Assembly: GCA_903828955.1 (NCBI GenBank)
Contig: CAIKOA010000035.1
Coordinates: 1 to 44,709, forward strand
DNA from: an uncultured Microcaldota archaeon
GTDB taxonomy: Archaea; Micrarchaeota; Micrarchaeia; Anstonellales; Bilamarchaeaceae
Direction of reading: 5' to 3'
DNA: 44,709 nt
In this document: positions 1 through 44,709 of the stretch, in pieces
How the letters are laid out: each line of letters starts with the position of its first letter
Position numbering within the stretch: position 1 is the first letter of the stretch
Notes under the pieces: model-generated
What the model saw: only the letters and a program-made list of their open reading frames with translations
Database searches by the model: none
Told to the model about the DNA's origin: nothing
Made by a program: the position numbers and the translations under genes

Positions 1-64
1 CCACCACGAGAAACTCATAAATCCCGAAGCCGGGCAGAAGCAGATTACCGAATTTCTTAATTAG
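1..64 (+). CDS. C-terminal end of a truncated upstream gene
   Basis: An open frame enters from the left edge and ends at TAG 62-64. The visible residues read HHEKLINPEAGQKQITEFLN before the stop. The mixed polar/aliphatic helix at the end is typical of a real protein C-terminus, and the HHEKL context is reminiscent of the C-terminal histidine region of alpha/beta hydrolases. Twenty residues are too few for a family call. The stop is followed 14 bases later by a perfect hairpin. Confidence 0.35.
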   Translation, partial: HHEKLINPEAGQKQITEFLN

Positions 65-78
65 CGCGGGCGAAAATA

Positions 79-98
79 CTGCGGGCTTTAGCCCGCAG
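79..98 (+). terminator. Perfect GC-rich hairpin behind the truncated gene
   Basis: CTGCGGGCT, a two-base spacer, then AGCCCGCAG form a 9-bp perfect inverted repeat. It sits just after the stop at 64. No T-run follows, so the terminator function is inferred from position only. Its right arm runs into the 50-bp repeat at 91-141. Confidence 0.35.
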
Positions 99-141
99 AT
101 AGCCCGCGCACAAACTTCAGCTTTTAGCGAGCGCTTTTATT
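91..141. repeat. Left copy of a 50-bp dispersed repeat, inverted partner at 3781-3832
   Basis: This stretch matches the reverse complement of 3781-3832 over about 50 bp with roughly four mismatches, including the run AGCCCGCGCACAAACTTCAG. The partner lies inside the integrated element and abuts a fragment of the uvrB 5' end; this copy lies outside the element. Function unknown. Confidence 0.7.
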
Positions 142-175
142 CTTCCTAGACGATCCGCGCGCAGGGAGGCAGCTG

Positions 176-544
176 GTGCGCGAAATCTCAAGCGAAGAGG
201 AGGCAATCCCGTTCATTTACCTCTGCCTTTCAAAATATGATTTTTCCGCAACGGATAAGGCGAACGAGCCCACAACCCTCCTCCTTTCCATCCTCTTCAA
301 CCACGCAAGGAACAGGTGGGATTTCTACCAGGGGGAATACAAGGCAAGGCAGTCATTCCTGAAGGACCAGCACTCAAAGGGAATCCACGGCCAGGCATTC
401 GAGAAATTAAAGAAGGACTTGGAATCCCTGGAGATGAGGGTAATCACAAAAGCAGAAGACGAATTGCAGAGGCGCTCTTCAATCCCCCCGAGAGCAAGGA
501 ATTCTTCAGCCCCTATAAGCAGCACAATTCCCCAGAAATCCTAA
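176..544 (+). CDS. Unrecognised protein, probably truncated or frameshifted
   Basis: GTG start at 176. The frame is open back to 128 and reads like coding sequence there (DDPRAGRQLV), so the true N-terminus may be missing. The body (about residues 1-100) is a charged, helical sequence without a motif I recognise. The last 24 residues have an odd Ser/Pro/Arg-rich composition. The +1-shifted frame over about 470-540 gives a more protein-like continuation (ALFNPPESKEFFSPYKQHN). A frameshift near 466-475, real or a sequencing error, is therefore likely. The gene ends convergently with the next gene, 2 nt apart. Confidence 0.45.
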   Translation: MREISSEEEAIPFIYLCLSKYDFSATDKANEPTTLLLSILFNHARNRWDFYQGEYKARQSFLKDQHSKGIHGQAFEKLKKDLESLEMRVITKAEDELQRRSSIPPRARNSSAPISSTIPQKS

Positions 545-546
545 AC

Positions 547-1335
547 TCAGTAGTCCCGCAGCGAATGGATTACCGAAGGGAAATCAAAGGGATAAATCTC
601 TTCCCCCTTCTCATCAATGAAAATCCTTCCCCGCTTCCCTTCCCCATCCAGCCTTCTGAAAATCTCCACAAGCGATTTTGCAAAAGAGCCAAGGAGCGTA
701 TCCGGGACGTTTTCCCCTTCTTTTCCAAGCACTGCAATTTCCTTTCCTGTAAAATAGCCTATTCCTTTGTTCGCAGCTTCCCATATCGCAGGGCAGGAAG
801 GGTCCAATGCAACAAGCGCATTGTCCGCCCCCCTTCTCCAGTATTCCGGCTCAAAAAGTTCCCATACAAATGGGTAGGATTTGCAAACCGAAGGCCTGCC
901 CTCGTAGAGCCCGCACCCGAAAACAGCCCCGTCTTCATGGTATGCAAGCCCTTCGGCAAACTCGAGTTGGGAGTATGCCTGGTTCTCCCCCTCAAGGAAA
1001 CCGCATGCCATCCTTCCGATGGGAATAAAAACCTCGAAGATTCTATTTCTTGAAAATACCCCACCGTGTTTCTCTACAATAAATTTGTTCCCGTCTTTTT
1101 TGATTCCTCCCATTATCTCCTCATAGTTCGGGTCTCTTTTTGTGAAGCCGAACCCCCCTGAGCAGCACTTTGCGCACTTCCTGCAGTCCCTTGAAGCAAG
1201 AATTGAGGCAGCCGCCTCAAGCTCTCCGGCTTCCCTTTTCGGAAGCCCGAGCAGGATATTCCTCCCGTCAGGCTCCCGCTGGACTTTGGTTTGCGCGAAT
1301 CTGCCGCGAATTATCCTGGGAGTAAGCATCGGCAT
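547..1335 (-). CDS. YkgJ-type CxxCxxCC zinc/iron-chelating domain protein
   Basis: The 262-aa protein contains CRKCAKCC at about residues 50-57, the CxxCxxCC signature of the YkgJ family (formerly UPF0153), thought to bind zinc or an iron-sulphur cluster. A second conserved block, GLYEGRPSVCKSYPF at about residues 142-156, supplies another cysteine in the position usual for the family. Biochemical role in the family is unknown. The C-terminal third is acidic and charged. It is followed on the same strand by nothing until the left edge, and its own upstream neighbour (1405-1632, same strand) is another cysteine-rich small protein, so both may be metal-related. Confidence 0.8.
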   Translation of the reverse strand: MPMLTPRIIRGRFAQTKVQREPDGRNILLGLPKREAGELEAAASILASRDCRKCAKCCSGGFGFTKRDPNYEEIMGGIKKDGNKFIVEKHGGVFSRNRIFEVFIPIGRMACGFLEGENQAYSQLEFAEGLAYHEDGAVFGCGLYEGRPSVCKSYPFVWELFEPEYWRRGADNALVALDPSCPAIWEAANKGIGYFTGKEIAVLGKEGENVPDTLLGSFAKSLVEIFRRLDGEGKRGRIFIDEKGEEIYPFDFPSVIHSLRDY

Positions 1336-1404
1336 ATGGAATCACTTTGCCGCGAATAATATATAAAGTTATCTTTTAAGGTATTTCGTGTTATTCAGAA
1401 TATG

Positions 1405-1632
1405 CTACTTCCCGGTTTTTTGCTCTTCTTCCGAGCCGCGCGTGCAATAGAATGTATTCCTGAGCCCGAACATCTTGTATACCATGCACCCTGCGCAGAT
1501 GCATCCCTTCTCCGCCTTTATGCATTTGCTCTTGCCCACTTTCGGAAGGCAAAACGCGCCCTGCTCCCCGCAATTCACCCATGAAGGGCACGCCGGGCAC
1601 ATGCAAGCCTGGAATACTTCCTTCTCATTCAT
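1405..1632 (-). CDS. DUF2769 cysteine-rich small protein
   Basis: Start chosen at MNEKEVFQ (1632); an in-frame start seven codons upstream exists but adds a non-conserved tail. The 75-aa protein has about seven cysteines in the pattern C-x-C-xx-C-P (residues 10-15), then CGEQGAFC, SKCI, CICAGC and YCTRG. This layout, with KGCICAGCMVYKMFGL and YCTRGSE near the end, matches my memory of the archaeal DUF2769 family. The cysteine spacing suggests metal binding; no function is established. In the ancestral chromosome it would have lain downstream of the tRNA-Ile gene, before the element at 1719 inserted. Confidence 0.75.
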   Translation of the reverse strand: MNEKEVFQACMCPACPSWVNCGEQGAFCLPKVGKSKCIKAEKGCICAGCMVYKMFGLRNTFYCTRGSEEEQKTGK

Positions 1633-1718
1633 TTTCTTTCCGGATGCGCACATTCGATCCCCACTCCAATGGAGGCTTACTTTCGCAAACTTTATATGAG
1701 TAATTAAAAACAGGAAAA

Positions 1719-1734
1719 TGGGCCCGCTGAGATT
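1719..1734 (-). other. Left attachment site (tRNA-Ile 3' remnant)
   Basis: The sixteen bases are identical to the 3' end of tRNA-Ile: three T-loop bases, the T-stem strand, the acceptor strand and the discriminator A. The rest of the tRNA is absent here. It reads in frame within the integrase C-terminal frame as GPAEI. Confidence 0.85.
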
Positions 1735-2013
1735 AGCCTCCTGGTTTCCGGTTCACAGTTTCCAGTTTCCCGAAGTGAAAAGAACGGGTTTCCCGCATCG
1801 GGTCCCCAGCCTCCGGCACGCTGTGAAGAAAACTCGGCCAGGGCGGCAAAGGAAATCTCCAAATCCCTTAGCAGGAGGTGGCCCGAGCTAAAGGAGGAGC
1901 TGGAGTATTTTGGCCGCTACCTTACCAAGTGGAACCTGGTAAAAGCCATAACCGTCCTCTCGGAAGCCCGCAAAAGGCGCTTCCTGCGTTCAAGAAGGCC
2001 TAAATACGGCTCA
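1735..2013 (+). pseudogene. Integrase N-terminal/core-binding region, in frame upstream of ATG 2014, no start codon
   Basis: The integrase frame stays open from 1708 to the stop at 2668-2670, but contains no ATG, GTG or TTG before 2014. Residues read from about 1834 onward (SARAAKEISKSLSRRWPELK, then LEYFGRYLTKWNLVKAITVL) are the helical SAM-like core-binding part of a tyrosine recombinase. In the integrated state this segment has no start; it is completed only when the element circularises and the N-terminal piece at 10896-11069 is joined to it. Confidence 0.7.
1743..1753 (+). repeat. GGTTTCCGGTT 11-mer next to the left att core
   Basis: An exact 11-mer starting 9 bp inside the left att core. 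The same word occurs inverted at 11016-11026, 28 bp inside the right core, and again at 10707-10717. Placement on both sides of the att cores in opposite orientation suits integrase arm-type binding sites, which is an inference. Confidence 0.4.
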
Positions 2014-2670
2014 ATGAACAAAGCCTTCACTGAGGACGAACTGGAGCGATTTTTTGGGGTTATAGAGGACCCCAAGGCGCACCTGCTCTTTTCCTTTCAA
2101 GCGATTATCGGCCTTCGCATTGGGGAGGCGGTGAGGGTCAATGTCAAGGATATCAACCTGAAAACGCGCGAGCTGCGCATCTTTACCGAGAAAAGCGGCA
2201 AGACGGACTATCTCCTGATTCCAGAGAAGTTCTTTGAGGTGGTCCTGCGATATATTTCCGGCTATGAGAAGGAGATTGCCTCTGCACGCGGCTCCCTGTT
2301 TTTTTCCTTTACGCATGGGTGGAGGGGCGCGGAAACCGCGCCTTACATAGCCACCCAGACCGCGAGGGTTGCATTTCATCAATACCTGAAGAAGGCGAAG
2401 CTGGACGAGATTTATGGATACAGCGCCGGGCCTAATCCCAAGCCCCTCTTCCGCCTCACTCCGCATTCGCTACGGCACTATGCGATTTCCAACTTCTGCA
2501 GGAAAAACGGCGGGAACGTGGCACTCTCTTCCAAGTTTGCGCGGCATACGAATTTGCAGACGACTATGATTTACATCCACACGGAGAAGGAAGAGCTTTA
2601 TGCGAGCATAGAGAGGGCGCAGGACACCAAGATCTTGGAGAGGGTGAAAAGAATGCAGGAGGGGATTTGA
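2014..2670 (+). CDS. Tyrosine recombinase/integrase, catalytic domain (C-terminal part of split integrase)
   Basis: The 218-aa catalytic domain carries all active-site residues of the tyrosine recombinase (XerC/D, SSV integrase) family: Arg35 in GLRIGEA, a lysine in TEKSGKTDY (about 60-63), His151 and Arg154 in HSLRHYAIS, His178 in KFARHTNLQ and the nucleophile Tyr187 in MIYIH. It would cut and rejoin DNA at the tRNA-Ile att site. ATG 2014 is the first possible start in this piece, and the frame upstream encodes the core-binding domain. From 2014 alone a catalytic fragment could be made. The intact enzyme requires circularisation. A fragment of the uvrB 5' end lies 63 bp behind the stop. Confidence 0.88.
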   Translation: MNKAFTEDELERFFGVIEDPKAHLLFSFQAIIGLRIGEAVRVNVKDINLKTRELRIFTEKSGKTDYLLIPEKFFEVVLRYISGYEKEIASARGSLFFSFTHGWRGAETAPYIATQTARVAFHQYLKKAKLDEIYGYSAGPNPKPLFRLTPHSLRHYAISNFCRKNGGNVALSSKFARHTNLQTTMIYIHTEKEELYASIERAQDTKILERVKRMQEGI

Positions 2671-2732
2671 GCCATAGCAAAGCTTCTCCACCCCAGAAGT
2701 ATTTTCGTTGCGGAAGAGTTTAATTAGTTATT

Positions 2733-2834
2733 GCTGAGGCTGGTCGCCTGCGGGCTTGTATGCGGACTCCAACTCGTATTGCATATAGTTTCACTTATGT
2801 GAAAAGGAGAATATAAAGGATTTGGGAGTGTGAG
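2733..2834 (-). repeat. uvrB promoter + first 16 codons, truncated copy 1
   Basis: Read on the minus strand, this is a close copy of 18750-18845: the TATA-box region, the palindrome between TATA box and start, ATG, and codons MQYELESAYKPAGDQP. The copy stops being homologous after codon 16. It points leftward, antisense to the integrase 3' end. The palindrome (2789-2804, TTTCAC-ATAA-GTGAAA on the minus strand) differs from that of uvrB by a symmetrical pair of changes that preserves the dyad. Confidence 0.85.
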
Positions 2835-2905
2835 CTTTGCTAACAAACTCTATGAAAAAGACAACTTTATGAGCAAAGGGCGAGATTATTAGCAGAAGTG
2901 AAAAT

Positions 2906-3130
2906 ATGAAAGCATACCCTAATTTTAAAAATGCTGATGAGGAATCTAATTCCATGGGGCTATACGGGAATGGAAGAGCTTGGCACGGTGTTGAGCAAAG
3001 TAAGAAATGGAAATGGTTTCCTATCCTTCTTAAATGGACTTTTTTGGTTTATTCTATAAGAGTAGGAGAACCTATACAAGGAATTGTTGGATTGGTTGGT
3101 GCTTGGCTTGTCATCAGATATATCCTATAG
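2906..3130 (+). CDS. Small predicted membrane protein, unrecognised
   Basis: 74 aa, ATG start. Residues 1-37 are polar (GLYGNGRAWHGVEQ). Residues 38-74 hold one or two hydrophobic segments (FPILLKWTFLVYSI and IQGIVGLVGAWLVIRYIL), so it is probably a short membrane protein with a polar N-terminus. It overlaps the start region of the next gene, suggesting translational coupling. A+T-rich codon use unlike the chromosome flanks. No family recognised. Confidence 0.55.
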   Translation: MKAYPNFKNADEESNSMGLYGNGRAWHGVEQSKKWKWFPILLKWTFLVYSIRVGEPIQGIVGLVGAWLVIRYIL

Positions 3131-3779
3131 AGAAAAACTAACAATCCAAAACATATTCAAGTTTATTGTTGTTTTGGTGGTAATTGTCGTAATACTTGTT
3201 TTTCTTAAATTGTCTATAGATTCACAAAAATCGGATTGGGCAGGGTATACATTTGGTCTTGTTTTTGCTTTGTTAGTATTAGCATTTAAGGATAGTAGAG
3301 ATATGCTCATGAAAATTCTTTCTAGTACTACGAAAACCGCTATCCCAAAAAATGCGACTCCGCATAATGAGCGGACAGAGAAAACAGAATCAGATAGTCA
3401 TAATGTAACAGCAACTGTCGAAAATAGGAAAACACACTTGGTTATTGGTTTGACTCCCATACACCGGGAAGAGCATAATCTCAAATTCGGTATTTTGTTT
3501 AATCGAGAGATGAAGTTGGAGGAAGTGCCAGAAATAAAGTTCAGTGATGAGCACCTTACTCAGAAAGGAGTGGTATCATTTTCTCTCCCGTATGAGTTTG
3601 TGGAATACAAACGACGGAGATATGTTCCGGTAAGGTTAGATAAACCTGCTTCAGTACAAGTCCGGGATGCGTTGGAATTCTGGGTCAGTAAAGATAAAAA
3701 TCCTAAACTGAGAGTTATTTCGATAATACAGCTACAACCAGATGGAAATCACACAGAGATTCCGATACAAAAAAGGTAA
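3084..3779 (+). CDS. Membrane-anchored protein with soluble C-terminal domain, unrecognised
   Basis: The frame starts with TTG at 3084, inside the preceding gene; other non-ATG starts (TTG 3087, GTG 3099) are possible, so the start is uncertain. Residues about 24-47 (FIVVLVVIVVILVFLKLSI) and 55-70 form two membrane segments. Residues 80-115 are a polar Ser/Thr/Lys-rich linker. Residues 115-231 form a beta-rich soluble domain. The 50-bp inverted-repeat copy begins 2 bp after the stop. Topology predicts the domain on the cytoplasmic side if the N-terminus is inside. Function unknown. Confidence 0.6.
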   Translation: MLDWLVLGLSSDISYREKLTIQNIFKFIVVLVVIVVILVFLKLSIDSQKSDWAGYTFGLVFALLVLAFKDSRDMLMKILSSTTKTAIPKNATPHNERTEKTESDSHNVTATVENRKTHLVIGLTPIHREEHNLKFGILFNREMKLEEVPEIKFSDEHLTQKGVVSFSLPYEFVEYKRRRYVPVRLDKPASVQVRDALEFWVSKDKNPKLRVISIIQLQPDGNHTEIPIQKR

Positions 3780-3780
3780 A

Positions 3781-3832
3781 AAATAAAAGCGTTCGCTAAA
3801 ACCTGAAGTTTGTGCGCGGGCTATCTGTGGGC
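3781..3832. repeat. Right copy of the 50-bp inverted repeat
   Basis: Reverse complement of 91-141 with about four mismatches. It begins 2 bp after the stop of the preceding gene and runs directly into the second uvrB fragment. On the minus strand the uvrB reading frame continues through it for about 14 codons to a TAG. Confidence 0.7.
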
Positions 3833-3914
3833 TTGCATGCGAACTCCAACTCGTACTGCATAGAATTCAATTATGTGAAAAGGAGAATATAAAGGATTTG
3901 GGGGTGTGGGATCC
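3828..3914 (-). repeat. uvrB promoter + first ~11 codons, truncated copy 2
   Basis: Minus-strand reading gives the uvrB promoter block (GGATTTGG complement, the AATATAAAGGA complement with the TATA box), ATG, and MQYELEFACKP before switching into the 50-bp repeat. One half of the promoter palindrome is preserved (GTGAAA); the other is degraded. Same orientation as copy 1, so the two copies bracket 2835-3827 as direct repeats. Confidence 0.82.
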
Positions 3915-4001
3915 CACTGCTAGTAAGCGAAAGGCAATGGCGGATAGCTCACGTGGGCAATAATAAACATTACGAGAGAATAGCTAGTCCGAGTTGATTT
4001 G

Positions 4002-4640
4002 ATGAATGAAAGGCCTAAACTGCCTACTTCGCGAGATCTTTGGGTGGAGTTGCAACCTGGGGAGTCAGTATATGTCGATGAGAAGGTACCGCCTTTAGAT
4101 CCTAAGATGGCGCGTTTTCGACAAATACGCGGAAACGTTGTTGCATATGCAATAAACATCGAATATGCACTAGATTCTTTGCTTGTTGAGCTCATAGATC
4201 CTCTAAAAACTTTGAATTCGGTCATTGATGATCCCAACATGAAAAAAGCTGTGGAAGACTTAAAACTGATAGTTAATGCTGCGTGGCTCAAAAGCCGAGA
4301 TACGAATATGAGATTGAAAATAGAGATATTAAATAAAACGGCGAAGTACCACCCAATATTAAACAGCGACGAAATAGATTCTTTAGCAAGTGACTTGCAT
4401 AAGGTACATAATGTACGAAATGATTTTGCCCATCGGATGATGGTCATAAAACAAAGGAAGACTAAGGATGGATTTGATTGGGATGTTTATCTTGACTATG
4501 GAGACAAAAAATTGTTGCTTGACACATCTTATTTTAGGGGAATAGATGAGCTATATACCCGTTCGTTGAAACGTTTAGAAGACTTAACTAGAAAGTTAAA
4601 TGGAGAAACCGAAACGGAAGAGCGAAAAAATAGCGCATAA
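4002..4640 (+). CDS. HEPN-like protein with R-x4-H motif
   Basis: ATG 4002 preferred over the TTG one codon upstream. 212 aa, almost entirely alpha-helical. Residues 139-144 (RNDFAH) form the R-x4-6-H motif seen at the active site of HEPN-fold ribonucleases, which occur in toxin-antitoxin, Abi and CRISPR systems; the preceding helix (EIDSLASDLHKVHNV) has the expected polar pattern. If genuine it would cut RNA as a dimer in the cytoplasm. The family call rests on the motif and helicity only, since the motif is short. The next gene starts 29 nt downstream on the same strand and also has a HEPN/Abi-like C-terminus, so the two may form one module. Confidence 0.55.
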   Translation: MNERPKLPTSRDLWVELQPGESVYVDEKVPPLDPKMARFRQIRGNVVAYAINIEYALDSLLVELIDPLKTLNSVIDDPNMKKAVEDLKLIVNAAWLKSRDTNMRLKIEILNKTAKYHPILNSDEIDSLASDLHKVHNVRNDFAHRMMVIKQRKTKDGFDWDVYLDYGDKKLLLDTSYFRGIDELYTRSLKRLEDLTRKLNGETETEERKNSA

Positions 4641-4669
4641 CATTTAATATTTGCTAAGTCCAAATAGAT

Positions 4670-5476
4670 ATGTGTTCAGATATGGATAAAAGAATTGTTT
4701 TTGAAGCTGCGAATATTATCTGCTTGGTATATACAAAACCGAGTATGATAAATCATTTTGATGCTTTTGGGGTTGAAAAAGCGATTATTGATGAATGTTC
4801 GTCTTTTGCAAAGAAGAGGTTTGCTGAAACGGTTATGAATAGGTTGTATATGTCTACTAAAGAATCCGATCAGCGAATCGTTCATAGGATTGTTGAAGAT
4901 CTCAGCTGTAATCCGGATACCGCAAAATATAACCTTGGGTGGGATTGTGACGCATATAAAAATAAACTAGAAAAATTAAGACAGTTACTAATAGAAGACG
5001 GCTACAAAAATGAAAACGGAAAACTAATTAAAGGAACAGTGTATTTGCCGGATATAGAACAAAAGTATGAAGCCATAATTAGAAATCTGAAAGATTATGG
5101 GAGAGACGATCTAGCTATTAATTTTAGCGATGCAATAAAAAACTATTCGCAAGGCAGTCCTTTATCACTACCCGGCATAAGAAGCGTAATTGAGAATTTA
5201 CACAAGCACATACTGGATAAGAATGGCAAAATTCCTTCTAATGCAAGGGAGGATATCAAAAAACTTAGAGATATTGGGGTTTTGAAGACCATGGATCCAA
5301 AGCGCCCTGAAATAGAAACTGATTTCGCATACAATCTCTACCAGATGTTGAGTAATTGGTCTGTGCACGGAGCACGAACACCTAGTCTCGAACACGAGTA
5401 TCTATTCCAAATTTCGATTTTATATTTAGATTTTCTTATTAAAAGAATAAAACAAAGTGGAGTTAAAACCTCATAA
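4670..5476 (+). CDS. Abi/HEPN-like helical protein
   Basis: 268 aa, no membrane segment. ATG 4670; a second ATG four codons on (MDKRIVFEAAN) is possible. Residues 225-260 (LYQMLSNWSVHGARTPSLEH and the following helix) resemble the C-terminal helical block of abortive-infection/AbiJ-type HEPN proteins, where a Ser-Asn-x-x-Ser-x-His stretch precedes a long hydrophobic helix. The N-terminal 200 residues are charged helices without a family I recognise. Strongly A+T-rich. Same strand as and 29 nt behind the R-x4-H protein, suggesting co-expression. A defence or addiction role is inferred from this resemblance and the element context. Confidence 0.5.
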   Translation: MCSDMDKRIVFEAANIICLVYTKPSMINHFDAFGVEKAIIDECSSFAKKRFAETVMNRLYMSTKESDQRIVHRIVEDLSCNPDTAKYNLGWDCDAYKNKLEKLRQLLIEDGYKNENGKLIKGTVYLPDIEQKYEAIIRNLKDYGRDDLAINFSDAIKNYSQGSPLSLPGIRSVIENLHKHILDKNGKIPSNAREDIKKLRDIGVLKTMDPKRPEIETDFAYNLYQMLSNWSVHGARTPSLEHEYLFQISILYLDFLIKRIKQSGVKTS

Positions 5477-5531
5477 AGATCCATTCAATTGATGTGGGTT
5501 AGCGACTGGATGAAGAAACCAACATTCGGGT

Positions 5532-6167
5532 CTATTTTTTGCTTCGCATAATCTCAAACGCTGCATATACTGCTAAAAGCAGAACGAGCGTCAATAATAA
5601 AGAAACCGCGGCAAGCATACTGGTAACAGAAGGAGCAATCAACCAGTCTTTTAGAATATTGTAAATCTCTGCTGAAGAAAGAACGCACGTAAAAAAAGCA
5701 ACCGCGACAGTAAGGCGTTCCAATGCAAGAGAAGAACGGTCTGTTAGCCCAGGCGCGCTTTTTGAAGAAGTCAACTTCGAATAGAGCAATTTCATCTCGC
5801 TGAACTTATTAGGGTTATCCACTTTCTCTTTCAGAGAATGTTTCAGAAAAATAGTTTTATACCAGCCCACAAATGCCTCTTCAAAGAAGGCGGAAGCAGT
5901 GCGATCTACGAATTTGTGATTGACAAGATATGCAAAAAGCTCCAGCGTATTGAAGAACCTGGGGTCGATCTTCTTCTTCTGGGGCTCGCTCTTATTTTTA
6001 TCATACTCGGCTTCGATTTCTTGAAGTTTATTGAACGTCGTCATCAATATTTGAAGATTCCGGCTCTTCGCATCGTTACGAAGCGCTCCGTAGCTATACC
6101 ACAATGTCACCAGTACTCCGACAAAAGTGAAGAAGAGTATGCCAAACTCGATAACACTGTCAATCAT
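5532..6167 (-). CDS. Three-helix membrane protein, unrecognised (DUF4760-like layout)
   Basis: 211 aa. Residues 5-27 (VIEFGILFFTFVGVLVTLWY) are one membrane segment. Residues 30-145 are cytoplasmic and charged (NDAKSRNLQILMTTFNKLQE, then a Lys/Glu-rich stretch). Residues 150-175 and 180-205 form two more segments. This N-terminal-TM plus helical-domain layout recalls DUF4760-type phage/plasmid proteins, but the match is not firm. Its ATG overlaps the stop of the 50-aa protein upstream (ATGA), so the two are translationally coupled. Confidence 0.6.
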   Translation of the reverse strand: MIDSVIEFGILFFTFVGVLVTLWYSYGALRNDAKSRNLQILMTTFNKLQEIEAEYDKNKSEPQKKKIDPRFFNTLELFAYLVNHKFVDRTASAFFEEAFVGWYKTIFLKHSLKEKVDNPNKFSEMKLLYSKLTSSKSAPGLTDRSSLALERLTVAVAFFTCVLSSAEIYNILKDWLIAPSVTSMLAAVSLLLTLVLLLAVYAAFEIMRSKK

Positions 6168-6316
6168 TTACTTCCCTTATCTTTAGGTTTTCTTGCCTCT
6201 TCCATTGGCGTGCCATCATATGACTTTTTCATCTCTCTGATCCCCGAGAGAGTCTCATGACTCTTACGCCCTACCTCTTGTTTTCCAGTGGGTATCTTTT
6301 TTGTTTCGTTAGCCAT
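6164..6316 (-). CDS. 50-aa basic hydrophilic protein coupled to the membrane protein
   Basis: Minus-strand frame MANETKKIPTGKQEVGRKSH... ending in PKDKGSK, 50 aa, Lys-rich and without hydrophobic segments. An upstream in-frame ATG gives MITMANET (6325). The stop TGA overlaps the ATG of the next gene by ATGA, which strongly suggests a real, translated, coupled gene. No family recognised; a small partner or DNA/RNA-binding peptide is possible. Confidence 0.55.
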   Translation of the reverse strand: MANETKKIPTGKQEVGRKSHETLSGIREMKKSYDGTPMEEARKPKDKGSK

Positions 6317-6406
6317 GGTTATCATCTCTGCCCATACTGGGCGTTTTCTAAATGTGGCTAAGGGATATTAATATTATGCTTGGGGTAGATTTTCAGTGTT
6401 TTTTCC

Positions 6407-6600
6407 AAAACCGATTTATACCCCCCCACCAATATTCGCACTGGCCTCAATCACTCTTTTTGGCGGCGCCGGGGAAATCGGCGGAAACGTGGTGCTAATC
6501 GAAGACAAAGACGCTAAGATCTACCTGGACTTCTGGCAGCACTTCACCTTCAAAGGAGACTTATTCTACGACCGGCTGCAGCCAAGGAACGCACGACCTA
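6407..6600 (+). pseudogene. RNase J-like gene fragment: promoter + about 50 codons, start lost
   Basis: The translated stretch ITLFGGAGEIGGNVVLIEDK followed by LDF and RLQPR is clearly homologous to the N-terminus of the beta-CASP nuclease encoded at 15744-17114. Homology continues upstream into the promoter (AAACC-ATTTATAC). The start ATG is changed to CTG. Homology ends shortly before 6605, directly at the 3' end of the TPR gene. Because amino acids are only moderately similar, the source may be a paralogue rather than the copy in this window. No catalytic histidines are present. Confidence 0.75.
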
Positions 6601-6605
6601 TAAGC

Positions 6606-7226
6606 CTATTTTAAGGGTGAGCCCATTAATACGCTCTGCCACCCTTGTGGCAATACGATGTTGGGTTCAATTTCCCTAGCTTTTTCGTAGTCGCTTCTTG
6701 CCTTGGTTATATTCTTCATTTTTTGATATATGAAACCTCTCTCTATGTAAGAATCGGCCATTTTTGGCTGTAATTTTATTGCTTTTGAAAGATCAGCTAT
6801 ACCTTTATTGAAATCTCCGAGGTCTCCGTAGGTCCTTCCCCTAAGATATAGCAAATATATTGAAGTAGGATTAATGGAGAGCCCTTTGCTACAGTATTCA
6901 ATAGCTTTTGCATATTCTTTATTTCCGGCCTTGCCTAGTGCAAGAGCTCGATACATAAAATCATCTTTGGAGCTCACCTCAAAAAAAATCCAAGACTTGT
7001 ATTTGGCATAATGCTGTTCGTGTAGCTTCTTAAGGTCTCTAACGCAAGTTTTCTCGTCTAATTCTTTCCATGAATTACTATTAAAGCTCTCTTCATTGCA
7101 AGTAGATCTTAGAAAAGAATTTGCTCTTGCATATAGTTCTTTCATTCTTTCGTATTCTTCTGCACTCGGTTCTTGCTTGTTCTTTGGGCCACCAAAGAAC
7201 TTACTTAAAAAATCCATAAAATCCAT
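6606..7226 (-). CDS. Tetratricopeptide-repeat protein
   Basis: 206 aa. The N-terminal 90 residues are charged helices. Residues about 95-200 hold three consecutive TPR units; readable signatures are LGKAGNKEYAKAIEYCSKGL, the unit around YLRGRTYGDLGDFNKGIADL, and YIERGFIYQKMKNITKARSD. TPRs mediate protein-protein contacts. No signal peptide. It follows the HtrA-like gene on the same strand after 12 nt, so the two likely form an operon and the TPR protein may act with the protease. The 3' end abuts the RNase J-like gene fragment. Confidence 0.82.
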   Translation of the reverse strand: MDFMDFLSKFFGGPKNKQEPSAEEYERMKELYARANSFLRSTCNEESFNSNSWKELDEKTCVRDLKKLHEQHYAKYKSWIFFEVSSKDDFMYRALALGKAGNKEYAKAIEYCSKGLSINPTSIYLLYLRGRTYGDLGDFNKGIADLSKAIKLQPKMADSYIERGFIYQKMKNITKARSDYEKAREIEPNIVLPQGWQSVLMGSPLK

Positions 7227-7238
7227 TTCAACGCCTCA

Positions 7239-9164
7239 TCAGTAATGGCATTGCCCATCCCACCCGTAAGTAGTTCCTTCTGGGCAGCATATTCCTTCAG
7301 TAGCGTATTCATATCCCGGAGCGCAGCAAGTTCCGTCATCATATGCGCTATATCCAGGAGGACAGCATACTCCATCTCCGTAATAATCCCAGCCAGTTCT
7401 ACAGCAGTTGCCGTCTGCATAGCCCTCATACCCTGGATTACAAGAGAAACACGTTCCTGCTGATGGACCCGTAGTTGCACAGTTAGGATACTCGCTATCA
7501 CAGCCACACTCTTGGCAATAGTCAATCAGGTCTCCATTAGAGCAATAAAGGCCAACAAAGGAAGAACAGTAGCCATAGGGCGTTCCATCTACGCATTTTG
7601 GGGCGGGAACAAAACTACTCCAACTGTCATAATTAGACAATCTCTGCAGTTCCTTCAATTCAATTGCAAAGTTAAGACCTTCAGTATCCGTGAGTATGAA
7701 TGTGTTTATACCAATCAGAGTTCCAGAACTCTTCAGGAAGAGTCCCCCGCCGCTATTACCCGGATTTATCGCGGCGTCAGTCTGTATCGTGGTATATTTG
7801 TAATTGGAATCAGTGTATTCCTCCATAAAGTTGGAGATTATCCCATCAGATACACTGCCCTGAAGCCCAAGGGGGGAACCCAAAGCGAGAACCTCTTGCC
7901 CTTTGCTGTATGGTTCAGAATAATTAAAGGAAACCAACTTCCCATAAGTTCCAGTTACGTATATTACTGCGAAATCCATATCGTTAGGAGCAACTCTGAT
8001 TGCATCTGCATGAGCGCTTTTCCCATCATCAGTTTTGATTGATAAATCATTAACACTGTCCGCACCCTCAACAACGTGGCGGTTGGTCAGAATAATTGTT
8101 TTGCCCCCTTCCTGAGCAATTACCACTCCAGACCCACTGGCAAAGGAATGTTCTACATAGACGACACTCTGCTGAAGGTCAGCCACCAATTCTGTTGTTT
8201 GCTCTTCTTTGGTTATGCAAGTTCCTTTATGGCATACTAATCCTGAGGAACAACCACAAACGGAGCAATCAAAAACGAGCATTTTGCTATCGTTACAGAG
8301 ACTCCCAATCGATTTTGTAGAGCAATCTCCTACGAGCGTCCCGTCTTCACATGTTCTGGGAAGCACATTTATCTCAAAAGTTTGGCTTTCTGATGGGCTG
8401 TAAGAAGAATCTCCTCCAAACATCACCTTGACGTTTTTATTACCCGCTTCACTGTATACTATCTGGATTACTGCCCTGCCATTCGCATCCGTGCGGGCCA
8501 TCTCGTTTAATGAGTTTGAAACAACCAATTGTTTATTACCCAAAACACTGCCGTCTATTGAGTTCTTTAATGTGACCGTTATATTCGCCCCTTCTTTAGC
8601 AATAACCTCACTTGGGACGGTTACCTGCAACGTAGTTGGAATAAATATTGTTGAGACTGAACTGCTCGAAGCAGGCTTATGGAATGAATCTCCATTGTAA
8701 GCTATCGTTAAGTTGATTGATTTTCCACACCACTCTGAAGGGACCTTCTTTTCATATGAAATGCGTCCATTCTGATCAGTAGAAAGTTTTTCAAACAATG
8801 AATCATTCACGTAGATATTCACTGGTTGGTTTGCTAGAGGGTTACCGTTCGCATCATTCAGTTCGATTGAGTATGTGAACGCTTCGTTGCATGCACTTGC
8901 AGGAAAACTAAGGTCAGCCACCAGGTTTGTTGGGGCCTGAAAGTATCCAGATAGGAACAAATATCCTAATGCAATGGCTCCGATTATGACCACGAGAGCA
9001 ATAATCGCCGGCAACACAACAGCGATAGCGAGTGGAACGCTTGGGGCAGATACGCTAATTGCCCTGGTGGGGGCGGTTGCCAAACTTGCACCGCACTCGG
9101 GGCAGAATTTTCCTGCCTTTACTTTTTTACCGCACTTTGGACAGACTTGGGTATCCTTTTTCAT
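7239..9164 (-). CDS. Membrane-anchored zinc-ribbon / Ig-like / HtrA-type serine protease
   Basis: 641 aa multi-domain protein. Residues 8-25 are a zinc ribbon (CPKCGKKVKAGKFCPECG) predicted cytoplasmic. Residues about 43-72 are a membrane segment. Residues 80-270 are two Ig-like (invasin/Big-type) beta domains (ANGNPLANQPVNIYV; DGSVLGNKQLVVSN). A Cys-rich linker follows. The S1C (DegP/HtrA) protease domain then shows the full triad: His in TNRHVVEGA, Asp in NDMDFAVIYV, Ser in NPGNSGGGLF. No PDZ domain follows; the last 120 residues are Cys-rich and EGF-like. It probably sits in the membrane with an external protease, acting on envelope or foreign proteins. Unusual domain order; likely operon with the TPR gene. 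Confidence 0.85.
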   Translation of the reverse strand: MKKDTQVCPKCGKKVKAGKFCPECGASLATAPTRAISVSAPSVPLAIAVVLPAIIALVVIIGAIALGYLFLSGYFQAPTNLVADLSFPASACNEAFTYSIELNDANGNPLANQPVNIYVNDSLFEKLSTDQNGRISYEKKVPSEWCGKSINLTIAYNGDSFHKPASSSSVSTIFIPTTLQVTVPSEVIAKEGANITVTLKNSIDGSVLGNKQLVVSNSLNEMARTDANGRAVIQIVYSEAGNKNVKVMFGGDSSYSPSESQTFEINVLPRTCEDGTLVGDCSTKSIGSLCNDSKMLVFDCSVCGCSSGLVCHKGTCITKEEQTTELVADLQQSVVYVEHSFASGSGVVIAQEGGKTIILTNRHVVEGADSVNDLSIKTDDGKSAHADAIRVAPNDMDFAVIYVTGTYGKLVSFNYSEPYSKGQEVLALGSPLGLQGSVSDGIISNFMEEYTDSNYKYTTIQTDAAINPGNSGGGLFLKSSGTLIGINTFILTDTEGLNFAIELKELQRLSNYDSWSSFVPAPKCVDGTPYGYCSSFVGLYCSNGDLIDYCQECGCDSEYPNCATTGPSAGTCFSCNPGYEGYADGNCCRTGWDYYGDGVCCPPGYSAYDDGTCCAPGYEYATEGICCPEGTTYGWDGQCHY

Positions 9165-9205
9165 GCTTTTACTAAATGTGCAAGAAATTTAAGGCTAACC
9201 ATTGA

Positions 9206-9868
9206 ATGTTGCATATGAATCGAACACTCTTCGTCCTTCTCATCATGGGCGTGCTTCTTTTTTCTGGATGTTGTAGTTATCTTACCCCAGAACAGTCTAC
9301 TGGCGGGTATACACAACAACCAGCCGAAACTAAACCTATGATTACTATTTCCTTCTGCAATTCACTCACTACCCAGGAAATTCAATCAACTTGTCTTCAG
9401 AACTGGGCCGGAAAGATTCAAGATGACCAAAGATTGCGGGATTACCTTACTTACTGGGATACCGTACTCAAAGATGCGAAAGACCTTGACGCGATAGCTC
9501 AGGATTTAGAGGCTTCTGGAAATGCATGGAATGCCGCGGACACAACTGAAGAAAGAACTTCTGCTTATAGGAGTTATAGTGTATCTGCACAGGAATACGC
9601 TACTAAGTTGGAAACTACTACGACCCACTTAACCAATTTTCAGACTTTCATTAGTCAAAATAAAGCCTACTTTGATTCTCAAGGGGTCAATAGCGTGCAA
9701 CAAATAAATTTTATAATAACCACGAAAGGAGACCTCAAATCAACAACTTATGGGATTCAATCCAACTTAGAGTTGATGGGGCAATCCTTAGCATTAGAGG
9801 GTCAGGCGAAGCAACAGAACGACGCACTGATACAAACGTTGCTTCAGTTGGCGGTTGGATTGATATAA
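9206..9868 (+). CDS. Lipoprotein, helical, unrecognised
   Basis: 220 aa. Hydrophobic signal peptide (LFVLLIMGVLLFSGC) ending in a lipobox-like LFSGC, so Cys at about residue 22 is the probable lipidation site; the ATG at 9206 or the ATG three codons on both fit. A Thr/Gln/Pro-rich linker follows, then a mostly helical domain (residues 45-215) with an early Cys pair (SFCNSLTTQEIQSTCLQNW). Divergent from the HtrA-like gene with 41 bp between starts, so they share a promoter region. No family recognised. Confidence 0.65.
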   Translation: MLHMNRTLFVLLIMGVLLFSGCCSYLTPEQSTGGYTQQPAETKPMITISFCNSLTTQEIQSTCLQNWAGKIQDDQRLRDYLTYWDTVLKDAKDLDAIAQDLEASGNAWNAADTTEERTSAYRSYSVSAQEYATKLETTTTHLTNFQTFISQNKAYFDSQGVNSVQQINFIITTKGDLKSTTYGIQSNLELMGQSLALEGQAKQQNDALIQTLLQLAVGLI

Positions 9869-10193
9869 TATTACTAGCCGCTCATTCTCGCCTTGCGGCG
9901 TGCTCGCATTAATCGTTTTCCCCTCGCTCCAGCGAAAAGCACTTAATGCTCAAGCCCCGGCGGGGGTTCGGTGCTGGCGCACCGAAAGCAATAATGTGCA
10001 TTTTCGCCTCCGCTCAGGGCCGGCTTGCGCCTAAACGAATAATAGCTCGCACCGAACGAGCGGCCTATTTCTACTACTGGCGGGGAAGTTTGCTCGCTTC
10101 CCTCCTTTCAGCCCTTTAAATGAAATTTGCGGGCTTCGGAGTGAAGCTCGCTTAAAACTTCCCCTACGGGAGTAGCCGGGGAAGGGAAAGGTG
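9869..10193 (+). other. Structured non-coding leader candidate with alternative stems
   Basis: No credible gene in 325 bp, but it is GC-rich and full of inverted repeats. Visible stems: 9877-9883 with 10058-10064 (long-range GCCGCTC/GAGCGGC); 9968-9974 with 9979-9985; CCCC/GGGG at 9955-9965; 10129-10137 with 10143-10151; and 10082-10090 with 10156-10164 (GGGGAAGTT/AACTTCCCC). The strand 10158-10164 can pair instead with GGGGAAG 10178-10184, right before the ribosome binding site of the 28-aa frame. Such mutually exclusive stems resemble a riboswitch or attenuator. No known RNA class recognised. Confidence 0.45.
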
Positions 10194-10280
10194 ATGAAAA
10201 TGGAAACAGAAGAGAAACCAAAATGGGATGAAAGGAAACGGGCGGACGAAGACTGGGTCCGCGATGTCGGAGGCTGGTAA
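10194..10280 (+). CDS. 28-aa peptide upstream of the four-helix-bundle gene
   Basis: ATG 10194 follows GGAAAGGTG, a good archaeal ribosome binding site. It encodes MKMETEEKPKWDERKRADED plus WVRDVGGW, then TAA 2 bp before the next ATG. Highly charged with two Trp near the end. It may be a leader peptide or a small partner of the following protein; tight spacing implies coupled translation. Too short for a family call. Confidence 0.45.
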   Translation: MKMETEEKPKWDERKRADEDWVRDVGGW

Positions 10281-10282
10281 AT

Positions 10283-10645
10283 ATGCAGAACTTCAAAAAT
10301 CTGAAAGTGTATGAAGAGGCGTTCCGCCTCTCAAAGGACATTTTCGAGTTCATGGAGGACAAGAAGATGAGCATGAGGGCCAAGGAGCAGCTCCTTGCCT
10401 CCGCGTCTTCCATCTGCGCCAACCTTGCGGAAATGGGCGCCTTCGATTCCAGGAAAGCCCAGAGGCAGAAGCTGGTCACCTGCATAGGGGAAGCCAACGA
10501 AACCGAGTTCTGGCTGGATTTATGCAATTCCCTGAAAATCATACCGCAAAGGGAACACCTGAACTTTATGACTTCCCTTGTGCGCGTCCGCTCAATGCTC
10601 TGCAAGCTGAAAAGCGCAATAGAAGAAGGTGATGAAAAAGACTGA
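10283..10645 (+). CDS. Four-helix-bundle protein (23S rRNA IVP/S23 family)
   Basis: 120 aa. The opening NFKNLKVYEEAFRLSKDIFE, then SICANLAEM and ANETEFWLDLCNSL, is the signature of the IVP/TIGR02436 four-helix-bundle family. These were first found encoded in 23S rRNA intervening sequences; relatives act as accessory nucleic-acid-binding proteins (e.g. Avd of diversity-generating retroelements). No reverse transcriptase is present here. It sits inside the integrated element, behind the structured region and the 28-aa peptide. Base composition is closer to the chromosome than to the rest of the element. Function in this context unknown. Confidence 0.88.
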   Translation: MQNFKNLKVYEEAFRLSKDIFEFMEDKKMSMRAKEQLLASASSICANLAEMGAFDSRKAQRQKLVTCIGEANETEFWLDLCNSLKIIPQREHLNFMTSLVRVRSMLCKLKSAIEEGDEKD

Positions 10646-10656
10646 ATGAACTTATA

Positions 10657-10785
10657 CCACTGGCAAAACGCAGGCTGACCAAGCCCGCTTCCGGTTTCCC
10701 GTATACGGTTTCCGGTTGCGCCCGGTCGGTCGAAACCTGACACGCCAAATCTGCTCCGGCGTGCCTAGCGGAGCTTTGCCAGTGG
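10657..10785. repeat. Inverted repeat with 107-bp interior near the right end of the element
   Basis: The arms CCACTGGCAAA (10657-10667) and TTTGCCAGTGG (10775-10785) are perfect 11-bp complements. The interior holds GGTTTCCGGTT (10707-10717) and a near-copy of it, and no gene is seen. May be a recombination or regulatory site of the element. Confidence 0.45.
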
Positions 10786-10895
10786 AAACATACCTCCAAA
10801 ACGCATAAAAAGCATAGAAAAGAAAACGCAAAAGGCCAATGAAGGTATACAAACTTTCGTTGCCTTTGTTTGCCAAGGAAATGAGGTGAAACATA

Positions 10896-11072
10896 ATGGA
10901 AAACGACCAAGAGTTCACTTTTCCACAGGCCCGATGCCTATGGAAAGTGAACTCAAAGAAAACTAAGGCAAAAAAGGAAGCAGCAGAAACTAATCCTGTA
11001 GACGTAGAAAATGGGAACCGGAAACCCGGAACCGCAAACAAATTTAGTGAGATTGGGCCCGCTGAGATTTGA
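10896..11072 (+). CDS. N-terminal part of the split integrase, intN
   Basis: 58-aa frame beginning MENDQEFTFPQARCLWKVNS and ending ...FSEIGPAEI at TGA 11070-11072. GAGGTGA at 10884-10890 is a good ribosome binding site 5 nt before ATG. Its last five codons are the att core, which overlaps the tRNA-Ile 3' end on the other strand. In the circular element the same core leads in frame into 1735, so this piece would supply the start and first 58 residues of the integrase. Partitioned SSV-type intN pieces are of similar size and position. Its sequence alone has no domain I recognise; the call rests on frame continuity. A 14-bp imperfect hairpin (10911-10925/10941-10954) lies inside the gene. Confidence 0.72.
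   Translation: MENDQEFTFPQARCLWKVNSKKTKAKKEAAETNPVDVENGNRKPGTANKFSEIGPAEI
10911..10954. repeat. Long hairpin inside intN
   Basis: GAGTTCACTTTTCCA and TGGAAAGTGAACTC are complementary over 14 bp with one extra T, separated by 15 bp. It lies 100 bp from the right att core and 20 bp after the intN start. Could bind a protein or mask translation. Confidence 0.5.
11016..11026 (-). repeat. GGTTTCCGGTT 11-mer (inverted) next to the right att core
   Basis: Exact inverted copy of 1743-1753; 28 bp inside the right att core. Candidate arm-type integrase site. Confidence 0.4.
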
Positions 11073-11128
11073 ACTCAGGACCTTTCGATTATCAGTCGAA
11101 CGCTCCAGCCTGGCTGAGCTACGGGCCC
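11054..11128 (-). tRNA. tRNA-Ile(GAT)
   Basis: A complete 75-nt cloverleaf on the minus strand. The acceptor GGGCCCG/CGGGCCC, D stem GCTC/GAGC, anticodon stem TTCGA/TCGAA with loop CTGATAA (anticodon GAT), and T stem CTGAG/CTCAG with loop TTCAAAT are all perfect; discriminator A. No encoded CCA and no intron. Its last 16 nt form the right att site of the element, so the tRNA stays functional after integration. The original downstream sequence now lies at 1718 and leftward. Confidence 0.96.
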
Positions 11129-11243
11129 AAATAAGTGGATTTTCTTTTAGATTGATAACTCTTTTAAACCTCTCGTAATTTTTAAAAGGACTATGAGGGG
11201 TTGCTGGGGGTGAAGCCACTTAGGGGGCGCTCCCCTGAGGGGC

Positions 11244-11318
11244 TCATTTCGTGAGGAAATACGTGACAAGCAATACCAGCACTATGAGAATAGTGAAGAA
11301 TATTACCTCTACCATCAT
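11244..11318 (-). CDS. 24-aa single-span membrane peptide
   Basis: The minus-strand frame MMVEVIFFTILIVLVLLVTY plus FLTK, TGA stop. Residues 3-21 form one membrane helix, with a Lys at the end. GAGAGG lies about 8 nt before the ATG. A hairpin (CCCCTCAGGGG) follows the stop. The layout (clean start, RBS, one helix, positive tail) is that of a genuine small membrane protein; function unknown. A similar-style 29-aa peptide occurs at 42695-42784. Confidence 0.5.
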   Translation of the reverse strand: MMVEVIFFTILIVLVLLVTYFLTK

Positions 11319-11403
11319 ATGTTATTCCTCTCTGCACCTGTTTTTATACTTTTCTTAGAGCCCCTTAAATATTTCCTCTTCCAGATCGGGGCAGGTGGGC
11401 TAA

Positions 11404-12549
11404 GTGAAAATAGCAGTAATCGCGGATACGCATCTAGGCTACCCAAGATTCTATGAAGACAGCTTCACCCAGGCAAAATATGCGTTCGAGGATGCATCCA
11501 AAAAGGCAGACGTAATCCTATTCCTGGGGGACCTATACGACACCCGCGTCCCCTCTCTCCAAATCCTCGGGGAAACAATCTCCTTTTTCCGCTCCCTCAA
11601 ACTCCCGGTTTTCGCAATCCACGGAAACCACGAAAGAAGGGGCAAGGGGATGCTGAACCCGGTGGAGCTTCTCCAAAAAGCGGGGCTTCTCACCCACCTG
11701 CATTTTTCCGCATCCACATTCGAAAAGAATGGAGAAAAAATATTCATTGCGGGAATCGGAAATGTCCCGGATGACTTAACCCAGAAGGCAATTGAAAAAC
11801 TAAAGCAAACCGTCCATCCTCCGCAAGGAATATTCTCAATCCTTCTCCTCCACCAGTCCTTCAAGGAATTCGTATATGGGGAGCAGCTCTCCTCAATCCA
11901 CGATCTGGAATCCCTGGGATATTCCCTCTACCTGAACGGCCACACTCACCTATACAAAGTAGGAATGGATGGAAAATTCCTAATCCCCGGAAGCACAGTG
12001 CTTACCCAATTAACTAAGGAGGAAACCCAGCCCAAGGGCTATATTCTCTACGATACCAATTCCAAATCCTCAGAATTTGTAGAAATTCCCGCAAGAAAAT
12101 TCGTCTTTGAGGAAATGGAATTTTCCGACCTTCCCCCGGCGGAAATTTCAGAAAAAATAAAGAATAAGTATGAAGAATTACGAAACCAATCCCCGGATGC
12201 CGCAATAAAACTAAGAATAAAGGGTACGCTTAAGCAGGGTTTCCGCGCAGGGGACATAACTTTCCCTTCCCACCATTTCTTCTTCATAGATAACCGCCTG
12301 GACGAAAGAAAGATGCAGGCGGAAATCGGAAAACTAAGGGAAATGCGCGAGCAGAAGCCCCCCATCCGAGAACTTTCGGAAAAGCGCCTAAGAGAACGCC
12401 TCGGAGACAGAATCACCCTTTTCGACCCGCAGGAGTTTTTCGAGGCACTTATTGAAGGCCCCGAAGCCGGAATGCAGTACCTGAATACGCAACGCAGGGA
12501 TACAAAACCCGCCCCGGATAATAATTATAAAGAAGCGCCTCCAAAATAA
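11404..12549 (+). CDS. mre11: Mre11-like DNA repair nuclease
   Basis: 381 aa calcineurin-type metallophosphoesterase. Metal-binding motifs in order: ADTHLG (residues 7-12), GDLYD (42-46), GNHE (about 75-78), LLHQSF (about 157), and NGHTHLYKVG (about 180). This order and length fit Mre11/SbcD, which with Rad50 trims double-strand DNA ends. Residues 230-330 correspond to the capping region. GTG start at 11404 follows AGGTGGG. No rad50, herA or nurA gene lies beside it, which is unusual for archaea. TATA-like CTTAAATATT lies about 35-40 bp upstream. It is followed by a glycosyltransferase after 23 nt. Confidence 0.88.
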   Translation: MKIAVIADTHLGYPRFYEDSFTQAKYAFEDASKKADVILFLGDLYDTRVPSLQILGETISFFRSLKLPVFAIHGNHERRGKGMLNPVELLQKAGLLTHLHFSASTFEKNGEKIFIAGIGNVPDDLTQKAIEKLKQTVHPPQGIFSILLLHQSFKEFVYGEQLSSIHDLESLGYSLYLNGHTHLYKVGMDGKFLIPGSTVLTQLTKEETQPKGYILYDTNSKSSEFVEIPARKFVFEEMEFSDLPPAEISEKIKNKYEELRNQSPDAAIKLRIKGTLKQGFRAGDITFPSHHFFFIDNRLDERKMQAEIGKLREMREQKPPIRELSEKRLRERLGDRITLFDPQEFFEALIEGPEAGMQYLNTQRRDTKPAPDNNYKEAPPK

Positions 12550-12572
12550 AAGGTTGCAAAAGGTAGCACAAA

Positions 12573-13292
12573 ATGAGTGATAAGAAAAAACCGGACATTT
12601 CCATCGTAATTCCAACGCTCAATGAGGAGAAGTACCTAGAGGATGCGCTGGAATCACTCCGTTCGCAGTTCACTTCCAAAAAATACGAAATCATTGTCGC
12701 AGACGGATACAGCGAAGACAAAACAATAGACATCGCAAAAGGCCTCGCGGACAAAATCGTTTTTGAAAAGAAGCGCACGATTTCCGCAGGAAGGCAAGCG
12801 GGCGCAATGGCAGCGGAAGGAAAGGTAATCGTTTCCGCAGGCGCAGACATCTATGTGGAGCCGCACTGGCTGGATGCGCTCACAAAACCCATTTTCGATG
12901 GAACGCACATCGCTTCCACAGGGCCAGTGGTCCCTTTGGATGGAAACCTTGCAGAAGAACTTTTCGCGCACGGCTTCCTGAAACCCACCGCGCACATCCT
13001 CTCAAAAACCGGAATGCACCACGTGGTCGCAGACAACATGGCGATTGATGCGGAAATCTTCAAAAAAGTAGGCGGCTTCAACCCGGACCTGGTCACCTGC
13101 GAAGACCTGGACCTGATAAGCAGGGTAAAAGAGCACGGAAAAATCGCATTCGTCCCGGAAGCGCACGCCTATGTGTCCATGCGCAGGGTGAGGGAATGGG
13201 GCTACCCTAAATACCTCCACTTCCACACCACCAATTTCCTCAAATACCATCTAAAGGGAAAAACCCACGAAAAATACGAGCCCGTCCGCTAA
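12573..13292 (+). CDS. Family 2 glycosyltransferase
   Basis: 239 aa GT-A fold. ISIVIPTLNEEKYLEDALES at residues 9-28 is the nucleotide-sugar binding start. IIVADGYSEDKT (about 41-52) gives the second aspartate, AGADIY the DxD-like metal site, and CEDLDLISRVKEHG the acidic catalytic region. The core is complete but short, and there are no membrane anchors. It would move a sugar from an activated donor to a lipid or protein acceptor at the inner membrane face. Same strand as mre11, 23 nt behind it. Substrate cannot be told. Confidence 0.9.
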   Translation: MSDKKKPDISIVIPTLNEEKYLEDALESLRSQFTSKKYEIIVADGYSEDKTIDIAKGLADKIVFEKKRTISAGRQAGAMAAEGKVIVSAGADIYVEPHWLDALTKPIFDGTHIASTGPVVPLDGNLAEELFAHGFLKPTAHILSKTGMHHVVADNMAIDAEIFKKVGGFNPDLVTCEDLDLISRVKEHGKIAFVPEAHAYVSMRRVREWGYPKYLHFHTTNFLKYHLKGKTHEKYEPVR

Positions 13293-13344
13293 TCTTCCGC
13301 TAAAACAATAAGTATTTATATCTCCTCATTCAGGAAAAGGGGCA

Positions 13345-15393
13345 ATGGCGACCCAGCTGCTCGAAGTAGGACTAATAGTATTGTTCTCTTTCGTGGGAGT
13401 TTTGCTCAGCACGCGCTTTAAGCTCCCAAGCATAATCGGGCTGCTTTTTTTCGGCGCTTTAATAGGCCCGCACGCATTGGGACTGGTCCAGGACACAAAC
13501 CTGATTTCCTTCCTCTTTGATTTGGGCGCAATCCTCCTCCTTTTCTTCATAGGGATAGAATTCAATATGGAGAGAATCTCCCATTTCGGGCTCCGCGCCG
13601 CATTCATAATGTTTTTCAAGTTCGGGATAATCGCGCTTTTCACCTATCTGATCTCCCTTCTCTTCGGATTAGGGGTGGTGGAATCACTGATAATCGCAGT
13701 GATGCTTTCCTTCTCAAGCACCGCTATTTTCGCAAGGTTGGTGGCAGGAACCCCGCAGCAGGGAAGGGAAGAAACCCAGATGATGTCCGCGGTCCTCATC
13801 CTTGAAGACATATTCGCGGTTTTCCTCCTTACATTGATTCCGCAGATAGGCAGTGCAGAAGAGATCTCCCTTGGAGGGTTAGTCCTCCCGATATTGATCT
13901 CGCTTGCAATACTTTTCCTCTTTTATGTGGGCCTCAAGAGGGCGATAGTCCGCCTCTCGGCGTGGATTGATGAAAAGAACGCGGAGGCGCAGCTTTTCCT
14001 TGCCCTTGCCCTCTGCACAACGCTCGCATTCCTCGCCTCTTCGTTCGGCCTCAGCCCCTCAATCGGCGCATTCTTTGCAGGAAGCGCGGTCTCAAGCGTC
14101 CCGATATTCAAAAAGGTGGAAAACACGCTCCAGCAATTGTTCATACTCTTTTCCGCGTTCTTTTTCTTCGCAATAGGGATGCAGATAGACCCGGTCTTCA
14201 TATCGGGGGCGATTGTGATAATAATACTCTTTACAATATTCAACCTGGTCCTGAAGTTCTTCTCGGTCTCCTTTGGCGCATACCTTGCAGGGTTCGACAG
14301 CAGGGGCGCATTCTTCTCAGCGCTCATAATGCTCACGGTGAGCGAGTTTGCCCTCCTTATCTCGCACGAAGCCGCAGCGATAAGCGCATTCGATTTCGTC
14401 TCCTTTGCATCCGCGCTCCTCTTAATTTCCAGCTTAATCTCTGCGCTCCTCTACCCGAATGAAGCCGTATTGAATTCAAGATTCAACTCCGCAATGGGCC
14501 GCCACAACCTCTCCGGAAGATTGAAGACGCTTTCAATGTACCTCGGGCAGGTGTTCAGGCAGTTTGAAGTCGGGGGTGATTTCTACGAGACGTTTGTGGA
14601 AAATTTCCGCGGCCTCATCGCCAACTTCGGCTTCCTCTTCATAGCAAACGCATTCATCCTCTTTTTCAGGAACCAGCTGGGGGCCGCATTCATCCCATAT
14701 TCCGTTGGGCCCTTTGATGGTTTCGAGATTATCGCCATGGTGCTCTCCGCATACCCGTTAATCCGCATAGTGATGATATCCAGCACCCTCATAGGAAAAT
14801 TCTCGGATGCCTTCTACATTGAAGGCGCGGAAAACCTGCGCACCAGGGACAAGATGGCCCAGGATGCGATGTTTGCGGTTTTCTTTTTCCTTATATCACT
14901 CAGCATACCGGCCGTGGTCCCGCTGCTCGCGCTTCCCCTGTTCATGCAGGCGATTTTCATAATTCCTCTCGCAATAAGCTTCATATTCATCTGGGACCTT
15001 GCGCTGCTTTCTGCAGAACTGGTCAAGCCCTTTGGCCCGAATGTGCAGAAAGGGAGGCTGAGCGCAGAGGAGTTCTATACAAAATTGCACAAGCACAGGG
15101 CTGAACTCCGCGCAAGGCTGCATTCAAAGGAGCTGGAAACCAGCACCTACCTGCTTGCGCCGATTTCGCTTGTCTGGGCCGAACATGCTGAGAAACCCAC
15201 CGAGAAAAGGCGCAAGAAAGGGCTCAAGGCGCCCCTTCCAGACCTAAAAGTCCGCGTCACCCCGAGAAAACAGAGGAAGAAAAAAGGGCAGGCAACGCGC
15301 AGCACTACTCTTTACAACCTCCTGAACCCGAGGAGCGTCCGCCAGCCAGAGTATAAAGGGGATAAGAAGAACAGGAACCCGCTGGAAGGTTGA
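13345..15393 (+). CDS. CPA2-family cation:proton antiporter
   Basis: 682 aa. Residues 1-385 form the usual 12-13-helix antiporter core, beginning LEVGLIVLFSFVGVLLSTRF. Family landmarks are LFFIGIEFNME and SFSSTAIFARLV in the fourth helix, the acidic VLILEDIFAVFLL, and LSPSIGAFFAGSAVSSVPIF. A further membrane region (about 430-570) with three to five helices follows, then a basic C-terminal tail (residues 600-682). There is no TrkA-N nucleotide-binding domain as in KefB/C. It probably exchanges Na+ or K+ for protons. TATA-like TATTTATAT at 13313-13321 sits about 28 bp from ATG, so the mRNA is probably leaderless. Confidence 0.88.
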   Translation: MATQLLEVGLIVLFSFVGVLLSTRFKLPSIIGLLFFGALIGPHALGLVQDTNLISFLFDLGAILLLFFIGIEFNMERISHFGLRAAFIMFFKFGIIALFTYLISLLFGLGVVESLIIAVMLSFSSTAIFARLVAGTPQQGREETQMMSAVLILEDIFAVFLLTLIPQIGSAEEISLGGLVLPILISLAILFLFYVGLKRAIVRLSAWIDEKNAEAQLFLALALCTTLAFLASSFGLSPSIGAFFAGSAVSSVPIFKKVENTLQQLFILFSAFFFFAIGMQIDPVFISGAIVIIILFTIFNLVLKFFSVSFGAYLAGFDSRGAFFSALIMLTVSEFALLISHEAAAISAFDFVSFASALLLISSLISALLYPNEAVLNSRFNSAMGRHNLSGRLKTLSMYLGQVFRQFEVGGDFYETFVENFRGLIANFGFLFIANAFILFFRNQLGAAFIPYSVGPFDGFEIIAMVLSAYPLIRIVMISSTLIGKFSDAFYIEGAENLRTRDKMAQDAMFAVFFFLISLSIPAVVPLLALPLFMQAIFIIPLAISFIFIWDLALLSAELVKPFGPNVQKGRLSAEEFYTKLHKHRAELRARLHSKELETSTYLLAPISLVWAEHAEKPTEKRRKKGLKAPLPDLKVRVTPRKQRKKKGQATRSTTLYNLLNPRSVRQPEYKGDKKNRNPLEG

Positions 15394-15447
15394 AAACTGC
15401 ATTTTATAAGCAATGCGGTTCAAGAGCAATACGCAAGATGTGATGTA

Positions 15448-15639
15448 ATGAAAGGAAAAGTAAAGATGTTTAATGCCGCGCGCAGCTTTGGATTTATCAC
15501 AGGAGATGACGGCAAGGACGTATATGTGCACACTTCGGCGATTGAAGGCGGTGCAGCGCTCTCGGCAGGAGACGCCGTGGAATATGAGGTTGAATCGAGC
15601 GAACGCGGGCTTCGCGCAAAGAACGTAAAGAAAATCTAA
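15448..15639 (+). CDS. Cold-shock domain protein (CspA type)
   Basis: 63 aa, a single cold-shock domain covering the whole protein. KGKVKMFNAARSFGFITGDD contains RNP1, DVYVHTSAIEGG contains RNP2, and GDAVEYEV is the usual closing strand. It binds single-stranded RNA/DNA and acts as an RNA chaperone. Cold-shock domain proteins are mainly bacterial, so transfer from bacteria is likely. The 104-bp gap downstream contains several small hairpins (e.g. TAGCC-TT-GGCTA at about 15683) and a T-run at 15736-15740. Confidence 0.93.
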   Translation: MKGKVKMFNAARSFGFITGDDGKDVYVHTSAIEGGAALSAGDAVEYEVESSERGLRAKNVKKI

Positions 15640-15743
15640 AGGCGCCTTTAGCGTAGAATTCAGCTTCCGGTTTTTCATCCCCTAGCCTTGGCTAAAGCGC
15701 GCAAGAACCTAGCAGCAGGTAATAGCGCCTGCGCGTTTTTCCT

Positions 15744-17114
15744 TCAAAGCGTTATTTTCTTTCCTTTTTCCGCAACGATTGCATCCTTTCCCTTGAACAT
15801 CTGCGGGTTCTGCGTATGGATTGGAATTAGTTTTTTAGCGTCAATCTCTTCCACGAATTCGAATATTTCCTGCATGGACGCATGCCCGGATGCGTGAAGC
15901 TGGTGCCTTTCCATTCCAAACCTTGTTAGCCAGTTCTGGAGAACCTCATCCTGCAATTGGGAACTCGGGTCTTCCTCAAAAGGCTCGCTCATGGAGTGGA
16001 TGCACGCGCTGTGCGCAACCGGCTCAATATCGATTAGTTCCTGCATCTGGGAAAAATCCAATTCCCAGATAATCGCTTTCTGGTTCTTCATTACCCATTC
16101 AGAATTAACGCAGTGGTCTAGGAGCGGAAGTTCCCAGGCCTTGTAAATAATCATCTTTCTTCCGTAAATCTCAATGTTCTCATCTTCTAATGGGTTCGGA
16201 AGCCCAATCCTGTCACCTTTCAGGGAAAGGAGAAGGTGCGCGGTTTTCAGGCTAATTACCAATTTCCTTCCGCTCTCTTTTGCAATCGTATAAAATGTCC
16301 TGAACCGATCCAAATCCTTCGGATACCTCATTGCAAGAACCATTCCCTTGCTTTCCTTCACAACCCTTCCGCTTTCGGAATGCACGAACTGCTCGGTGTG
16401 GTTTTTCCTGCTCTCCACTTCCGCAACGCGCGTTCCTTCAATTATGAGCGCTTCAGGCTCGGCCTCAATTGCGCTATTTATGAAATCCATGGTCATTTCC
16501 GGCTTGTTCCCGTGCTTGCGCAAATCCCCGGTATATGCAATCGTTCCCTCGCTTGTTTCCACAAGGAATCCATATGCACCCGGAACCGAGTGATCCACAT
16601 GGATTGGAGTAATTTCCAAACCCCCAACCTTTATCTTCTCCCCACTTCTAAACGTCTTGATTTTATTTGGTGGGATTTTCGTCCCGTCCCTTTTCTCCCA
16701 TCCATCTTCCGAGTATACGGACATTCCGGTCGTATGCTGGGTCGAATCCAATATTTTCTTGCAGGCTTCGCCCATATAGATTGGAATCTCCTGCTCAAGG
16801 AAAGCGAGGTGCGCAACATGGTCCTGGTGGGCGTGCGAAATGAAGACCGCATCATATTCCGGGGCGGTGTGCTTCAGGTCCGTGCATTTAACCGCCTCGT
16901 GGTTGTAGAGCCCGGGTATTTTCGGCATTAAACCTAGAGCAAAATAATCCTTCAGCCCAAACCGCCCACGGGGCTGGAGCCAATCCACAAAATACTCATC
17001 CAGTAATCCGAACGCCTGCCCAAAATCCAAAAATACCTTTGTCTTCTTGTCTTCAATTAGCACCTTGTTTCCGCCGATTTCTCCGGCTCCCCCGAAAAGA
17101 GTGATTGAGACCAT
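15744..17114 (-). CDS. RNase J-like beta-CASP metallo-nuclease
   Basis: 456 aa; start set at MVSITLFGGAGEIGG because the frame two codons earlier begins with TTG. The metallo-beta-lactamase motifs are FISHAHQDHVAHL (HxHxDH, two-metal site), THxDHSVPG as IHVDHSVPGAYGF, and TGDLRKHG. The beta-CASP region contains LIIEGTR, and the C-terminal ASGHAS and LIPIHT motifs. It therefore looks like a processing exo/endoribonuclease of the RNase J / aCPSF family, lacking KH domains. A fragment of a homologous gene, including its promoter, lies inside the element at 6407-6600. Promoter with TTTATAC about 27 bp before ATG. Confidence 0.88.
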   Translation of the reverse strand: MVSITLFGGAGEIGGNKVLIEDKKTKVFLDFGQAFGLLDEYFVDWLQPRGRFGLKDYFALGLMPKIPGLYNHEAVKCTDLKHTAPEYDAVFISHAHQDHVAHLAFLEQEIPIYMGEACKKILDSTQHTTGMSVYSEDGWEKRDGTKIPPNKIKTFRSGEKIKVGGLEITPIHVDHSVPGAYGFLVETSEGTIAYTGDLRKHGNKPEMTMDFINSAIEAEPEALIIEGTRVAEVESRKNHTEQFVHSESGRVVKESKGMVLAMRYPKDLDRFRTFYTIAKESGRKLVISLKTAHLLLSLKGDRIGLPNPLEDENIEIYGRKMIIYKAWELPLLDHCVNSEWVMKNQKAIIWELDFSQMQELIDIEPVAHSACIHSMSEPFEEDPSSQLQDEVLQNWLTRFGMERHQLHASGHASMQEIFEFVEEIDAKKLIPIHTQNPQMFKGKDAIVAEKGKKITL

Positions 17115-17169
17115 ACCCAACTATTGGAGGCGAAGTATAAATTGGTTTCTGCCTTTATCCCGGCCCGGG

Positions 17170-17868
17170 CTACTCCTCGAAAAACAGCTCTTTTATGAAT
17201 CCCTGCACTTCCGCATACATCTTCTTTCCATCCAGGTTAGGCACCAATGAGTCTATTTTGCCCATGTCCGTATCCGCCCCATGGTGCCGGGCGATTATCA
17301 CTCTCGGGTCGGTTCTTGCCTTGTGCGCCATATTGATTAGCAGTTGCATGAGCCGCTTCCTCTCAAAAGGAAGGTCCTTCCCCACCCAGACATCATAAAG
17401 GTCCTTAGGAACGCCTCTATTGGTAAACGCAAGGATTTTCTCCGCAAAAAGAACCTCATACTCATAAGTCAATACGTCCGCATAATATGCCGTATACCCA
17501 AAATGGTAGGGTATCGATTCCGCGCGCATCCGTTTAGGTTCCGCATCCACGTTTTTCTTTGATAAGTCTATATTTATCTTATTCTTATCCGCAAACCTGT
17601 GCATTTTCGGGGTTTTTATGTCATGCTTGAATATTTTATCGAATTCCGTTTCGCATTTTTCCAGGTTTGCGCATTTCAGGTCAATATCATAGGAAATTCT
17701 CTGCCTTTTCCCGAAATAGACCATGTTCAGGGCGGTTCCCCCATATAAGGCGTAATCCAGCTTGGGTTCGTTGAATAGCTCCCTAAGGCGCTCTATCACG
17801 TTTGCCTCCACGTTCAGCTTGTCCTGCGTTATGCCGGTTGCCGCGGTAATATCCTGGAAGTTCTCCAT
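17170..17868 (-). CDS. AbiEii/AbiGii-type nucleotidyltransferase toxin
   Basis: 232 aa. YGGTALNMVYFGKRQRISYD at residues 41-60 gives the GG(T/S)-x9-D-x-D nucleotidyltransferase core (continuing IDLKC), and LFAEKILAFTNRGVPKDLYD supplies the downstream Lys/Arg/Asp signature of AbiEii. Such toxins transfer nucleotides, for some to tRNA, and block growth until antitoxin acts (type IV TA). The partner AbiEi-like gene is divergent, starting 43 bp away, rather than in the usual operon. The C-terminal helices end in an acidic tail. It lies directly upstream of uvrB on the map. Confidence 0.87.
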   Translation of the reverse strand: MENFQDITAATGITQDKLNVEANVIERLRELFNEPKLDYALYGGTALNMVYFGKRQRISYDIDLKCANLEKCETEFDKIFKHDIKTPKMHRFADKNKINIDLSKKNVDAEPKRMRAESIPYHFGYTAYYADVLTYEYEVLFAEKILAFTNRGVPKDLYDVWVGKDLPFERKRLMQLLINMAHKARTDPRVIIARHHGADTDMGKIDSLVPNLDGKKMYAEVQGFIKELFFEE

Positions 17869-17911
17869 GGTAATGTATTGAATGCAAACCTATTTAAAAT
17901 TATGCATATAA

Positions 17912-18646
17912 ATGTCATCTATGTCAAAAAATGAGTTTTTTTTAAACAACACGCTGAAAGCCCTTCCCCCAGTCTTCAGAGTGAAAAACCTCTCGGTTCT
18001 CGGAGGGCCCCGGACCGCTTACCGGCTATTAACGGAAATGCAGAAAAGCAAAATGATATGCAAGGCGGGAAAGGGGCTTTACGGAAAGGTTGCCGAGGAT
18101 CCATATCTAGTTGCGTATCTATCTAATGGGGGCTATATCGGGTTCTCCTCCGCCTTGTATATCCAGGGGCTCAAGACCGAAACCGAGCGGCTAATCTACA
18201 TTGGCTCTTCGCGTTCCGGCCGGGTCAAATTTTGGGCAAACGAATTCGTCCTGGTAAATATGGGTGAATATCTCTTTGGCACTAAAAAGGTGGAGCGGCA
18301 TGGGAAAGAGATGCTTGCTTCTACTCCTGTAAAAACCCTCTTCGACATGTGCCACAGGCCGAAATACGCGGATTTCTACTGCATGTACAGGGCGATGAAC
18401 TGGAAACCCTTCTCTTCAACGGACTGGAAGGAGCTTGCGCGTTATTGCGCAATGGCGCCGCTCAGCACCCGGAGAAGGATTGGATATATCGTTGATGGGA
18501 AAGCTCCGAAAGGAATACTGCGCAAAATCGAATCCCTGAACTCGGATAAGGGGATTTCGTTCCTTTATGGGAAAGGCGGAGATTATTCGGCAAAGTGGAG
18601 GATTTACGATTCGGAATACGTGCGCAGGTGGATTGACGAGGTTTGA
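17912..18646 (+). CDS. AbiEi-like antitoxin/regulator
   Basis: 244 aa. The N-terminal winged helix has TAYRLLTEMQKSKMICKAGK followed by GLYGKV (residues about 37-62), as in AbiEi antitoxins that repress their own promoter. The middle contains the typical GYIGFSSALYIQGL block and the ETERLIYIGSSRSGRVKFWA strand region. The C-terminal half is the toxin-neutralising type domain with ASTPVKTLFDMCHRPKYAD. Divergent from the toxin gene, so a shared 43-bp A+T-rich promoter (TTAAAATTATGCATATAAAT region) could be repressed by it on both sides. Confidence 0.82.
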   Translation: MSSMSKNEFFLNNTLKALPPVFRVKNLSVLGGPRTAYRLLTEMQKSKMICKAGKGLYGKVAEDPYLVAYLSNGGYIGFSSALYIQGLKTETERLIYIGSSRSGRVKFWANEFVLVNMGEYLFGTKKVERHGKEMLASTPVKTLFDMCHRPKYADFYCMYRAMNWKPFSSTDWKELARYCAMAPLSTRRRIGYIVDGKAPKGILRKIESLNSDKGISFLYGKGGDYSAKWRIYDSEYVRRWIDEV

Positions 18647-18759
18647 GTTGAATTTAACGAAAATATTCATCTATTCAAAATTGAATAATATTATTCACAA
18701 ATGAATAATGCGTTCTATAGCCATCCTCTCCACCGCACCGGAATCCCACCTCCAAATCC

Positions 18760-18792
18760 TTTATATTCTCCTTTTTACATAAGTAAAATCCT
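18760..18792 (+). promoter_or_regulatory. uvrB promoter with palindromic operator candidate
   Basis: TATA box TTTATATT at 18760-18767, about 28 bp before ATG 18793, implies a leaderless transcript. Between them lies the perfect dyad TTTTAC-ATAA-GTAAAA (18773-18788), a good place for a repressor to block polymerase. Copy 1 of this region in the integrated element has T-to-C and A-to-G changes at mirror positions of the dyad, keeping the symmetry. This supports the dyad being recognised as such. Confidence 0.6.
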
Positions 18793-20739
18793 ATGCAGTA
18801 TGAGTTGGAGTCCGCATACAAGCCCGCAGGCGACCAGCCTTCAGCGATAGCCAAACTCACGGAAGGAATCAAGAAGGAAGGGATGCAGACTCTCCTCGGA
18901 GTAACCGGCTCCGGGAAAACCTTCACCATGGCGAATGTAATCGCAAATTCCGGCAAGCCCGCAATAGTAATTTCCCACAATAAAACCCTCGCCGCCCAGC
19001 TTTATGCGGAATTCCAGCAATTCTTCCCAAAGAACAACGTGGGCTTCTTCGTTTCCTATTATGATTATTACCAGCCGGAAAGCTACATCGCGCAAACCGA
19101 CACCTACATAGAAAAGGAGGCCGAAAGAAACGAAAAGCTCGAGCAGTTCCGCCTCCAGGCAACATCCTACCTACTTTCCGGGTTCCCGACCGTAATAATC
19201 GCATCCGTTTCCTGCATTTACGGATTGGGAAACCCGAGCGAATACAAAAAACTGGGAATGCAATTCTCAGTAGGCGGAGAAATAGGGAGAAAGGAGCTCC
19301 TCAAATCCCTGGTGAAAATGCAATACGCAAGAAACGATGCGGCCCCGGATAAGGGAAAATTCAGGATGCGCGGGGAAATGCTCGAACTGATCCCTCCTTT
19401 TTCCGATGATGCGGTAAGGGTTCTTTTCGAAGATGAAAAAATAGAAAAGATTGAGTTCTTCGATCCATTGACCGGAAAGAAAACAAGCGTGCAAACCTAC
19501 CTGCTTCTTCCCGCAAAGCACTTCGTAGTTTCAGATGAGAAGAAATGGGATGCGCTCGCTTCAATTGAAAAGGAATTGGAGGAAACCGCCCCCACTCTTA
19601 AAATGCTGGAAAAACAGCGCCTGGAGCAGAGAACCAAATACGATTTGGAAATGATTAAGGAACTCGGCTACTGCTCAGGGATTGAAAACTACTCAAGGCA
19701 CTTTGATGGAAGAAATCCGGGGGAAAAACCCTTCTGCCTGCTGGATTACTTCCCGAAAGATTTCCTCATGTTCATAGATGAATCCCACGTAACCCTTCCG
19801 CAGGTAAGGGGGATGTACAACGGCGACCACAGCAGGAAAACCGCTTTGGTTGAAAATGGATTCAGGCTTCCCTGTGCATACGACAACCGCCCACTGAAGT
19901 TTGAGGAATTCGAAAAATTCATGAAGAACGTAATCTTTGTTTCCGCAACCCCATCCCAATACGAGCTTACGCACTCAGTTCAGATTGTTGAGCAGATTGT
20001 CCGCCCCACCGGATTAGTGGACCCGCAGATAGAAATAAGGAAAACCTCCGGGCAGGTTGAGGATTTACTCCAAGAAGTTCTTGAACGCGCAAAAAAGAAC
20101 GAGCGCACCCTGGTTACTACGCTCACTAAAAGAATGGCTGAAGACCTTGCAACCTACCTCCACCAGAAGGGCGCAAAGGTGCGCTATCTTCACTCGGAAA
20201 TAGAAACCTTTGAGAGAAGCAAATTAATCCGGGAACTACGCTTGGGTAAATTCGATTGCCTCGTAGGAATAAACCTCCTTAGAGAAGGATTGGATATTCC
20301 AGAGGTTTCCTTAGTTGCAATTTTAGATGCAGACAAGACCGGTTTCCTGCGTTCAGCCAACTCTCTAATCCAAACAATTGGAAGGGCAGCAAGAAACGTG
20401 AATGGAAAAGTAATCATGTACGCAGACGAAACCTCCGAAGCAATGGCGCTCGCAATCGCGGAAACCGAAAGAAGGCGCAATAAGCAGATCGAATTCAACA
20501 AGGAGAACGGAATAACCCCGAAAACAATCATTAAGCCGGTCCCGCCGGAAGCGGATATGGGAGAAAAGGAGGAGAAGGTCCCGACCGGCCTCACCAAGGT
20601 GCAAAAGGAGGAACTAATCCTTCTTTACGAAGAACAGATGAAGGAAGCAGCGGAAAACCTTGATTTCGAGAAAGCGATCGCATTCAGGGATAAAATAAGG
20701 AAATTGAGGGCAAAGGAAGGGAGAAAGAAGAAAGATTAG
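18793..20739 (+). CDS. uvrB: UvrB excinuclease subunit
   Basis: 648 aa, full length. Walker A GVTGSGKTFT at about residues 36-45, the beta-hairpin region YYDYYQPESYIAQTDTYIEK, DEAD-type MFIDESH, motif SATPSQYE, and helicase motifs VRYLHSE, VGINLLREGLDIPEVSLVAI and QTIGRAARN. The C-terminal UVR motif (LLYEEQMKEAAENLDFEKAI) would contact UvrC. UvrB receives damage from UvrA, opens the DNA and holds it for UvrC. The first 16 codons and promoter recur twice in the element at 2733-2834 and 3828-3914. AbiE genes lie upstream and the PemK operon downstream on the opposite strand. Confidence 0.97.
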   Translation: MQYELESAYKPAGDQPSAIAKLTEGIKKEGMQTLLGVTGSGKTFTMANVIANSGKPAIVISHNKTLAAQLYAEFQQFFPKNNVGFFVSYYDYYQPESYIAQTDTYIEKEAERNEKLEQFRLQATSYLLSGFPTVIIASVSCIYGLGNPSEYKKLGMQFSVGGEIGRKELLKSLVKMQYARNDAAPDKGKFRMRGEMLELIPPFSDDAVRVLFEDEKIEKIEFFDPLTGKKTSVQTYLLLPAKHFVVSDEKKWDALASIEKELEETAPTLKMLEKQRLEQRTKYDLEMIKELGYCSGIENYSRHFDGRNPGEKPFCLLDYFPKDFLMFIDESHVTLPQVRGMYNGDHSRKTALVENGFRLPCAYDNRPLKFEEFEKFMKNVIFVSATPSQYELTHSVQIVEQIVRPTGLVDPQIEIRKTSGQVEDLLQEVLERAKKNERTLVTTLTKRMAEDLATYLHQKGAKVRYLHSEIETFERSKLIRELRLGKFDCLVGINLLREGLDIPEVSLVAILDADKTGFLRSANSLIQTIGRAARNVNGKVIMYADETSEAMALAIAETERRRNKQIEFNKENGITPKTIIKPVPPEADMGEKEEKVPTGLTKVQKEELILLYEEQMKEAAENLDFEKAIAFRDKIRKLRAKEGRKKKD

Positions 20740-20746
20740 CTGCGCT

Positions 20747-20872
20747 TTACTTCAGGAGTTCAGCGTATTTCCCAAGGGCCTCTCTTGCGCTTATCTTCTT
20801 GCGCTTGCCGGATTCCATCTGCTTGTCGAGTTCCTGCATTTTCTTTACTGCGAGTTCGTCTTCCATAATCAT
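20747..20872 (-). CDS. 41-aa antitoxin candidate for the PemK/MazF toxin
   Basis: The minus-strand frame MIMEDELAVKKMQELDKQME and on to YAELLK, 41 aa, acidic/helical. Its ATG overlaps the toxin stop as TGATG, so it is translated with the toxin. A GGTGTG stretch precedes it. Small acidic-helical tails are typical of MazE-like antitoxin toxin-binding regions, but no DNA-binding domain is present; the wHTH gene at the head of the operon could supply regulation. The internal GKRKKISAREALGKY patch is basic. Confidence 0.6.
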   Translation of the reverse strand: MIMEDELAVKKMQELDKQMESGKRKKISAREALGKYAELLK

Positions 20873-21210
20873 CACACCCTAAGCATATCTTTCAGAACTG
20901 CCCCTATAGCAGAGATTTCGCCGCTTTCCAGATTTCCCATCTTCTTAATCAGCCTGCCCTTGTCAATGGAGGTAATCTGGAAGGCAAGTGCGATGCTCTC
21001 TTTTTCCAGCCCATTGGAAGCAGTAGGTTCAACAAGATGGGTATATGGATGCTCTCCTTGCTCGATTGAACTCGTGAAAGGGATTACTATCGCCATCCCC
21101 AGATGGTCAAAATCCCTCCAGATTACGCACGGCCGCTCCTTCTTCTGCTCGTGGCCTCTCGAACCTCCGAAGTCTGCACGCCAAATCTCTGCTTTTGAAG
21201 GGCCAACCAT
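20872..21210 (-). CDS. PemK/MazF-family mRNA interferase toxin
   Basis: 112 aa, the standard size. AEIWRADFG is the first strand, RPCVIWRD the second, MAIVIPFTSSIEQ carries the conserved IP-T-S motif, and the end has ALAFQITSIDKGRLIKKMGN with the D-x-x-R-L motif. Family members cut mRNA at short sequences. The usual N-terminal G-E-(I/V) is present as the variant GHEQKKERPC. Order in the operon is toxin first, antitoxin second, the reverse of mazEF. It follows the YwgA-like gene after 10 nt. Confidence 0.87.
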   Translation of the reverse strand: MVGPSKAEIWRADFGGSRGHEQKKERPCVIWRDFDHLGMAIVIPFTSSIEQGEHPYTHLVEPTASNGLEKESIALAFQITSIDKGRLIKKMGNLESGEISAIGAVLKDMLRV

Positions 21211-21220
21211 AACATCACTC

Positions 21221-21748
21221 TTAATATTTCTGGCCTGAAAGTGCCGTATTTTCCCAATCCGAGAATTCTGCCTTCATCCTCCGGATTGCCTCTTCACTTG
21301 GAGGGAAAAGCTGCTTGGCTCTGGAAACGCTGACTACAATTTTCGATTCTGAGAAAAACGGCTTGAGCTTTTTTGTTTCCAGAAATGCCTCCCTGCTGTC
21401 CCTTCCGTTTTTGATAAAATACGCATAAGTTGCCATTATTTCGAGCATTTCCGGCTCCAGGTTGTTGCTGGCTTCGGAAACCTTTCCAACCAGCTCTTTC
21501 TCATGTTTGGAGAGCGCATACCCGGTCTTTGAACTCTCGACCATTTCCCGGTGATGGTATATGTCTTCAGTCAAATCCGGGGAATAAGGCCCCCTTATAT
21601 AAAGAGAAAAAGAATATCCTATTCTAACACCCATTAACTCCAGCAGGCAAATCGTTTTCTGCAAAACCAGCTTGTCCTCGAAGCTATTTACCTTTATTTT
21701 TCTCCCAAGTTCGTTCATGCAGGCGATCGCCTTGTTCAATCTGTCCAT
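21221..21748 (-). CDS. YwgA/SocA-like helical protein in the PemK operon
   Basis: Start set at MDRLNKAI (21748) because GGTGGT precedes it; the longer frame would run into the upstream gene. 175 aa. LQKTICLLELMGVRIGYSFS followed by LYIRGPYSPDLTEDIYHH (residues about 27-64) resembles the conserved core of YwgA-like and, more distantly, SocA/Panacea-type proteins (LQKxxYL...GPYS). Panacea domains are known as antitoxin modules, so a role in neutralising the neighbouring toxin is possible but unproven. The rest is charged and helical. Confidence 0.65.
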   Translation of the reverse strand: MDRLNKAIACMNELGRKIKVNSFEDKLVLQKTICLLELMGVRIGYSFSLYIRGPYSPDLTEDIYHHREMVESSKTGYALSKHEKELVGKVSEASNNLEPEMLEIMATYAYFIKNGRDSREAFLETKKLKPFFSESKIVVSVSRAKQLFPPSEEAIRRMKAEFSDWENTALSGQKY

Positions 21749-21758
21749 CAAACCACCA

Positions 21759-22070
21759 CTAAATCTTCTTGAGCCAAACTCTCTCCGCATTCAGCGCATC
21801 CTTTCCGTCTTCCGTGATATTGTAAGAGGCCATTTCCTTCTTTCCCATCCTTATCTCCTTTTCCTTCAGGTATCCCATCTCTTCCAGCGCCTTGAGGTTC
21901 GAATATAGGAGCCCATCCTCCATTTCCAGCCCAGCTTTCAGTTCCCGGTATGCGGCGCCGTCAGGGCCGAGTTTTTCCAGCGAACGCAATATGAGAAGCC
22001 GCGGAACCGAAATGAGCTTGGAATTAAGCGCCTGTGCTTCGCGCACCAGCGTGATAGTATTCTCTTCCAT
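21759..22070 (-). CDS. Winged-helix transcription regulator (HTH_34/MarR-like)
   Basis: 103 aa. SVPRLLILRSLEKLGPDGAA begins the winged helix, YRELKAGLEMEDGLLYSNLK is the recognition region, and EMGYLKEKEIRMGKKEMASY forms the wing with ITEDGKDAL after it. This is the layout of single-domain archaeal/bacterial repressors of the HTH_34 type. It heads a four-gene operon with the YwgA-like protein, PemK toxin and 41-aa protein, and probably controls it. Stop is 10 nt before the start of the next gene. Confidence 0.82.
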   Translation of the reverse strand: MEENTITLVREAQALNSKLISVPRLLILRSLEKLGPDGAAYRELKAGLEMEDGLLYSNLKALEEMGYLKEKEIRMGKKEMASYNITEDGKDALNAERVWLKKI

Positions 22071-22308
22071 GCATGTTTATACAAGATAAGGTTTAAATAA
22101 GCTTTGCAATTTACTTTTATAAAAATGTAGGAATAAATGTAGCGATTTACTTGAGAATAATAATTCTCCTATCCAGTTTTTCTTTCTTTTAAACAGGGCA
22201 TTTTAATGAGCCTTTTTCTTCCAAAATGCACCGGAAACCCGCTTCCAAAACCCTTAAATAGAGGGAGAGCAACAATATTACACCCCAATAAATTCACATT
22301 CTACACCG

Positions 22309-25146
22309 GTGATTCCAATAGAGGAGAAAATCTCAATCCGCGGAGCAAGGGAGCACAACCTCAAGAACGTAGATGTAGACATACCCAGGGGAAAGCTCAC
22401 CGTAATAACCGGGCTCTCGGGTTCGGGGAAATCAACCCTCGCTTTCGACACCCTCTACGCAGAAGGGCAAAGGAGGTATGTGGAATCCCTTTCCGCCTAC
22501 GCAAGGCAATTCCTGGGAATAATGAACAAGCCGGACGTGGACTCAATTGAAGGACTCTCCCCGGCAATCTCCATAGACCAGAAGACCACTTCAAGGAATC
22601 CCCGCTCCACAGTAGGCACTGTTACCGAAATTTACGATTACTTAAGGCTCCTTTATGCAAGGGTGGGAAGGCCCCACTGCCCAATCTGCAAAAAGCCCAT
22701 CTCAAAACAGGGCGCAGACGAGATTTCCGCAAACCTCTTCCAGAACTGGAAAGGGGAAAAGATAGAGATTCTCGCAACAATTGTAAGAGGGGAAAAAGGA
22801 AGGCACGAGAGGGTTTTCGAGCTCCTAAAGAAAGCGGGGCTCTACAAGGTCTACGTAAACGGGGAATTGCTCGAAATCTCGGAAAAAATCCCGGAGCTGG
22901 ACAAAAACAAGAAGCACAACATTTCCGCTCTCATAGACAAGGTAAAACTGGATGAGGAAAACAAAAACAGATTGCACGAAGCATTGGAATCCGCATTAAA
23001 AGAAGGCGGAGGAACCTTAGTAGTAAAACGGGGAGAAGAGGAAAAATCCTACTCAAGCAAGAACGCTTGCCCGGAGCACGGAGTTTCCTTAGGTGAAATC
23101 CAGCCAAGGGATTTCTCTTTCAATGCGCCTTTCGGAGCCTGCCCGGAGTGCCACGGACTCGGCTTCAAGATGGAGTTCGACCCGGACCTGATAATTCCTG
23201 ATAAAACCCTCTCAATAAAGGATGGCGCGATCGTCTGCTACAAGGGGCTCATGGAAGGAAGCTGGAGAATGCAGCAAATCAAGTCCGTTGCTTCCGAATA
23301 CGGAATAGATATACGGACCCCGGTCGTGGACATTCCAAAGGAGAAACTCAACAAGATTCTCTACGGAACCAAGGAAAAGCTGAAATTCTCCTTCCAGAAC
23401 AAGAAGCGCACCTCCAAATACGAATATGAGGATGAATTTGAAGGAGTGGTTCCCCAATTGGAACGCTTATTCCACCAGACCACTTCGCAAGGAAGAAAGG
23501 ATGAAATTTCTAAATTCATGCTCGAAAGCATCTGCCCCAAATGCAACGGAAAGCGCCTAAAAGACGAAATCCTCGCAGTAACTGTGGGAGAGAAAAACAT
23601 AATCGATGTTTGCGAACTCCCAATTACTTCCGCAAAGGATTTCCTCACGGGCTTGAATCTGAAGGAAAGCGAGAAGAAAATCTCCGCCCCAATCCTGAAG
23701 GAAATAAACTCCAGGTTGGAATTCCTGGAGAAAGTAGGCTTAAGCTACCTGAACCTCTCAAGGGAAAGTTCAACCCTTTCCGGAGGGGAATCCCAGAGAA
23801 TAAGGCTTGCAACCCAAATAGGCTCAAACTTAACCGGAATAATCTACGTATTGGATGAACCCTCAATCGGTTTGCACCAGAAGGATAATCTCAAACTCCT
23901 TTCCACGTTGAAACGCCTGCGCGATTTAGGGAATACGCTCGTAGTTGTGGAGCACGATGAGGAAACGATGATGGAGGCCGACCACGTAATCGATATGGGC
24001 CCGGGCGCAGGAAGGCTGGGTGGCGAAATAGTCGCAGAAGGAACCGCAAAGGAAATAATGAAGGAAAAGAAATCCATCACCGGGGACTACCTCTCCGGAA
24101 GAAAATCCATCCCTCTTCCAAAAACCAGGAGGGAAGCAAAGGAAAAAATCAAATTAATCGGAGCGGCAGAAAACAACCTGAAGAATCTAGATGTGGAATT
24201 CCCACTGGGGGTTTTCACCGCAATAACCGGGGTTTCCGGTTCGGGAAAATCCTCATTAGTTACTGAAACCCTCTACCCAACCCTCTCCAATGCATTGAAC
24301 GGCTCCAAACTCAAATGCGGCAAATACAAGGACATAAAGGGCGCCTTCTTCCTGGATAAGGCGATTACCGTTGACCAATCGCCAATTGGAAGGACTCCGC
24401 GCTCAAACCCCGCAACCTATGTGGGCGTATTCACCCCGATCCGCGACCTTTTCTCCAGAACCGAAGAGGCACGCGCCCGCGGCTACACGCCAGGAAGGTT
24501 CTCCTTTAATGTTTCCGAAGGAAGGTGTGAAAACTGCGAAGGGGACGGATTGATAAAAATAGAAATGCACTTCCTCGCGGATGTATATGTTCCCTGCGAA
24601 GTCTGCAAGGGAAAGAGATACGATTCGCAAACCCTGGAAATCCAGTACAAAGGCAAGAACATTGCAGATGTCCTGGACATGAGCGTGGAAGAGGCGCTGG
24701 ACTTCTTCGAGAACATTCCCGCAATCCAGCACAAGCTCGAAACAATTAAAGATGTGGGCTTGGGCTACATAAAACTTGGGCAATCCGCAACAACCCTTTC
24801 CGGAGGCGAAGCGCAAAGGGTGAAACTCGCAACCGAGCTTTCCAGAAGGGCAACCGGAAATACTCTTTACATTTTAGATGAACCAACGACCGGCTTGCAC
24901 TTTGATGATGTGAATAAACTGCTCTTAGTTCTCCAGCGCTTGGTCGATAAGGGAAATTCCGTAATAGTGATCGAGCACAATTTAGACGTAATCAAGAGCG
25001 CAGACTGGGTAATCGATTTGGGCCCGGATGGCGGAGATGCCGGAGGAAAAGTAATCGCGGAAGGAACTCCGGAGCAGGTTGCAAAGACCAAGACCTACAC
25101 CGCAGAATATTTGAAGAAAGTGCTCGAGAACTCGGAAAAGAGATGA
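22309..25146 (+). CDS. uvrA: UvrA excinuclease ATPase subunit
   Basis: 945 aa, full length; GTG start at 22309. There are two ABC ATPase halves: Walker [16 protein letters not shown] near residue 40 and [15 protein letters not shown] near 650; signature [15 protein letters not shown] and [15 protein letters not shown]; Walker [12 protein letters not shown] and [11 protein letters not shown]. Zinc fingers: [27 protein letters not shown], and [20 protein letters not shown]. UvrA scans DNA and delivers UvrB to damage. A promoter with CTTAAATA at 22253-22260 lies about 50 bp upstream. It is followed by uvrC after 3 nt, so the two form an operon. Confidence 0.97.
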
Positions 25147-25149
25147 AAA

Positions 25150-26709
25150 ATGAGCAATTTTGAGTTCATTCGCGAAAAGTATCCGACTCTTCCCGGAGTC
25201 TACATAATGAAGGATAAGGAAGGGGAAATAATCTATGTTGGAAAGGCCTCTTCCCTCAGGTCCCGGCTCTCCCAGTATTTCGGAACCGTAGATTCCCCCA
25301 AAACACAGGTTCTTGTTTCCAAAATACATTCAATTGAATTCGTAATTACGAAAACCGAAGGCGAAGCACTTATTCTCGAATCTAACCTAATCAAGAACTA
25401 CAAGCCAAAATACAACATTAATCTGAAGGACGCAAAGCACTACTCCTATCTTGCAATTACGGATGAGGAATTTCCCAGATTGGAAATCGCAAGGAAGAAT
25501 TCGCAGGGGAAATTCAAAATAAAGGCGAAAAGGTATTTCGGGCCCTTTGTGGAAGGCGCAAAGCGCGCAATTTCCGCAAGGTATTTACGCAAACTATTCA
25601 GGATAAGGATTTGCAAGCACCTTCCGAAAAAGGAATGCCTCCAGTATCACCTAGGGAATTGCGATGCGCCCTGCATCGGAAAAATAAGCAAGCAGGATTA
25701 CGATAAGAACATTGAATCCCTCTCCCACGTATTGGAAGGGAAGGGGGAAGCAAAGAGGATATTGGAGGAACTCAAAAAAAGAATGAAAGCCGCATCAAAT
25801 AAAGAGGATTTCGAAACCGCCGCATCAATACGCGACCAGATGGAATCTTTAGAGATATTCTTCGAGCGCCAGAACGTTGAAAAAACAAGGAGAACAGATG
25901 AGGATTTCCTTTTCTTCCAGAAAATCGGCCCTCTTCTCTATGTGCAGGAGCTCCAGAGCAGGAACGGGGTAATCTCCGGGAGCCAGAAGCACGTTGCGGA
26001 AATAAGGGAGCAGGAAGAGCCGGAAATTGCCTTCTGCTTGCAGCATTACCTCGCTCTTCCGGACAAGGTTTATTGTAACCTAGCTGAAGAACAGATTCAC
26101 AAACTCAATTCCGCCCTCTCCACGGATGCATTCGCAATTCCCGGAAGGGAAAAGCAGAAGGTTCTGGAAATTGCACAGAAAACACTTACCCATGGCGAAT
26201 TCAATCCCTCAGTTCTGGAACTGAAGAAAGCGCTTTCCCTGGAAGAGAACCCAGTAATAATCGAAACTTTCGACATTTCCACTCTATTCGGAGAGGAATC
26301 CGTTGGCTCCATGGTCAGGTTCGTAAACGGAAAACCCGACAAATCCAACTACAGGAAATTCATAATCAAGAGAATGGAAGGCCAGGACGATTTCGCAATG
26401 ATGAAGGAGGTTGTGAACCGGAGATATTCGCGGCTAATCGCGGATGGAGGCACACTTCCCGACCTTATCCTAATCGATGGGGGCGCAGGACAGCTCCACG
26501 CTGCAACGGACGGAATGGAAGCGGCAGGAGTAAGGCTCCCAATTATTTCAATCGCAAAGAAGGAAGAGGAACTTTACATCCCGAACCGGATGGATACATT
26601 AAAACTTCCTAAATCCAGCAGCGCATTAAAACTCCTCCAGCACTGCAGGGACGAGGCGCACAGGTTCGCAATCGGCTTCCACAGGAAAAGAAGGGGAAAA
26701 ATAGAATAA
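25150..26709 (+). CDS. uvrC: UvrC excinuclease, lacking the C-terminal HhH domain
   Basis: 519 aa. The GIY-YIG nuclease opens the protein (TLPGVYIMKDKEGEIIYVGK), with CxxxC-type KHLPKKECLQYHLGNCDAPC at about 160. The UVR motif (ELKKRMKAASNKEDFETAAS) binds UvrB. The RNase H-like nuclease carries ETFDIS, LILIDGGAGQ and DEAHRFAIGFHRKRR. The gene stops right there; the tandem helix-hairpin-helix domain of ordinary UvrC (about 600 aa) is missing and the following bases do not encode it. Catalytic residues for both cuts appear intact. Operon with uvrA. Confidence 0.95.
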   Translation: MSNFEFIREKYPTLPGVYIMKDKEGEIIYVGKASSLRSRLSQYFGTVDSPKTQVLVSKIHSIEFVITKTEGEALILESNLIKNYKPKYNINLKDAKHYSYLAITDEEFPRLEIARKNSQGKFKIKAKRYFGPFVEGAKRAISARYLRKLFRIRICKHLPKKECLQYHLGNCDAPCIGKISKQDYDKNIESLSHVLEGKGEAKRILEELKKRMKAASNKEDFETAASIRDQMESLEIFFERQNVEKTRRTDEDFLFFQKIGPLLYVQELQSRNGVISGSQKHVAEIREQEEPEIAFCLQHYLALPDKVYCNLAEEQIHKLNSALSTDAFAIPGREKQKVLEIAQKTLTHGEFNPSVLELKKALSLEENPVIIETFDISTLFGEESVGSMVRFVNGKPDKSNYRKFIIKRMEGQDDFAMMKEVVNRRYSRLIADGGTLPDLILIDGGAGQLHAATDGMEAAGVRLPIISIAKKEEELYIPNRMDTLKLPKSSSALKLLQHCRDEAHRFAIGFHRKRRGKIE

Positions 26710-26780
26710 AAAATGCATATTGAATATGCCGCTCGAAGCGGGCGCAGATGTTTTAAATCTAGACATCCCAATCACGAATT

Positions 26781-27785
26781 ATGTCAGGAACAATTATTGC
26801 AGCCCTGAAGAGGAAGGCGAAAGGGCTCAACAAAAGGATAATTTTTCCCGAAGGCAGCGATGAAAGGATAATTCTTGCCGCAGAAATGGCAAGAAAAGAA
26901 AGGATAGCAAGGCCGATTCTTGTAGGCAAGGAGAATGAGATACGGGCAACCGTTGAAAAGCTCGGGCTCAACCCGGCCGGCTTCGAAATAATAGAACCCT
27001 CAAAAAGCAGGAAGCTTGCAAAATACGCCTCGCTTTATTCAAAAATTTCCAAGATGCCGATTCGTACAGCAACCCTGATTGCACAGCAGCCGATTTTCTA
27101 TTCAGCACTTGCGTTAAAGAGCGGGGATGCGGACGGGATGCTCGGAGGCGCAGTATATACTTCTGGAGAGTTCGAAAGCGTCTGCATGACCGTAATAGGG
27201 CTTAGAAAGGGGGTCAGCATCCCATCCAGCTTCTTCATAATGGAAATTCCCGGCTACAAAGGGGGAGAAGGGGGCGCACTTTTGTATGCGGATGCATCCG
27301 TCAGCCCGAATCCGCGCCCCGGCTGCCTCGCCACAATCGCAGTCACAACCGGGCAAAGCGCGAAAGAACTCCTTGGCTGGAAGCCGAGGATTGCAATGCT
27401 TTCCTTCTCCACAAAAGGGAGCGCGACGCATCCTGATGTCGAGAAGGTAATCCAGGCAACGGAAATCGCAAAGAAAATGGCAAAGGGAACCGGAATCTCC
27501 ATAGATGGCGAGTTGCAGGCGGATGCCGCCCTCGTAATGTCCACCGCGAAGAAGAAAATAAAAGGGGATATTGGAGAAGTTGCGGGAAGGGCGAACATTC
27601 TCATATTCCCGGACCTGGATGCGGGAAACATCGCATACAAGCTGACGCAGATACTTGCGGGCGCAAACGCATACGGCCCGATATTGCAGGGCTTCAGCAA
27701 GCCCCTCAGCGACCTCTCAAGGGGCGCAACGCCCGAAGACATCGCAGGCGCAATAGCGATAATCGCCCTGATGGCAAAGCGGTGA
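26781..27785 (+). CDS. pta: Phosphate acetyltransferase
   Basis: 334 aa, the size of the single-domain phosphotransacetylase. KRIIFPEGSDERIILAAEMA opens the fold; DGMLGGAVYTSGE, FSTKGSATHPDVEKV, DGELQADAAL and ANILIFPDLDAGNIAYKLTQ are the family blocks, including the catalytic Ser/Arg/Asp region. It converts acetyl-CoA + phosphate to acetyl phosphate + CoA. TATA-like TTTTAAAT at 26751-26758 sits about 26 bp from ATG, giving a leaderless transcript. First gene of pta-ackA-acpS. Confidence 0.95.
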   Translation: MSGTIIAALKRKAKGLNKRIIFPEGSDERIILAAEMARKERIARPILVGKENEIRATVEKLGLNPAGFEIIEPSKSRKLAKYASLYSKISKMPIRTATLIAQQPIFYSALALKSGDADGMLGGAVYTSGEFESVCMTVIGLRKGVSIPSSFFIMEIPGYKGGEGGALLYADASVSPNPRPGCLATIAVTTGQSAKELLGWKPRIAMLSFSTKGSATHPDVEKVIQATEIAKKMAKGTGISIDGELQADAALVMSTAKKKIKGDIGEVAGRANILIFPDLDAGNIAYKLTQILAGANAYGPILQGFSKPLSDLSRGATPEDIAGAIAIIALMAKR

Positions 27786-27790
27786 AAAGA

Positions 27791-28978
27791 ATGAAAAAAA
27801 TACTCGTGCTCAACTGCGGAAGCTCCTCGGTAAAATACCATCTTTTTGACAAGGACTTTGGAACCCTCCTTTCCGGAATAGTGGAGCGGATAGGGGAGAA
27901 GGCGGAACTGGTGCACAGAAAAGGGGCCAGGACTCTCAAGAAGAAGGTGGATGTGAAAAACCACAAGCAGGCAATCGCCCTCATGAGCAAGCTTCTCCAT
28001 GACCCGGAGTGGGGCGCAATAAAAAGGGTGGACGAGATTTCTGTCGTAGGCCACAGGGTGGTGCACGGCGGACAGTTTTCCAAAACAGGCCTCGTCTCCG
28101 GAGCGGCAATGGGATACCTGAAATCATTCGAGATGCTCGCACCTCTCCACAACCCGCACAACATAACCGGAATAGTTGAATCCAAAAAGGCGTTCCCGCA
28201 CGTGCCCCAGGTGATGGTTTTCGACACCGCATTCCACCAGACCATGCCGCAGAAGGCCTACATGTACGGCCTTCCATACCAGTTCTTCGACAAATATGCG
28301 GTAAGGAAATACGGATTCCACGGAACCTCGCACAAATATGTGGCAATGAAGGCTGCGCAGATGCTCGGGAAAAAGCAGCCCAATCTCATAACCTGCCATC
28401 TTGGCGCCGGCTCAAGCCTCACCGCCATAAAGAAAGGAAAATCCGTGGATACGAGCATGGGCATGACCCCTCTGGAAGGCGTGATGATGGGCACAAGGAC
28501 GGGGGATATCGACCCTGCCGCGATGCAATATCTTGTGAAGAAATACAATTTTGATTATGACGAACTCTTCAACCTGATGAATTTCAAGAGCGGCCTGCTA
28601 GGAGTGTCCGGAATAAGCAAGGACGTCCGGGTGATAGAGGGAAGGGCGAAAAAAGGCGATGAGCGCTGCAGGCTCGCCCTTGAGATGTTCTGCTACCGCG
28701 TCGCGAAATACATAGGCGCCTACGCAGTCGCCCTCGGGAAGGTGGATGCGATAGTTTTCACCGCGGGAATCGGAGAGCATTCACCATCGATGCGCAAGGA
28801 AATCTGCTCATACCTCGGCATAATCGGGGTGAAGCTTGACCCAAGGAAAAACCGGAATGCAAACGGGAAGGAAACCGACATAAGCGCGAAGGGCTCCAAG
28901 GTAAAGGTGCTAGTGATAGCCACGAACGAGGAGCTCATGATAGCCCGCGAAGCTGCGGCGGTCGTGAAAAACATATGA
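27791..28978 (+). CDS. ackA: Acetate kinase
   Basis: 395 aa; ATG 27791 is chosen because GGTGA (spanning the pta stop) lies at the right distance. Family motifs in order: LNCGSSSVKYHLF, GHRVVHGG, VFDTAFHQTMP, YGFHGTSHKYV, CHLGAGSSLTAI, DTSMGMTPLEGVMMGTRTGD, FTAGIGEHSP. Together with Pta it makes ATP and acetate from acetyl-CoA, or runs backwards to activate acetate. This pair is uncommon in archaea and suggests bacterial origin. Its stop overlaps the acpS start (ATGA). Confidence 0.96.
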   Translation: MKKILVLNCGSSSVKYHLFDKDFGTLLSGIVERIGEKAELVHRKGARTLKKKVDVKNHKQAIALMSKLLHDPEWGAIKRVDEISVVGHRVVHGGQFSKTGLVSGAAMGYLKSFEMLAPLHNPHNITGIVESKKAFPHVPQVMVFDTAFHQTMPQKAYMYGLPYQFFDKYAVRKYGFHGTSHKYVAMKAAQMLGKKQPNLITCHLGAGSSLTAIKKGKSVDTSMGMTPLEGVMMGTRTGDIDPAAMQYLVKKYNFDYDELFNLMNFKSGLLGVSGISKDVRVIEGRAKKGDERCRLALEMFCYRVAKYIGAYAVALGKVDAIVFTAGIGEHSPSMRKEICSYLGIIGVKLDPRKNRNANGKETDISAKGSKVKVLVIATNEELMIAREAAAVVKNI

Positions 28979-29334
28979 AGGACGTTTTCGGGCTCGGAGT
29001 GGACATTGTCGATGTAAAGATGATGGCCAGGCTCATTAAGGGCAAGGCGGGAAAGAGCTTCATAAGCAAGACATTCACTGCTCAGGAGATCGCTTATTCA
29101 AAGGGGAATGCGCAGAAGTTTGCCGCAATTTTTGCGGCTAAAGAGGCGGCATTCAAGGCCTTCCAAACCGGCTGGATAGATGGGCAATCAGTAGAAGTGG
29201 TCCACCGTAAAAACGGGGCGCCAACACTCTTCCTGTACGGAAAAATGAAAAAGAAAATAAAAAAGGGCAAGGCGCTCGTCAGCCTCTCCTATACGGAGGG
29301 CTGCGCCATTGCGGCCGTTGTTCTTTCAAGGTGA
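28975..29334 (+). CDS. acpS: Holo-[acyl-carrier-protein] synthase
   Basis: 119 aa, the usual AcpS length. GLGVDIVDVKMMARL is motif 1 with the Mg-binding Asp; FAAIFAAKEAAFKAF is motif 2 (WxxKEA type) with the catalytic Glu/Lys. It transfers 4'-phosphopantetheine from CoA to a serine of ACP. Translationally coupled to ackA by a 4-nt overlap. It ends 10 bp from the end of the convergent ACP gene, its probable substrate. AcpS is bacterial in origin and rare in archaea. Confidence 0.93.
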   Translation: MKDVFGLGVDIVDVKMMARLIKGKAGKSFISKTFTAQEIAYSKGNAQKFAAIFAAKEAAFKAFQTGWIDGQSVEVVHRKNGAPTLFLYGKMKKKIKKGKALVSLSYTEGCAIAAVVLSR

Positions 29335-29344
29335 AGCGGAAGGC

Positions 29345-29590
29345 TCACTTCTTCTCCTTCATCTTCTTCTTTATGTAGGCAACAGCCTGTGCGATGGTCT
29401 TGTTCTTGCTGTTCTCGGACGCGTTCGTGGTTATCCCGAACTCGCCTTCAACCGCAGCCACAAACGCAATCATTGTGAGCGACCGTGCGCCCAGGTCCTC
29501 GATAAAGCGCGTGGAGCCCTTCACCTTCTTGGGGTCTGCCTTGAAGACATCTATCACAATGGCTGTGAGCCTCTTCTCAACGTCGTCCAT
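29345..29590 (-). CDS. Acyl carrier protein
   Basis: 81 aa four-helix ACP. The attachment motif reads DLGARSLTMIAF, so the phosphopantetheine Ser is kept while the usual Asp before it (DSL) is Arg. N-terminal VEKRLTAIVIDVFKADPKKV and C-terminal TIAQAVAYIKKKMKEKK are typical, though the last helix is unusually basic. It lies 15 nt behind the DUF35 gene in the thiolase operon and faces acpS. It would carry acyl chains as thioesters; the partner condensing enzyme may be the thiolase. Confidence 0.93.
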   Translation of the reverse strand: MDDVEKRLTAIVIDVFKADPKKVKGSTRFIEDLGARSLTMIAFVAAVEGEFGITTNASENSKNKTIAQAVAYIKKKMKEKK

Positions 29591-29605
29591 ATCGGTTTCA
29601 CCGAT

Positions 29606-29998
29606 TTACTTTTTGGCGTAGAAGACAACCACGTTCTTCGTCCCTACTTTTTCAACCTTCGCGCTTGCCGCGACCGGGAGCTTCATGTTGCCTTTCCAAG
29701 GGTCGTCCAGGTCAACTCCCTTCACCATCGTGTATAGGACCGGGCCCTCCTTCATCTTCACAAGGCCGAACGCATAAGGTGCAACCGCCTGGAATTCCCC
29801 TCCAGGGTAGTTCAGCACGCTGTAGACGTTTATCTTTCCCTCGCCGCTCATCTGAGCCCATTGCAGGTCCGGGTTGCCGCACTTGTTGCATGTGCCCTTT
29901 GGCGGGAAAGAATATGTTCCGCACTTTCCGCACTTCAGGCCCATCAGCTTCCCTTTCTTCAGGTTGTCATAATATGTCTTGACGATAAGTTCTGCCAT
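29606..29998 (-). CDS. DUF35 OB-fold/zinc-ribbon acyl-CoA-binding protein
   Basis: 130 aa. Start at MAELIVKT, 6 nt behind the ribosome binding site GGAGGTG that lies in the thiolase stop region. The N-terminal rubredoxin-like zinc ribbon is LKCGKCGTYSFPP and CNKCGNPDLQW (CxxC...CxxC). The OB fold follows (GKINVYSVLNYP, YAFGLVKMKEGPVLYTMVKG). In archaea DUF35 proteins bridge acetoacetyl-CoA thiolase and HMG-CoA synthase and hold the CoA moiety. Here the gene lies between thiolase and ACP; no HMG-CoA synthase gene is nearby. Confidence 0.9.
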   Translation of the reverse strand: MAELIVKTYYDNLKKGKLMGLKCGKCGTYSFPPKGTCNKCGNPDLQWAQMSGEGKINVYSVLNYPGGEFQAVAPYAFGLVKMKEGPVLYTMVKGVDLDDPWKGNMKLPVAASAKVEKVGTKNVVVFYAKK

Positions 29999-30003
29999 AG
30001 CCA

Positions 30004-31296
30004 TCACCTCCTCTTCAAAATGGTCACTGCGGCATGGAACAAGGCCCCCTCGTTCTGCATGCCCGCGAGCTTGATGTCGTTCTTCATCTGCCTCTTGCCC
30101 GCTTCCCCGCGCATCTGCTTCACAATTTCGTAAAGCTCGGCGCCCGCCGAAGCGCTCCATGCGTGGCCGAAAGCGTGCCTTCCTCCGGTCACGTTCATCG
30201 GCTTGTCCCCGGTGTAGAGGGTTCTTCCGTCCAGGATTGCCTTCGCCGCCTCGCCGTGCTTGAAATATCCTCCGGTTTCAGCGGATTCCAGCTCCGCCAT
30301 TGTCGCGCTGCAGCTGTGGGTCGTGAGGTAATCCAGGTCGCTGCCCTTCACCCCGGCCATCTTGTATGCTTCCGCATAAGCGAGCTTGTGGCTGGTGTAT
30401 TCGAGCGGGTCCTCGAAAAAGGGCGTGTTGGTTGTGGACCATCCCCATCCGATCACATCAATCGGCTTATTGTCAGTAAATTTGGCTGCGAGCTTGGGGT
30501 GGCAAACTATGTATGCCGAGGCTCCGTCGCACGTGTTCAGGAAGCTCTTTGCGCGAACTGGCCAGGCTCCATAGGGGTTCGTCTTTTTCCAGTATTCGAA
30601 CGGGTCCTTGAATCCCGCCTTCCTCGCCTCCTCTTCATATGTTTCCTTCATCAGGGATTTCGGGTTGAGAGAGGCGTGGAGCCTGTCGTTCCTCCTTATC
30701 ATGTATTCCACGCGGTCCATCTCCTCGAGCGTGAGCCCATACCTCCTCCCATATTCAATCATCTGCCAGGGGCCGTAGTAAGCGAAGCCGCTTGCCGCGC
30801 CGTAGTTGTCATAAACAGTGTCCGCGCCATACATTGTCCAGTAGAACATCTTTCCGACATCAAGCGGGTCCCTGTCCAATGGAGTCTCCGCGACCGTTTC
30901 CGCGCTCTCCTTCGGCTGCGAGTCAAGAATCTCCCCCGCAGTAACCAGGATGCAGTCGTATTTGCCCGACATCACCGACATCGCGGCAAGCCCGAGCCCT
31001 GTGTTGGTCGTAGAACACGCTGTCGCGAAGTTTATGGAGGGCTTTCCCTGCATCCCGAGCCAGTCGCATGTCTGCGAGTTTTCGCTCAGCTGGTGGCTGG
31101 ACTGGGGAAGATAGTTCCCTATATAGAATGCGTCTATGTCCTTCACCGCGTTGATTCCCGCATCCGCAATTGCCTCTTTGCAGGCGGTCATATAAAGCTC
31201 CTGCAGAGTCATTCCCTTTATCTCAGGAGTGGATTGCACATTCCCAAAAGTGGTGCAGCCGACCCCGATTATCGAAGCTACCGGTTTTCCCGCCAT
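30004..31296 (-). CDS. Thiolase family (archaeal/SCP2-type acyl-CoA acyltransferase)
   Basis: 430 aa; start MAGKPVASIIGVGCTTFG because TAGGTGAT precedes it. NFATACSTTNTGLGLAA holds the active-site Cys of the nucleophilic elbow; THSCSATMAELESAE and GGRHAFGHAWSASAGAE give the two catalytic histidine loops. The usual C-terminal Cys motif is replaced by NEGALFHAAVTIL, as in many SCP2-type/archaeal thiolases. It probably condenses or cleaves acyl-CoA (or acyl-ACP) units. The TGA stop overlaps the ribosome binding site of the DUF35 gene, so the two are tightly coupled, followed by ACP. Confidence 0.9.
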   Translation of the reverse strand: MAGKPVASIIGVGCTTFGNVQSTPEIKGMTLQELYMTACKEAIADAGINAVKDIDAFYIGNYLPQSSHQLSENSQTCDWLGMQGKPSINFATACSTTNTGLGLAAMSVMSGKYDCILVTAGEILDSQPKESAETVAETPLDRDPLDVGKMFYWTMYGADTVYDNYGAASGFAYYGPWQMIEYGRRYGLTLEEMDRVEYMIRRNDRLHASLNPKSLMKETYEEEARKAGFKDPFEYWKKTNPYGAWPVRAKSFLNTCDGASAYIVCHPKLAAKFTDNKPIDVIGWGWSTTNTPFFEDPLEYTSHKLAYAEAYKMAGVKGSDLDYLTTHSCSATMAELESAETGGYFKHGEAAKAILDGRTLYTGDKPMNVTGGRHAFGHAWSASAGAELYEIVKQMRGEAGKRQMKNDIKLAGMQNEGALFHAAVTILKRR

Positions 31297-31430
31297 TTTA
31301 TCACCTAAAAATTCATTTTTTATTATTGGCAAAATGCCACGGATTAATGCAAGTGCAATAATATCCGCACAAATCGAAATCGGGAACAAATATTATAAAG
31401 ATATCCATGGCGGGCAGGATTTGGCCAAAC

Positions 31431-31847
31431 TCATCTTCGCTTTAATCTCGCAGCAAGGCATTCCGGAATGTGCTTGCGTTGCCACTCGCACTCATTCCCG
31501 GCAGCCGCGGCTATTGCGGCTTTTTCAGCATACCACGCGGCGGCGATAGCATGGCCTGGAGCATGCGCAGTAGCCATTGCCTGTCCTGCTGCACGGGCGG
31601 CAAAACGAGCCGCATCGTTTTTGCATTTGCGTGCGGCCGCATGGGACGCAAGCGAGGTTTTCCGCACATCAGCCATCCTAAAAATTCCCGTGCGCGCCCA
31701 CTTCCTGCATTCCTTAATTGCATTCCGAGGGCGTTTATCTTTTGGATATTCTTTCTCAAAATAAGGAAGCACATGCTCGGCGCAGTCCGCAGCCCAGAGC
31801 GCCAGCGCCTTATGCTCTTCTTCAGTGATTTCGTTTTTTCTTATCAT
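31431..31847 (-). CDS. Imm5-like putative immunity protein
   Basis: 138 aa. ALALWAADCAEHVLPYFEKE, then DKRPRNAIKECRKWARTG, and an Ala-rich half with AARAAGQAMATAHAPGHAIA and AAWYAEKA follow the Imm5 family of predicted immunity proteins found beside polymorphic toxins. No toxin gene is next to it, so it is an orphan here or has another function. All helical and soluble. The gene stands alone on the minus strand between the thiolase operon and tRNA-Leu. Confidence 0.75.
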   Translation of the reverse strand: MIRKNEITEEEHKALALWAADCAEHVLPYFEKEYPKDKRPRNAIKECRKWARTGIFRMADVRKTSLASHAAARKCKNDAARFAARAAGQAMATAHAPGHAIAAAWYAEKAAIAAAAGNECEWQRKHIPECLAARLKRR

Positions 31848-31873
31848 GAAGATTCCCTATCTTCAAAATAAAT

Positions 31874-31959
31874 TGCAAGGGGCAGGATTTGAACCTGCGC
31901 AAGCACTAAGCTACAGGATCCTAAGTCCTGCGCGTTTGACCAAGCTCCGCCACCCTTGC
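31874..31959 (-). tRNA. tRNA-Leu(TAG)
   Basis: 86-nt class II tRNA on the minus strand. The acceptor GCAAGGG/CCCTTGC, anticodon stem CAGGA/TCCTG with loop CTTAGGA (anticodon TAG), long variable arm, and T stem GCAGG/CCTGC with TTCAAAT are all matched; discriminator A. No CCA encoded. Confidence 0.95.
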
Positions 31960-32043
31960 GTTATTATGCTATTGCTTACCATCAGCAAGGGCTTGAGTTG
32001 CTTCAGCAACTTGGCGGGCATTTGCGCAAGCGCGCAAATCCAA

Positions 32044-32057
32044 CCGCCACCCTTGCG
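32044..32057 (-). repeat. Copy of the tRNA-Leu 5' end (14 bp)
   Basis: CCGCCACCCTTGCG repeats 31947-31960 exactly, 97 bp upstream of the tRNA. Possibly a scar of an insertion or duplication at the tRNA. The bases between carry small inverted repeats (TTGAGTTGCTTCAGCAACTTGG, TTGCGCAAGCGCGCAA) and no gene. Confidence 0.45.
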
Positions 32058-32100
32058 TGGTAGTGGTTAATTTCTTCTTTAGAAAGTAAATAAAAAGGGA

Positions 32101-32949
32101 TTATTTCTTCCTCTTCTTCTTCCCCTTGGATTCCTTTCCGGCTTTCTTCGGTTTTTTAGGCTTCTTGGACGGCTTTTTCTTGAGTGGAATCGGAAGAGGC
32201 TTCCGTTTAGGCATTGGGCGCGAAACCGGCGCAGGGCGCGCAGCCTTAGCAGCGGGCGCAGAAACAATTTTCACTTCAAGAGGTCTCTCAGGTTTTTGCG
32301 GAAGCATTTTTTCCTCCCTCTTCTCGCTCTGGAATTCGAAGTAAGAATAAACGAAAAGCGAAATCGCCGCGAGAATTACTGCCGCAATCATAAAGGGGGA
32401 AAAGCCCGGGAAAACCAGCCCCACAATAATCCAGAGCGTCCCTAGCCCCACGAAAAGTTTCTCTGCAAGCGTATGCGTCTTGTCCCAAACCCTCTCGCTG
32501 CTCATTGTCCAGGGCGTGCGAATCCCGACGAACCAGTTCTGCCTGCAGTCTCCGCAAAGCATCCCGATGTATATGAAAAGAACCCCGAGCCCGGGAACCA
32601 TCATCCTGTTCATATCAAACTCATAACCGAGCGACCATGCAATCTGCAGGAAGTAAATATAAGAGAGGAAAAGCACAAAGAGGAAAACAAACCCGTCGTA
32701 TTGCTTCTGGAATTTCTCAATGTTCTCGCGCAGCGGGTCTATTTTCGGCACAAGGTAAAGGAATCCCGCAGTGGCAAGGGTTATGCAAGGAAGGAGGAAG
32801 AGCGCAACAGCTTTCTCCATGTATCCGTCCACGTCGCCCCATGCATTCCAGTGGGAAGCCATTAAGCCCGGCATCGAAGAATAAAAGTAAGCTCCCGCGG
32901 CAAAGGTTGCCACTACCAGCAATACGGTAAGTGCATTCATCGCCTTCAT
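32101..32949 (-). CDS. SdpI/DUF1648-family membrane protein with basic tail
   Basis: 282 aa; start MKAMNAL at 32949, with a second ATG three codons on. Residues 5-220 contain about six membrane helices. HWNAWGDVDGYMEKAVALFL is the DUF1648 motif and NWFVGIRTPWTMSSERVWDK is the SdpI signature. SdpI gives Bacillus immunity to a killing factor and acts as a sensor; here the role is unknown. The last 75 residues are Lys/Pro/Arg-rich (KKKPSKKPKKPKK), unusual for the family, and probably bind nucleic acid or acidic lipid on the cytoplasmic side. Confidence 0.85.
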   Translation of the reverse strand: MKAMNALTVLLVVATFAAGAYFYSSMPGLMASHWNAWGDVDGYMEKAVALFLLPCITLATAGFLYLVPKIDPLRENIEKFQKQYDGFVFLFVLFLSYIYFLQIAWSLGYEFDMNRMMVPGLGVLFIYIGMLCGDCRQNWFVGIRTPWTMSSERVWDKTHTLAEKLFVGLGTLWIIVGLVFPGFSPFMIAAVILAAISLFVYSYFEFQSEKREEKMLPQKPERPLEVKIVSAPAAKAARPAPVSRPMPKRKPLPIPLKKKPSKKPKKPKKAGKESKGKKKRKK

Positions 32950-33001
32950 GCAACCGTTAATACATTCACCCCTTAAAAACCTTATCTGGCAAATACAGAG
33001 T

Positions 33002-33766
33002 ATGCCCCAGAAGCACCTCATTTCCTTCTATTCAACTAAAGAGCCAACGCTCAATTTCTGGGGAGAGAAAGGGGAAGAGGAGCTCGAATTAAAGGGAAAA
33101 ATGCGGATAGAATTTGACGGCATAAAGAGCTGCACCGGCTTCAAGGGAAGGGAAAGGAGGCACCACTGCCCGCACAAGTACGAAGGAAAGGAGCAGTGCC
33201 CGCTCTGCAGCGCTTTGGATATTTCCAGGGTTTACACCTGCCATAATTTCACCGGCTTTGAGGATTTGCAGGAGGAATTCCAGGAGCACGAGTTCAGCAT
33301 TTATCTGGTTTCTTTTGGTGACTACGTAAAGTGCGGCCTTGCGCACACGGAAAGAATAAAAGACCGGGTAAAAGAGCAGGGCGCAGACTACTACGCGGAA
33401 ATAATGCGCTTCAAGGGGCAGGAAGCGTATCAAATGGAAAACCTCCTTCAGAACCACTTCGGATTCAAGAATGCAATAAGGAGCGAAACAAAACTGAAAC
33501 TGCTCGGAAAGGAAAACCCGAAAGTTCTTGAGCAGGCAATAATAAAGGTGGAATCCACAGCCCCGTTCAACGAATACGTGCTCGGAACCCCGATGCCGGA
33601 AAAAATCGAATACACGCTCCTTGAAAAGGCCCAGCCCGCAGATGAAATAAACGGGGAAATCGCAGGCGCAAAGGGCCCGCTTCTCTTCTTCAGGGGAGAA
33701 GGAGGGAATAAAGTAATCAACATGAAAAAGAGGGGCGGGATGCATTTCCACTTGCAGGAACTCTGA
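33002..33766 (+). CDS. DUF2797 protein
   Basis: 254 aa; ATG 33002 chosen, since the frame upstream is non-conserved. CTGFKGRERRHHCPHKYEGK with CPLC forms a Cys/His cluster (residues about 40-65) that probably binds zinc. YLVSFGDYVKCGLAHTERIK and the RVKEQGADYYAEI block are typical of DUF2797. Part of this family resembles GIY-YIG-type folds; activity unknown. Soluble. Divergent from the SdpI gene, 52 bp between starts. Confidence 0.78.
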   Translation: MPQKHLISFYSTKEPTLNFWGEKGEEELELKGKMRIEFDGIKSCTGFKGRERRHHCPHKYEGKEQCPLCSALDISRVYTCHNFTGFEDLQEEFQEHEFSIYLVSFGDYVKCGLAHTERIKDRVKEQGADYYAEIMRFKGQEAYQMENLLQNHFGFKNAIRSETKLKLLGKENPKVLEQAIIKVESTAPFNEYVLGTPMPEKIEYTLLEKAQPADEINGEIAGAKGPLLFFRGEGGNKVINMKKRGGMHFHLQEL

Positions 33767-33824
33767 ATTCAAGGCGCAAAACTGATAGCCCACACTTTTA
33801 ATTTTTACGTTCGATAGAAAGCGC

Positions 33825-34370
33825 ATGATTGAAGTATTGGCCGTGCTTGCAATATTCCTCGCAGTATTTATCGGGTTAAGGGCAGGATTCAAAGTCTACA
33901 AGACAAAGCCAACAATAGTTCTTCTGCTTCTTTTCGCATTAACAGGAATTCCGGATGTGGTAATCACTTCCAATTATGCATACCTGCACCCGGAAATGGA
34001 AGGGAATGCATTAACCGCGTTCTTCCTCTCTTTCCCGTATGGAATAGCAATCGGGACTTTCCTCTGGGCATTCGGATGGATTCTTCTCGCGGAGGCGTTC
34101 CTGCGCCTGAACTGGCGCTTCCTTTCCTATTTCACTTTGCTCACTTTATTCGCAGCGCATCTACTCGGAATGCTCACATGGGCAGACAACATAAAAACAG
34201 GGGATATCCGATACCTCTCCTTAGTAATGGGGGCGGGGTACGCAGTCCTCTTCTGGGCAGGAATCCAGCTCTGGAGGGCAAGCGAAACTATCTGCCCCGA
34301 AAAGCAATCCCGGTCAAAGAAAGGAACATCAAAACCAAAAGCCCCGGGAGCCCCCAAAGCACGAGGATAA
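33825..34370 (+). CDS. Five-helix membrane protein, unrecognised
   Basis: 181 aa. Membrane segments at about 1-20 (VLAVLAIFLAVFIGL), 28-48, 65-90 (FPYGIAIGTFLWAFGWILLA), 96-116 and 128-148, then a basic tail (SRSKKGTSKPKAPGAPKA). The last 28 codons overlap the convergent BofA-like gene by 83 bp. No family recognised. Start ATG 33825. Confidence 0.6.
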   Translation: MIEVLAVLAIFLAVFIGLRAGFKVYKTKPTIVLLLLFALTGIPDVVITSNYAYLHPEMEGNALTAFFLSFPYGIAIGTFLWAFGWILLAEAFLRLNWRFLSYFTLLTLFAAHLLGMLTWADNIKTGDIRYLSLVMGAGYAVLFWAGIQLWRASETICPEKQSRSKKGTSKPKAPGAPKARG

Positions 34371-34536
34371 GTATCGACCACCAGCTTATTTCTATCTTTA
34401 TCCCAAGCCAGCCGATTATCTTCAATGCAATCAGCGCAAGCACCGCATTAATTAAAAGCGGAATCGGCCCGAAGGCGCCCAGCGCATAAACAAAGGTAAT
34501 CGCAGCCAAAACCAGCAATATTATCTGTATTATCAT
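34288..34536 (-). CDS. BofA-like small membrane protein
   Basis: 82 aa; start MIIQIILLVLAAIT at 34536. Two or three membrane segments with GPIPLLINAVLALIALKIIG and IEISWWSILILVLWGLPGLL match the pattern of the pro-sigmaK processing inhibitor BofA family, which in Bacillus holds an intramembrane protease. Archaeal homologues are common but uncharacterised. Its 3' end overlaps the neighbouring convergent gene. Confidence 0.7.
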   Translation of the reverse strand: MIIQIILLVLAAITFVYALGAFGPIPLLINAVLALIALKIIGWLGIKIEISWWSILILVLWGLPGLLVLMFLSLTGIAFRGR

Positions 34537-34567
34537 AAGAGGCTTAAGACTGGAAAAATTAAAAGAT

Positions 34568-35851
34568 TTATTGGGTCTTGATGTTGCAGTGCTCTTCCAT
34601 CTCAATCAGGAAAAGGAGCGTGTCCAAATCGTCTTCCACTCCGTTCTCAACCCTGTTCTGGCTGACCGAGCCGAATATCGGGGAAGTGTCATCCGTAACC
34701 TGGTCCAGGAGAATCCTGTCCCTCATCTTGGGCGCAAGGTCGCACCGCGCGGGAATTAACCTCATCTCGTTCCTTCCCATGAGCGCATATACTTCCATTG
34801 TTTCCTTTCCGTCCCCGGTGCCCAGGTTTTCCATGGTGTATGCGTCATATACCATTCCGTAGGTTTTCCAGTCGTTCTCAAGCCGCATGTGCAATGCGGT
34901 CGCAGGTACGGTTGTCCCATAATCCGAGAAGTACATCGCTGCGCGCAGCATGTGGTCGGTAAGGGAAACATTGCTCCCGATTGGATAGGATGGCATGCTC
35001 GTATCAATGTTAACCTCCTGCCAGAACAATCCGTTCGGGCCGTCCCTTCCGCCCTGGCATTCAAGGAAGAGGGGAGTGGTTTTCTCAAGCAGCCTGAGCC
35101 AAGTGCCGGTCTTGTCTTCGAGAGAGCGGTTGTACATCGCTTCCCATCTAAGGTCTCCAACGTCCATACGCTTGTCGGTGGTATATCCTTTCTCATCCCA
35201 GGCAATTCCCTTTGAAAGGATTTCCTGGTAGGAATCGTAGGCAACTATTTTGTCGGAAAGGGTATCCCCAACAGTTTCGTATTCCCCTCCGCCCCATTTC
35301 TGCTCGGCTTTGTAAAGGACCCACATGAACCTCATGTTGTCTTCGGTATAACTTACATTTTCGACAGGAGAGTAATCGTCCAGCCAAATCTCGGAGTAAG
35401 CAACGCCGTATTTATTCGAAAGGAAATCATTCTTGAGCAGCGCGAATTCCTTGTCAAAAAGTTCCTTGTTGTTTGTCATTACCGCATACTCCATCAGTTG
35501 CCCGGTGGTTTTTGCGAGCACATAATATCTTCCGTTGGAATAGATGTTCCTCATTGCGCCGTTCTTATCCATCATCTTCGTGAAAAGGAAATACTCGAGC
35601 ATTGCGCGCGGAGTCGTAGGATGCGTCTCCACAAACGCCGGAGGCGCTACTGGAGGCGGCACATTCGTGGTTTTGTTCGGTGTTGGCGCAACAGTTGTAT
35701 GCACGGGAGGAGTGTAGGTGTGGGTTTCCACAGGAGCCTGCACAGGCGCCGGCTTTCCCCCGGAAAACTGTGTATATAAAATAACCCCTGCAATCAATGC
35801 AATCGCGCCAACAATAAGTATCGCAATGGCGAAAATCCATATCGGTTTCAT
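34568..35851 (-). CDS. Membrane-anchored (alpha/alpha)6 glycoside-hydrolase-like protein
   Basis: 427 aa; start MKPIWIFAIAIL at 35851. TATATAA at 35875-35881 is about 27 bp upstream, giving a leaderless start. Residues 5-30 anchor it. Residues 32-75 are a Pro/Thr/Val linker suited to glycosylation. The rest is a helical domain with YYVLAKTTGQLMEYAVMTNN, SEIWLDD and TEDNMRFMWVLYKAEQKWGG, the alternating pattern of GH8-type toroids, ending with DDLDTLLFLIEMEEHC. Catalytic acids cannot be assigned with confidence. It probably works outside the cell on polysaccharide or glycan. Confidence 0.6.
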   Translation of the reverse strand: MKPIWIFAIAILIVGAIALIAGVILYTQFSGGKPAPVQAPVETHTYTPPVHTTVAPTPNKTTNVPPPVAPPAFVETHPTTPRAMLEYFLFTKMMDKNGAMRNIYSNGRYYVLAKTTGQLMEYAVMTNNKELFDKEFALLKNDFLSNKYGVAYSEIWLDDYSPVENVSYTEDNMRFMWVLYKAEQKWGGGEYETVGDTLSDKIVAYDSYQEILSKGIAWDEKGYTTDKRMDVGDLRWEAMYNRSLEDKTGTWLRLLEKTTPLFLECQGGRDGPNGLFWQEVNIDTSMPSYPIGSNVSLTDHMLRAAMYFSDYGTTVPATALHMRLENDWKTYGMVYDAYTMENLGTGDGKETMEVYALMGRNEMRLIPARCDLAPKMRDRILLDQVTDDTSPIFGSVSQNRVENGVEDDLDTLLFLIEMEEHCNIKTQ

Positions 35852-35859
35852 GCGCCAAT

Positions 35860-36152
35860 ACTCCATTGAAAAGATTATATACCTTGTCTTTACTTTTGGC
35901 AATCCTGCAATTCGAGACCACAGAGAAAAAATAATTGAAAAGAAGAAGGTAGCAGCGGTGTGCAAAAGAGGTGGCAATCAGGCCGTCCTTCCCGGCTAAA
36001 TGCTTAAGTATTACCCCTCCACTGCTACCCTGCCTTTACTATAATTACTGTAATTCTTAATATTTGTTAAGAAATTTAGCTAAAAAACTCTAAATCAGAG
36101 TCTTTTTTTGGGGAAAAACCGGAAATCAAAACTAAATTGGATATTGCCGCAA
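35860..36152. other. Intergenic stretch, no gene seen
   Basis: Besides the promoter of the gene at 34568-35851, only a hairpin with T-runs on both sides (36087-36101) is seen. The rest is A+T-rich without a credible frame. Confidence 0.5.
36082..36108 (-). terminator. Hairpin terminator behind 36153-37268
   Basis: ACTCT-5 nt-AGAGT is flanked by T-runs on both strands (T6 on minus, T7 on plus). It lies about 50 bp after the stop of the minus-strand gene. Confidence 0.5.
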
Positions 36153-37268
36153 TTATTCTACGCTTCCGCTTTCTTCGGGGTCTTCATGCACCGGGGTGTT
36201 GTCTACCGCTCCCCCCAAAGCATCTATCCTAGCCTTTTCCTGCATCAGATCTTCGATGTGCTTCCTCATCTGCCGCATTAGCCTATTCTTTTGTGGATCA
36301 TAATTTACGCGTTGAATGTGTTCAGTAGCCGCGTTTATCTCTTCCCTGGGGGGGAGCACTATGCACCTGCTTCCTGCAAATTTAGCCCTCCAGTTTCTCA
36401 TCCATCCATGCGAGTTGATCACGCCATACTTGTCAATCCCGCTTATCAGGATGCCAGACCGGTCGTATGGCGCTCCCCACAGGAAATTCCAATATTGGCG
36501 GTCAGGCAATTCGCCAAATAGGTCCAGGTGGTAACCTAGAAATGCGATGTATCTGCGGATGTCCATCCCGTGAACAACCTGCTCCCCGTTCGTGTGGTGC
36601 GCATATTCTGCAACAATGTCCCTGCAGACGGCGTCTATCATTTCCGGCACACTGCAGGTTGCGATTATGAACCATTGATCGAGATTCTTCATTGTCGTTC
36701 CAACAAGCCTGTCCACATCAAAATTTATATTGCTCTGCAAACCCCACATCCCATGGAGTTCGGCCGGGCTGAGATTTTTTGGAAGAAATACCAGCATTTC
36801 CCTCGGCTTGGACGGGTCTTGGGCGTCGCGTTCCAGTCCTAGCTCACTTATTTCCCCATCGGTGAAGGGGCATGGCTTTATTTCGGTCGGGTCGAATTTC
36901 TGGCCATTCTTTTCCAATGCAACTTCCATTCTGTGGCGCACTTTGTCAGGGATAAGCGCAATCGTCCTTTCGATTTCAGAAGAAAGCAGATGTATGGTTG
37001 CAGGAGCTGCCCGGCGTTCACGCGGCGCATCGCTGGCCCTGCTGCCAAGCGGGGTTCCTTCTGCATCCACGCCTCCTTTGCCGTCTCTCCAGCATTTTGT
37101 CCATTTTCCATTTCCGTTTGGGGCAGCGTCCCCTCCAGTAACAGGTTCAACAAAGCCGAATCCTCTGCTTCTGCCTTCGTGCGCTGGCGGATTGGAGGAC
37201 CTGCGTGCAGTTGCCGGCCCGGCCGTTGCGGCAAGCTCCTTTGGACCACTAGACGGTTCCATTATCAA
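36153..37268 (-). CDS. Unrecognised 371-aa soluble protein
   Basis: The N-terminal 85 residues are low-complexity and polar (Gly/Ala/Pro/Arg), likely disordered. The body from about 90 is ordered: IERTIALIPDKVRHRMEVAL, MLVFLPKNLSPAELHGMWGL, then WFIIATCSVPEMIDAVCRDI with EYAHHTNGEQVVHG, and YWNFLWGAPYDRSGILISGI. The H-H and Asp-rich stretches could form a metal site, but no known motif is seen. The C-terminus is a charged coiled-coil-like helix and acidic tail. ATG at 37262 is an alternative start two codons on. No informative operon partners. Confidence 0.6.
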   Translation of the reverse strand: MIMEPSSGPKELAATAGPATARRSSNPPAHEGRSRGFGFVEPVTGGDAAPNGNGKWTKCWRDGKGGVDAEGTPLGSRASDAPRERRAAPATIHLLSSEIERTIALIPDKVRHRMEVALEKNGQKFDPTEIKPCPFTDGEISELGLERDAQDPSKPREMLVFLPKNLSPAELHGMWGLQSNINFDVDRLVGTTMKNLDQWFIIATCSVPEMIDAVCRDIVAEYAHHTNGEQVVHGMDIRRYIAFLGYHLDLFGELPDRQYWNFLWGAPYDRSGILISGIDKYGVINSHGWMRNWRAKFAGSRCIVLPPREEINAATEHIQRVNYDPQKNRLMRQMRKHIEDLMQEKARIDALGGAVDNTPVHEDPEESGSVE

Positions 37269-37468
37269 CGCACCAATTCAAATTTTATTTTCTGCACAAA
37301 GTATATAATTAGTGAGGTTATCTTTATAAACATAGTGGTATTATCTAGGCAGATATGAGTTTATCGTCTGAAAGCAAAATCTTCTTTTTTGCCCTTTTTA
37401 AGCAATAAGACATATTGGGAACCAAAATACTCAAAAACGCAAAATTTAAATACTCTTTTTGTGAATAT

Positions 37469-38491
37469 ATGGACGTGGCAGACCTGGATAATGTTGACAG
37501 GAGAATACTTTATGCCTTGGATCTGGATGCAAGGCAGCCAGTTTCCAGGCTAGCAAAAAAGCTGGGCATAAGCAAGGACGTTGCGAACTACCGCATAAGG
37601 AAAATGGTGGATTCTAGAATAATAAAAGGCTTTTATCCGGTAGTGAATTTCTACAGGCTCGGCTACTTCCCCTACAGGGTGAGCCTGAAACTGAAGAACA
37701 TAACCTATGAGCAGGAGCGCGCCCTCATCAGCTACCTGAAATCGCTGGACAATATCGACTGGGTAGTCTCCTGCGGAGGGAGATGGGACCTCATATTCGT
37801 AGTTTCCGCGCGGGACGTTTATGATTTCCAGGATTTCTACACAGAATTCCTCACGAAGTTCGGGGAATACGCGGAAAAATCCAAAATCGCGATGGTGCAC
37901 AAGCTTCACCTTTACACCCGCGGCTGCCTTCTTGGCGACGAGGAAATCGGCAATTTTGAAAACAGGGAAATAGTCAACGAAGGAAAGCCTGTGGAGGTGG
38001 ATGATACCGATTGGGGGCTCCTTAACCTCCTCGGCACTGACGCGCGCATGAGCCTTCTTGACCTTTCAAAAAAGCTAGGCCTTAGCCCAAACGCGGTGGA
38101 TTACAGGATGAAGCGCCTCATCAAACTGGAGGTGCTCCAGGGCTTCCGCGTGATACCCGATTTCGACCTGCTCGGAATAAAATATTTCAAGGTATATTTC
38201 CGCTTCTCAAAATATGACAAGGCAAACATCGCCCAGATCCTTTCATATGCAAAAAGCAACCCATTCATTGTTTATATTGATGAAGCGTTCGGAGGCGCGG
38301 ACCTTGAGCTCGAGTTCCAGGTTAACCACAGGGAGACCTTCCTGAAGACCCTTGCGGATTTCAGGAACAAGTTCGGGCCGATGATCCGCGACTACGACAC
38401 AATAACTTTCTACGAAGAGCACAAGCTGAAGTTTGTGCCCCCAAAACCCAAAAAGGAAGAAAAACCATCTCATTCTTCTGTAGAAACATAA
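37469..38491 (+). CDS. Lrp/AsnC-like regulator with two AsnC-type HTH domains
   Basis: 340 aa; ATG 37469 lies about 21 bp after TTTAAATA, so leaderless; a TTG 54 bp earlier is less likely. HTH 1 (residues 7-55): DNVDRRILYALDLDARQPVS, then LAKKLGISKDVANYRIRKM. HTH 2 (about 190-240): DTDWGLLNLLGTDARMSLLD, LSKKLGLSPNAVDYRMKRLI. Each is followed by a beta-rich segment. Archaeal double-HTH Lrp proteins are known regulators. The C-terminal tail is Lys/Pro-rich. Targets unknown; it stands alone. Confidence 0.88.
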   Translation: MDVADLDNVDRRILYALDLDARQPVSRLAKKLGISKDVANYRIRKMVDSRIIKGFYPVVNFYRLGYFPYRVSLKLKNITYEQERALISYLKSLDNIDWVVSCGGRWDLIFVVSARDVYDFQDFYTEFLTKFGEYAEKSKIAMVHKLHLYTRGCLLGDEEIGNFENREIVNEGKPVEVDDTDWGLLNLLGTDARMSLLDLSKKLGLSPNAVDYRMKRLIKLEVLQGFRVIPDFDLLGIKYFKVYFRFSKYDKANIAQILSYAKSNPFIVYIDEAFGGADLELEFQVNHRETFLKTLADFRNKFGPMIRDYDTITFYEEHKLKFVPPKPKKEEKPSHSSVET

Positions 38492-39180
38492 GCCGCTGCA
38501 AGCAAAAGGGCGAGCGCAAATCCCAATGGGCACAGGCCTCCCTGAGTTTGCGAAGTGCCGCCCGCTCCGGTTTTTGCGCTAATTGGAACGATTGCCCCGC
38601 TGCCCGCGGTTGTTTCAGCGGGAACTGCCGCCGCCGCGCCGCTTCCGGACAGGTTTGAATACCCGCTGCCTGTGCCCATTATGCATTCCCCCTGCGCCTT
38701 GGAACATTGCCCAACCGCGCTTGCAAATTCCGCCGTGCTGCCTCCGTCGCATCCCTGCGTCTCCTCATTGAAAGCCCCCCCTGCGGCAGCGCATCCGTTC
38801 CGCAGGCACTGCACGTGCAGGTTATAACATCCAGAATCATCTGCAGGAGGGGTTCCCGCTCCGGCGCCGGGCATGTTTGAATATCCGCTCCCGGTGCCCA
38901 TCACGCATTCCCCCTGCGCCTTGGAACATTGCCCAACCGCGCTTGCAAATTCCGCAGTGCTGCCTCCATCGCATCCCTGCGTCTCCTCATTGAAAGTTCC
39001 CGCTGCGGCAGCGCATCCGTTCCGCAGGCACTGCACATGCAGGTTGTAGCATTGGGAATCGTCCGCAGGCGGGGTGCCCTTTACAGAATCCGAGGTTCCG
39101 CCAATAGCTTGGCCCACATTCACAATCTGGCCCGCAAATGCAAGCCCGAACACCAACAAAGCAATTATGGCAAATTTCAT
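38470..39180 (-). CDS. Secreted Cys-rich protein with two 74-aa tandem repeats
   Basis: 236 aa. Signal peptide MKFAIIALLVFGLAFAG. Residues 36-109 and 110-180 are nearly identical repeats starting TPPADDS-CYNLHVQCLRNG and including ETQGCDGGSTAEFASAVGQC; each has six Cys, likely three disulphides. A Ser/Ala/Gly-rich linker and a C-terminal membrane helix (GFALALLLAAAYV) with an acidic end follow, an anchor resembling archaeal surface proteins. Overlaps the end of the AsnC-like gene by 22 bp. Family not recognised. Confidence 0.65.
   Translation of the reverse strand: MKFAIIALLVFGLAFAGQIVNVGQAIGGTSDSVKGTPPADDSQCYNLHVQCLRNGCAAAAGTFNEETQGCDGGSTAEFASAVGQCSKAQGECVMGTGSGYSNMPGAGAGTPPADDSGCYNLHVQCLRNGCAAAGGAFNEETQGCDGGSTAEFASAVGQCSKAQGECIMGTGSGYSNLSGSGAAAAVPAETTAGSGAIVPISAKTGAGGTSQTQGGLCPLGFALALLLAAAYVSTEE
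38650..39075 (-). repeat. Two in-frame 222-bp repeats in the Cys-rich gene
   Basis: Units 39075-38854 and 38853 to about 38640 are nearly identical at the DNA level, with differences mostly in third bases. This points to a recent internal duplication. Confidence 0.7.
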
Positions 39181-39240
39181 GGATTCATAATCGTGCGCAA
39201 TGAATTTTAACTTTGGCTTCCATTCCAGAATGGTGTTAAA

Positions 39241-39549
39241 ATGAAGGCATTCTACGCGGCAATCCTTTTCTCGCTGCTCCTCTTCGGCTGCATGGGGATC
39301 GGAGAAACTCCAATCAAGGAATTGAAGGACAACCCAGACAAATATGTCGGGCAGAAGGTAACCGTTTCCGGAACAGTCGAGAACACGATAAAACTGGGCT
39401 CGCTTTCAGGCTACAGCATCGTTGATGAAAACGGGAACAAGATTACGGCCTCCAGCAAATCCCTTCCCGCGGAAGGCTCAAAGAAAACAATCTCAGGGGT
39501 CTTCATGAAGGATTCGCTTTTTGGATACTACCTGCAGGTTTCAGAATGA
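39241..39549 (+). CDS. OB-fold lipoprotein
   Basis: 102 aa. Signal FYAAILFSLLLFGC with lipobox-like LFGC; Cys17 is probably lipidated. The mature part (PIKELKDNPDKYVGQKVTVS, then GYSIVDENGNKITASSKS) has the small OB-fold pattern of tRNA_anti-like/BOF lipoproteins. Role unknown; probably ligand- or partner-binding at the outer face of the membrane. Divergent from the Cys-rich secreted protein, 60 bp apart. Confidence 0.72.
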   Translation: MKAFYAAILFSLLLFGCMGIGETPIKELKDNPDKYVGQKVTVSGTVENTIKLGSLSGYSIVDENGNKITASSKSLPAEGSKKTISGVFMKDSLFGYYLQVSE

Positions 39550-39578
39550 GCCTCCCGAGCGGGGCTTAAAATTTCTTT

Positions 39579-41882
39579 TTATCCAGATTCTCCCTTTATT
39601 CTTGTAAGGGCAATCTGTATTTCTGCCCTCACATTCGTGCTTTCATCAGTGACCAGCGCGTTTTCAAGCTCTCCGACCGCCGCGGCCGCGCCCATTTTTC
39701 CAAGCGAGCGAGCGCACTCAATGCGGACCTGCTCGGTCCCTTCCTTCAGCCTTGCCGTAAGGGGCCATATCCCCCGTTTGGCGCTTATCCTGCCGAGCGC
39801 CCTTGCGGCCTCTTCCTGCACGAAGGGCGCATCCCCGATCAGTTTTAGTATCGATATGATTGTTGCTTTCTCTTTCGAGGCGTCTGCAAGGCACCGCAGC
39901 GAAACCGCCCTTACTTCCGCATCCTGGTCATTCAGCCCTTCAGAGAAAGCCGGAACCGCCTTCTCCCCGAATTTTTCAAGCGCTTCAAGGGCCGATATTT
40001 TCTCAGCCCTGCCCTGGGCGCCCCTGAATGCGGCAGTGGAATTCGCAAGTTCAGCCGCACTCGCCATTTCCTCCTCGTCAGTAATCTTTATCTCGGAAAG
40101 CGCTGCGCCCAGTTCCCTCTCTTCTTCCTCCTTTTCAGGTGGCGGGTAGATGTCTTCAATCCAGGTTTCGGTCATCCTTAGGATTTCCTTTCCCATCGGA
40201 GTTATCGTGTTCCCATCTTCCTTCCCATTTATGTTAAGGCGGACCAGCCTGTTGTCCTTTACTACAATCACTCCCTCCCTTCGCAGAAGAAGCTCCACAT
40301 TCTCCGCTATTAACCTGTGCCTCTCAAGAAATGCCTTCAACTCCTCCTCCGGCATCTTGCTTGTGTCCGCTTCTGCGCAGAGGACCGGATAAGAATCCCT
40401 GAACGCGGTTGCGGCGATGTATCTTCCTTCCCGCGTAGATTTCTGGGATGCAAGCCTCAGGCCGTACACGGCCATTCTCCTCACATCTTCTGGATTAACC
40501 TTCGTGAGGCCAAGGTGCCATCTAAGGTCGGAAGAGAAGTATATTTCCTCATGGGGTGGAATAAATTCTTTCTGGAGCATTTTTTCTTTGCCCATGCTTA
40601 CATTCAGCATCGTATCCCGGTATTCGCTAAACACCTGCTCCGGAACGCTGTGCCGCATTCTCTCGTTCTGCTCAAGAATCTTCTGGTCGTTTTCTAAGAG
40701 GGCCCGGTAAACCTCTTTTGGATTCTTGGGCGGCTCCGCACAAAACGCAAGCATTGCGGAAATTTCCTGCCTCGAATCATAGGGGATGTTGTCCGGCATC
40801 ATCCTTAGCCAGCATGCGTACTGCCTTGCCCTCTCCGGGAATTCCTTCCGCTGATCATCATCAAGCGACTTTACCGCAGCGCGGATGCTTTCATGGCAGA
40901 GCCCGTTTATCGCAAGGAACTTGTTTGCAGACGCGTGCGCTTCCCTTTCGCTTGCGTCCGCACCAATCTTCATGAGCATGAAAATGTCCGCAGGGAAGAG
41001 GCCGCTGTCAGCCAGCTTCGCAAATTCAACCGCCTTCTCAACATCGGCCCCGGAGAGCTCCATGAATCCCCTTATTTTGCCGAAGCTGAATTCGGTGAAT
41101 ATCCCTGCCGCCGCAAACTTCTTCTTCCACTGCTTTTCCTCTTCCTGCACCTTCTTCTTTTCCATGAAAGTCTCATCGGTTTCCGCGAGGTATTCCTCCC
41201 ACTTTTTAGGGTAGAGGAGCTTCAGGAGCTCCTGGGCAAGCTCGCTTTTTTTGCGGTCCGTCTGCAGGGAGGTTATTATCTCAGCATATTTGTCAGAGAA
41301 AAGCTGTTCCTTGAGGGACTCAAAGTATGGTTCGTGGCTGTTCAGTATCTTGAGAACTGTTGCAGGCAGTTCTGCGCCAAGGGCTTTGCTCGCAATAAAG
41401 GCGTGCCTTAAATCCTCCTCAAGCTCGACCAGGCTTATCAGGTAGCCTGCTGCGGACGCCATCATTCTTTTGCATATCCCATTGTCAAGCGGGAGCGTTG
41501 ATTCCTCGGAACCCTCAACCCCGTATGATGCGAAATATGCCCTGAAGAAATCTGCGCCGTCATTAAGATCAGAAAGGTGGAGCGGCCGGTCTCCGAGCCA
41601 GTCGCAGAACTTGCTTTCCTGGCTTTTAATCTTTTCACGCTTGATTGCGCACGCATAAAGTATTCCGTCATATACATGCGTTTCATCAATGGCCTTCTTG
41701 TTGTTGGCTGCGAAACTGAACGCCCGGACCCTCTCCCTGTGTTCCTTGTCCCGGGCCCTCTTGCTGAGGGTTGCTTCCGCTTCCCCAAGTTCCCGCTCCC
41801 TGTCACGAAGGTTCCGGGCTCTGCTCGCCAGTGGTTTGCTTTCGCGGGCAAGGATATTATTGAGAGCGGCAATATCACACAT
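39579..41882 (-). CDS. Large helical protein with C-terminal HEAT repeats
   Basis: 767 aa, no signal or membrane helix. Residues 1-60 are a charged coiled-coil-like stretch (SRARNLRDRERELGEAEATL). The middle (60-600) is helical and unrecognised. Residues about 650-767 are three to four HEAT/PBS-lyase-type repeats: DAEVRAVSLRCLADAS, VQEEAARALGRISA, VRIECARSLGKMGAAAAVGE, VRAEIQIALTRI. HEAT repeats are protein-binding scaffolds. A TATA-like TTTATATAC (complement) lies near 41905. Function unknown. Confidence 0.7.
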   Translation of the reverse strand: MCDIAALNNILARESKPLASRARNLRDRERELGEAEATLSKRARDKEHRERVRAFSFAANNKKAIDETHVYDGILYACAIKREKIKSQESKFCDWLGDRPLHLSDLNDGADFFRAYFASYGVEGSEESTLPLDNGICKRMMASAAGYLISLVELEEDLRHAFIASKALGAELPATVLKILNSHEPYFESLKEQLFSDKYAEIITSLQTDRKKSELAQELLKLLYPKKWEEYLAETDETFMEKKKVQEEEKQWKKKFAAAGIFTEFSFGKIRGFMELSGADVEKAVEFAKLADSGLFPADIFMLMKIGADASEREAHASANKFLAINGLCHESIRAAVKSLDDDQRKEFPERARQYACWLRMMPDNIPYDSRQEISAMLAFCAEPPKNPKEVYRALLENDQKILEQNERMRHSVPEQVFSEYRDTMLNVSMGKEKMLQKEFIPPHEEIYFSSDLRWHLGLTKVNPEDVRRMAVYGLRLASQKSTREGRYIAATAFRDSYPVLCAEADTSKMPEEELKAFLERHRLIAENVELLLRREGVIVVKDNRLVRLNINGKEDGNTITPMGKEILRMTETWIEDIYPPPEKEEEERELGAALSEIKITDEEEMASAAELANSTAAFRGAQGRAEKISALEALEKFGEKAVPAFSEGLNDQDAEVRAVSLRCLADASKEKATIISILKLIGDAPFVQEEAARALGRISAKRGIWPLTARLKEGTEQVRIECARSLGKMGAAAAVGELENALVTDESTNVRAEIQIALTRIKGESG

Positions 41883-41939
41883 GTTTTAATTTATGTGCGA
41901 GAATGTTTATATACCTATCTCTGCCCCTAATGAATTCCA

Positions 41940-42665
41940 TCATGTTTCCTTTTTGGCATAGTATAGTGCAAAAATAAAGATAGCAATGCTGCCTGCAAGC
42001 AGGATTGACTCCACAAACGGGAACTGCTTTTCCTGAACCGGGACAGAAGCCTCTCCATTTGCCGCCATTGTGCTTGCAGATTCCTCTGCGGCCATTAGCC
42101 CGGACGAATTATCTTCAGCAGAAACCGCCCTCGCGCCCATCATGAGCGGCTCCGGATTCCCTTCTGCGGATGCGGCCTTTGCCTGCACCCCTTCTCCGAC
42201 TCCTGCGGTTTCCACTTCGCTTGGAGGCGCAGCCGCTCCGCCAATCATCGGCAGGGGTGCAGCTTCCGCGGAAGCGAGATTCCCTTCCACTAGCGGCGCA
42301 GAATAAGTTGAGAACGCAGCCGCAAAATTCCAGAAAGAACTAACCACAAGCAGCAAGCTTATTGCGAGCATTATAAGCACTTTAACTTCCCTGTGCGCAG
42401 GGACGAATATCCCTTTTCCCTTGCGCGTGAGTTCGTAATATTTCCATTTCCTTCCTTCGTCCATCTGCACCGCGAGCCCCGCGGAAACAAGGACGTCCAG
42501 GTGCTCCTTCATTGTTGAATTGGAAAGCCCTATCTCCTGCGAAAGCTCGCTCAGCGTCTTCCTCCTGTTTGCAAGGGACTTGAGTATGCGCACCCGCGAA
42601 TCCGCGGCAAGCGCCTCGAAGCTTTTCCGGTCAAGGGTTATTGCGTCTTCCATACTAACCTGCAT
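41940..42665 (-). CDS. Membrane-tethered ArsR-type winged-helix regulator
   Basis: 241 aa. Residues 12-85: LAADSRVRILKSLANRRKTL, then LSQEIGLSNSTMKEHLDVLV and the wing RKWKYYELTRKGKGIF. Two membrane helices follow at about 93-115 (VLIMLAISLLLVVSSFWNFA) and 213-233. Between them is an Ala/Glu/Ser-rich loop of about 100 residues outside the cell. A DNA-binding head tied to the membrane suggests direct signalling from the surface to a promoter. AGGTG lies 6 nt before ATG. It could control the 29-aa membrane peptide just upstream. Confidence 0.82.
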   Translation of the reverse strand: MQVSMEDAITLDRKSFEALAADSRVRILKSLANRRKTLSELSQEIGLSNSTMKEHLDVLVSAGLAVQMDEGRKWKYYELTRKGKGIFVPAHREVKVLIMLAISLLLVVSSFWNFAAAFSTYSAPLVEGNLASAEAAPLPMIGGAAAPPSEVETAGVGEGVQAKAASAEGNPEPLMMGARAVSAEDNSSGLMAAEESASTMAANGEASVPVQEKQFPFVESILLAGSIAIFIFALYYAKKET

Positions 42666-42694
42666 CTATACACCTGTGCGAATCCTTTTTATTC

Positions 42695-42784
42695 CTATTT
42701 CCATCCCGCCCCGAAAAGGGCCCATAAATTCATCATCACGAGCACTATGAACACCAGAATTGCAAAGATTGTCCTGTTCTCCAT
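42695..42784 (-). CDS. 29-aa single-span membrane peptide
   Basis: The minus-strand frame MENRTIFAILVFIVLVMMNL plus WALFGAGWK, TAG stop. GGTGG precedes the ATG. One membrane helix with polar start and Lys end. It lies 29 bp before the membrane-tethered regulator on the same strand. Function unknown. Confidence 0.5.
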   Translation of the reverse strand: MENRTIFAILVFIVLVMMNLWALFGAGWK

Positions 42785-42902
42785 TTTCTTCCACCGAAAT
42801 CTATTTCATGAAATAAAAATAAGTGGAATTCTTTTTTCTCAGGTTTTTGCCGAAGCATCGAGTCCGCGCCACCTATATAAATCTTGCTCTTGAAATCCCC
42901 GC

Positions 42903-43232
42903 ATGGCCTCCCCGCCACCTACACGGCAGCAGCTAAAGGAAGCGATGCTTGCTATTTTCCTTTCCAGCGAAAAGGCCGCAAAGAGCGAGCGCTCGCGGGA
43001 ATTCACAAGGCTCCTTTTCTCATTTGTGGAATCCCAGATGCAAGGCAAGAGCCCGGACGAAATTTCCGAATTCCAGATGGAGGCAGTCGGGCTCTTCAGC
43101 CAGTACGTATTCAAGAAGAACAAGGAGAAGGCCAGGGAAAAGGAAAAGAGCCCGGAGCAGATACTGCGCGAAGTTGCAGAGGAATCCGACGAGCTTTTCG
43201 ATGAAATAGAATTCAGGATAAGGGGAAAATAA
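42903..43232 (+). CDS. Small helical protein, unrecognised
   Basis: 109 aa, all helical and charged. ATG 42903 is 25 bp from the centre of TATATAAAT (42874-42882), a clear leaderless promoter. RQQLKEAMLAIFLSSEKAAK, SQMQGKSPDEISEFQMEAVG and the acidic end (LREVAEESDELFDEIEFRI) suggest a coiled-coil or DNA/protein-binding helix bundle. Convergent with the zinc-ribbon protein, 6 bp apart. Confidence 0.65.
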   Translation: MASPPPTRQQLKEAMLAIFLSSEKAAKSERSREFTRLLFSFVESQMQGKSPDEISEFQMEAVGLFSQYVFKKNKEKAREKEKSPEQILREVAEESDELFDEIEFRIRGK

Positions 43233-43238
43233 GAAAGA

Positions 43239-43424
43239 TTATTCGCTTTCGCTGTCCCGGAGTTTGAGCATGTCGTCTATTCTCTTTCTCCGCTCAATGG
43301 TGCACTTATTGCAGAAAACATATGTGTAGCCCTCGAGGCTTACCCTTCTCTCGCCGAGCCCTTCTATTTCCGAGCCGCAGAGCGCGCACTTGTCCAGCCC
43401 TCCGAATGATGATTGCGATGCCAT
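43239..43424 (-). CDS. Small four-cysteine zinc-finger protein
   Basis: 61 aa. DKCALCGSEIEGLG and YVFCNKCTIERRKR provide two CxxC pairs 25 residues apart, a treble-clef-like zinc ribbon, followed by a basic/acidic helix. Probably a small nucleic-acid- or protein-binding zinc protein. Family not recognised. Confidence 0.68.
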   Translation of the reverse strand: MASQSSFGGLDKCALCGSEIEGLGERRVSLEGYTYVFCNKCTIERRKRIDDMLKLRDSESE

Positions 43425-43557
43425 GGTCAGTCACCTAGACAGTGTTTAGAATGAAAAGAATAAAAACCTGCCCCATATTCCCAGTTTTTGCACCGTTTCC
43501 GCTCCATACGGAAGTTTTTTATTCCTAATAGGCAAGGTATCTGCGCAAGGTGTACAC

Positions 43558-44010
43558 ATGAACAATGGAATGATCATGCTGGGATTGCTCCTTATAGGAG
43601 GGCTCTCCTTCGCAACATCGATACATAGTTGGGAATACCCATGGCAGACAACAGTCTACGGGCACTATAGCTGCAGTTTTAACTACCTGTCCAACTACCA
43701 GTATGCGCTGGCGTACAGCTATATGGCTCCATACGCAGGGCCATACCAGATGGCGAACATGTACAATGCGCTGTATTACATGAATGTGGATCTGCGCAAC
43801 ATGTGGATTCACTACTACGCAACCCCGTTCAAGTCAGACGTGGCCAGCTACAACGGCGACAACTCGCTGTTCAGCGGGATTTTCAACAGCGTCCTGCGCG
43901 CATACATTGCGCATGCGGACTCCGGCGCAAGGGCAAACATCCTTAGCTTGCTTCAGGGCTACAACGACCAGTACCGCTCCTGCATAAACCCGGTTAAAGT
44001 AGTTACTTAA
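43558..44010 (+). CDS. Secreted Tyr/Trp-rich protein, copy 1
   Basis: 150 aa. Signal peptide (GMIMLGLLLIGGLSFATS), mature part rich in Tyr, Trp, Asn and Met: SWEYPWQTTVYGHYSCSFNY and then YSYMAPYAGPYQMANMYNAL. Two Cys (about 40 and 143) may pair. GGTG lies 6-9 nt before ATG. Nearly identical to the next gene in the central 130 residues. Aromatic-rich secreted proteins can form surface layers or adhesins, but nothing here proves it. Confidence 0.65.
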   Translation: MNNGMIMLGLLLIGGLSFATSIHSWEYPWQTTVYGHYSCSFNYLSNYQYALAYSYMAPYAGPYQMANMYNALYYMNVDLRNMWIHYYATPFKSDVASYNGDNSLFSGIFNSVLRAYIAHADSGARANILSLLQGYNDQYRSCINPVKVVT

Positions 44011-44100
44011 TTCTTTTTTTCCTTTTTAATTTCCTATTTTTCACCCTCCAGTGCGAGCATTTTTAAACTTCACCTTCTTTATCTATTCAAAGGTGTACAC

Positions 44101-44550
44101 ATGAATAAAGGAATGATAATGCTTGGATTGCTCCTAATCGTGGGGCTTTCCTTCGCAGTTTCGCATACTTGGGAATACCCGTGGCAGTCCACGGTCTACT
44201 GGCACTATGATTGCAGCTTCAGTGACCTGTCCTACTACCAGTATGCGCTGGCGTACAGCTACATGGCTCCATACGCAGGGCCATACCAGATGGCGAACAT
44301 GTACAATGCGCTGTATTACATGAATGTGGATAAGAGCAACATGTGGATTCACTACTACGCAACCCCGTTCAAGTCAGACGTGGCCAGCTACAACGGCGAC
44401 AACTCGCTGTTCAATGGGATCTTCAACAGCGTCCTGCGCGCATACATTGCGCATGCGGACTCCGGGCAGAAGGCATACATAATGTCGATGCTCCAGGGGT
44501 TCAGGGATGATTACCGCTCCTGCATAAACCCGGTTAAAGTAGTTACTTAA
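44101..44550 (+). CDS. Secreted Tyr/Trp-rich protein, copy 2
   Basis: 149 aa paralogue of the preceding gene with the same signal, AAGGTGTACACATGAA start context and T-rich 3' end. Differences cluster in the signal/mature boundary and the segment GQKAYIMSMLQGFRDDYRSC. DNA from about 44229 to 44460 matches 43686-43917 almost exactly, so the pair is a recent tandem duplication or is kept alike by gene conversion. Confidence 0.65.
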   Translation: MNKGMIMLGLLLIVGLSFAVSHTWEYPWQSTVYWHYDCSFSDLSYYQYALAYSYMAPYAGPYQMANMYNALYYMNVDKSNMWIHYYATPFKSDVASYNGDNSLFNGIFNSVLRAYIAHADSGQKAYIMSMLQGFRDDYRSCINPVKVVT

Positions 44551-44592
44551 TTCTTTTTTCCTTTTTAATTTTCATTTTCCCTAGTTTCGAGC

Positions 44593-44677
44593 AATAGAAT
44601 AGCATTTTTAATGTTTTGTTGAGGTCAAGAAATCTTGCGGCATTCATGCCGCAGCTGAATTGACCTCTTATTCTATT
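44593..44677. repeat. Nested inverted repeats at the right edge
   Basis: Three concentric perfect arms: AATAGAATA/TATTCTATT (44593-44601/44669-44677), GAGGTCAA/TTGACCTC (44621-44628/44660-44667) and TGCGGCAT/ATGCCGCA (44636-44643/44646-44653). It could fold as a long hairpin RNA, a terminator or a cruciform. No gene within. Confidence 0.6.
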
Positions 44678-44709
44678 TTTTGGATTATAAAAAGAACCGG
44701 TAGCGGGCG

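Follow-up and report, generated by a model that had tools for sequence, protein, structure and literature searches.

What is the 9.3-kb stretch of DNA that separates two copies of a tRNA-Ile 3' end in this archaeal contig, and what became of the enzyme that placed it there? The window, that is the whole stretch of 44,709 nucleotides that was analysed, is contig C35 of a 35-contig micrarchaeon genome (1.22 Mb, 96% complete). An earlier note had proposed an SSV-type integrative element in a DPANN-like archaeon, whose integrase is split by its own att site. The host call holds: when GTDB genomes were scanned with the integrase alignment, the matches were 14 contigs of Micrarchaeota and a weak one from a bacterium, placing the host in Micrarchaeota. 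From the evidence below, we are confident that 1719-11069 is an integrated micrarchaeal mobile element using a self-splitting integrase. The features at its two ends are as follows.

1719..1734, no strand assigned: att core at the far end, a remnant of the tRNA-Ile 3' end and exact 16-bp repeat of 11054-11069
1720..2670, + strand: IntC, the C-terminal half of a tyrosine recombinase, without a start codon (PF00589, 1.7e-17)
10896..11072, + strand: IntN, a 58-aa ORF with an ATG start (reading frame; homologue in genome G027, E 9e-7)
11054..11069, no strand assigned: att core within the intact tRNA gene, exact 16-bp repeat of 1719-1734
11053..11129, - strand: intact tRNA-Ile(GAT), the target gene (ARAGORN; Rfam RF00005, 68.7 bits)

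ARAGORN, Rfam and a repeat search together bear out the direct repeats of the tRNA-Ile 3' end, exact over 16 bp at 1719-1734 and 11054-11069. Their sequence, TGGGCCCGCTGAGATT, is the antisense of the final 16 nt of tRNA-Ile(GAT) (c11129-11053), and no other stretch of the window matches the IntC start region exactly over a greater length; by chance, any one 16-mer would turn up about 2e-5 times in 44.7 kb, both strands counted. The mobile DNA is thus integrated in the tRNA-Ile(GAT) gene over the span 1719-11069, with the intact tRNA at one end and a tRNA fragment at the other, as in Type I integration. Except close to its two ends, its G+C (0.35-0.45) lies below that of the flanks (about 0.49).

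The catalytic part of the recombinase follows the left repeat directly. The IntC frame (1720-2670, 316 aa) contains no in-frame ATG, GTG or TTG before 2014 and carries the active-site R, K, HxxRH and Y residues. At the other end, IntN is preceded by a ribosome-binding site (GAGGTGA) and runs into the right repeat, reading the core in the same frame as IntC, such that joining the halves gives 53+316 = 369 aa, the size predicted for the circularised form; on recheck, every figure of the earlier note was correct. IntN has no Pfam match, hence no PF07935 N-terminal domain, which is present in SSV1. The recombination site therefore lies inside the integrase gene and divides it into int(N) and int(C), as in Type I elements, whereas a pNOB8-type (Type II) integrase stays intact after integration, and here no in-frame start precedes 2014. 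A Type II reading would have the protein translated from the internal ATG at 2014, with the 58-aa ORF there by chance, and the Pfam catalytic match does begin only at 2026. We regard it as highly improbable, because conservation reaches IntC residue 1 in relatives (residues 1-316 are 57-67% identical to other Micrarchaeota), homologues of the 58-aa ORF occur at the same place, and a start at 2014 would drop a conserved region preceding the catalytic domain.

Self-splitting by integration into tRNA-Ile is upheld by close relatives sharing the layout (G018 and G027), by 26 frame-matched loci elsewhere in the phylum, described below, and by element-free sites in G020 and G021. Of the 43 genomes in the family of the window, 16 match the integrase, the window's own counted, and several align from IntC residue 1. 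In G018, of the same genus, the element spans 9.7 kb, has a 22-bp repeat and occupies the same tRNA-Ile, there intron-bearing, again by the metallophosphoesterase gene; its IntN (MPEFKNFRAQTPRYL...GNRKPKTG...) is homologous to that of the window, and both of its halves read the core as MGPMRF. G027 repeats the layout, its core being read as GPAEI by IntN and as GPMEI by IntC. Core frames thus vary between elements and agree within each of the three. One more IVP-IntN-tRNA end, with the IVP gene described below, is found in G019:C32. In three related loci (L183, L030 and L026), the start of IntN (RAQ(T/N)PRYL; AGGGCCCAAACTCCGAGATATTTGAACTC) looks like the antisense of a tRNA 3' end in decay, and could be the fossil att of an earlier target.

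G020 and G021, also of the same genus, have the tRNA-Ile by the metallophosphoesterase gene, with the core present once and the integrase missing from the site. In the window, 9.7 kb separate the left flank gene (547-1335) from the tRNA; for its homologue in G021, the distance is 2.0 kb. The element-free site looked for in related genomes was thus found at the level of synteny, not as base-level proof, since the neighbouring protein is only about 63-71% identical to that of the window. A nucleotide-level empty site was sought in genus g94 (G241 against G237), which yielded att remnants only and no clean empty site. In G241:C18 (L211), remnants of the tRNA-Gln 3' end are spaced by about 1.3 kb, with no integrase; these are likely scars of earlier elements.

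Such an element might be a dead remnant, split long ago and now immobile, a reading that competes on present function and is compatible with the same origin. IntN homologues in G005 and G042 are frame-broken, their halves no longer in one frame, as expected for a disrupted gene in decay; we therefore dropped both from the support as paired elements, and as some copies have decayed, the window copy may be decayed too. Two scans of viral contigs gave no match and no free form of the element, which also fits this reading, and among phages and plasmids no relative covered the enzyme; nor did an int gene in its joined, intact form turn up. On the other hand, both window halves are open, in frame and complete in catalytic residues, and G027 holds tandem elements at one att, so integration recurs. 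We consider a dead remnant rather unlikely, and an element using a self-splitting integrase remains our reading. The tandem insertion itself (L026, G027:C37, 7193-17130) comprises a complete element followed by the IntC of a second, which starts right after IntN and the core, its att being in the third frame (WARGDLNSGPDAC).

To which enzyme family does this integrase belong? The earlier note had called it SSV-type, and this stands for the strategy, given the layout and the frame agreement in relatives; it fails for the SSV sequence family. PF00589 was detected in 72 of 72 Micrarchaeota enzymes tested and PF16795 in none of the 72, while the SSV1 positive control matched PF16795 at 1.5e-61 and also PF07935. 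The proposed alignment to SSV- and pNOB8-type integrases was run by profile: the Micrarchaeota integrase profile matched pNOB8 with 88% probability and SSV1 with 0.4%. The nearest solved sequences and folds are the XerA structures 5hxy and 4a8e (profile search, Foldseek), although the Foldseek match counts as support only, the AlphaFold model being weak (pLDDT 62). XerA (NF040815) is likewise the best NCBIfam model, at 70.1 bits against a curated cut-off of 220 bits that the enzyme does not reach. Compared with archaeal XerA, the Micrarchaeota enzyme is att-split, tRNA-targeted and element-borne, besides lying well under this cut-off.

In architecture, the element resembles SSV1 (Type I, suicidal), in which att lies in the 5' part of int, antisense to the tRNA, IntN adjoins the rebuilt tRNA and the far end holds IntC (PMC8371274); on the int strand, the SSV1 att reads CGGACCCGCCGGGATTTGAACCCGG... 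SSV1 differs in having PF16795, PF07935 and a 44-bp att, against PF00589, a 16-bp core, inverted arms, an IVP gene and no viral genes in the window element. Indeed, an att of 40-50 bp is usual for SSV and pTN3 (PMC8371274), whereas those of the window and G018 measure 16 and 22 bp. The suicidal pTN3 and pT26-2 elements of Thermococcales share an att within int and a tRNA target but belong to the PF16795 family (PMC8371274), and the window att is antisense. The pNOB8 type shares PF00589 and a detectable profile similarity, but its gene is not disrupted when integration takes place (PMC8371274). Cryptic integrated elements of Thaumarchaeota likewise combine an integrase with variable cargo, and that of NitEve-E3 is split (PMC6563490), although the latter is described as SSV1-like (PMC6563490).

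Suicidal integrases have been described as the PF16795 families SSV, pTN3 and pT26-2, probably arising in a single event, with no mention of DPANN (PMC8371274). From sequence comparison, we propose that the Micrarchaeota family represents a second, independent origin, which is likely rather than proven and which would contradict this single-origin model. Alternatively, all may descend from one suicidal ancestor, with sequences diverged past recognition: the strategy is shared, both are tyrosine recombinases, and the antisense geometry of the window's clade is that of SSV1. The Pfam split (0/72 for PF16795, 72/72 for PF00589), a profile far closer to the non-suicidal pNOB8 (88%) than to SSV1 (0.4%), and nearest sequences and folds in XerA all argue against common descent, which we judge improbable. 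The independent origin that we favour would matter because suicidal integrases have so far been viewed as a single invention of archaea, bound to PF16795; in the present case, the strategy occurs at scale in a tiny-genome phylum and in another recombinase family, with none reported there in the literature searched. Comparing origins would then make selection for enzymes that destroy their own gene testable. Our searches for Micrarchaeota or DPANN tyrosine recombinases, integrases and suicidal integrases returned no account of the split type; an XerD-family integrase has been recorded in the island of a micrarchaeon (Mia14), where splitting is not mentioned (PMC5498576).

Across the phylum, 101 of 301 Micrarchaeota genomes match the integrase alignment at 1e-30 or better, and the window element is one clade of a phylum-wide family, not an isolated oddity. 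Three genomes (G237, G238 and G240) each contain seven or more integrases of the family in about 1.1-1.3 Mb. In the majority of 59 loci taken, the frame of the integrase starts in, or crosses, an intact tRNA gene in sense orientation, the targets being tRNAs for Ala, Glu, Gln, Leu, Ser, Val, Pro, Arg, Lys and Asn. This sense layout is that of pTN3, whose int(C) is positioned such that its transcription could start from the tRNA promoter (PMC8371274). At 26 sense-type loci with a downstream repeat of at least 19 bp (spans 1.9-13.6 kb; repeats 19-76 bp), an ATG-started open frame preceded the remote repeat in the IntC frame in all 26 cases and in the other two frames in 2 of 52. The IntC frame was the longest open one at 25 of 26 (binomial p 2e-11, which is indicative, as the loci are not all independent, e.g. 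L157/L162, and some upstream stretches are partly tRNA sequence). Short N-termini such as MKLENDAK and MARNIGVK recur among these loci. The simplest reading of these frames is that the 26 would be suicidal integrases too, with IntC adjoining the tRNA.

By contrast to most others, the att is antisense to the tRNA in the window and eight other rows (L032 was put in this group on a short, ambiguous core). These nine rows form one clade (SH-aLRT 95) that adjoins sense-type rows, so that a single orientation switch is enough. In the tree with SSV1 and pNOB8 outgroups, the outgroup branches reach 4-10 changes per column, and we therefore do not trust the root or the direction of the switch. Together, the two types show how the frame and strand of an att within a gene can shift. 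L034 (G021:C37) and L035 (G019:C24), which form a close sister branch of the integrase, have in-frame ATGs and no recognisable tRNA att, and might be relatives that are not split.

Inverted arms lie on either side of the core, within the coding sequence.

1739..1762, + strand: C-side inverted-repeat arm, GTTTCCGGTT type, within the int coding sequence, 88% complementary to 11007-11030
11007..11030, + strand: N-side inverted-repeat arm, AACCGGAAACCCG, within IntN, inverted repeat with 1739-1762
10694..10717, + strand: further arm-like repeat (inverted repeat I2), between the IVP gene and IntN

When the circle is joined in silico, the AACCGGAAACCCG arm falls about 30 bp before the core and the GTTTCCGGTT arm about 10 bp after it. 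The arms are kept in the window, G018 and G027; those of the window are complementary at 18 of 20 positions, against 0 of 200 shuffles. By analogy with lambda arm sites, they are perhaps integrase-binding sites. Their translations are GNRKP and VSGxxFPVS, and IntC residues 1-47 are modelled by AlphaFold with low confidence, and we infer that this stretch is a linker with a sequence dictated by DNA sites. The reading that combines a XerA-like independent origin, spread through the phylum over about ten tRNA types, a sense/antisense att switch in the window's clade and a linker that is translated attP is, on balance, the probable one.

How, then, would the element work? In the free circle, a single gene would encode the 369-aa XerA-like recombinase, with attP inside its 5' part as a 16-bp core between inverted GGTTTCCGG-type arms. 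This enzyme would recombine attP with the tRNA-Ile 3' end; the tRNA would regain its 3' end from the copy on the element, and int would be divided into IntN, which converges with the tRNA, and a startless IntC at the far end. As integration cuts the int gene, the element would switch its own enzyme off. By analogy with SSV2 and pTN3 (PMC8371274), excision would need a related intact integrase provided in trans by another element.

The remaining genes of the element are listed below.

2906..3130, + strand: 74-aa ORF, no family in family searches
3084..3779, + strand: 231-aa ORF with a hydrophobic N-terminus, no family (ORF, Pfam search)
3999..4640, + strand: 213-aa ORF, only weak Csm6/CARF-HEPN matches (E 0.0025-0.0035)
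4670..5476, + strand: 268-aa ORF, no family in family searches
5532..6167, - strand: 211-aa ORF with hydrophobic segments, no clear family (Pfam search)
6606..7226, - strand: TPR-repeat protein, 206 aa (PF00515, 2.4e-21)
7239..9164, - strand: 641-aa protein with zinc ribbon, hydrophobic segment, Ig-like domains and HtrA/trypsin-like protease (PF13365, 1.9e-24; TIGR02037 at 1.9e-37, under the model's cut-off)
9206..9868, + strand: putative lipoprotein, 220 aa, no family (from sequence)
10283..10645, + strand: four-helix-bundle protein (23S_rRNA_IVP; PF05635, 5.1e-18)

No replication or virion gene was recognised among them, and the whole therefore looks like an integrative element with cargo rather than a provirus. 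Likewise, no replication or virion gene is shared across 31 elements, the integrase alone being common to all.

In the window, the IVP gene precedes IntN by about 250 bp, and it has the same position in G018, G027 and G005. It is single-copy and within the element in G000, G018, G027 and G005, missing from G020 and G022, both without the integrase, present in four copies in G019 and not found in G028. Its protein is 85-91% identical in L026, L029 and L030, a conservation exceeding that of the integrase. As a tentative guess, this four-helix-bundle protein might be a helper in recombination.

Several related elements carry genes for Eco57I-type or other DNA methylases, one together with a type II restriction enzyme; with such restriction-modification genes aboard, the family may also help defence genes to travel between Micrarchaeota. 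In the window, the two adjacent cargo proteins at 3999-5476, the first with weak Csm6/HEPN-like matches, might be encoded by a pair of defence genes. Direct repeats of about 85 bp (2748-2832 and 3825-3908; 86-95% identical, 1.08 kb apart) bracket two cargo ORFs, each repeat preceding a gene group. Finally, a GAAGTTTGTGCGCGGGCTATCTGYGGGC sequence within the element (3797-3830) has an inverted copy in the left flank (84-121).

Follow-up and report, generated by a model that had tools for sequence, protein, structure and literature searches.

The window analysed here, a 44,709-nucleotide stretch of DNA from an uncultured archaeon, carries an integrative island of 9.3 kb whose ends are marked by a 3′ fragment of tRNA-Ile and an intact tRNA-Ile gene. 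Outside it, an intact uvrB and an intact RNase J-like gene, RNJ2, lie side by side in divergent orientation, with an AbiE module between them (Table 1). Among the defence-like genes in the variable zone of the island are three short stubs, two of uvrB and one of an RNase J-like gene, both genes of DNA/RNA maintenance, and it is the origin of these that we consider below.

Table 1. Features of the tRNA-Ile island and of the uvrB–RNJ2 slot, in window coordinates.
Feature	Position	Strand	Basis or remark
attL-like tRNA-Ile 3′ fragment, left end of island	1719–1734	+	TGGGCCCGCTGAGATT; exact match to tRNA-Ile 3′ end at 11054–11069
Tyrosine integrase of the island	1732–2670	+	Pfam PF00589, E = 1.6e-17
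uvrB stub 1: promoter core, start codon, about 17–22 codons, then stop	2729–2833	−	88.7% identical to 18744–18849
Cargo A: small ORF 2906–3130 and membrane-type ORF 3084–3779	2906–3779	+	ORF list; only weak 2TM-effector similarity
Degenerate right end of IS200/IS605-type element	3779–3833	−	Joined to uvrB stub 2 through microhomology (AGCCCGCAG)
uvrB stub 2: promoter core, start codon, about 12–13 codons	3825–3908	−	About 88% identical to 18747–18829
Cargo B: HEPN-like ORF 3999–4640 (+), ORF 4670–5476 (+), membrane ORF 5532–6167 (−), small ORF 6164–6325 (−)	3999–6325		
RNase J-like stub: TATA region, degraded start (CTG), about 57 codons, frameshifted	6408–6615	+	Two-paralogue alignment
Further variable cargo: TPR protein (−), zinc-ribbon/trypsin-like protein (−), lipoprotein-like ORF (+)	6606–9868		TPR by Pfam; the other two named from ORF sequences only
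Right-end module of island, with four helix bundle protein 10283–10645 (TIGR02436, E = 9e-18)	9875–11052		Kept in relative G001
Intact tRNA-Ile(GAT), island target and right boundary	11053–11129	−	ARAGORN
Intact RNase J-like gene RNJ2, slot flank	15744–17114	−	TIGR00649, E = 1.5e-21
AbiEii (−) and AbiEi (+), present allele of the RNJ2–uvrB slot	17170–18646		Pfam AbiEii, E = 1.3e-16; PADLOC AbiEi, E = 4e-19
Intact uvrB, other slot flank	18793–20739	+	73–78% amino-acid identity to uvrB of G001, G005 and G011

The integrase adjoins the attachment-site fragment, which together with the intact tRNA-Ile forms correctly oriented direct repeats (an exact 16-bp repeat at 1719 and 11054). Homologues of this integrase occur in 17 of the 84 genomes of the order, and in most relatives a GGGCCC motif of the tRNA-Ile type lies upstream of the homologous gene. 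The right end of the island shares 81% nucleotide identity with the right end of an island in G001, which has the same island ends at the syntenic tRNA-Ile but wholly different cargo; the cargo zone is thus hypervariable. ORF 4670–5476 of cargo B had a homologue in none of 300 other genomes of the phylum searched, and a search of viral contigs for relatives of the integrase and of ORF 3999–4640 returned none. The first-pass annotation had offered insertion into the 5′ ends of host genes as one explanation of the stubs. Cargo does adjoin host-gene 5′ ends, and in the relative G033 it lies beside a duplicated RNase J start; uvrB as the attachment site of the neighbouring integrase is ruled out, because homologous integrases adjoin tRNA-Ile fragments. 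The island itself is an ordinary tRNA-integrated genomic island, and the stubs inside it are unrelated to its attachment site.

The three stubs are 77–89% identical to the intact genes and each keeps a TATA-like stretch, so that their initial description as 5′ fragments of host genes stands, except that in the RNase J-like stub the start codon ATG has become CTG. In self-comparisons of the rebuilt genome the uvrB stubs gave E-values of 1.5e-30 (stub 1) and 8.9e-21 (stub 2). Both match the intact gene at 23 of 24 bases of the promoter core, and at 13 of 18 in the short leader. Over 47 coding bases stub 1 carries two changes relative to intact uvrB, both synonymous; this is as expected after divergence as a working gene elsewhere. 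Stub 2, by contrast, is decaying. The RNase J-like stub is mixed, with one paralogue at its 5′ end (6408–6508, 82% identical to the 5′ end of the RNase J-like gene in the window) and another downstream (6462–6615, 77% identical to the paralogue on contig C30). When named genomes were scanned with the RNase J-like protein, the one hit was a partial contig under the label Candidatus ainarchaeum, on which there was no uvrB context.

Each stub faces the 3′ end of a convergent gene, as the first-pass annotation had noted: stub 1 the integrase stop at 2670, stub 2 the ORF 3084–3779, and the RNase J-like stub the TPR gene 6606–7226. Between stub 2 and the cargo gene, however, there are about 50 bp of an IS right end; this abuts the cargo stop codon, and the 9 bp of AGCCCGCAG are common to both sides of its joint with stub 2. 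The IS end is 93–94% identical to window positions 90–144 and to the edges of contigs C1, C16, C27, C34 and C35; a related copy lies downstream of an apparently TnpA-like ORF. At the 3′ end of cargo A, no more than about 60 bp beyond stub 2, lies a T-rich stretch.

The scan of the rebuilt host genome, a 35-contig draft, covered 1,220,304 of 1,223,890 bases and found no gene-specific, non-repetitive 5′ stubs other than these three; the fragments are not scattered. One further candidate (C8:96445–96733) was rejected as an ordinary 100-aa domain paralogue. The inner breaks differ, falling at about codon 17–22 in stub 1, codon 12–13 in stub 2 and codon ~57 in the RNase J-like stub (codon 18 in G033), and no core shared across genes is seen at the break points. 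The two uvrB breaks lie ~20–30 bp apart, and that of stub 2 is explained by the IS microhomology; such a spacing would also result from a site-specific process. Apparent homology of stub 1 past codon 22 was discarded, the tail alignment being no better than shuffles. In all stubs homology ends just upstream of the promoters, beside different cargo, and the regions upstream of the promoters resemble neither one another nor the AbiE spacer. Hidden homology in these regions, which had at first seemed possible for stub 2, was not significant with dinucleotide shuffles once the promoter block was excluded.

The block formed by uvrB stub 2, cargo B and the RNase J-like stub repeats the divergent layout of the uvrB–RNJ2 slot, inverted and with other cargo, and uvrB/RNase J flanks thus enclose different cargo in the same genome (AbiE versus cargo B). 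Stubs and intact genes lie on opposite strands: minus versus plus for uvrB, plus versus minus for the RNase J-like stub and RNJ2. As the source genes are adjacent, divergent neighbours, the three stubs are not independent. A second case is found in G033, where the gene order is HAD, cargo, RNase J 5′ stub, HAD 3′ stub, other cargo and intact RNase J. The RNase J stub there (57 bp, 100% identical) makes a perfect direct repeat around a 1.2 kb insert, which has no integrase and contains the HAD 3′ end (about 83% of the local HAD end at the DNA level), and the joint shows about 2 bp of microhomology. HAD lies close to RNase J in several relatives, with variable spacing. In both genomes what remains of each flanking gene is the end that borders the slot: 5′ ends for the divergent uvrB and RNJ2, a HAD 3′ end and an RNase J 5′ end in G033. 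Since G033 keeps a gene 3′ end as one flank, promoters are not what is selected, and the view that the same functional part was captured three times is not supported; we read the stubs as the two flanks of one divergent slot.

We think it fairly probable that the stubs are flank remnants of displaced alleles of a variable slot between uvrB and RNJ2, joined inside the tRNA-Ile island. AbiE would be the present allele of this slot, and segments with another allele (cargo A or B) would have arrived carrying only short pieces of the slot's flanking genes; stub 1 with cargo A would represent a second displaced allele. The pieces retained are 5′ ends because both genes diverge from the slot. These segments may then have been joined by illegitimate or microhomology-assisted recombination in the cargo zone, where the stubs would now be decaying. 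We infer both that the alleles came from a donor and how they recombined. The stubs look like mostly ordinary recombination debris, left at the edges of DNA segments that were swapped in; they do not look like promoters captured on three independent occasions, and a dedicated function for the retained promoters is not expected. Some weight lies on the other side: the stubs lie about 9–16 kb from the intact slot and in the opposite orientation, so that an additional rearrangement is needed. The uvrB–RNJ2 slot itself was seen only in this genome, and no genome was found with cargo A or B in an intact slot. The unit of stub 1 and cargo A contains no recognizable RNase J flank, an observation that, like the mixture of two paralogues in the RNase J-like stub, counts against displaced alleles.

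Alternatively, the island may have acquired pieces of the neighbouring chromosome through separate illegitimate events (aberrant excision or IS-linked deletion, for example), with the divergent layout a coincidence of proximity. We regard this as rather unlikely, although uvrB and RNJ2 lie only 6–8 kb from the tRNA end of the island, an IS200/IS605-type end is fused to stub 2, and in G001 uvrB sits natively about 2–3 kb from this tRNA-Ile, the uvr region of the present genome being rearranged by comparison. Three events would be required, each keeping only the slot-side 5′ end in the orientation that the slot predicts. Moreover, the 77–89% identity to the resident genes and the exclusively synonymous changes in stub 1 point to a diverged donor, and a blast of the whole island against the genome gave no other fragments of nearby genes.

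It is improbable that the stubs are original 5′ ends displaced by a mobile element that inserts specifically at the 5′ end of uvrB or RNase J and provides the gene with a new start. The shape of the stubs would fit, uvrB codons 11–17 are strongly conserved among relatives at the DNA level, and G033 has its perfect repeat of the RNase J start. Yet the site of the adjacent integrase is tRNA-Ile, the stubs are inverted relative to the intact genes, the inner breaks differ, and the other uvrB loci that we read have no stub beside uvrB; the G033 insert, for its part, lacks an integrase and carries a HAD 3′ end, which is not expected of an element. Decidedly improbable, too, are small cargo cassettes without an integrase of their own that, in these archaea, repeatedly insert at the starts of conserved genes (uvrB, RNase J) and supply a new promoter and first codons, displacing the old start but keeping the target in working order; if true, this would be a new insertion strategy.

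We do not favour retention of the stubs as promoters for antisense RNA directed at the integrase gene, cargo A and the TPR gene, which appears very unlikely. The convergent facing of all three stubs would have a one-in-eight chance if they were independent, which they are not, and the better conservation of the uvrB promoter core than of the leader can date from a time when the sequence drove a working gene. In addition, stub 2 reads into the T-rich IS end, the RNase J-like stub lost its ATG, the 3′ end kept in G033 has no promoter, and no relative island was found with such a stub (those of G013 and G001 were searched for host-gene stubs). An assembly artefact that joined sibling-strain sequence at repeats is scarcely credible: the genome is a 35-contig draft in which several contigs start in the same IS end, but the copy beside stub 2 has diverged from the others, themselves identical over the compared stretch, and is thus a distinct old copy and a poor misassembly point, and the island ends match those of G001.

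In horizontal transfer hotspots, which are exchanged through recombination at the core genes on either side (Oliveira et al., 2017; PMC5635113), variable cargo, including defence-like genes, likewise lies between conserved flanks; here, in contrast, displaced alleles would be kept as pieces with short flank stubs and would have moved into an archaeal tRNA-Ile island. In Vibrio type VI and Rhs loci, arrays of displaced modules have been proposed to arise via homology-facilitated illegitimate recombination (PMC5361080). In that proposal successive alleles accumulate at a single locus, parts of the earlier ones persist, and a segment joins by homology on one side and illegitimately on the other. 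The stubs may reflect similar stacking, but the remnants in our case are ends of flanking housekeeping genes rather than immunity genes, the cargo is unrelated, and a second genome, G033, shows the tandem form. Apparent 'captured promoters' can be read as flank scars that record the source slot of a cargo segment. Such scars could trace defence-gene exchange in uncultured archaea without strain collections, and could test cargo-slot turnover without dedicated integrases.

dusA-specific islands (PMC4482086) likewise leave, on one side of the insertion, the displaced 5′ end of a protein-coding gene. In those, recombination within the target gene is carried out by a dedicated integrase, and the island lies between direct repeats; here the integrase site is in tRNA-Ile rather than in the 5′ end of a target gene, and the displaced 5′ ends are inverted rather than direct. 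The island as a whole resembles Islander-type tRNA islands (PMC4383910), with a tyrosine integrase at one end, an intact tRNA-Ile with a displaced 3′ fragment, and variable cargo.

The window (bases 1–44,709) belongs to contig C35 of a draft archaeal genome that totals 1.22 Mb over 35 contigs and is 95.6% complete, and three truncated gene starts lie close together in it. When the region is searched by BLAST against the entire genome, the uvrB start turns up in exactly three places, the intact gene and stubs 1 and 2, while the start of an RNase J-like gene occurs in the intact window gene (RNJ2), at 6408–6508 within stub 3, and in a paralogue on contig C30 that matches 6462–6615. Stub matches have identities of 77–89%, with E-values far beyond chance; for the RNase J-like protein, the one named record with a match carries the label Candidatus ainarchaeum. 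Stub 1 retains the promoter core, the start and about 17–22 codons before a stop, stub 2 the promoter core, the start and 12–13 codons, and stub 3 the TATA region, with a start that now reads CTG and a frameshift near codon 54–57. Each stub faces the 3' end of a convergent gene, a geometry that the first-pass annotation had described correctly. Stub 1 carries two differences in 47 coding bases, both synonymous, whereas stub 2 carries three non-synonymous differences in 37; on these small counts, stub 1 seems to have come in recently from a uvrB that was diverged yet functional, and stub 2 to be older debris.

Coordinates of the features discussed (window positions unless another locus is named)
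Feature	Position	Strand
IS200/IS605-type right end	1–145	
tRNA-Ile island	1719–11053	
tRNA-Ile-type motif	1719–1734	
Integrase gene	1732–2670	
Stub 1 (uvrB)	2729–2833	-
Cargo A	2906–3779	
Stub 2 (uvrB)	3825–3908	-
Cargo B	3999–6325	
RNDFAH ORF of cargo B	3999–4640	
Neighbouring ORF	4670–5476	
Stub 3 (RNase J-like)	6408–6615	+
Island right end compared with G001	9875–10821	
Intact tRNA-Ile	11053–11129	
RNJ2 (start 17114)	15744–17114	-
Intact uvrB (start)	18793	+
MazF-like ORF and second ORF	20872–21790	
Secreted-type gene, two copies	43547–44578	
RNase J/HAD duplication in G033	L241:13259–14493	

The stubs sit in the hypervariable cargo zone of a tRNA-Ile integrative island. Of 84 genomes examined in the order, 17 carry homologues of its integrase gene, most of them with a tRNA-Ile-type 3' motif (GGGCCC..GAGATTTGAACTC) upstream, and the window copy of this motif is an exact repeat of the 3' end of the intact tRNA-Ile. 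In addition, in a genome of the same genus (G001) the syntenic tRNA-Ile also carries an island, which lies upstream of phosphodiesterase, glycosyltransferase and uvrB genes in the same order; the two islands share 68.6% nucleotide identity at the integrase end and 81% at the right end, with wholly different cargo between. These boundaries rule out the simplest alternative, that uvrB was the insertion target of the adjacent integrase. Such islands with a conserved integrase end form a family in this archaeal order; G001 also has the four helix bundle module of the right end, and a second relative (G013) carries the integrase twice, in tandem at a distance of 9 kb, with different cargo after each copy. 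Neither the G001 nor the G013 island, compared with its own genome, yielded such stubs. In a self-comparison of the rebuilt host genome (1,220,304 bases joined from stretches), no gene-specific 5' stub beyond these three was noticed, other matches being dispersed repeats, contig overlaps and domain paralogues (the 5' and 3' lists were complete, internal fragments were reviewed among the matches listed).

Where, then, did the stubs come from? Intact RNJ2 and uvrB are divergent neighbours with an AbiEii/AbiEi pair between them, so the source genes of the stubs are one locus and not independent. Stub 2 (leftward), cargo B and stub 3 (rightward) reproduce the divergent layout of this slot in inverted orientation, and a further allele would consist of stub 1 and cargo A. 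The homology of every stub stops directly upstream of its promoter, and the sequences beyond showed no relation to each other or to the AbiE spacer, as expected if cargo between two fixed flanks were exchanged. The RNJ2–uvrB slot was seen in this genome only; uvrB, uvrA and uvrC are contiguous in G001, relative to which the window region is rearranged. A MazF-like ORF and a second ORF split uvrB from uvrA here, and the antiporter gene lies on the other side of the uvr cluster.

We consider a genome of the same order (G033) the most informative comparison, in which a copy of RNase J's own start precedes the intact gene. Genes and stubs there run HAD phosphatase, VapBC-like and other cargo, RNase J stub (57 bp, 100% identical), HAD 3' end (about 27 codons), a 359-aa cargo gene and intact RNase J; the HAD and VapBC names are those we presume from reading the ORF sequences. 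For the HAD stub, amino-acid identity is 69% over 26 residues, and its best stretch is about 83% identical as DNA. The exact start duplication and the HAD stub flank the 359-aa gene. In several relatives HAD and RNase J are close neighbours, anything from no gap to about 3 kb apart, so in G033 two tandem alleles of a HAD/RNase J slot are present, each gene's flank end at the joint. Of these two flanks, one is a 3' end; the part kept is therefore the slot-touching part of the flanking gene, not a promoter.

The best-supported reading is cargo exchange at slots between conserved genes, in which occasional illegitimate joining may leave displaced alleles with short flank ends. Many hotspots are driven by recombination at flanking core genes (PMC5635113), homology-facilitated illegitimate recombination has been proposed to stack displaced modules at type VI and Rhs loci (PMC5361080), and alternative pairing during transformation can yield tandem duplications (PMC3784515). 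The main rival is that the island captured nearby chromosome pieces in separate events. We think it unlikely that an element targets 5' ends here in the manner of the dusA-specific islands (PMC4482086), two of whose defining features are absent; antisense promoters, for which we found no positive support, are more improbable still.

Stub 2 ends AGCCC(A/G)CAG and runs into the last ~50 bp of a repeat that recurs at the contig edges of C1, C16, C27, C34 and C35. AGCCCGCAG is common to uvrB and the repeat at this joint, which is best read as microhomology-mediated. With 93–94% identity to the other copies, the copy here is an old, distinct remnant. In a further related genome (G050), a related copy lies downstream of an ORF that, from reading its sequence rather than a profile hit, we take to be an IS200/IS605-type TnpA. 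The IS200/IS605-type right end that opens the window also starts C1, C16 and C34 and ends C27; the unique DNA after its terminal TTTTATT differs between contigs, and the repeat probably broke the assembly. Within cargo B, one ORF has an RNDFAH motif, resembles Csm6/CARF-HEPN proteins weakly and may encode a defence-system HEPN ribonuclease; for its neighbour, a search of 300 other genomes of the phylum gave no homologue. Near the window's far end, a short secreted-type protein gene is present in two tandem copies, 88% identical.

What the first reader, a model, noticed from the sequence alone, without database searches (positions are those of the whole stretch)
28975..31296. ACP and AcpS beside a thiolase-DUF35 operon: possible ACP-dependent chain building in an archaeon
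Archaea normally use CoA-bound thiolase/DUF35/HMG-CoA synthase for mevalonate and lack ACP. Here the thiolase, DUF35 and ACP genes are tightly spaced, with ACP facing AcpS 10 bp away. No HMG-CoA synthase gene is nearby. The set may make or carry acyl chains on ACP.
Basis: partly seen in the sequence, partly recalled or inferred. Interest (0 to 1): 0.64.

Follow-up and report, generated by a model that had tools for sequence, protein, structure and literature searches.

The report
Carrier-protein acyl-phosphate gene cassette in archaea
A tiny archaeon carries a compact, horizontally acquired set of six genes that appears to hand small acyl groups from a carbon-carbon bond enzyme to a small carrier protein and on to phosphate, probably to make ATP; the same set, in different gene orders, occurs in other archaea and in bacteria and seems not to have been described.

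Summary
The genes are real and placed as stated: AcpS (+) 10 bp from ACP (-), then DUF35 and thiolase. The finding is too narrow. The unit has six genes: Pta>AckA>AcpS> <ACP<DUF35<thiolase (26781-31296). Of 301 genomes of the phylum (Micrarchaeota), 12 matched the ACP profile. One match is chance, and the other 11 all lie in this cassette. The nearest relative of the window's cassette lies in another genus, and their DNA match is one block covering just the six genes. Beyond the phylum, the same components in many orders sit beside this thiolase clade in Asgard archaea, Patescibacteria, clostridia, streptococci and coriobacteria. Fusions DUF35-ACP and thiolase-DUF35 point to a physical complex. 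HMG-CoA synthase, with its own thiolase and DUF35, is elsewhere in the genome; FabZ was not found. Chain building is therefore unlikely. Best reading: thiolase/DUF35 loads acyl groups onto the dedicated ACP, Pta makes acyl-phosphate and the kinase makes ATP. The linkage is well supported; direction and substrate are inferred. Ten paper searches found no description.

The parts
26781..27785 (+). phosphotransacetylase (Pta; PTA_PTB family)
   Evidence: PF01515 1.1e-91; below the TIGR00651 and PRK09653 cut-offs; Ptas of the cassettes group apart from the housekeeping Ptas of the same streptococci
27782..28978 (+). acetate kinase (AckA), start overlaps the Pta stop
   Evidence: PF00871 2.7e-140, TIGR00016 473 bits over cut-off 293
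28975..29334 (+). holo-ACP synthase (AcpS), ATG overlaps the AckA stop (ATGA)
   Evidence: TIGR00516 64.4 bits over cut-off 59.8; GxxxDI and FAAKEA motifs align with solved AcpS 3qmn
29345..29590 (-). acyl carrier protein; attachment Ser kept (ARSL), preceding Asp replaced by Arg
   Evidence: PF00550 2.5e-8; profile nearest 1x3o and 2ehs; the only PF00550 hit in the genome
29591..29605 (-). short perfect inverted repeat (ATCGGT-GAA-ACCGAT) between DUF35 and ACP, overlapping the likely ribosome-binding site of ACP
   Evidence: read from the sequence; function not tested
29606..30004 (-). DUF35 (zinc ribbon + OB fold) subunit; ATG overlaps the thiolase stop
   Evidence: PF12172, PF01796; nearest solved chain 6esq_E, 1.8e-14
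30004..31296 (-). thiolase of a separate clade; C94, H327 and H378 kept, GGR..GHA in place of GGL..GHP
   Evidence: PF22691 2.3e-23; tree; signature residues
26735..31304 (.). horizontally shared block: one DNA match of 79.6% to genome G038, covering the six genes only; G+C 53.4% against 47.6% for the rest of the window

Best explanation
The six genes are one transferable metabolic cassette. AcpS turns the dedicated ACP into holo-ACP. Thiolase and DUF35 form a complex in which the ACP's phosphopantetheine arm takes the place of the tethered CoA known from the archaeal thiolase/HMG-CoA synthase complex. The thiolase cleaves a beta-keto acyl compound and leaves one acyl group on ACP. Pta exchanges the acyl group onto phosphate, and AckA makes acetate (in gut bacteria butyrate kinase makes the corresponding acid) plus ATP. 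In short: ACP-linked substrate-level phosphorylation. Shown: gene content, linkage, co-transfer, fusions, catalytic residues. Inferred: ACP rather than CoA as the acyl donor to Pta, the cleavage direction, the substrate.
For: (1) ACP, close thiolase and AckA occur in the same 10 of 147 relatives. Phylum scan: 12 of 301 match the ACP profile; 11 lie in the cassette and 1 is chance. (2) Among the best 80 of 185 relatives in named genomes, the 58 loci of the family have DUF35 in 57, ACP in 52, Pta in 51, kinase in 48; the 22 outgroup loci have none of ACP, Pta or kinase. Gene orders differ widely. (3) DUF35-ACP fusions in L111 and L112 and a thiolase-DUF35 fusion in L086 (Pfam confirms L111 and L086, not L112). 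(4) The kinase switches from acetate to butyrate kinase while the slot stays filled. (5) The three loci without ACP (L100, L106, L119) have a Ptb-type enzyme and butyrate kinase in place of Pta; their thiolases are one clade inside the family. (6) Nine of 10 cassette genomes already have ADP-forming acetyl-CoA synthetase, whereas the 3 genomes with AckA outside a cassette lack it; the streptococci and Collinsella have further Ptas. (7) Some bacterial loci carry transporters, a flavoprotein reductase-like gene or hydrolases nearby. (8) Thiolysis is thermodynamically downhill (recalled).
Against: No biochemistry. Archaeal cassettes have no constant neighbour that names a substrate. Thiolases of the mevalonate complex work in the making direction. 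The His at 327 is Asn in 35 of 58 family rows (the gut side), so the chemistry may differ there. Three of 33 loci with full flanks lack a kinase nearby. The ACP-to-Ptb switch is a single event. Pta and AckA are close to families that use plain CoA and acetate. The B. subtilis AcpS Arg14 position (recalled) is Met here but Arg or Lys in the other nine (read), so the odd ACP motif is not matched by a simple charge swap.
Confidence: 0.48

Rival explanations
1. The cassette runs the other way and builds chains: AckA and Pta activate acetate (or another acid) onto ACP, and thiolase-DUF35 condenses it with acetyl-CoA to a beta-ketoacyl-ACP for an unknown product.
For: ACP resembles FAS ACPs; related thiolases make acetoacetyl-CoA; one FabG-like SDR is in the genome; self-contained from acetate, ATP and acetyl-CoA.
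Against: No FabZ in the genome; no reductase or dehydratase family recurs across most loci; 9 of 10 cassette genomes also have the ADP-forming acetyl-CoA synthetase; condensation without decarboxylation or a pull is unfavourable (recalled).
Confidence: 0.2
2. An acyl-transfer system like PhlABC: thiolase-DUF35 moves acetyl groups between ACP and a small molecule, with Pta/kinase charging or discharging ACP.
For: PhlC is among the profile's solved relatives and PhlB among DUF35's; conserved extra Arg373 beside the catalytic His.
Against: No PhlA-like KSIII partner in the cassette; the thiolase keeps Cys94 and His378 in 58 and 57 of 58 rows.
Confidence: 0.14
3. Ordinary CoA-based acetate metabolism: thiolase, Pta and AckA use CoA, and ACP only has a structural or regulatory role.
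For: All enzymes belong to CoA-using families; three loci do without ACP.
Against: ACP present in 52 of 58 loci, and missing ones are partly contig ends; AcpS carried along in 13 of 14 archaeal loci; DUF35-ACP fusion by a flexible linker.
Confidence: 0.13
4. Bacterial contamination or misbinning of the assemblies.
For: Bacterial-type genes of higher G+C than the rest of the window; two of the contigs (G001, G002) are only 3631 bases.
Against: The cassette lies inside long contigs, e.g. beside a TFIIB-like gene in G038 and archaeal-type ribosomal protein genes in G092 (recognised by eye), and recurs in 11 genomes of the phylum.
Confidence: 0.03

Closest known systems
[quoted passage not shown]
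   Same: Thiolase plus DUF35 with overlapping genes; DUF35 nearest to 6esq_E; second-best solved thiolase is 6esq_A
   Different: No HMG-CoA synthase; other thiolase clade; an ACP, its activating enzyme, Pta and a kinase instead; the host has the true complex separately
Pta-AckA (or Ptb-Buk) substrate-level phosphorylation
   Same: Phosphotransacylase plus acid kinase
   Different: Fixed linkage to ACP, DUF35 and a thiolase; present beside ADP-forming acetyl-CoA synthetase or extra Ptas
Type II fatty acid synthase ACP/AcpS
   Same: ACP of the AcpP type and AcpS over the TIGR00516 cut-off
   Different: Asp before the attachment Ser replaced in 54 of 55 aligned ACPs; no FabZ in the genome
PhlABC acyltransferase; BbsAB and Ltp2/Sal DUF35-thiolase enzymes
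   Same: Thiolase fold plus DUF35 scaffold (passages of PMC12329534)
   Different: No ACP, Pta or kinase in those systems (recalled)

Membership tests
Archaeal thiolase/HMGS/DUF35 mevalonate complex | HMG-CoA synthase in the same operon | tested here: not met
   None seen by eye among the window ORFs; HMGS lies in another operon with its own thiolase and DUF35
Archaeal thiolase/HMGS/DUF35 mevalonate complex | Thiolase of the mevalonate clade | tested here: not met
   Window thiolase on the other side of a fully supported branch from the host's mevalonate thiolase L148
DUF35-thiolase enzymes in general | Thiolase with catalytic Cys and His plus a zinc-ribbon/OB-fold partner | tested here: met
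   C94, H327, H378; PF12172 and PF01796
Type II fatty acid synthesis | ACP and AcpS | tested here: met
Type II fatty acid synthesis | FabZ dehydratase | tested here: not met
   PF07977 no match in the genome (95.55% complete), controls ring in 9 of 14
Type II fatty acid synthesis | FabG/FabI | tested here: inconclusive
   One SDR (PF13561 2.9e-45) away from the cassette, beside a helicase-like gene
Type II fatty acid synthesis | Ketosynthase (FabF/FabH) and FabD | not tested
   Genome not searched for PF00109 or PF00698
Pta-AckA pathway | Phosphotransacetylase and acetate kinase | tested here: met
   PF01515, PF00871
Pta-AckA pathway | Acetyl-CoA as substrate | not testable with these tools
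   Needs enzymology
Canonical AcpP | D-S-L attachment motif | tested here: not met
   RSL here; K or R in 14 of 14 archaeal loci, Asp in 1 of 55 aligned rows

The most novel reading that the evidence does not exclude
An undescribed energy-conserving route, ACP-linked substrate-level phosphorylation: a DUF35-thiolase unloads acyl groups onto a dedicated ACP, a Pta phosphorolyses acyl-ACP, and an acid kinase makes ATP. It spreads as a six-gene cassette between DPANN and Asgard archaea, Patescibacteria and anaerobic bacteria.
Probability: 0.42. Interest if true: 0.86.

Novelty: new variant of a known kind. Interest (0 to 1): 0.72.

Why it matters
Carrier-protein chemistry is thought of as anabolic, and most archaea lack ACP (passages of PMC3533463). 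A compact cassette joining an ACP to a thiolase and to acyl-phosphate/ATP chemistry, shared across two domains and many phyla, would be a new way to conserve energy. It gives a concrete, testable role to an archaeal ACP and to genes now annotated separately as thiolase, OB-fold protein, ACP, Pta and kinase, including in gut bacteria.

Tried and rejected
Mevalonate role: rejected, as a full HMGS-thiolase-DUF35 operon is elsewhere.

FAS II: rejected for lack of FabZ; ketosynthase and FabD not searched.

Cassette as replacement of ADP-forming acetyl-CoA synthetase: rejected, since 9 of 10 cassette genomes have both (G033 has only a weak hit) and the 3 genomes with AckA outside a cassette (G045, G050, G119) have none. 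G045 and G050 hold a free Pta-AckA pair; the G119 hits are weak and partial.

Charge swap between ACP (Asp to Lys/Arg) and AcpS: no consistent loss of the Arg14 equivalent (alignment, residue number recalled).

Integration site: no direct repeat of 10 or more bases shared by the two 200-base boundary stretches, only an 11-base inverted match in AT-rich sequence.

A phylum-scan ACP hit in G099 lies among phage-like genes by eye and was dropped as chance.

Errors of mine: L166 was labelled housekeeping but is the L102 cassette itself, and the two Ptas of L101, labelled cassette, are not next to its thiolases. The separate grouping of the streptococcal housekeeping Ptas does not depend on these. 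The free Pta of G050 (L171, a long branch) fell among cassette Ptas. Trees are quick ones (SH-aLRT only), and one search warned of long branches meeting. In one search the 'cassette_ACP' label was given to 58 rows, some of them with ACP beyond a contig end or second copies.

Papers seen: search listings (all ten searches); passages of PMC3533463, PMC6996347, PMC12329534, PMC10936187. The 2018 paper on the thiolase/HMGS complex was not held; I know it from passages in the others and from recall.
Full report
WHAT IS THERE. The four genes of the finding are present at the stated place. On the + strand Pta, AckA and AcpS overlap end to start (27782-27785, 28975-28978). On the - strand the thiolase stop overlaps the DUF35 start and ACP follows after 15 bp. 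The two convergent runs end 10 bp apart. The relatives that carry names are Candidatus Micrarchaeota (NCBI now files them under Microcaldota); the window's genome has 1,223,890 bases in 35 contigs. The ACP is the only PF00550 hit in that genome.

ONE UNIT OF SIX GENES. Of 147 related genomes 10 have the ACP, the same 10 have a thiolase at 48-100% identity, and all 10 have the AckA; AckA matches 3 more genomes, more weakly. Pta>AckA>AcpS> <ACP<DUF35<thiolase stands in all 10 loci, except that Pta is beyond the contig end in G001 and G002 (DUF35 of G038 read). A profile scan of 301 genomes of the phylum gave 12 hits: the same 10, G192 (= L076, also in the cassette) and one chance hit. The window and G038 belong to different genera. 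Their mevalonate thiolases are 73% identical and their acetyl-CoA synthetases (ADP-forming) 53%, yet the cassette thiolase is 92%, DUF35 91% and ACP 88%. Against G001 of its own genus the order is reversed: HMGS 80%, mevalonate thiolase 78%, synthetase 74%, but cassette thiolase 47% and ACP 40%. The DNA match of window and G038 is one block, 26735-31304, of higher G+C than nearly any other stretch of that size in the window (only 1 of 81 sliding windows reached its value). The six genes moved together and without others.

ACROSS LIFE. The first 58 include Micrarchaeota, Borrarchaeum, Sifarchaeum, Hecatella, Oleimmundimicrobium, two Patescibacteria, Geosporobacter, Sinanaerobacter, Lachnospiraceae, Erysipelotrichaceae, four streptococci and many coriobacteria. 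Counts within 6 kb of the thiolase: DUF35 57, ACP 52, Pta 51, kinase 48, AcpS 21 of 58. With full flanks: 33, 29, 33, 30 and 11 of 33. The other 22 loci: DUF35 12, none of the rest. Gene orders are varied, so linkage is kept while order is not. In the tree the 23 ordinary thiolases, the host's own mevalonate thiolase among them, are one side of a fully supported branch. Conserved differences are GGR for GGL (R 56 of 58, L 23 of 23) and GHA for GHP (A 58 of 58, P 23 of 23); Cys94 is in 58 of 58 and His378 in 57 of 58, but His327 in only 22 of 58, with Asn in 35.

PHYSICAL LINK. In L111 and L112 one reading frame holds DUF35, a linker rich in Ala/Asp/Glu, and ACP; in L086 one frame holds thiolase and DUF35. 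Pfam confirms L111 and L086 and finds nothing over the threshold in L112. Single frames in assemblies could hide sequence errors, but two DUF35-ACP cases make that less likely.

WHAT IT DOES. Pta and an acid kinase are the constant partners. The kinase is AckA in archaea and butyrate kinase in the gut locus tested, which suggests that making (or using) acyl-phosphate is the point. Three loci without ACP have Ptb and butyrate kinase instead, with TRAP-type transport, an isochorismatase-type hydrolase and a URO-D-type protein near one of them. This looks like a CoA version of the same logic in a breakdown pathway. Hosts already own other means for acetyl-CoA: 9 of 10 Micrarchaeota cassette genomes have ADP-forming acetyl-CoA synthetase and 10 of 10 have a pyruvate:ferredoxin-type oxidoreductase. 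Of 12 named genomes searched with PF01515, the 5 archaeal and Patescibacteria genomes have one gene and the other 7 have two or more. A separate Pta kept with a dedicated ACP is most simply explained if it serves acyl-ACP. PlsX, which makes acyl-phosphate from acyl-ACP, is a relative of this superfamily (recalled). The direction is inferred from the neighbourhoods and thermodynamics, not shown; the archaeal cassettes give no substrate.

Right about the genes, their spacing, the archaeal host and the oddity of ACP. The missing HMG-CoA synthase is explained: the host has an ordinary HMGS-thiolase-DUF35 operon on another contig. FabZ is absent and the one FabG-like SDR stands apart. The published view that few archaea have ACP, by transfer from bacteria (PMC3533463), agrees with the transfer seen here. 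FabG, FabI and FabZ reported in other DPANN archaea (PMC10936187) are a different matter.

LIMITS. No biochemistry and no complex modelling. Quick trees. Only 80 of 185 relatives were examined. The relatives are not independent samples, though the Micrarchaeota thiolases fall at several places among those of other phyla. The absence of a description rests on ten searches of open-access papers only.

Noticed in passing
L045 and L048 around 1549-1812: The ACP of G001 and G002 has no ATG, GTG or TTG start in frame before the upstream stop; its frame overlaps the extended DUF35 C-terminus, so a rarer start codon or coupled start is likely.
   Followed up: partly
window 29591-29605: Perfect small inverted repeat ATCGGT-GAA-ACCGAT between DUF35 and ACP covers the likely ribosome-binding site of ACP.
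   Followed up: no
window 31431-31847: Imm-5-like putative immunity protein (PF21805, 3.8e-41) beside the cassette and a tRNA-Leu gene at 31874-31959.
   Followed up: no
window 17170-18646: AbiEii-type nucleotidyltransferase (PF08843) next to a divergent gene that could be its partner (by eye).
   Followed up: no
window 43558-44550: Two tandem, very similar small proteins with signal-like starts (150 and 149 aa).
   Followed up: no
L080 7743-14728; L088 3146-9955; L101 6184-9951: Loci with two thiolase-DUF35 pairs; L101 also has the only ACP with the normal DSL motif and no kinase within 6 kb of its best thiolase.
   Followed up: partly
L100, L106, L119: ACP-less sister type: thiolase-DUF35 with Ptb and butyrate kinase; transport genes and an isochorismatase-type hydrolase near L106.
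   Followed up: partly
L087 4007-5746, L098 12421-13176: Gut loci have a flavoprotein like vinyl phenol reductase and an lp_1002-like arylesterase nearby, a possible hint at plant phenolic substrates.
   Followed up: no
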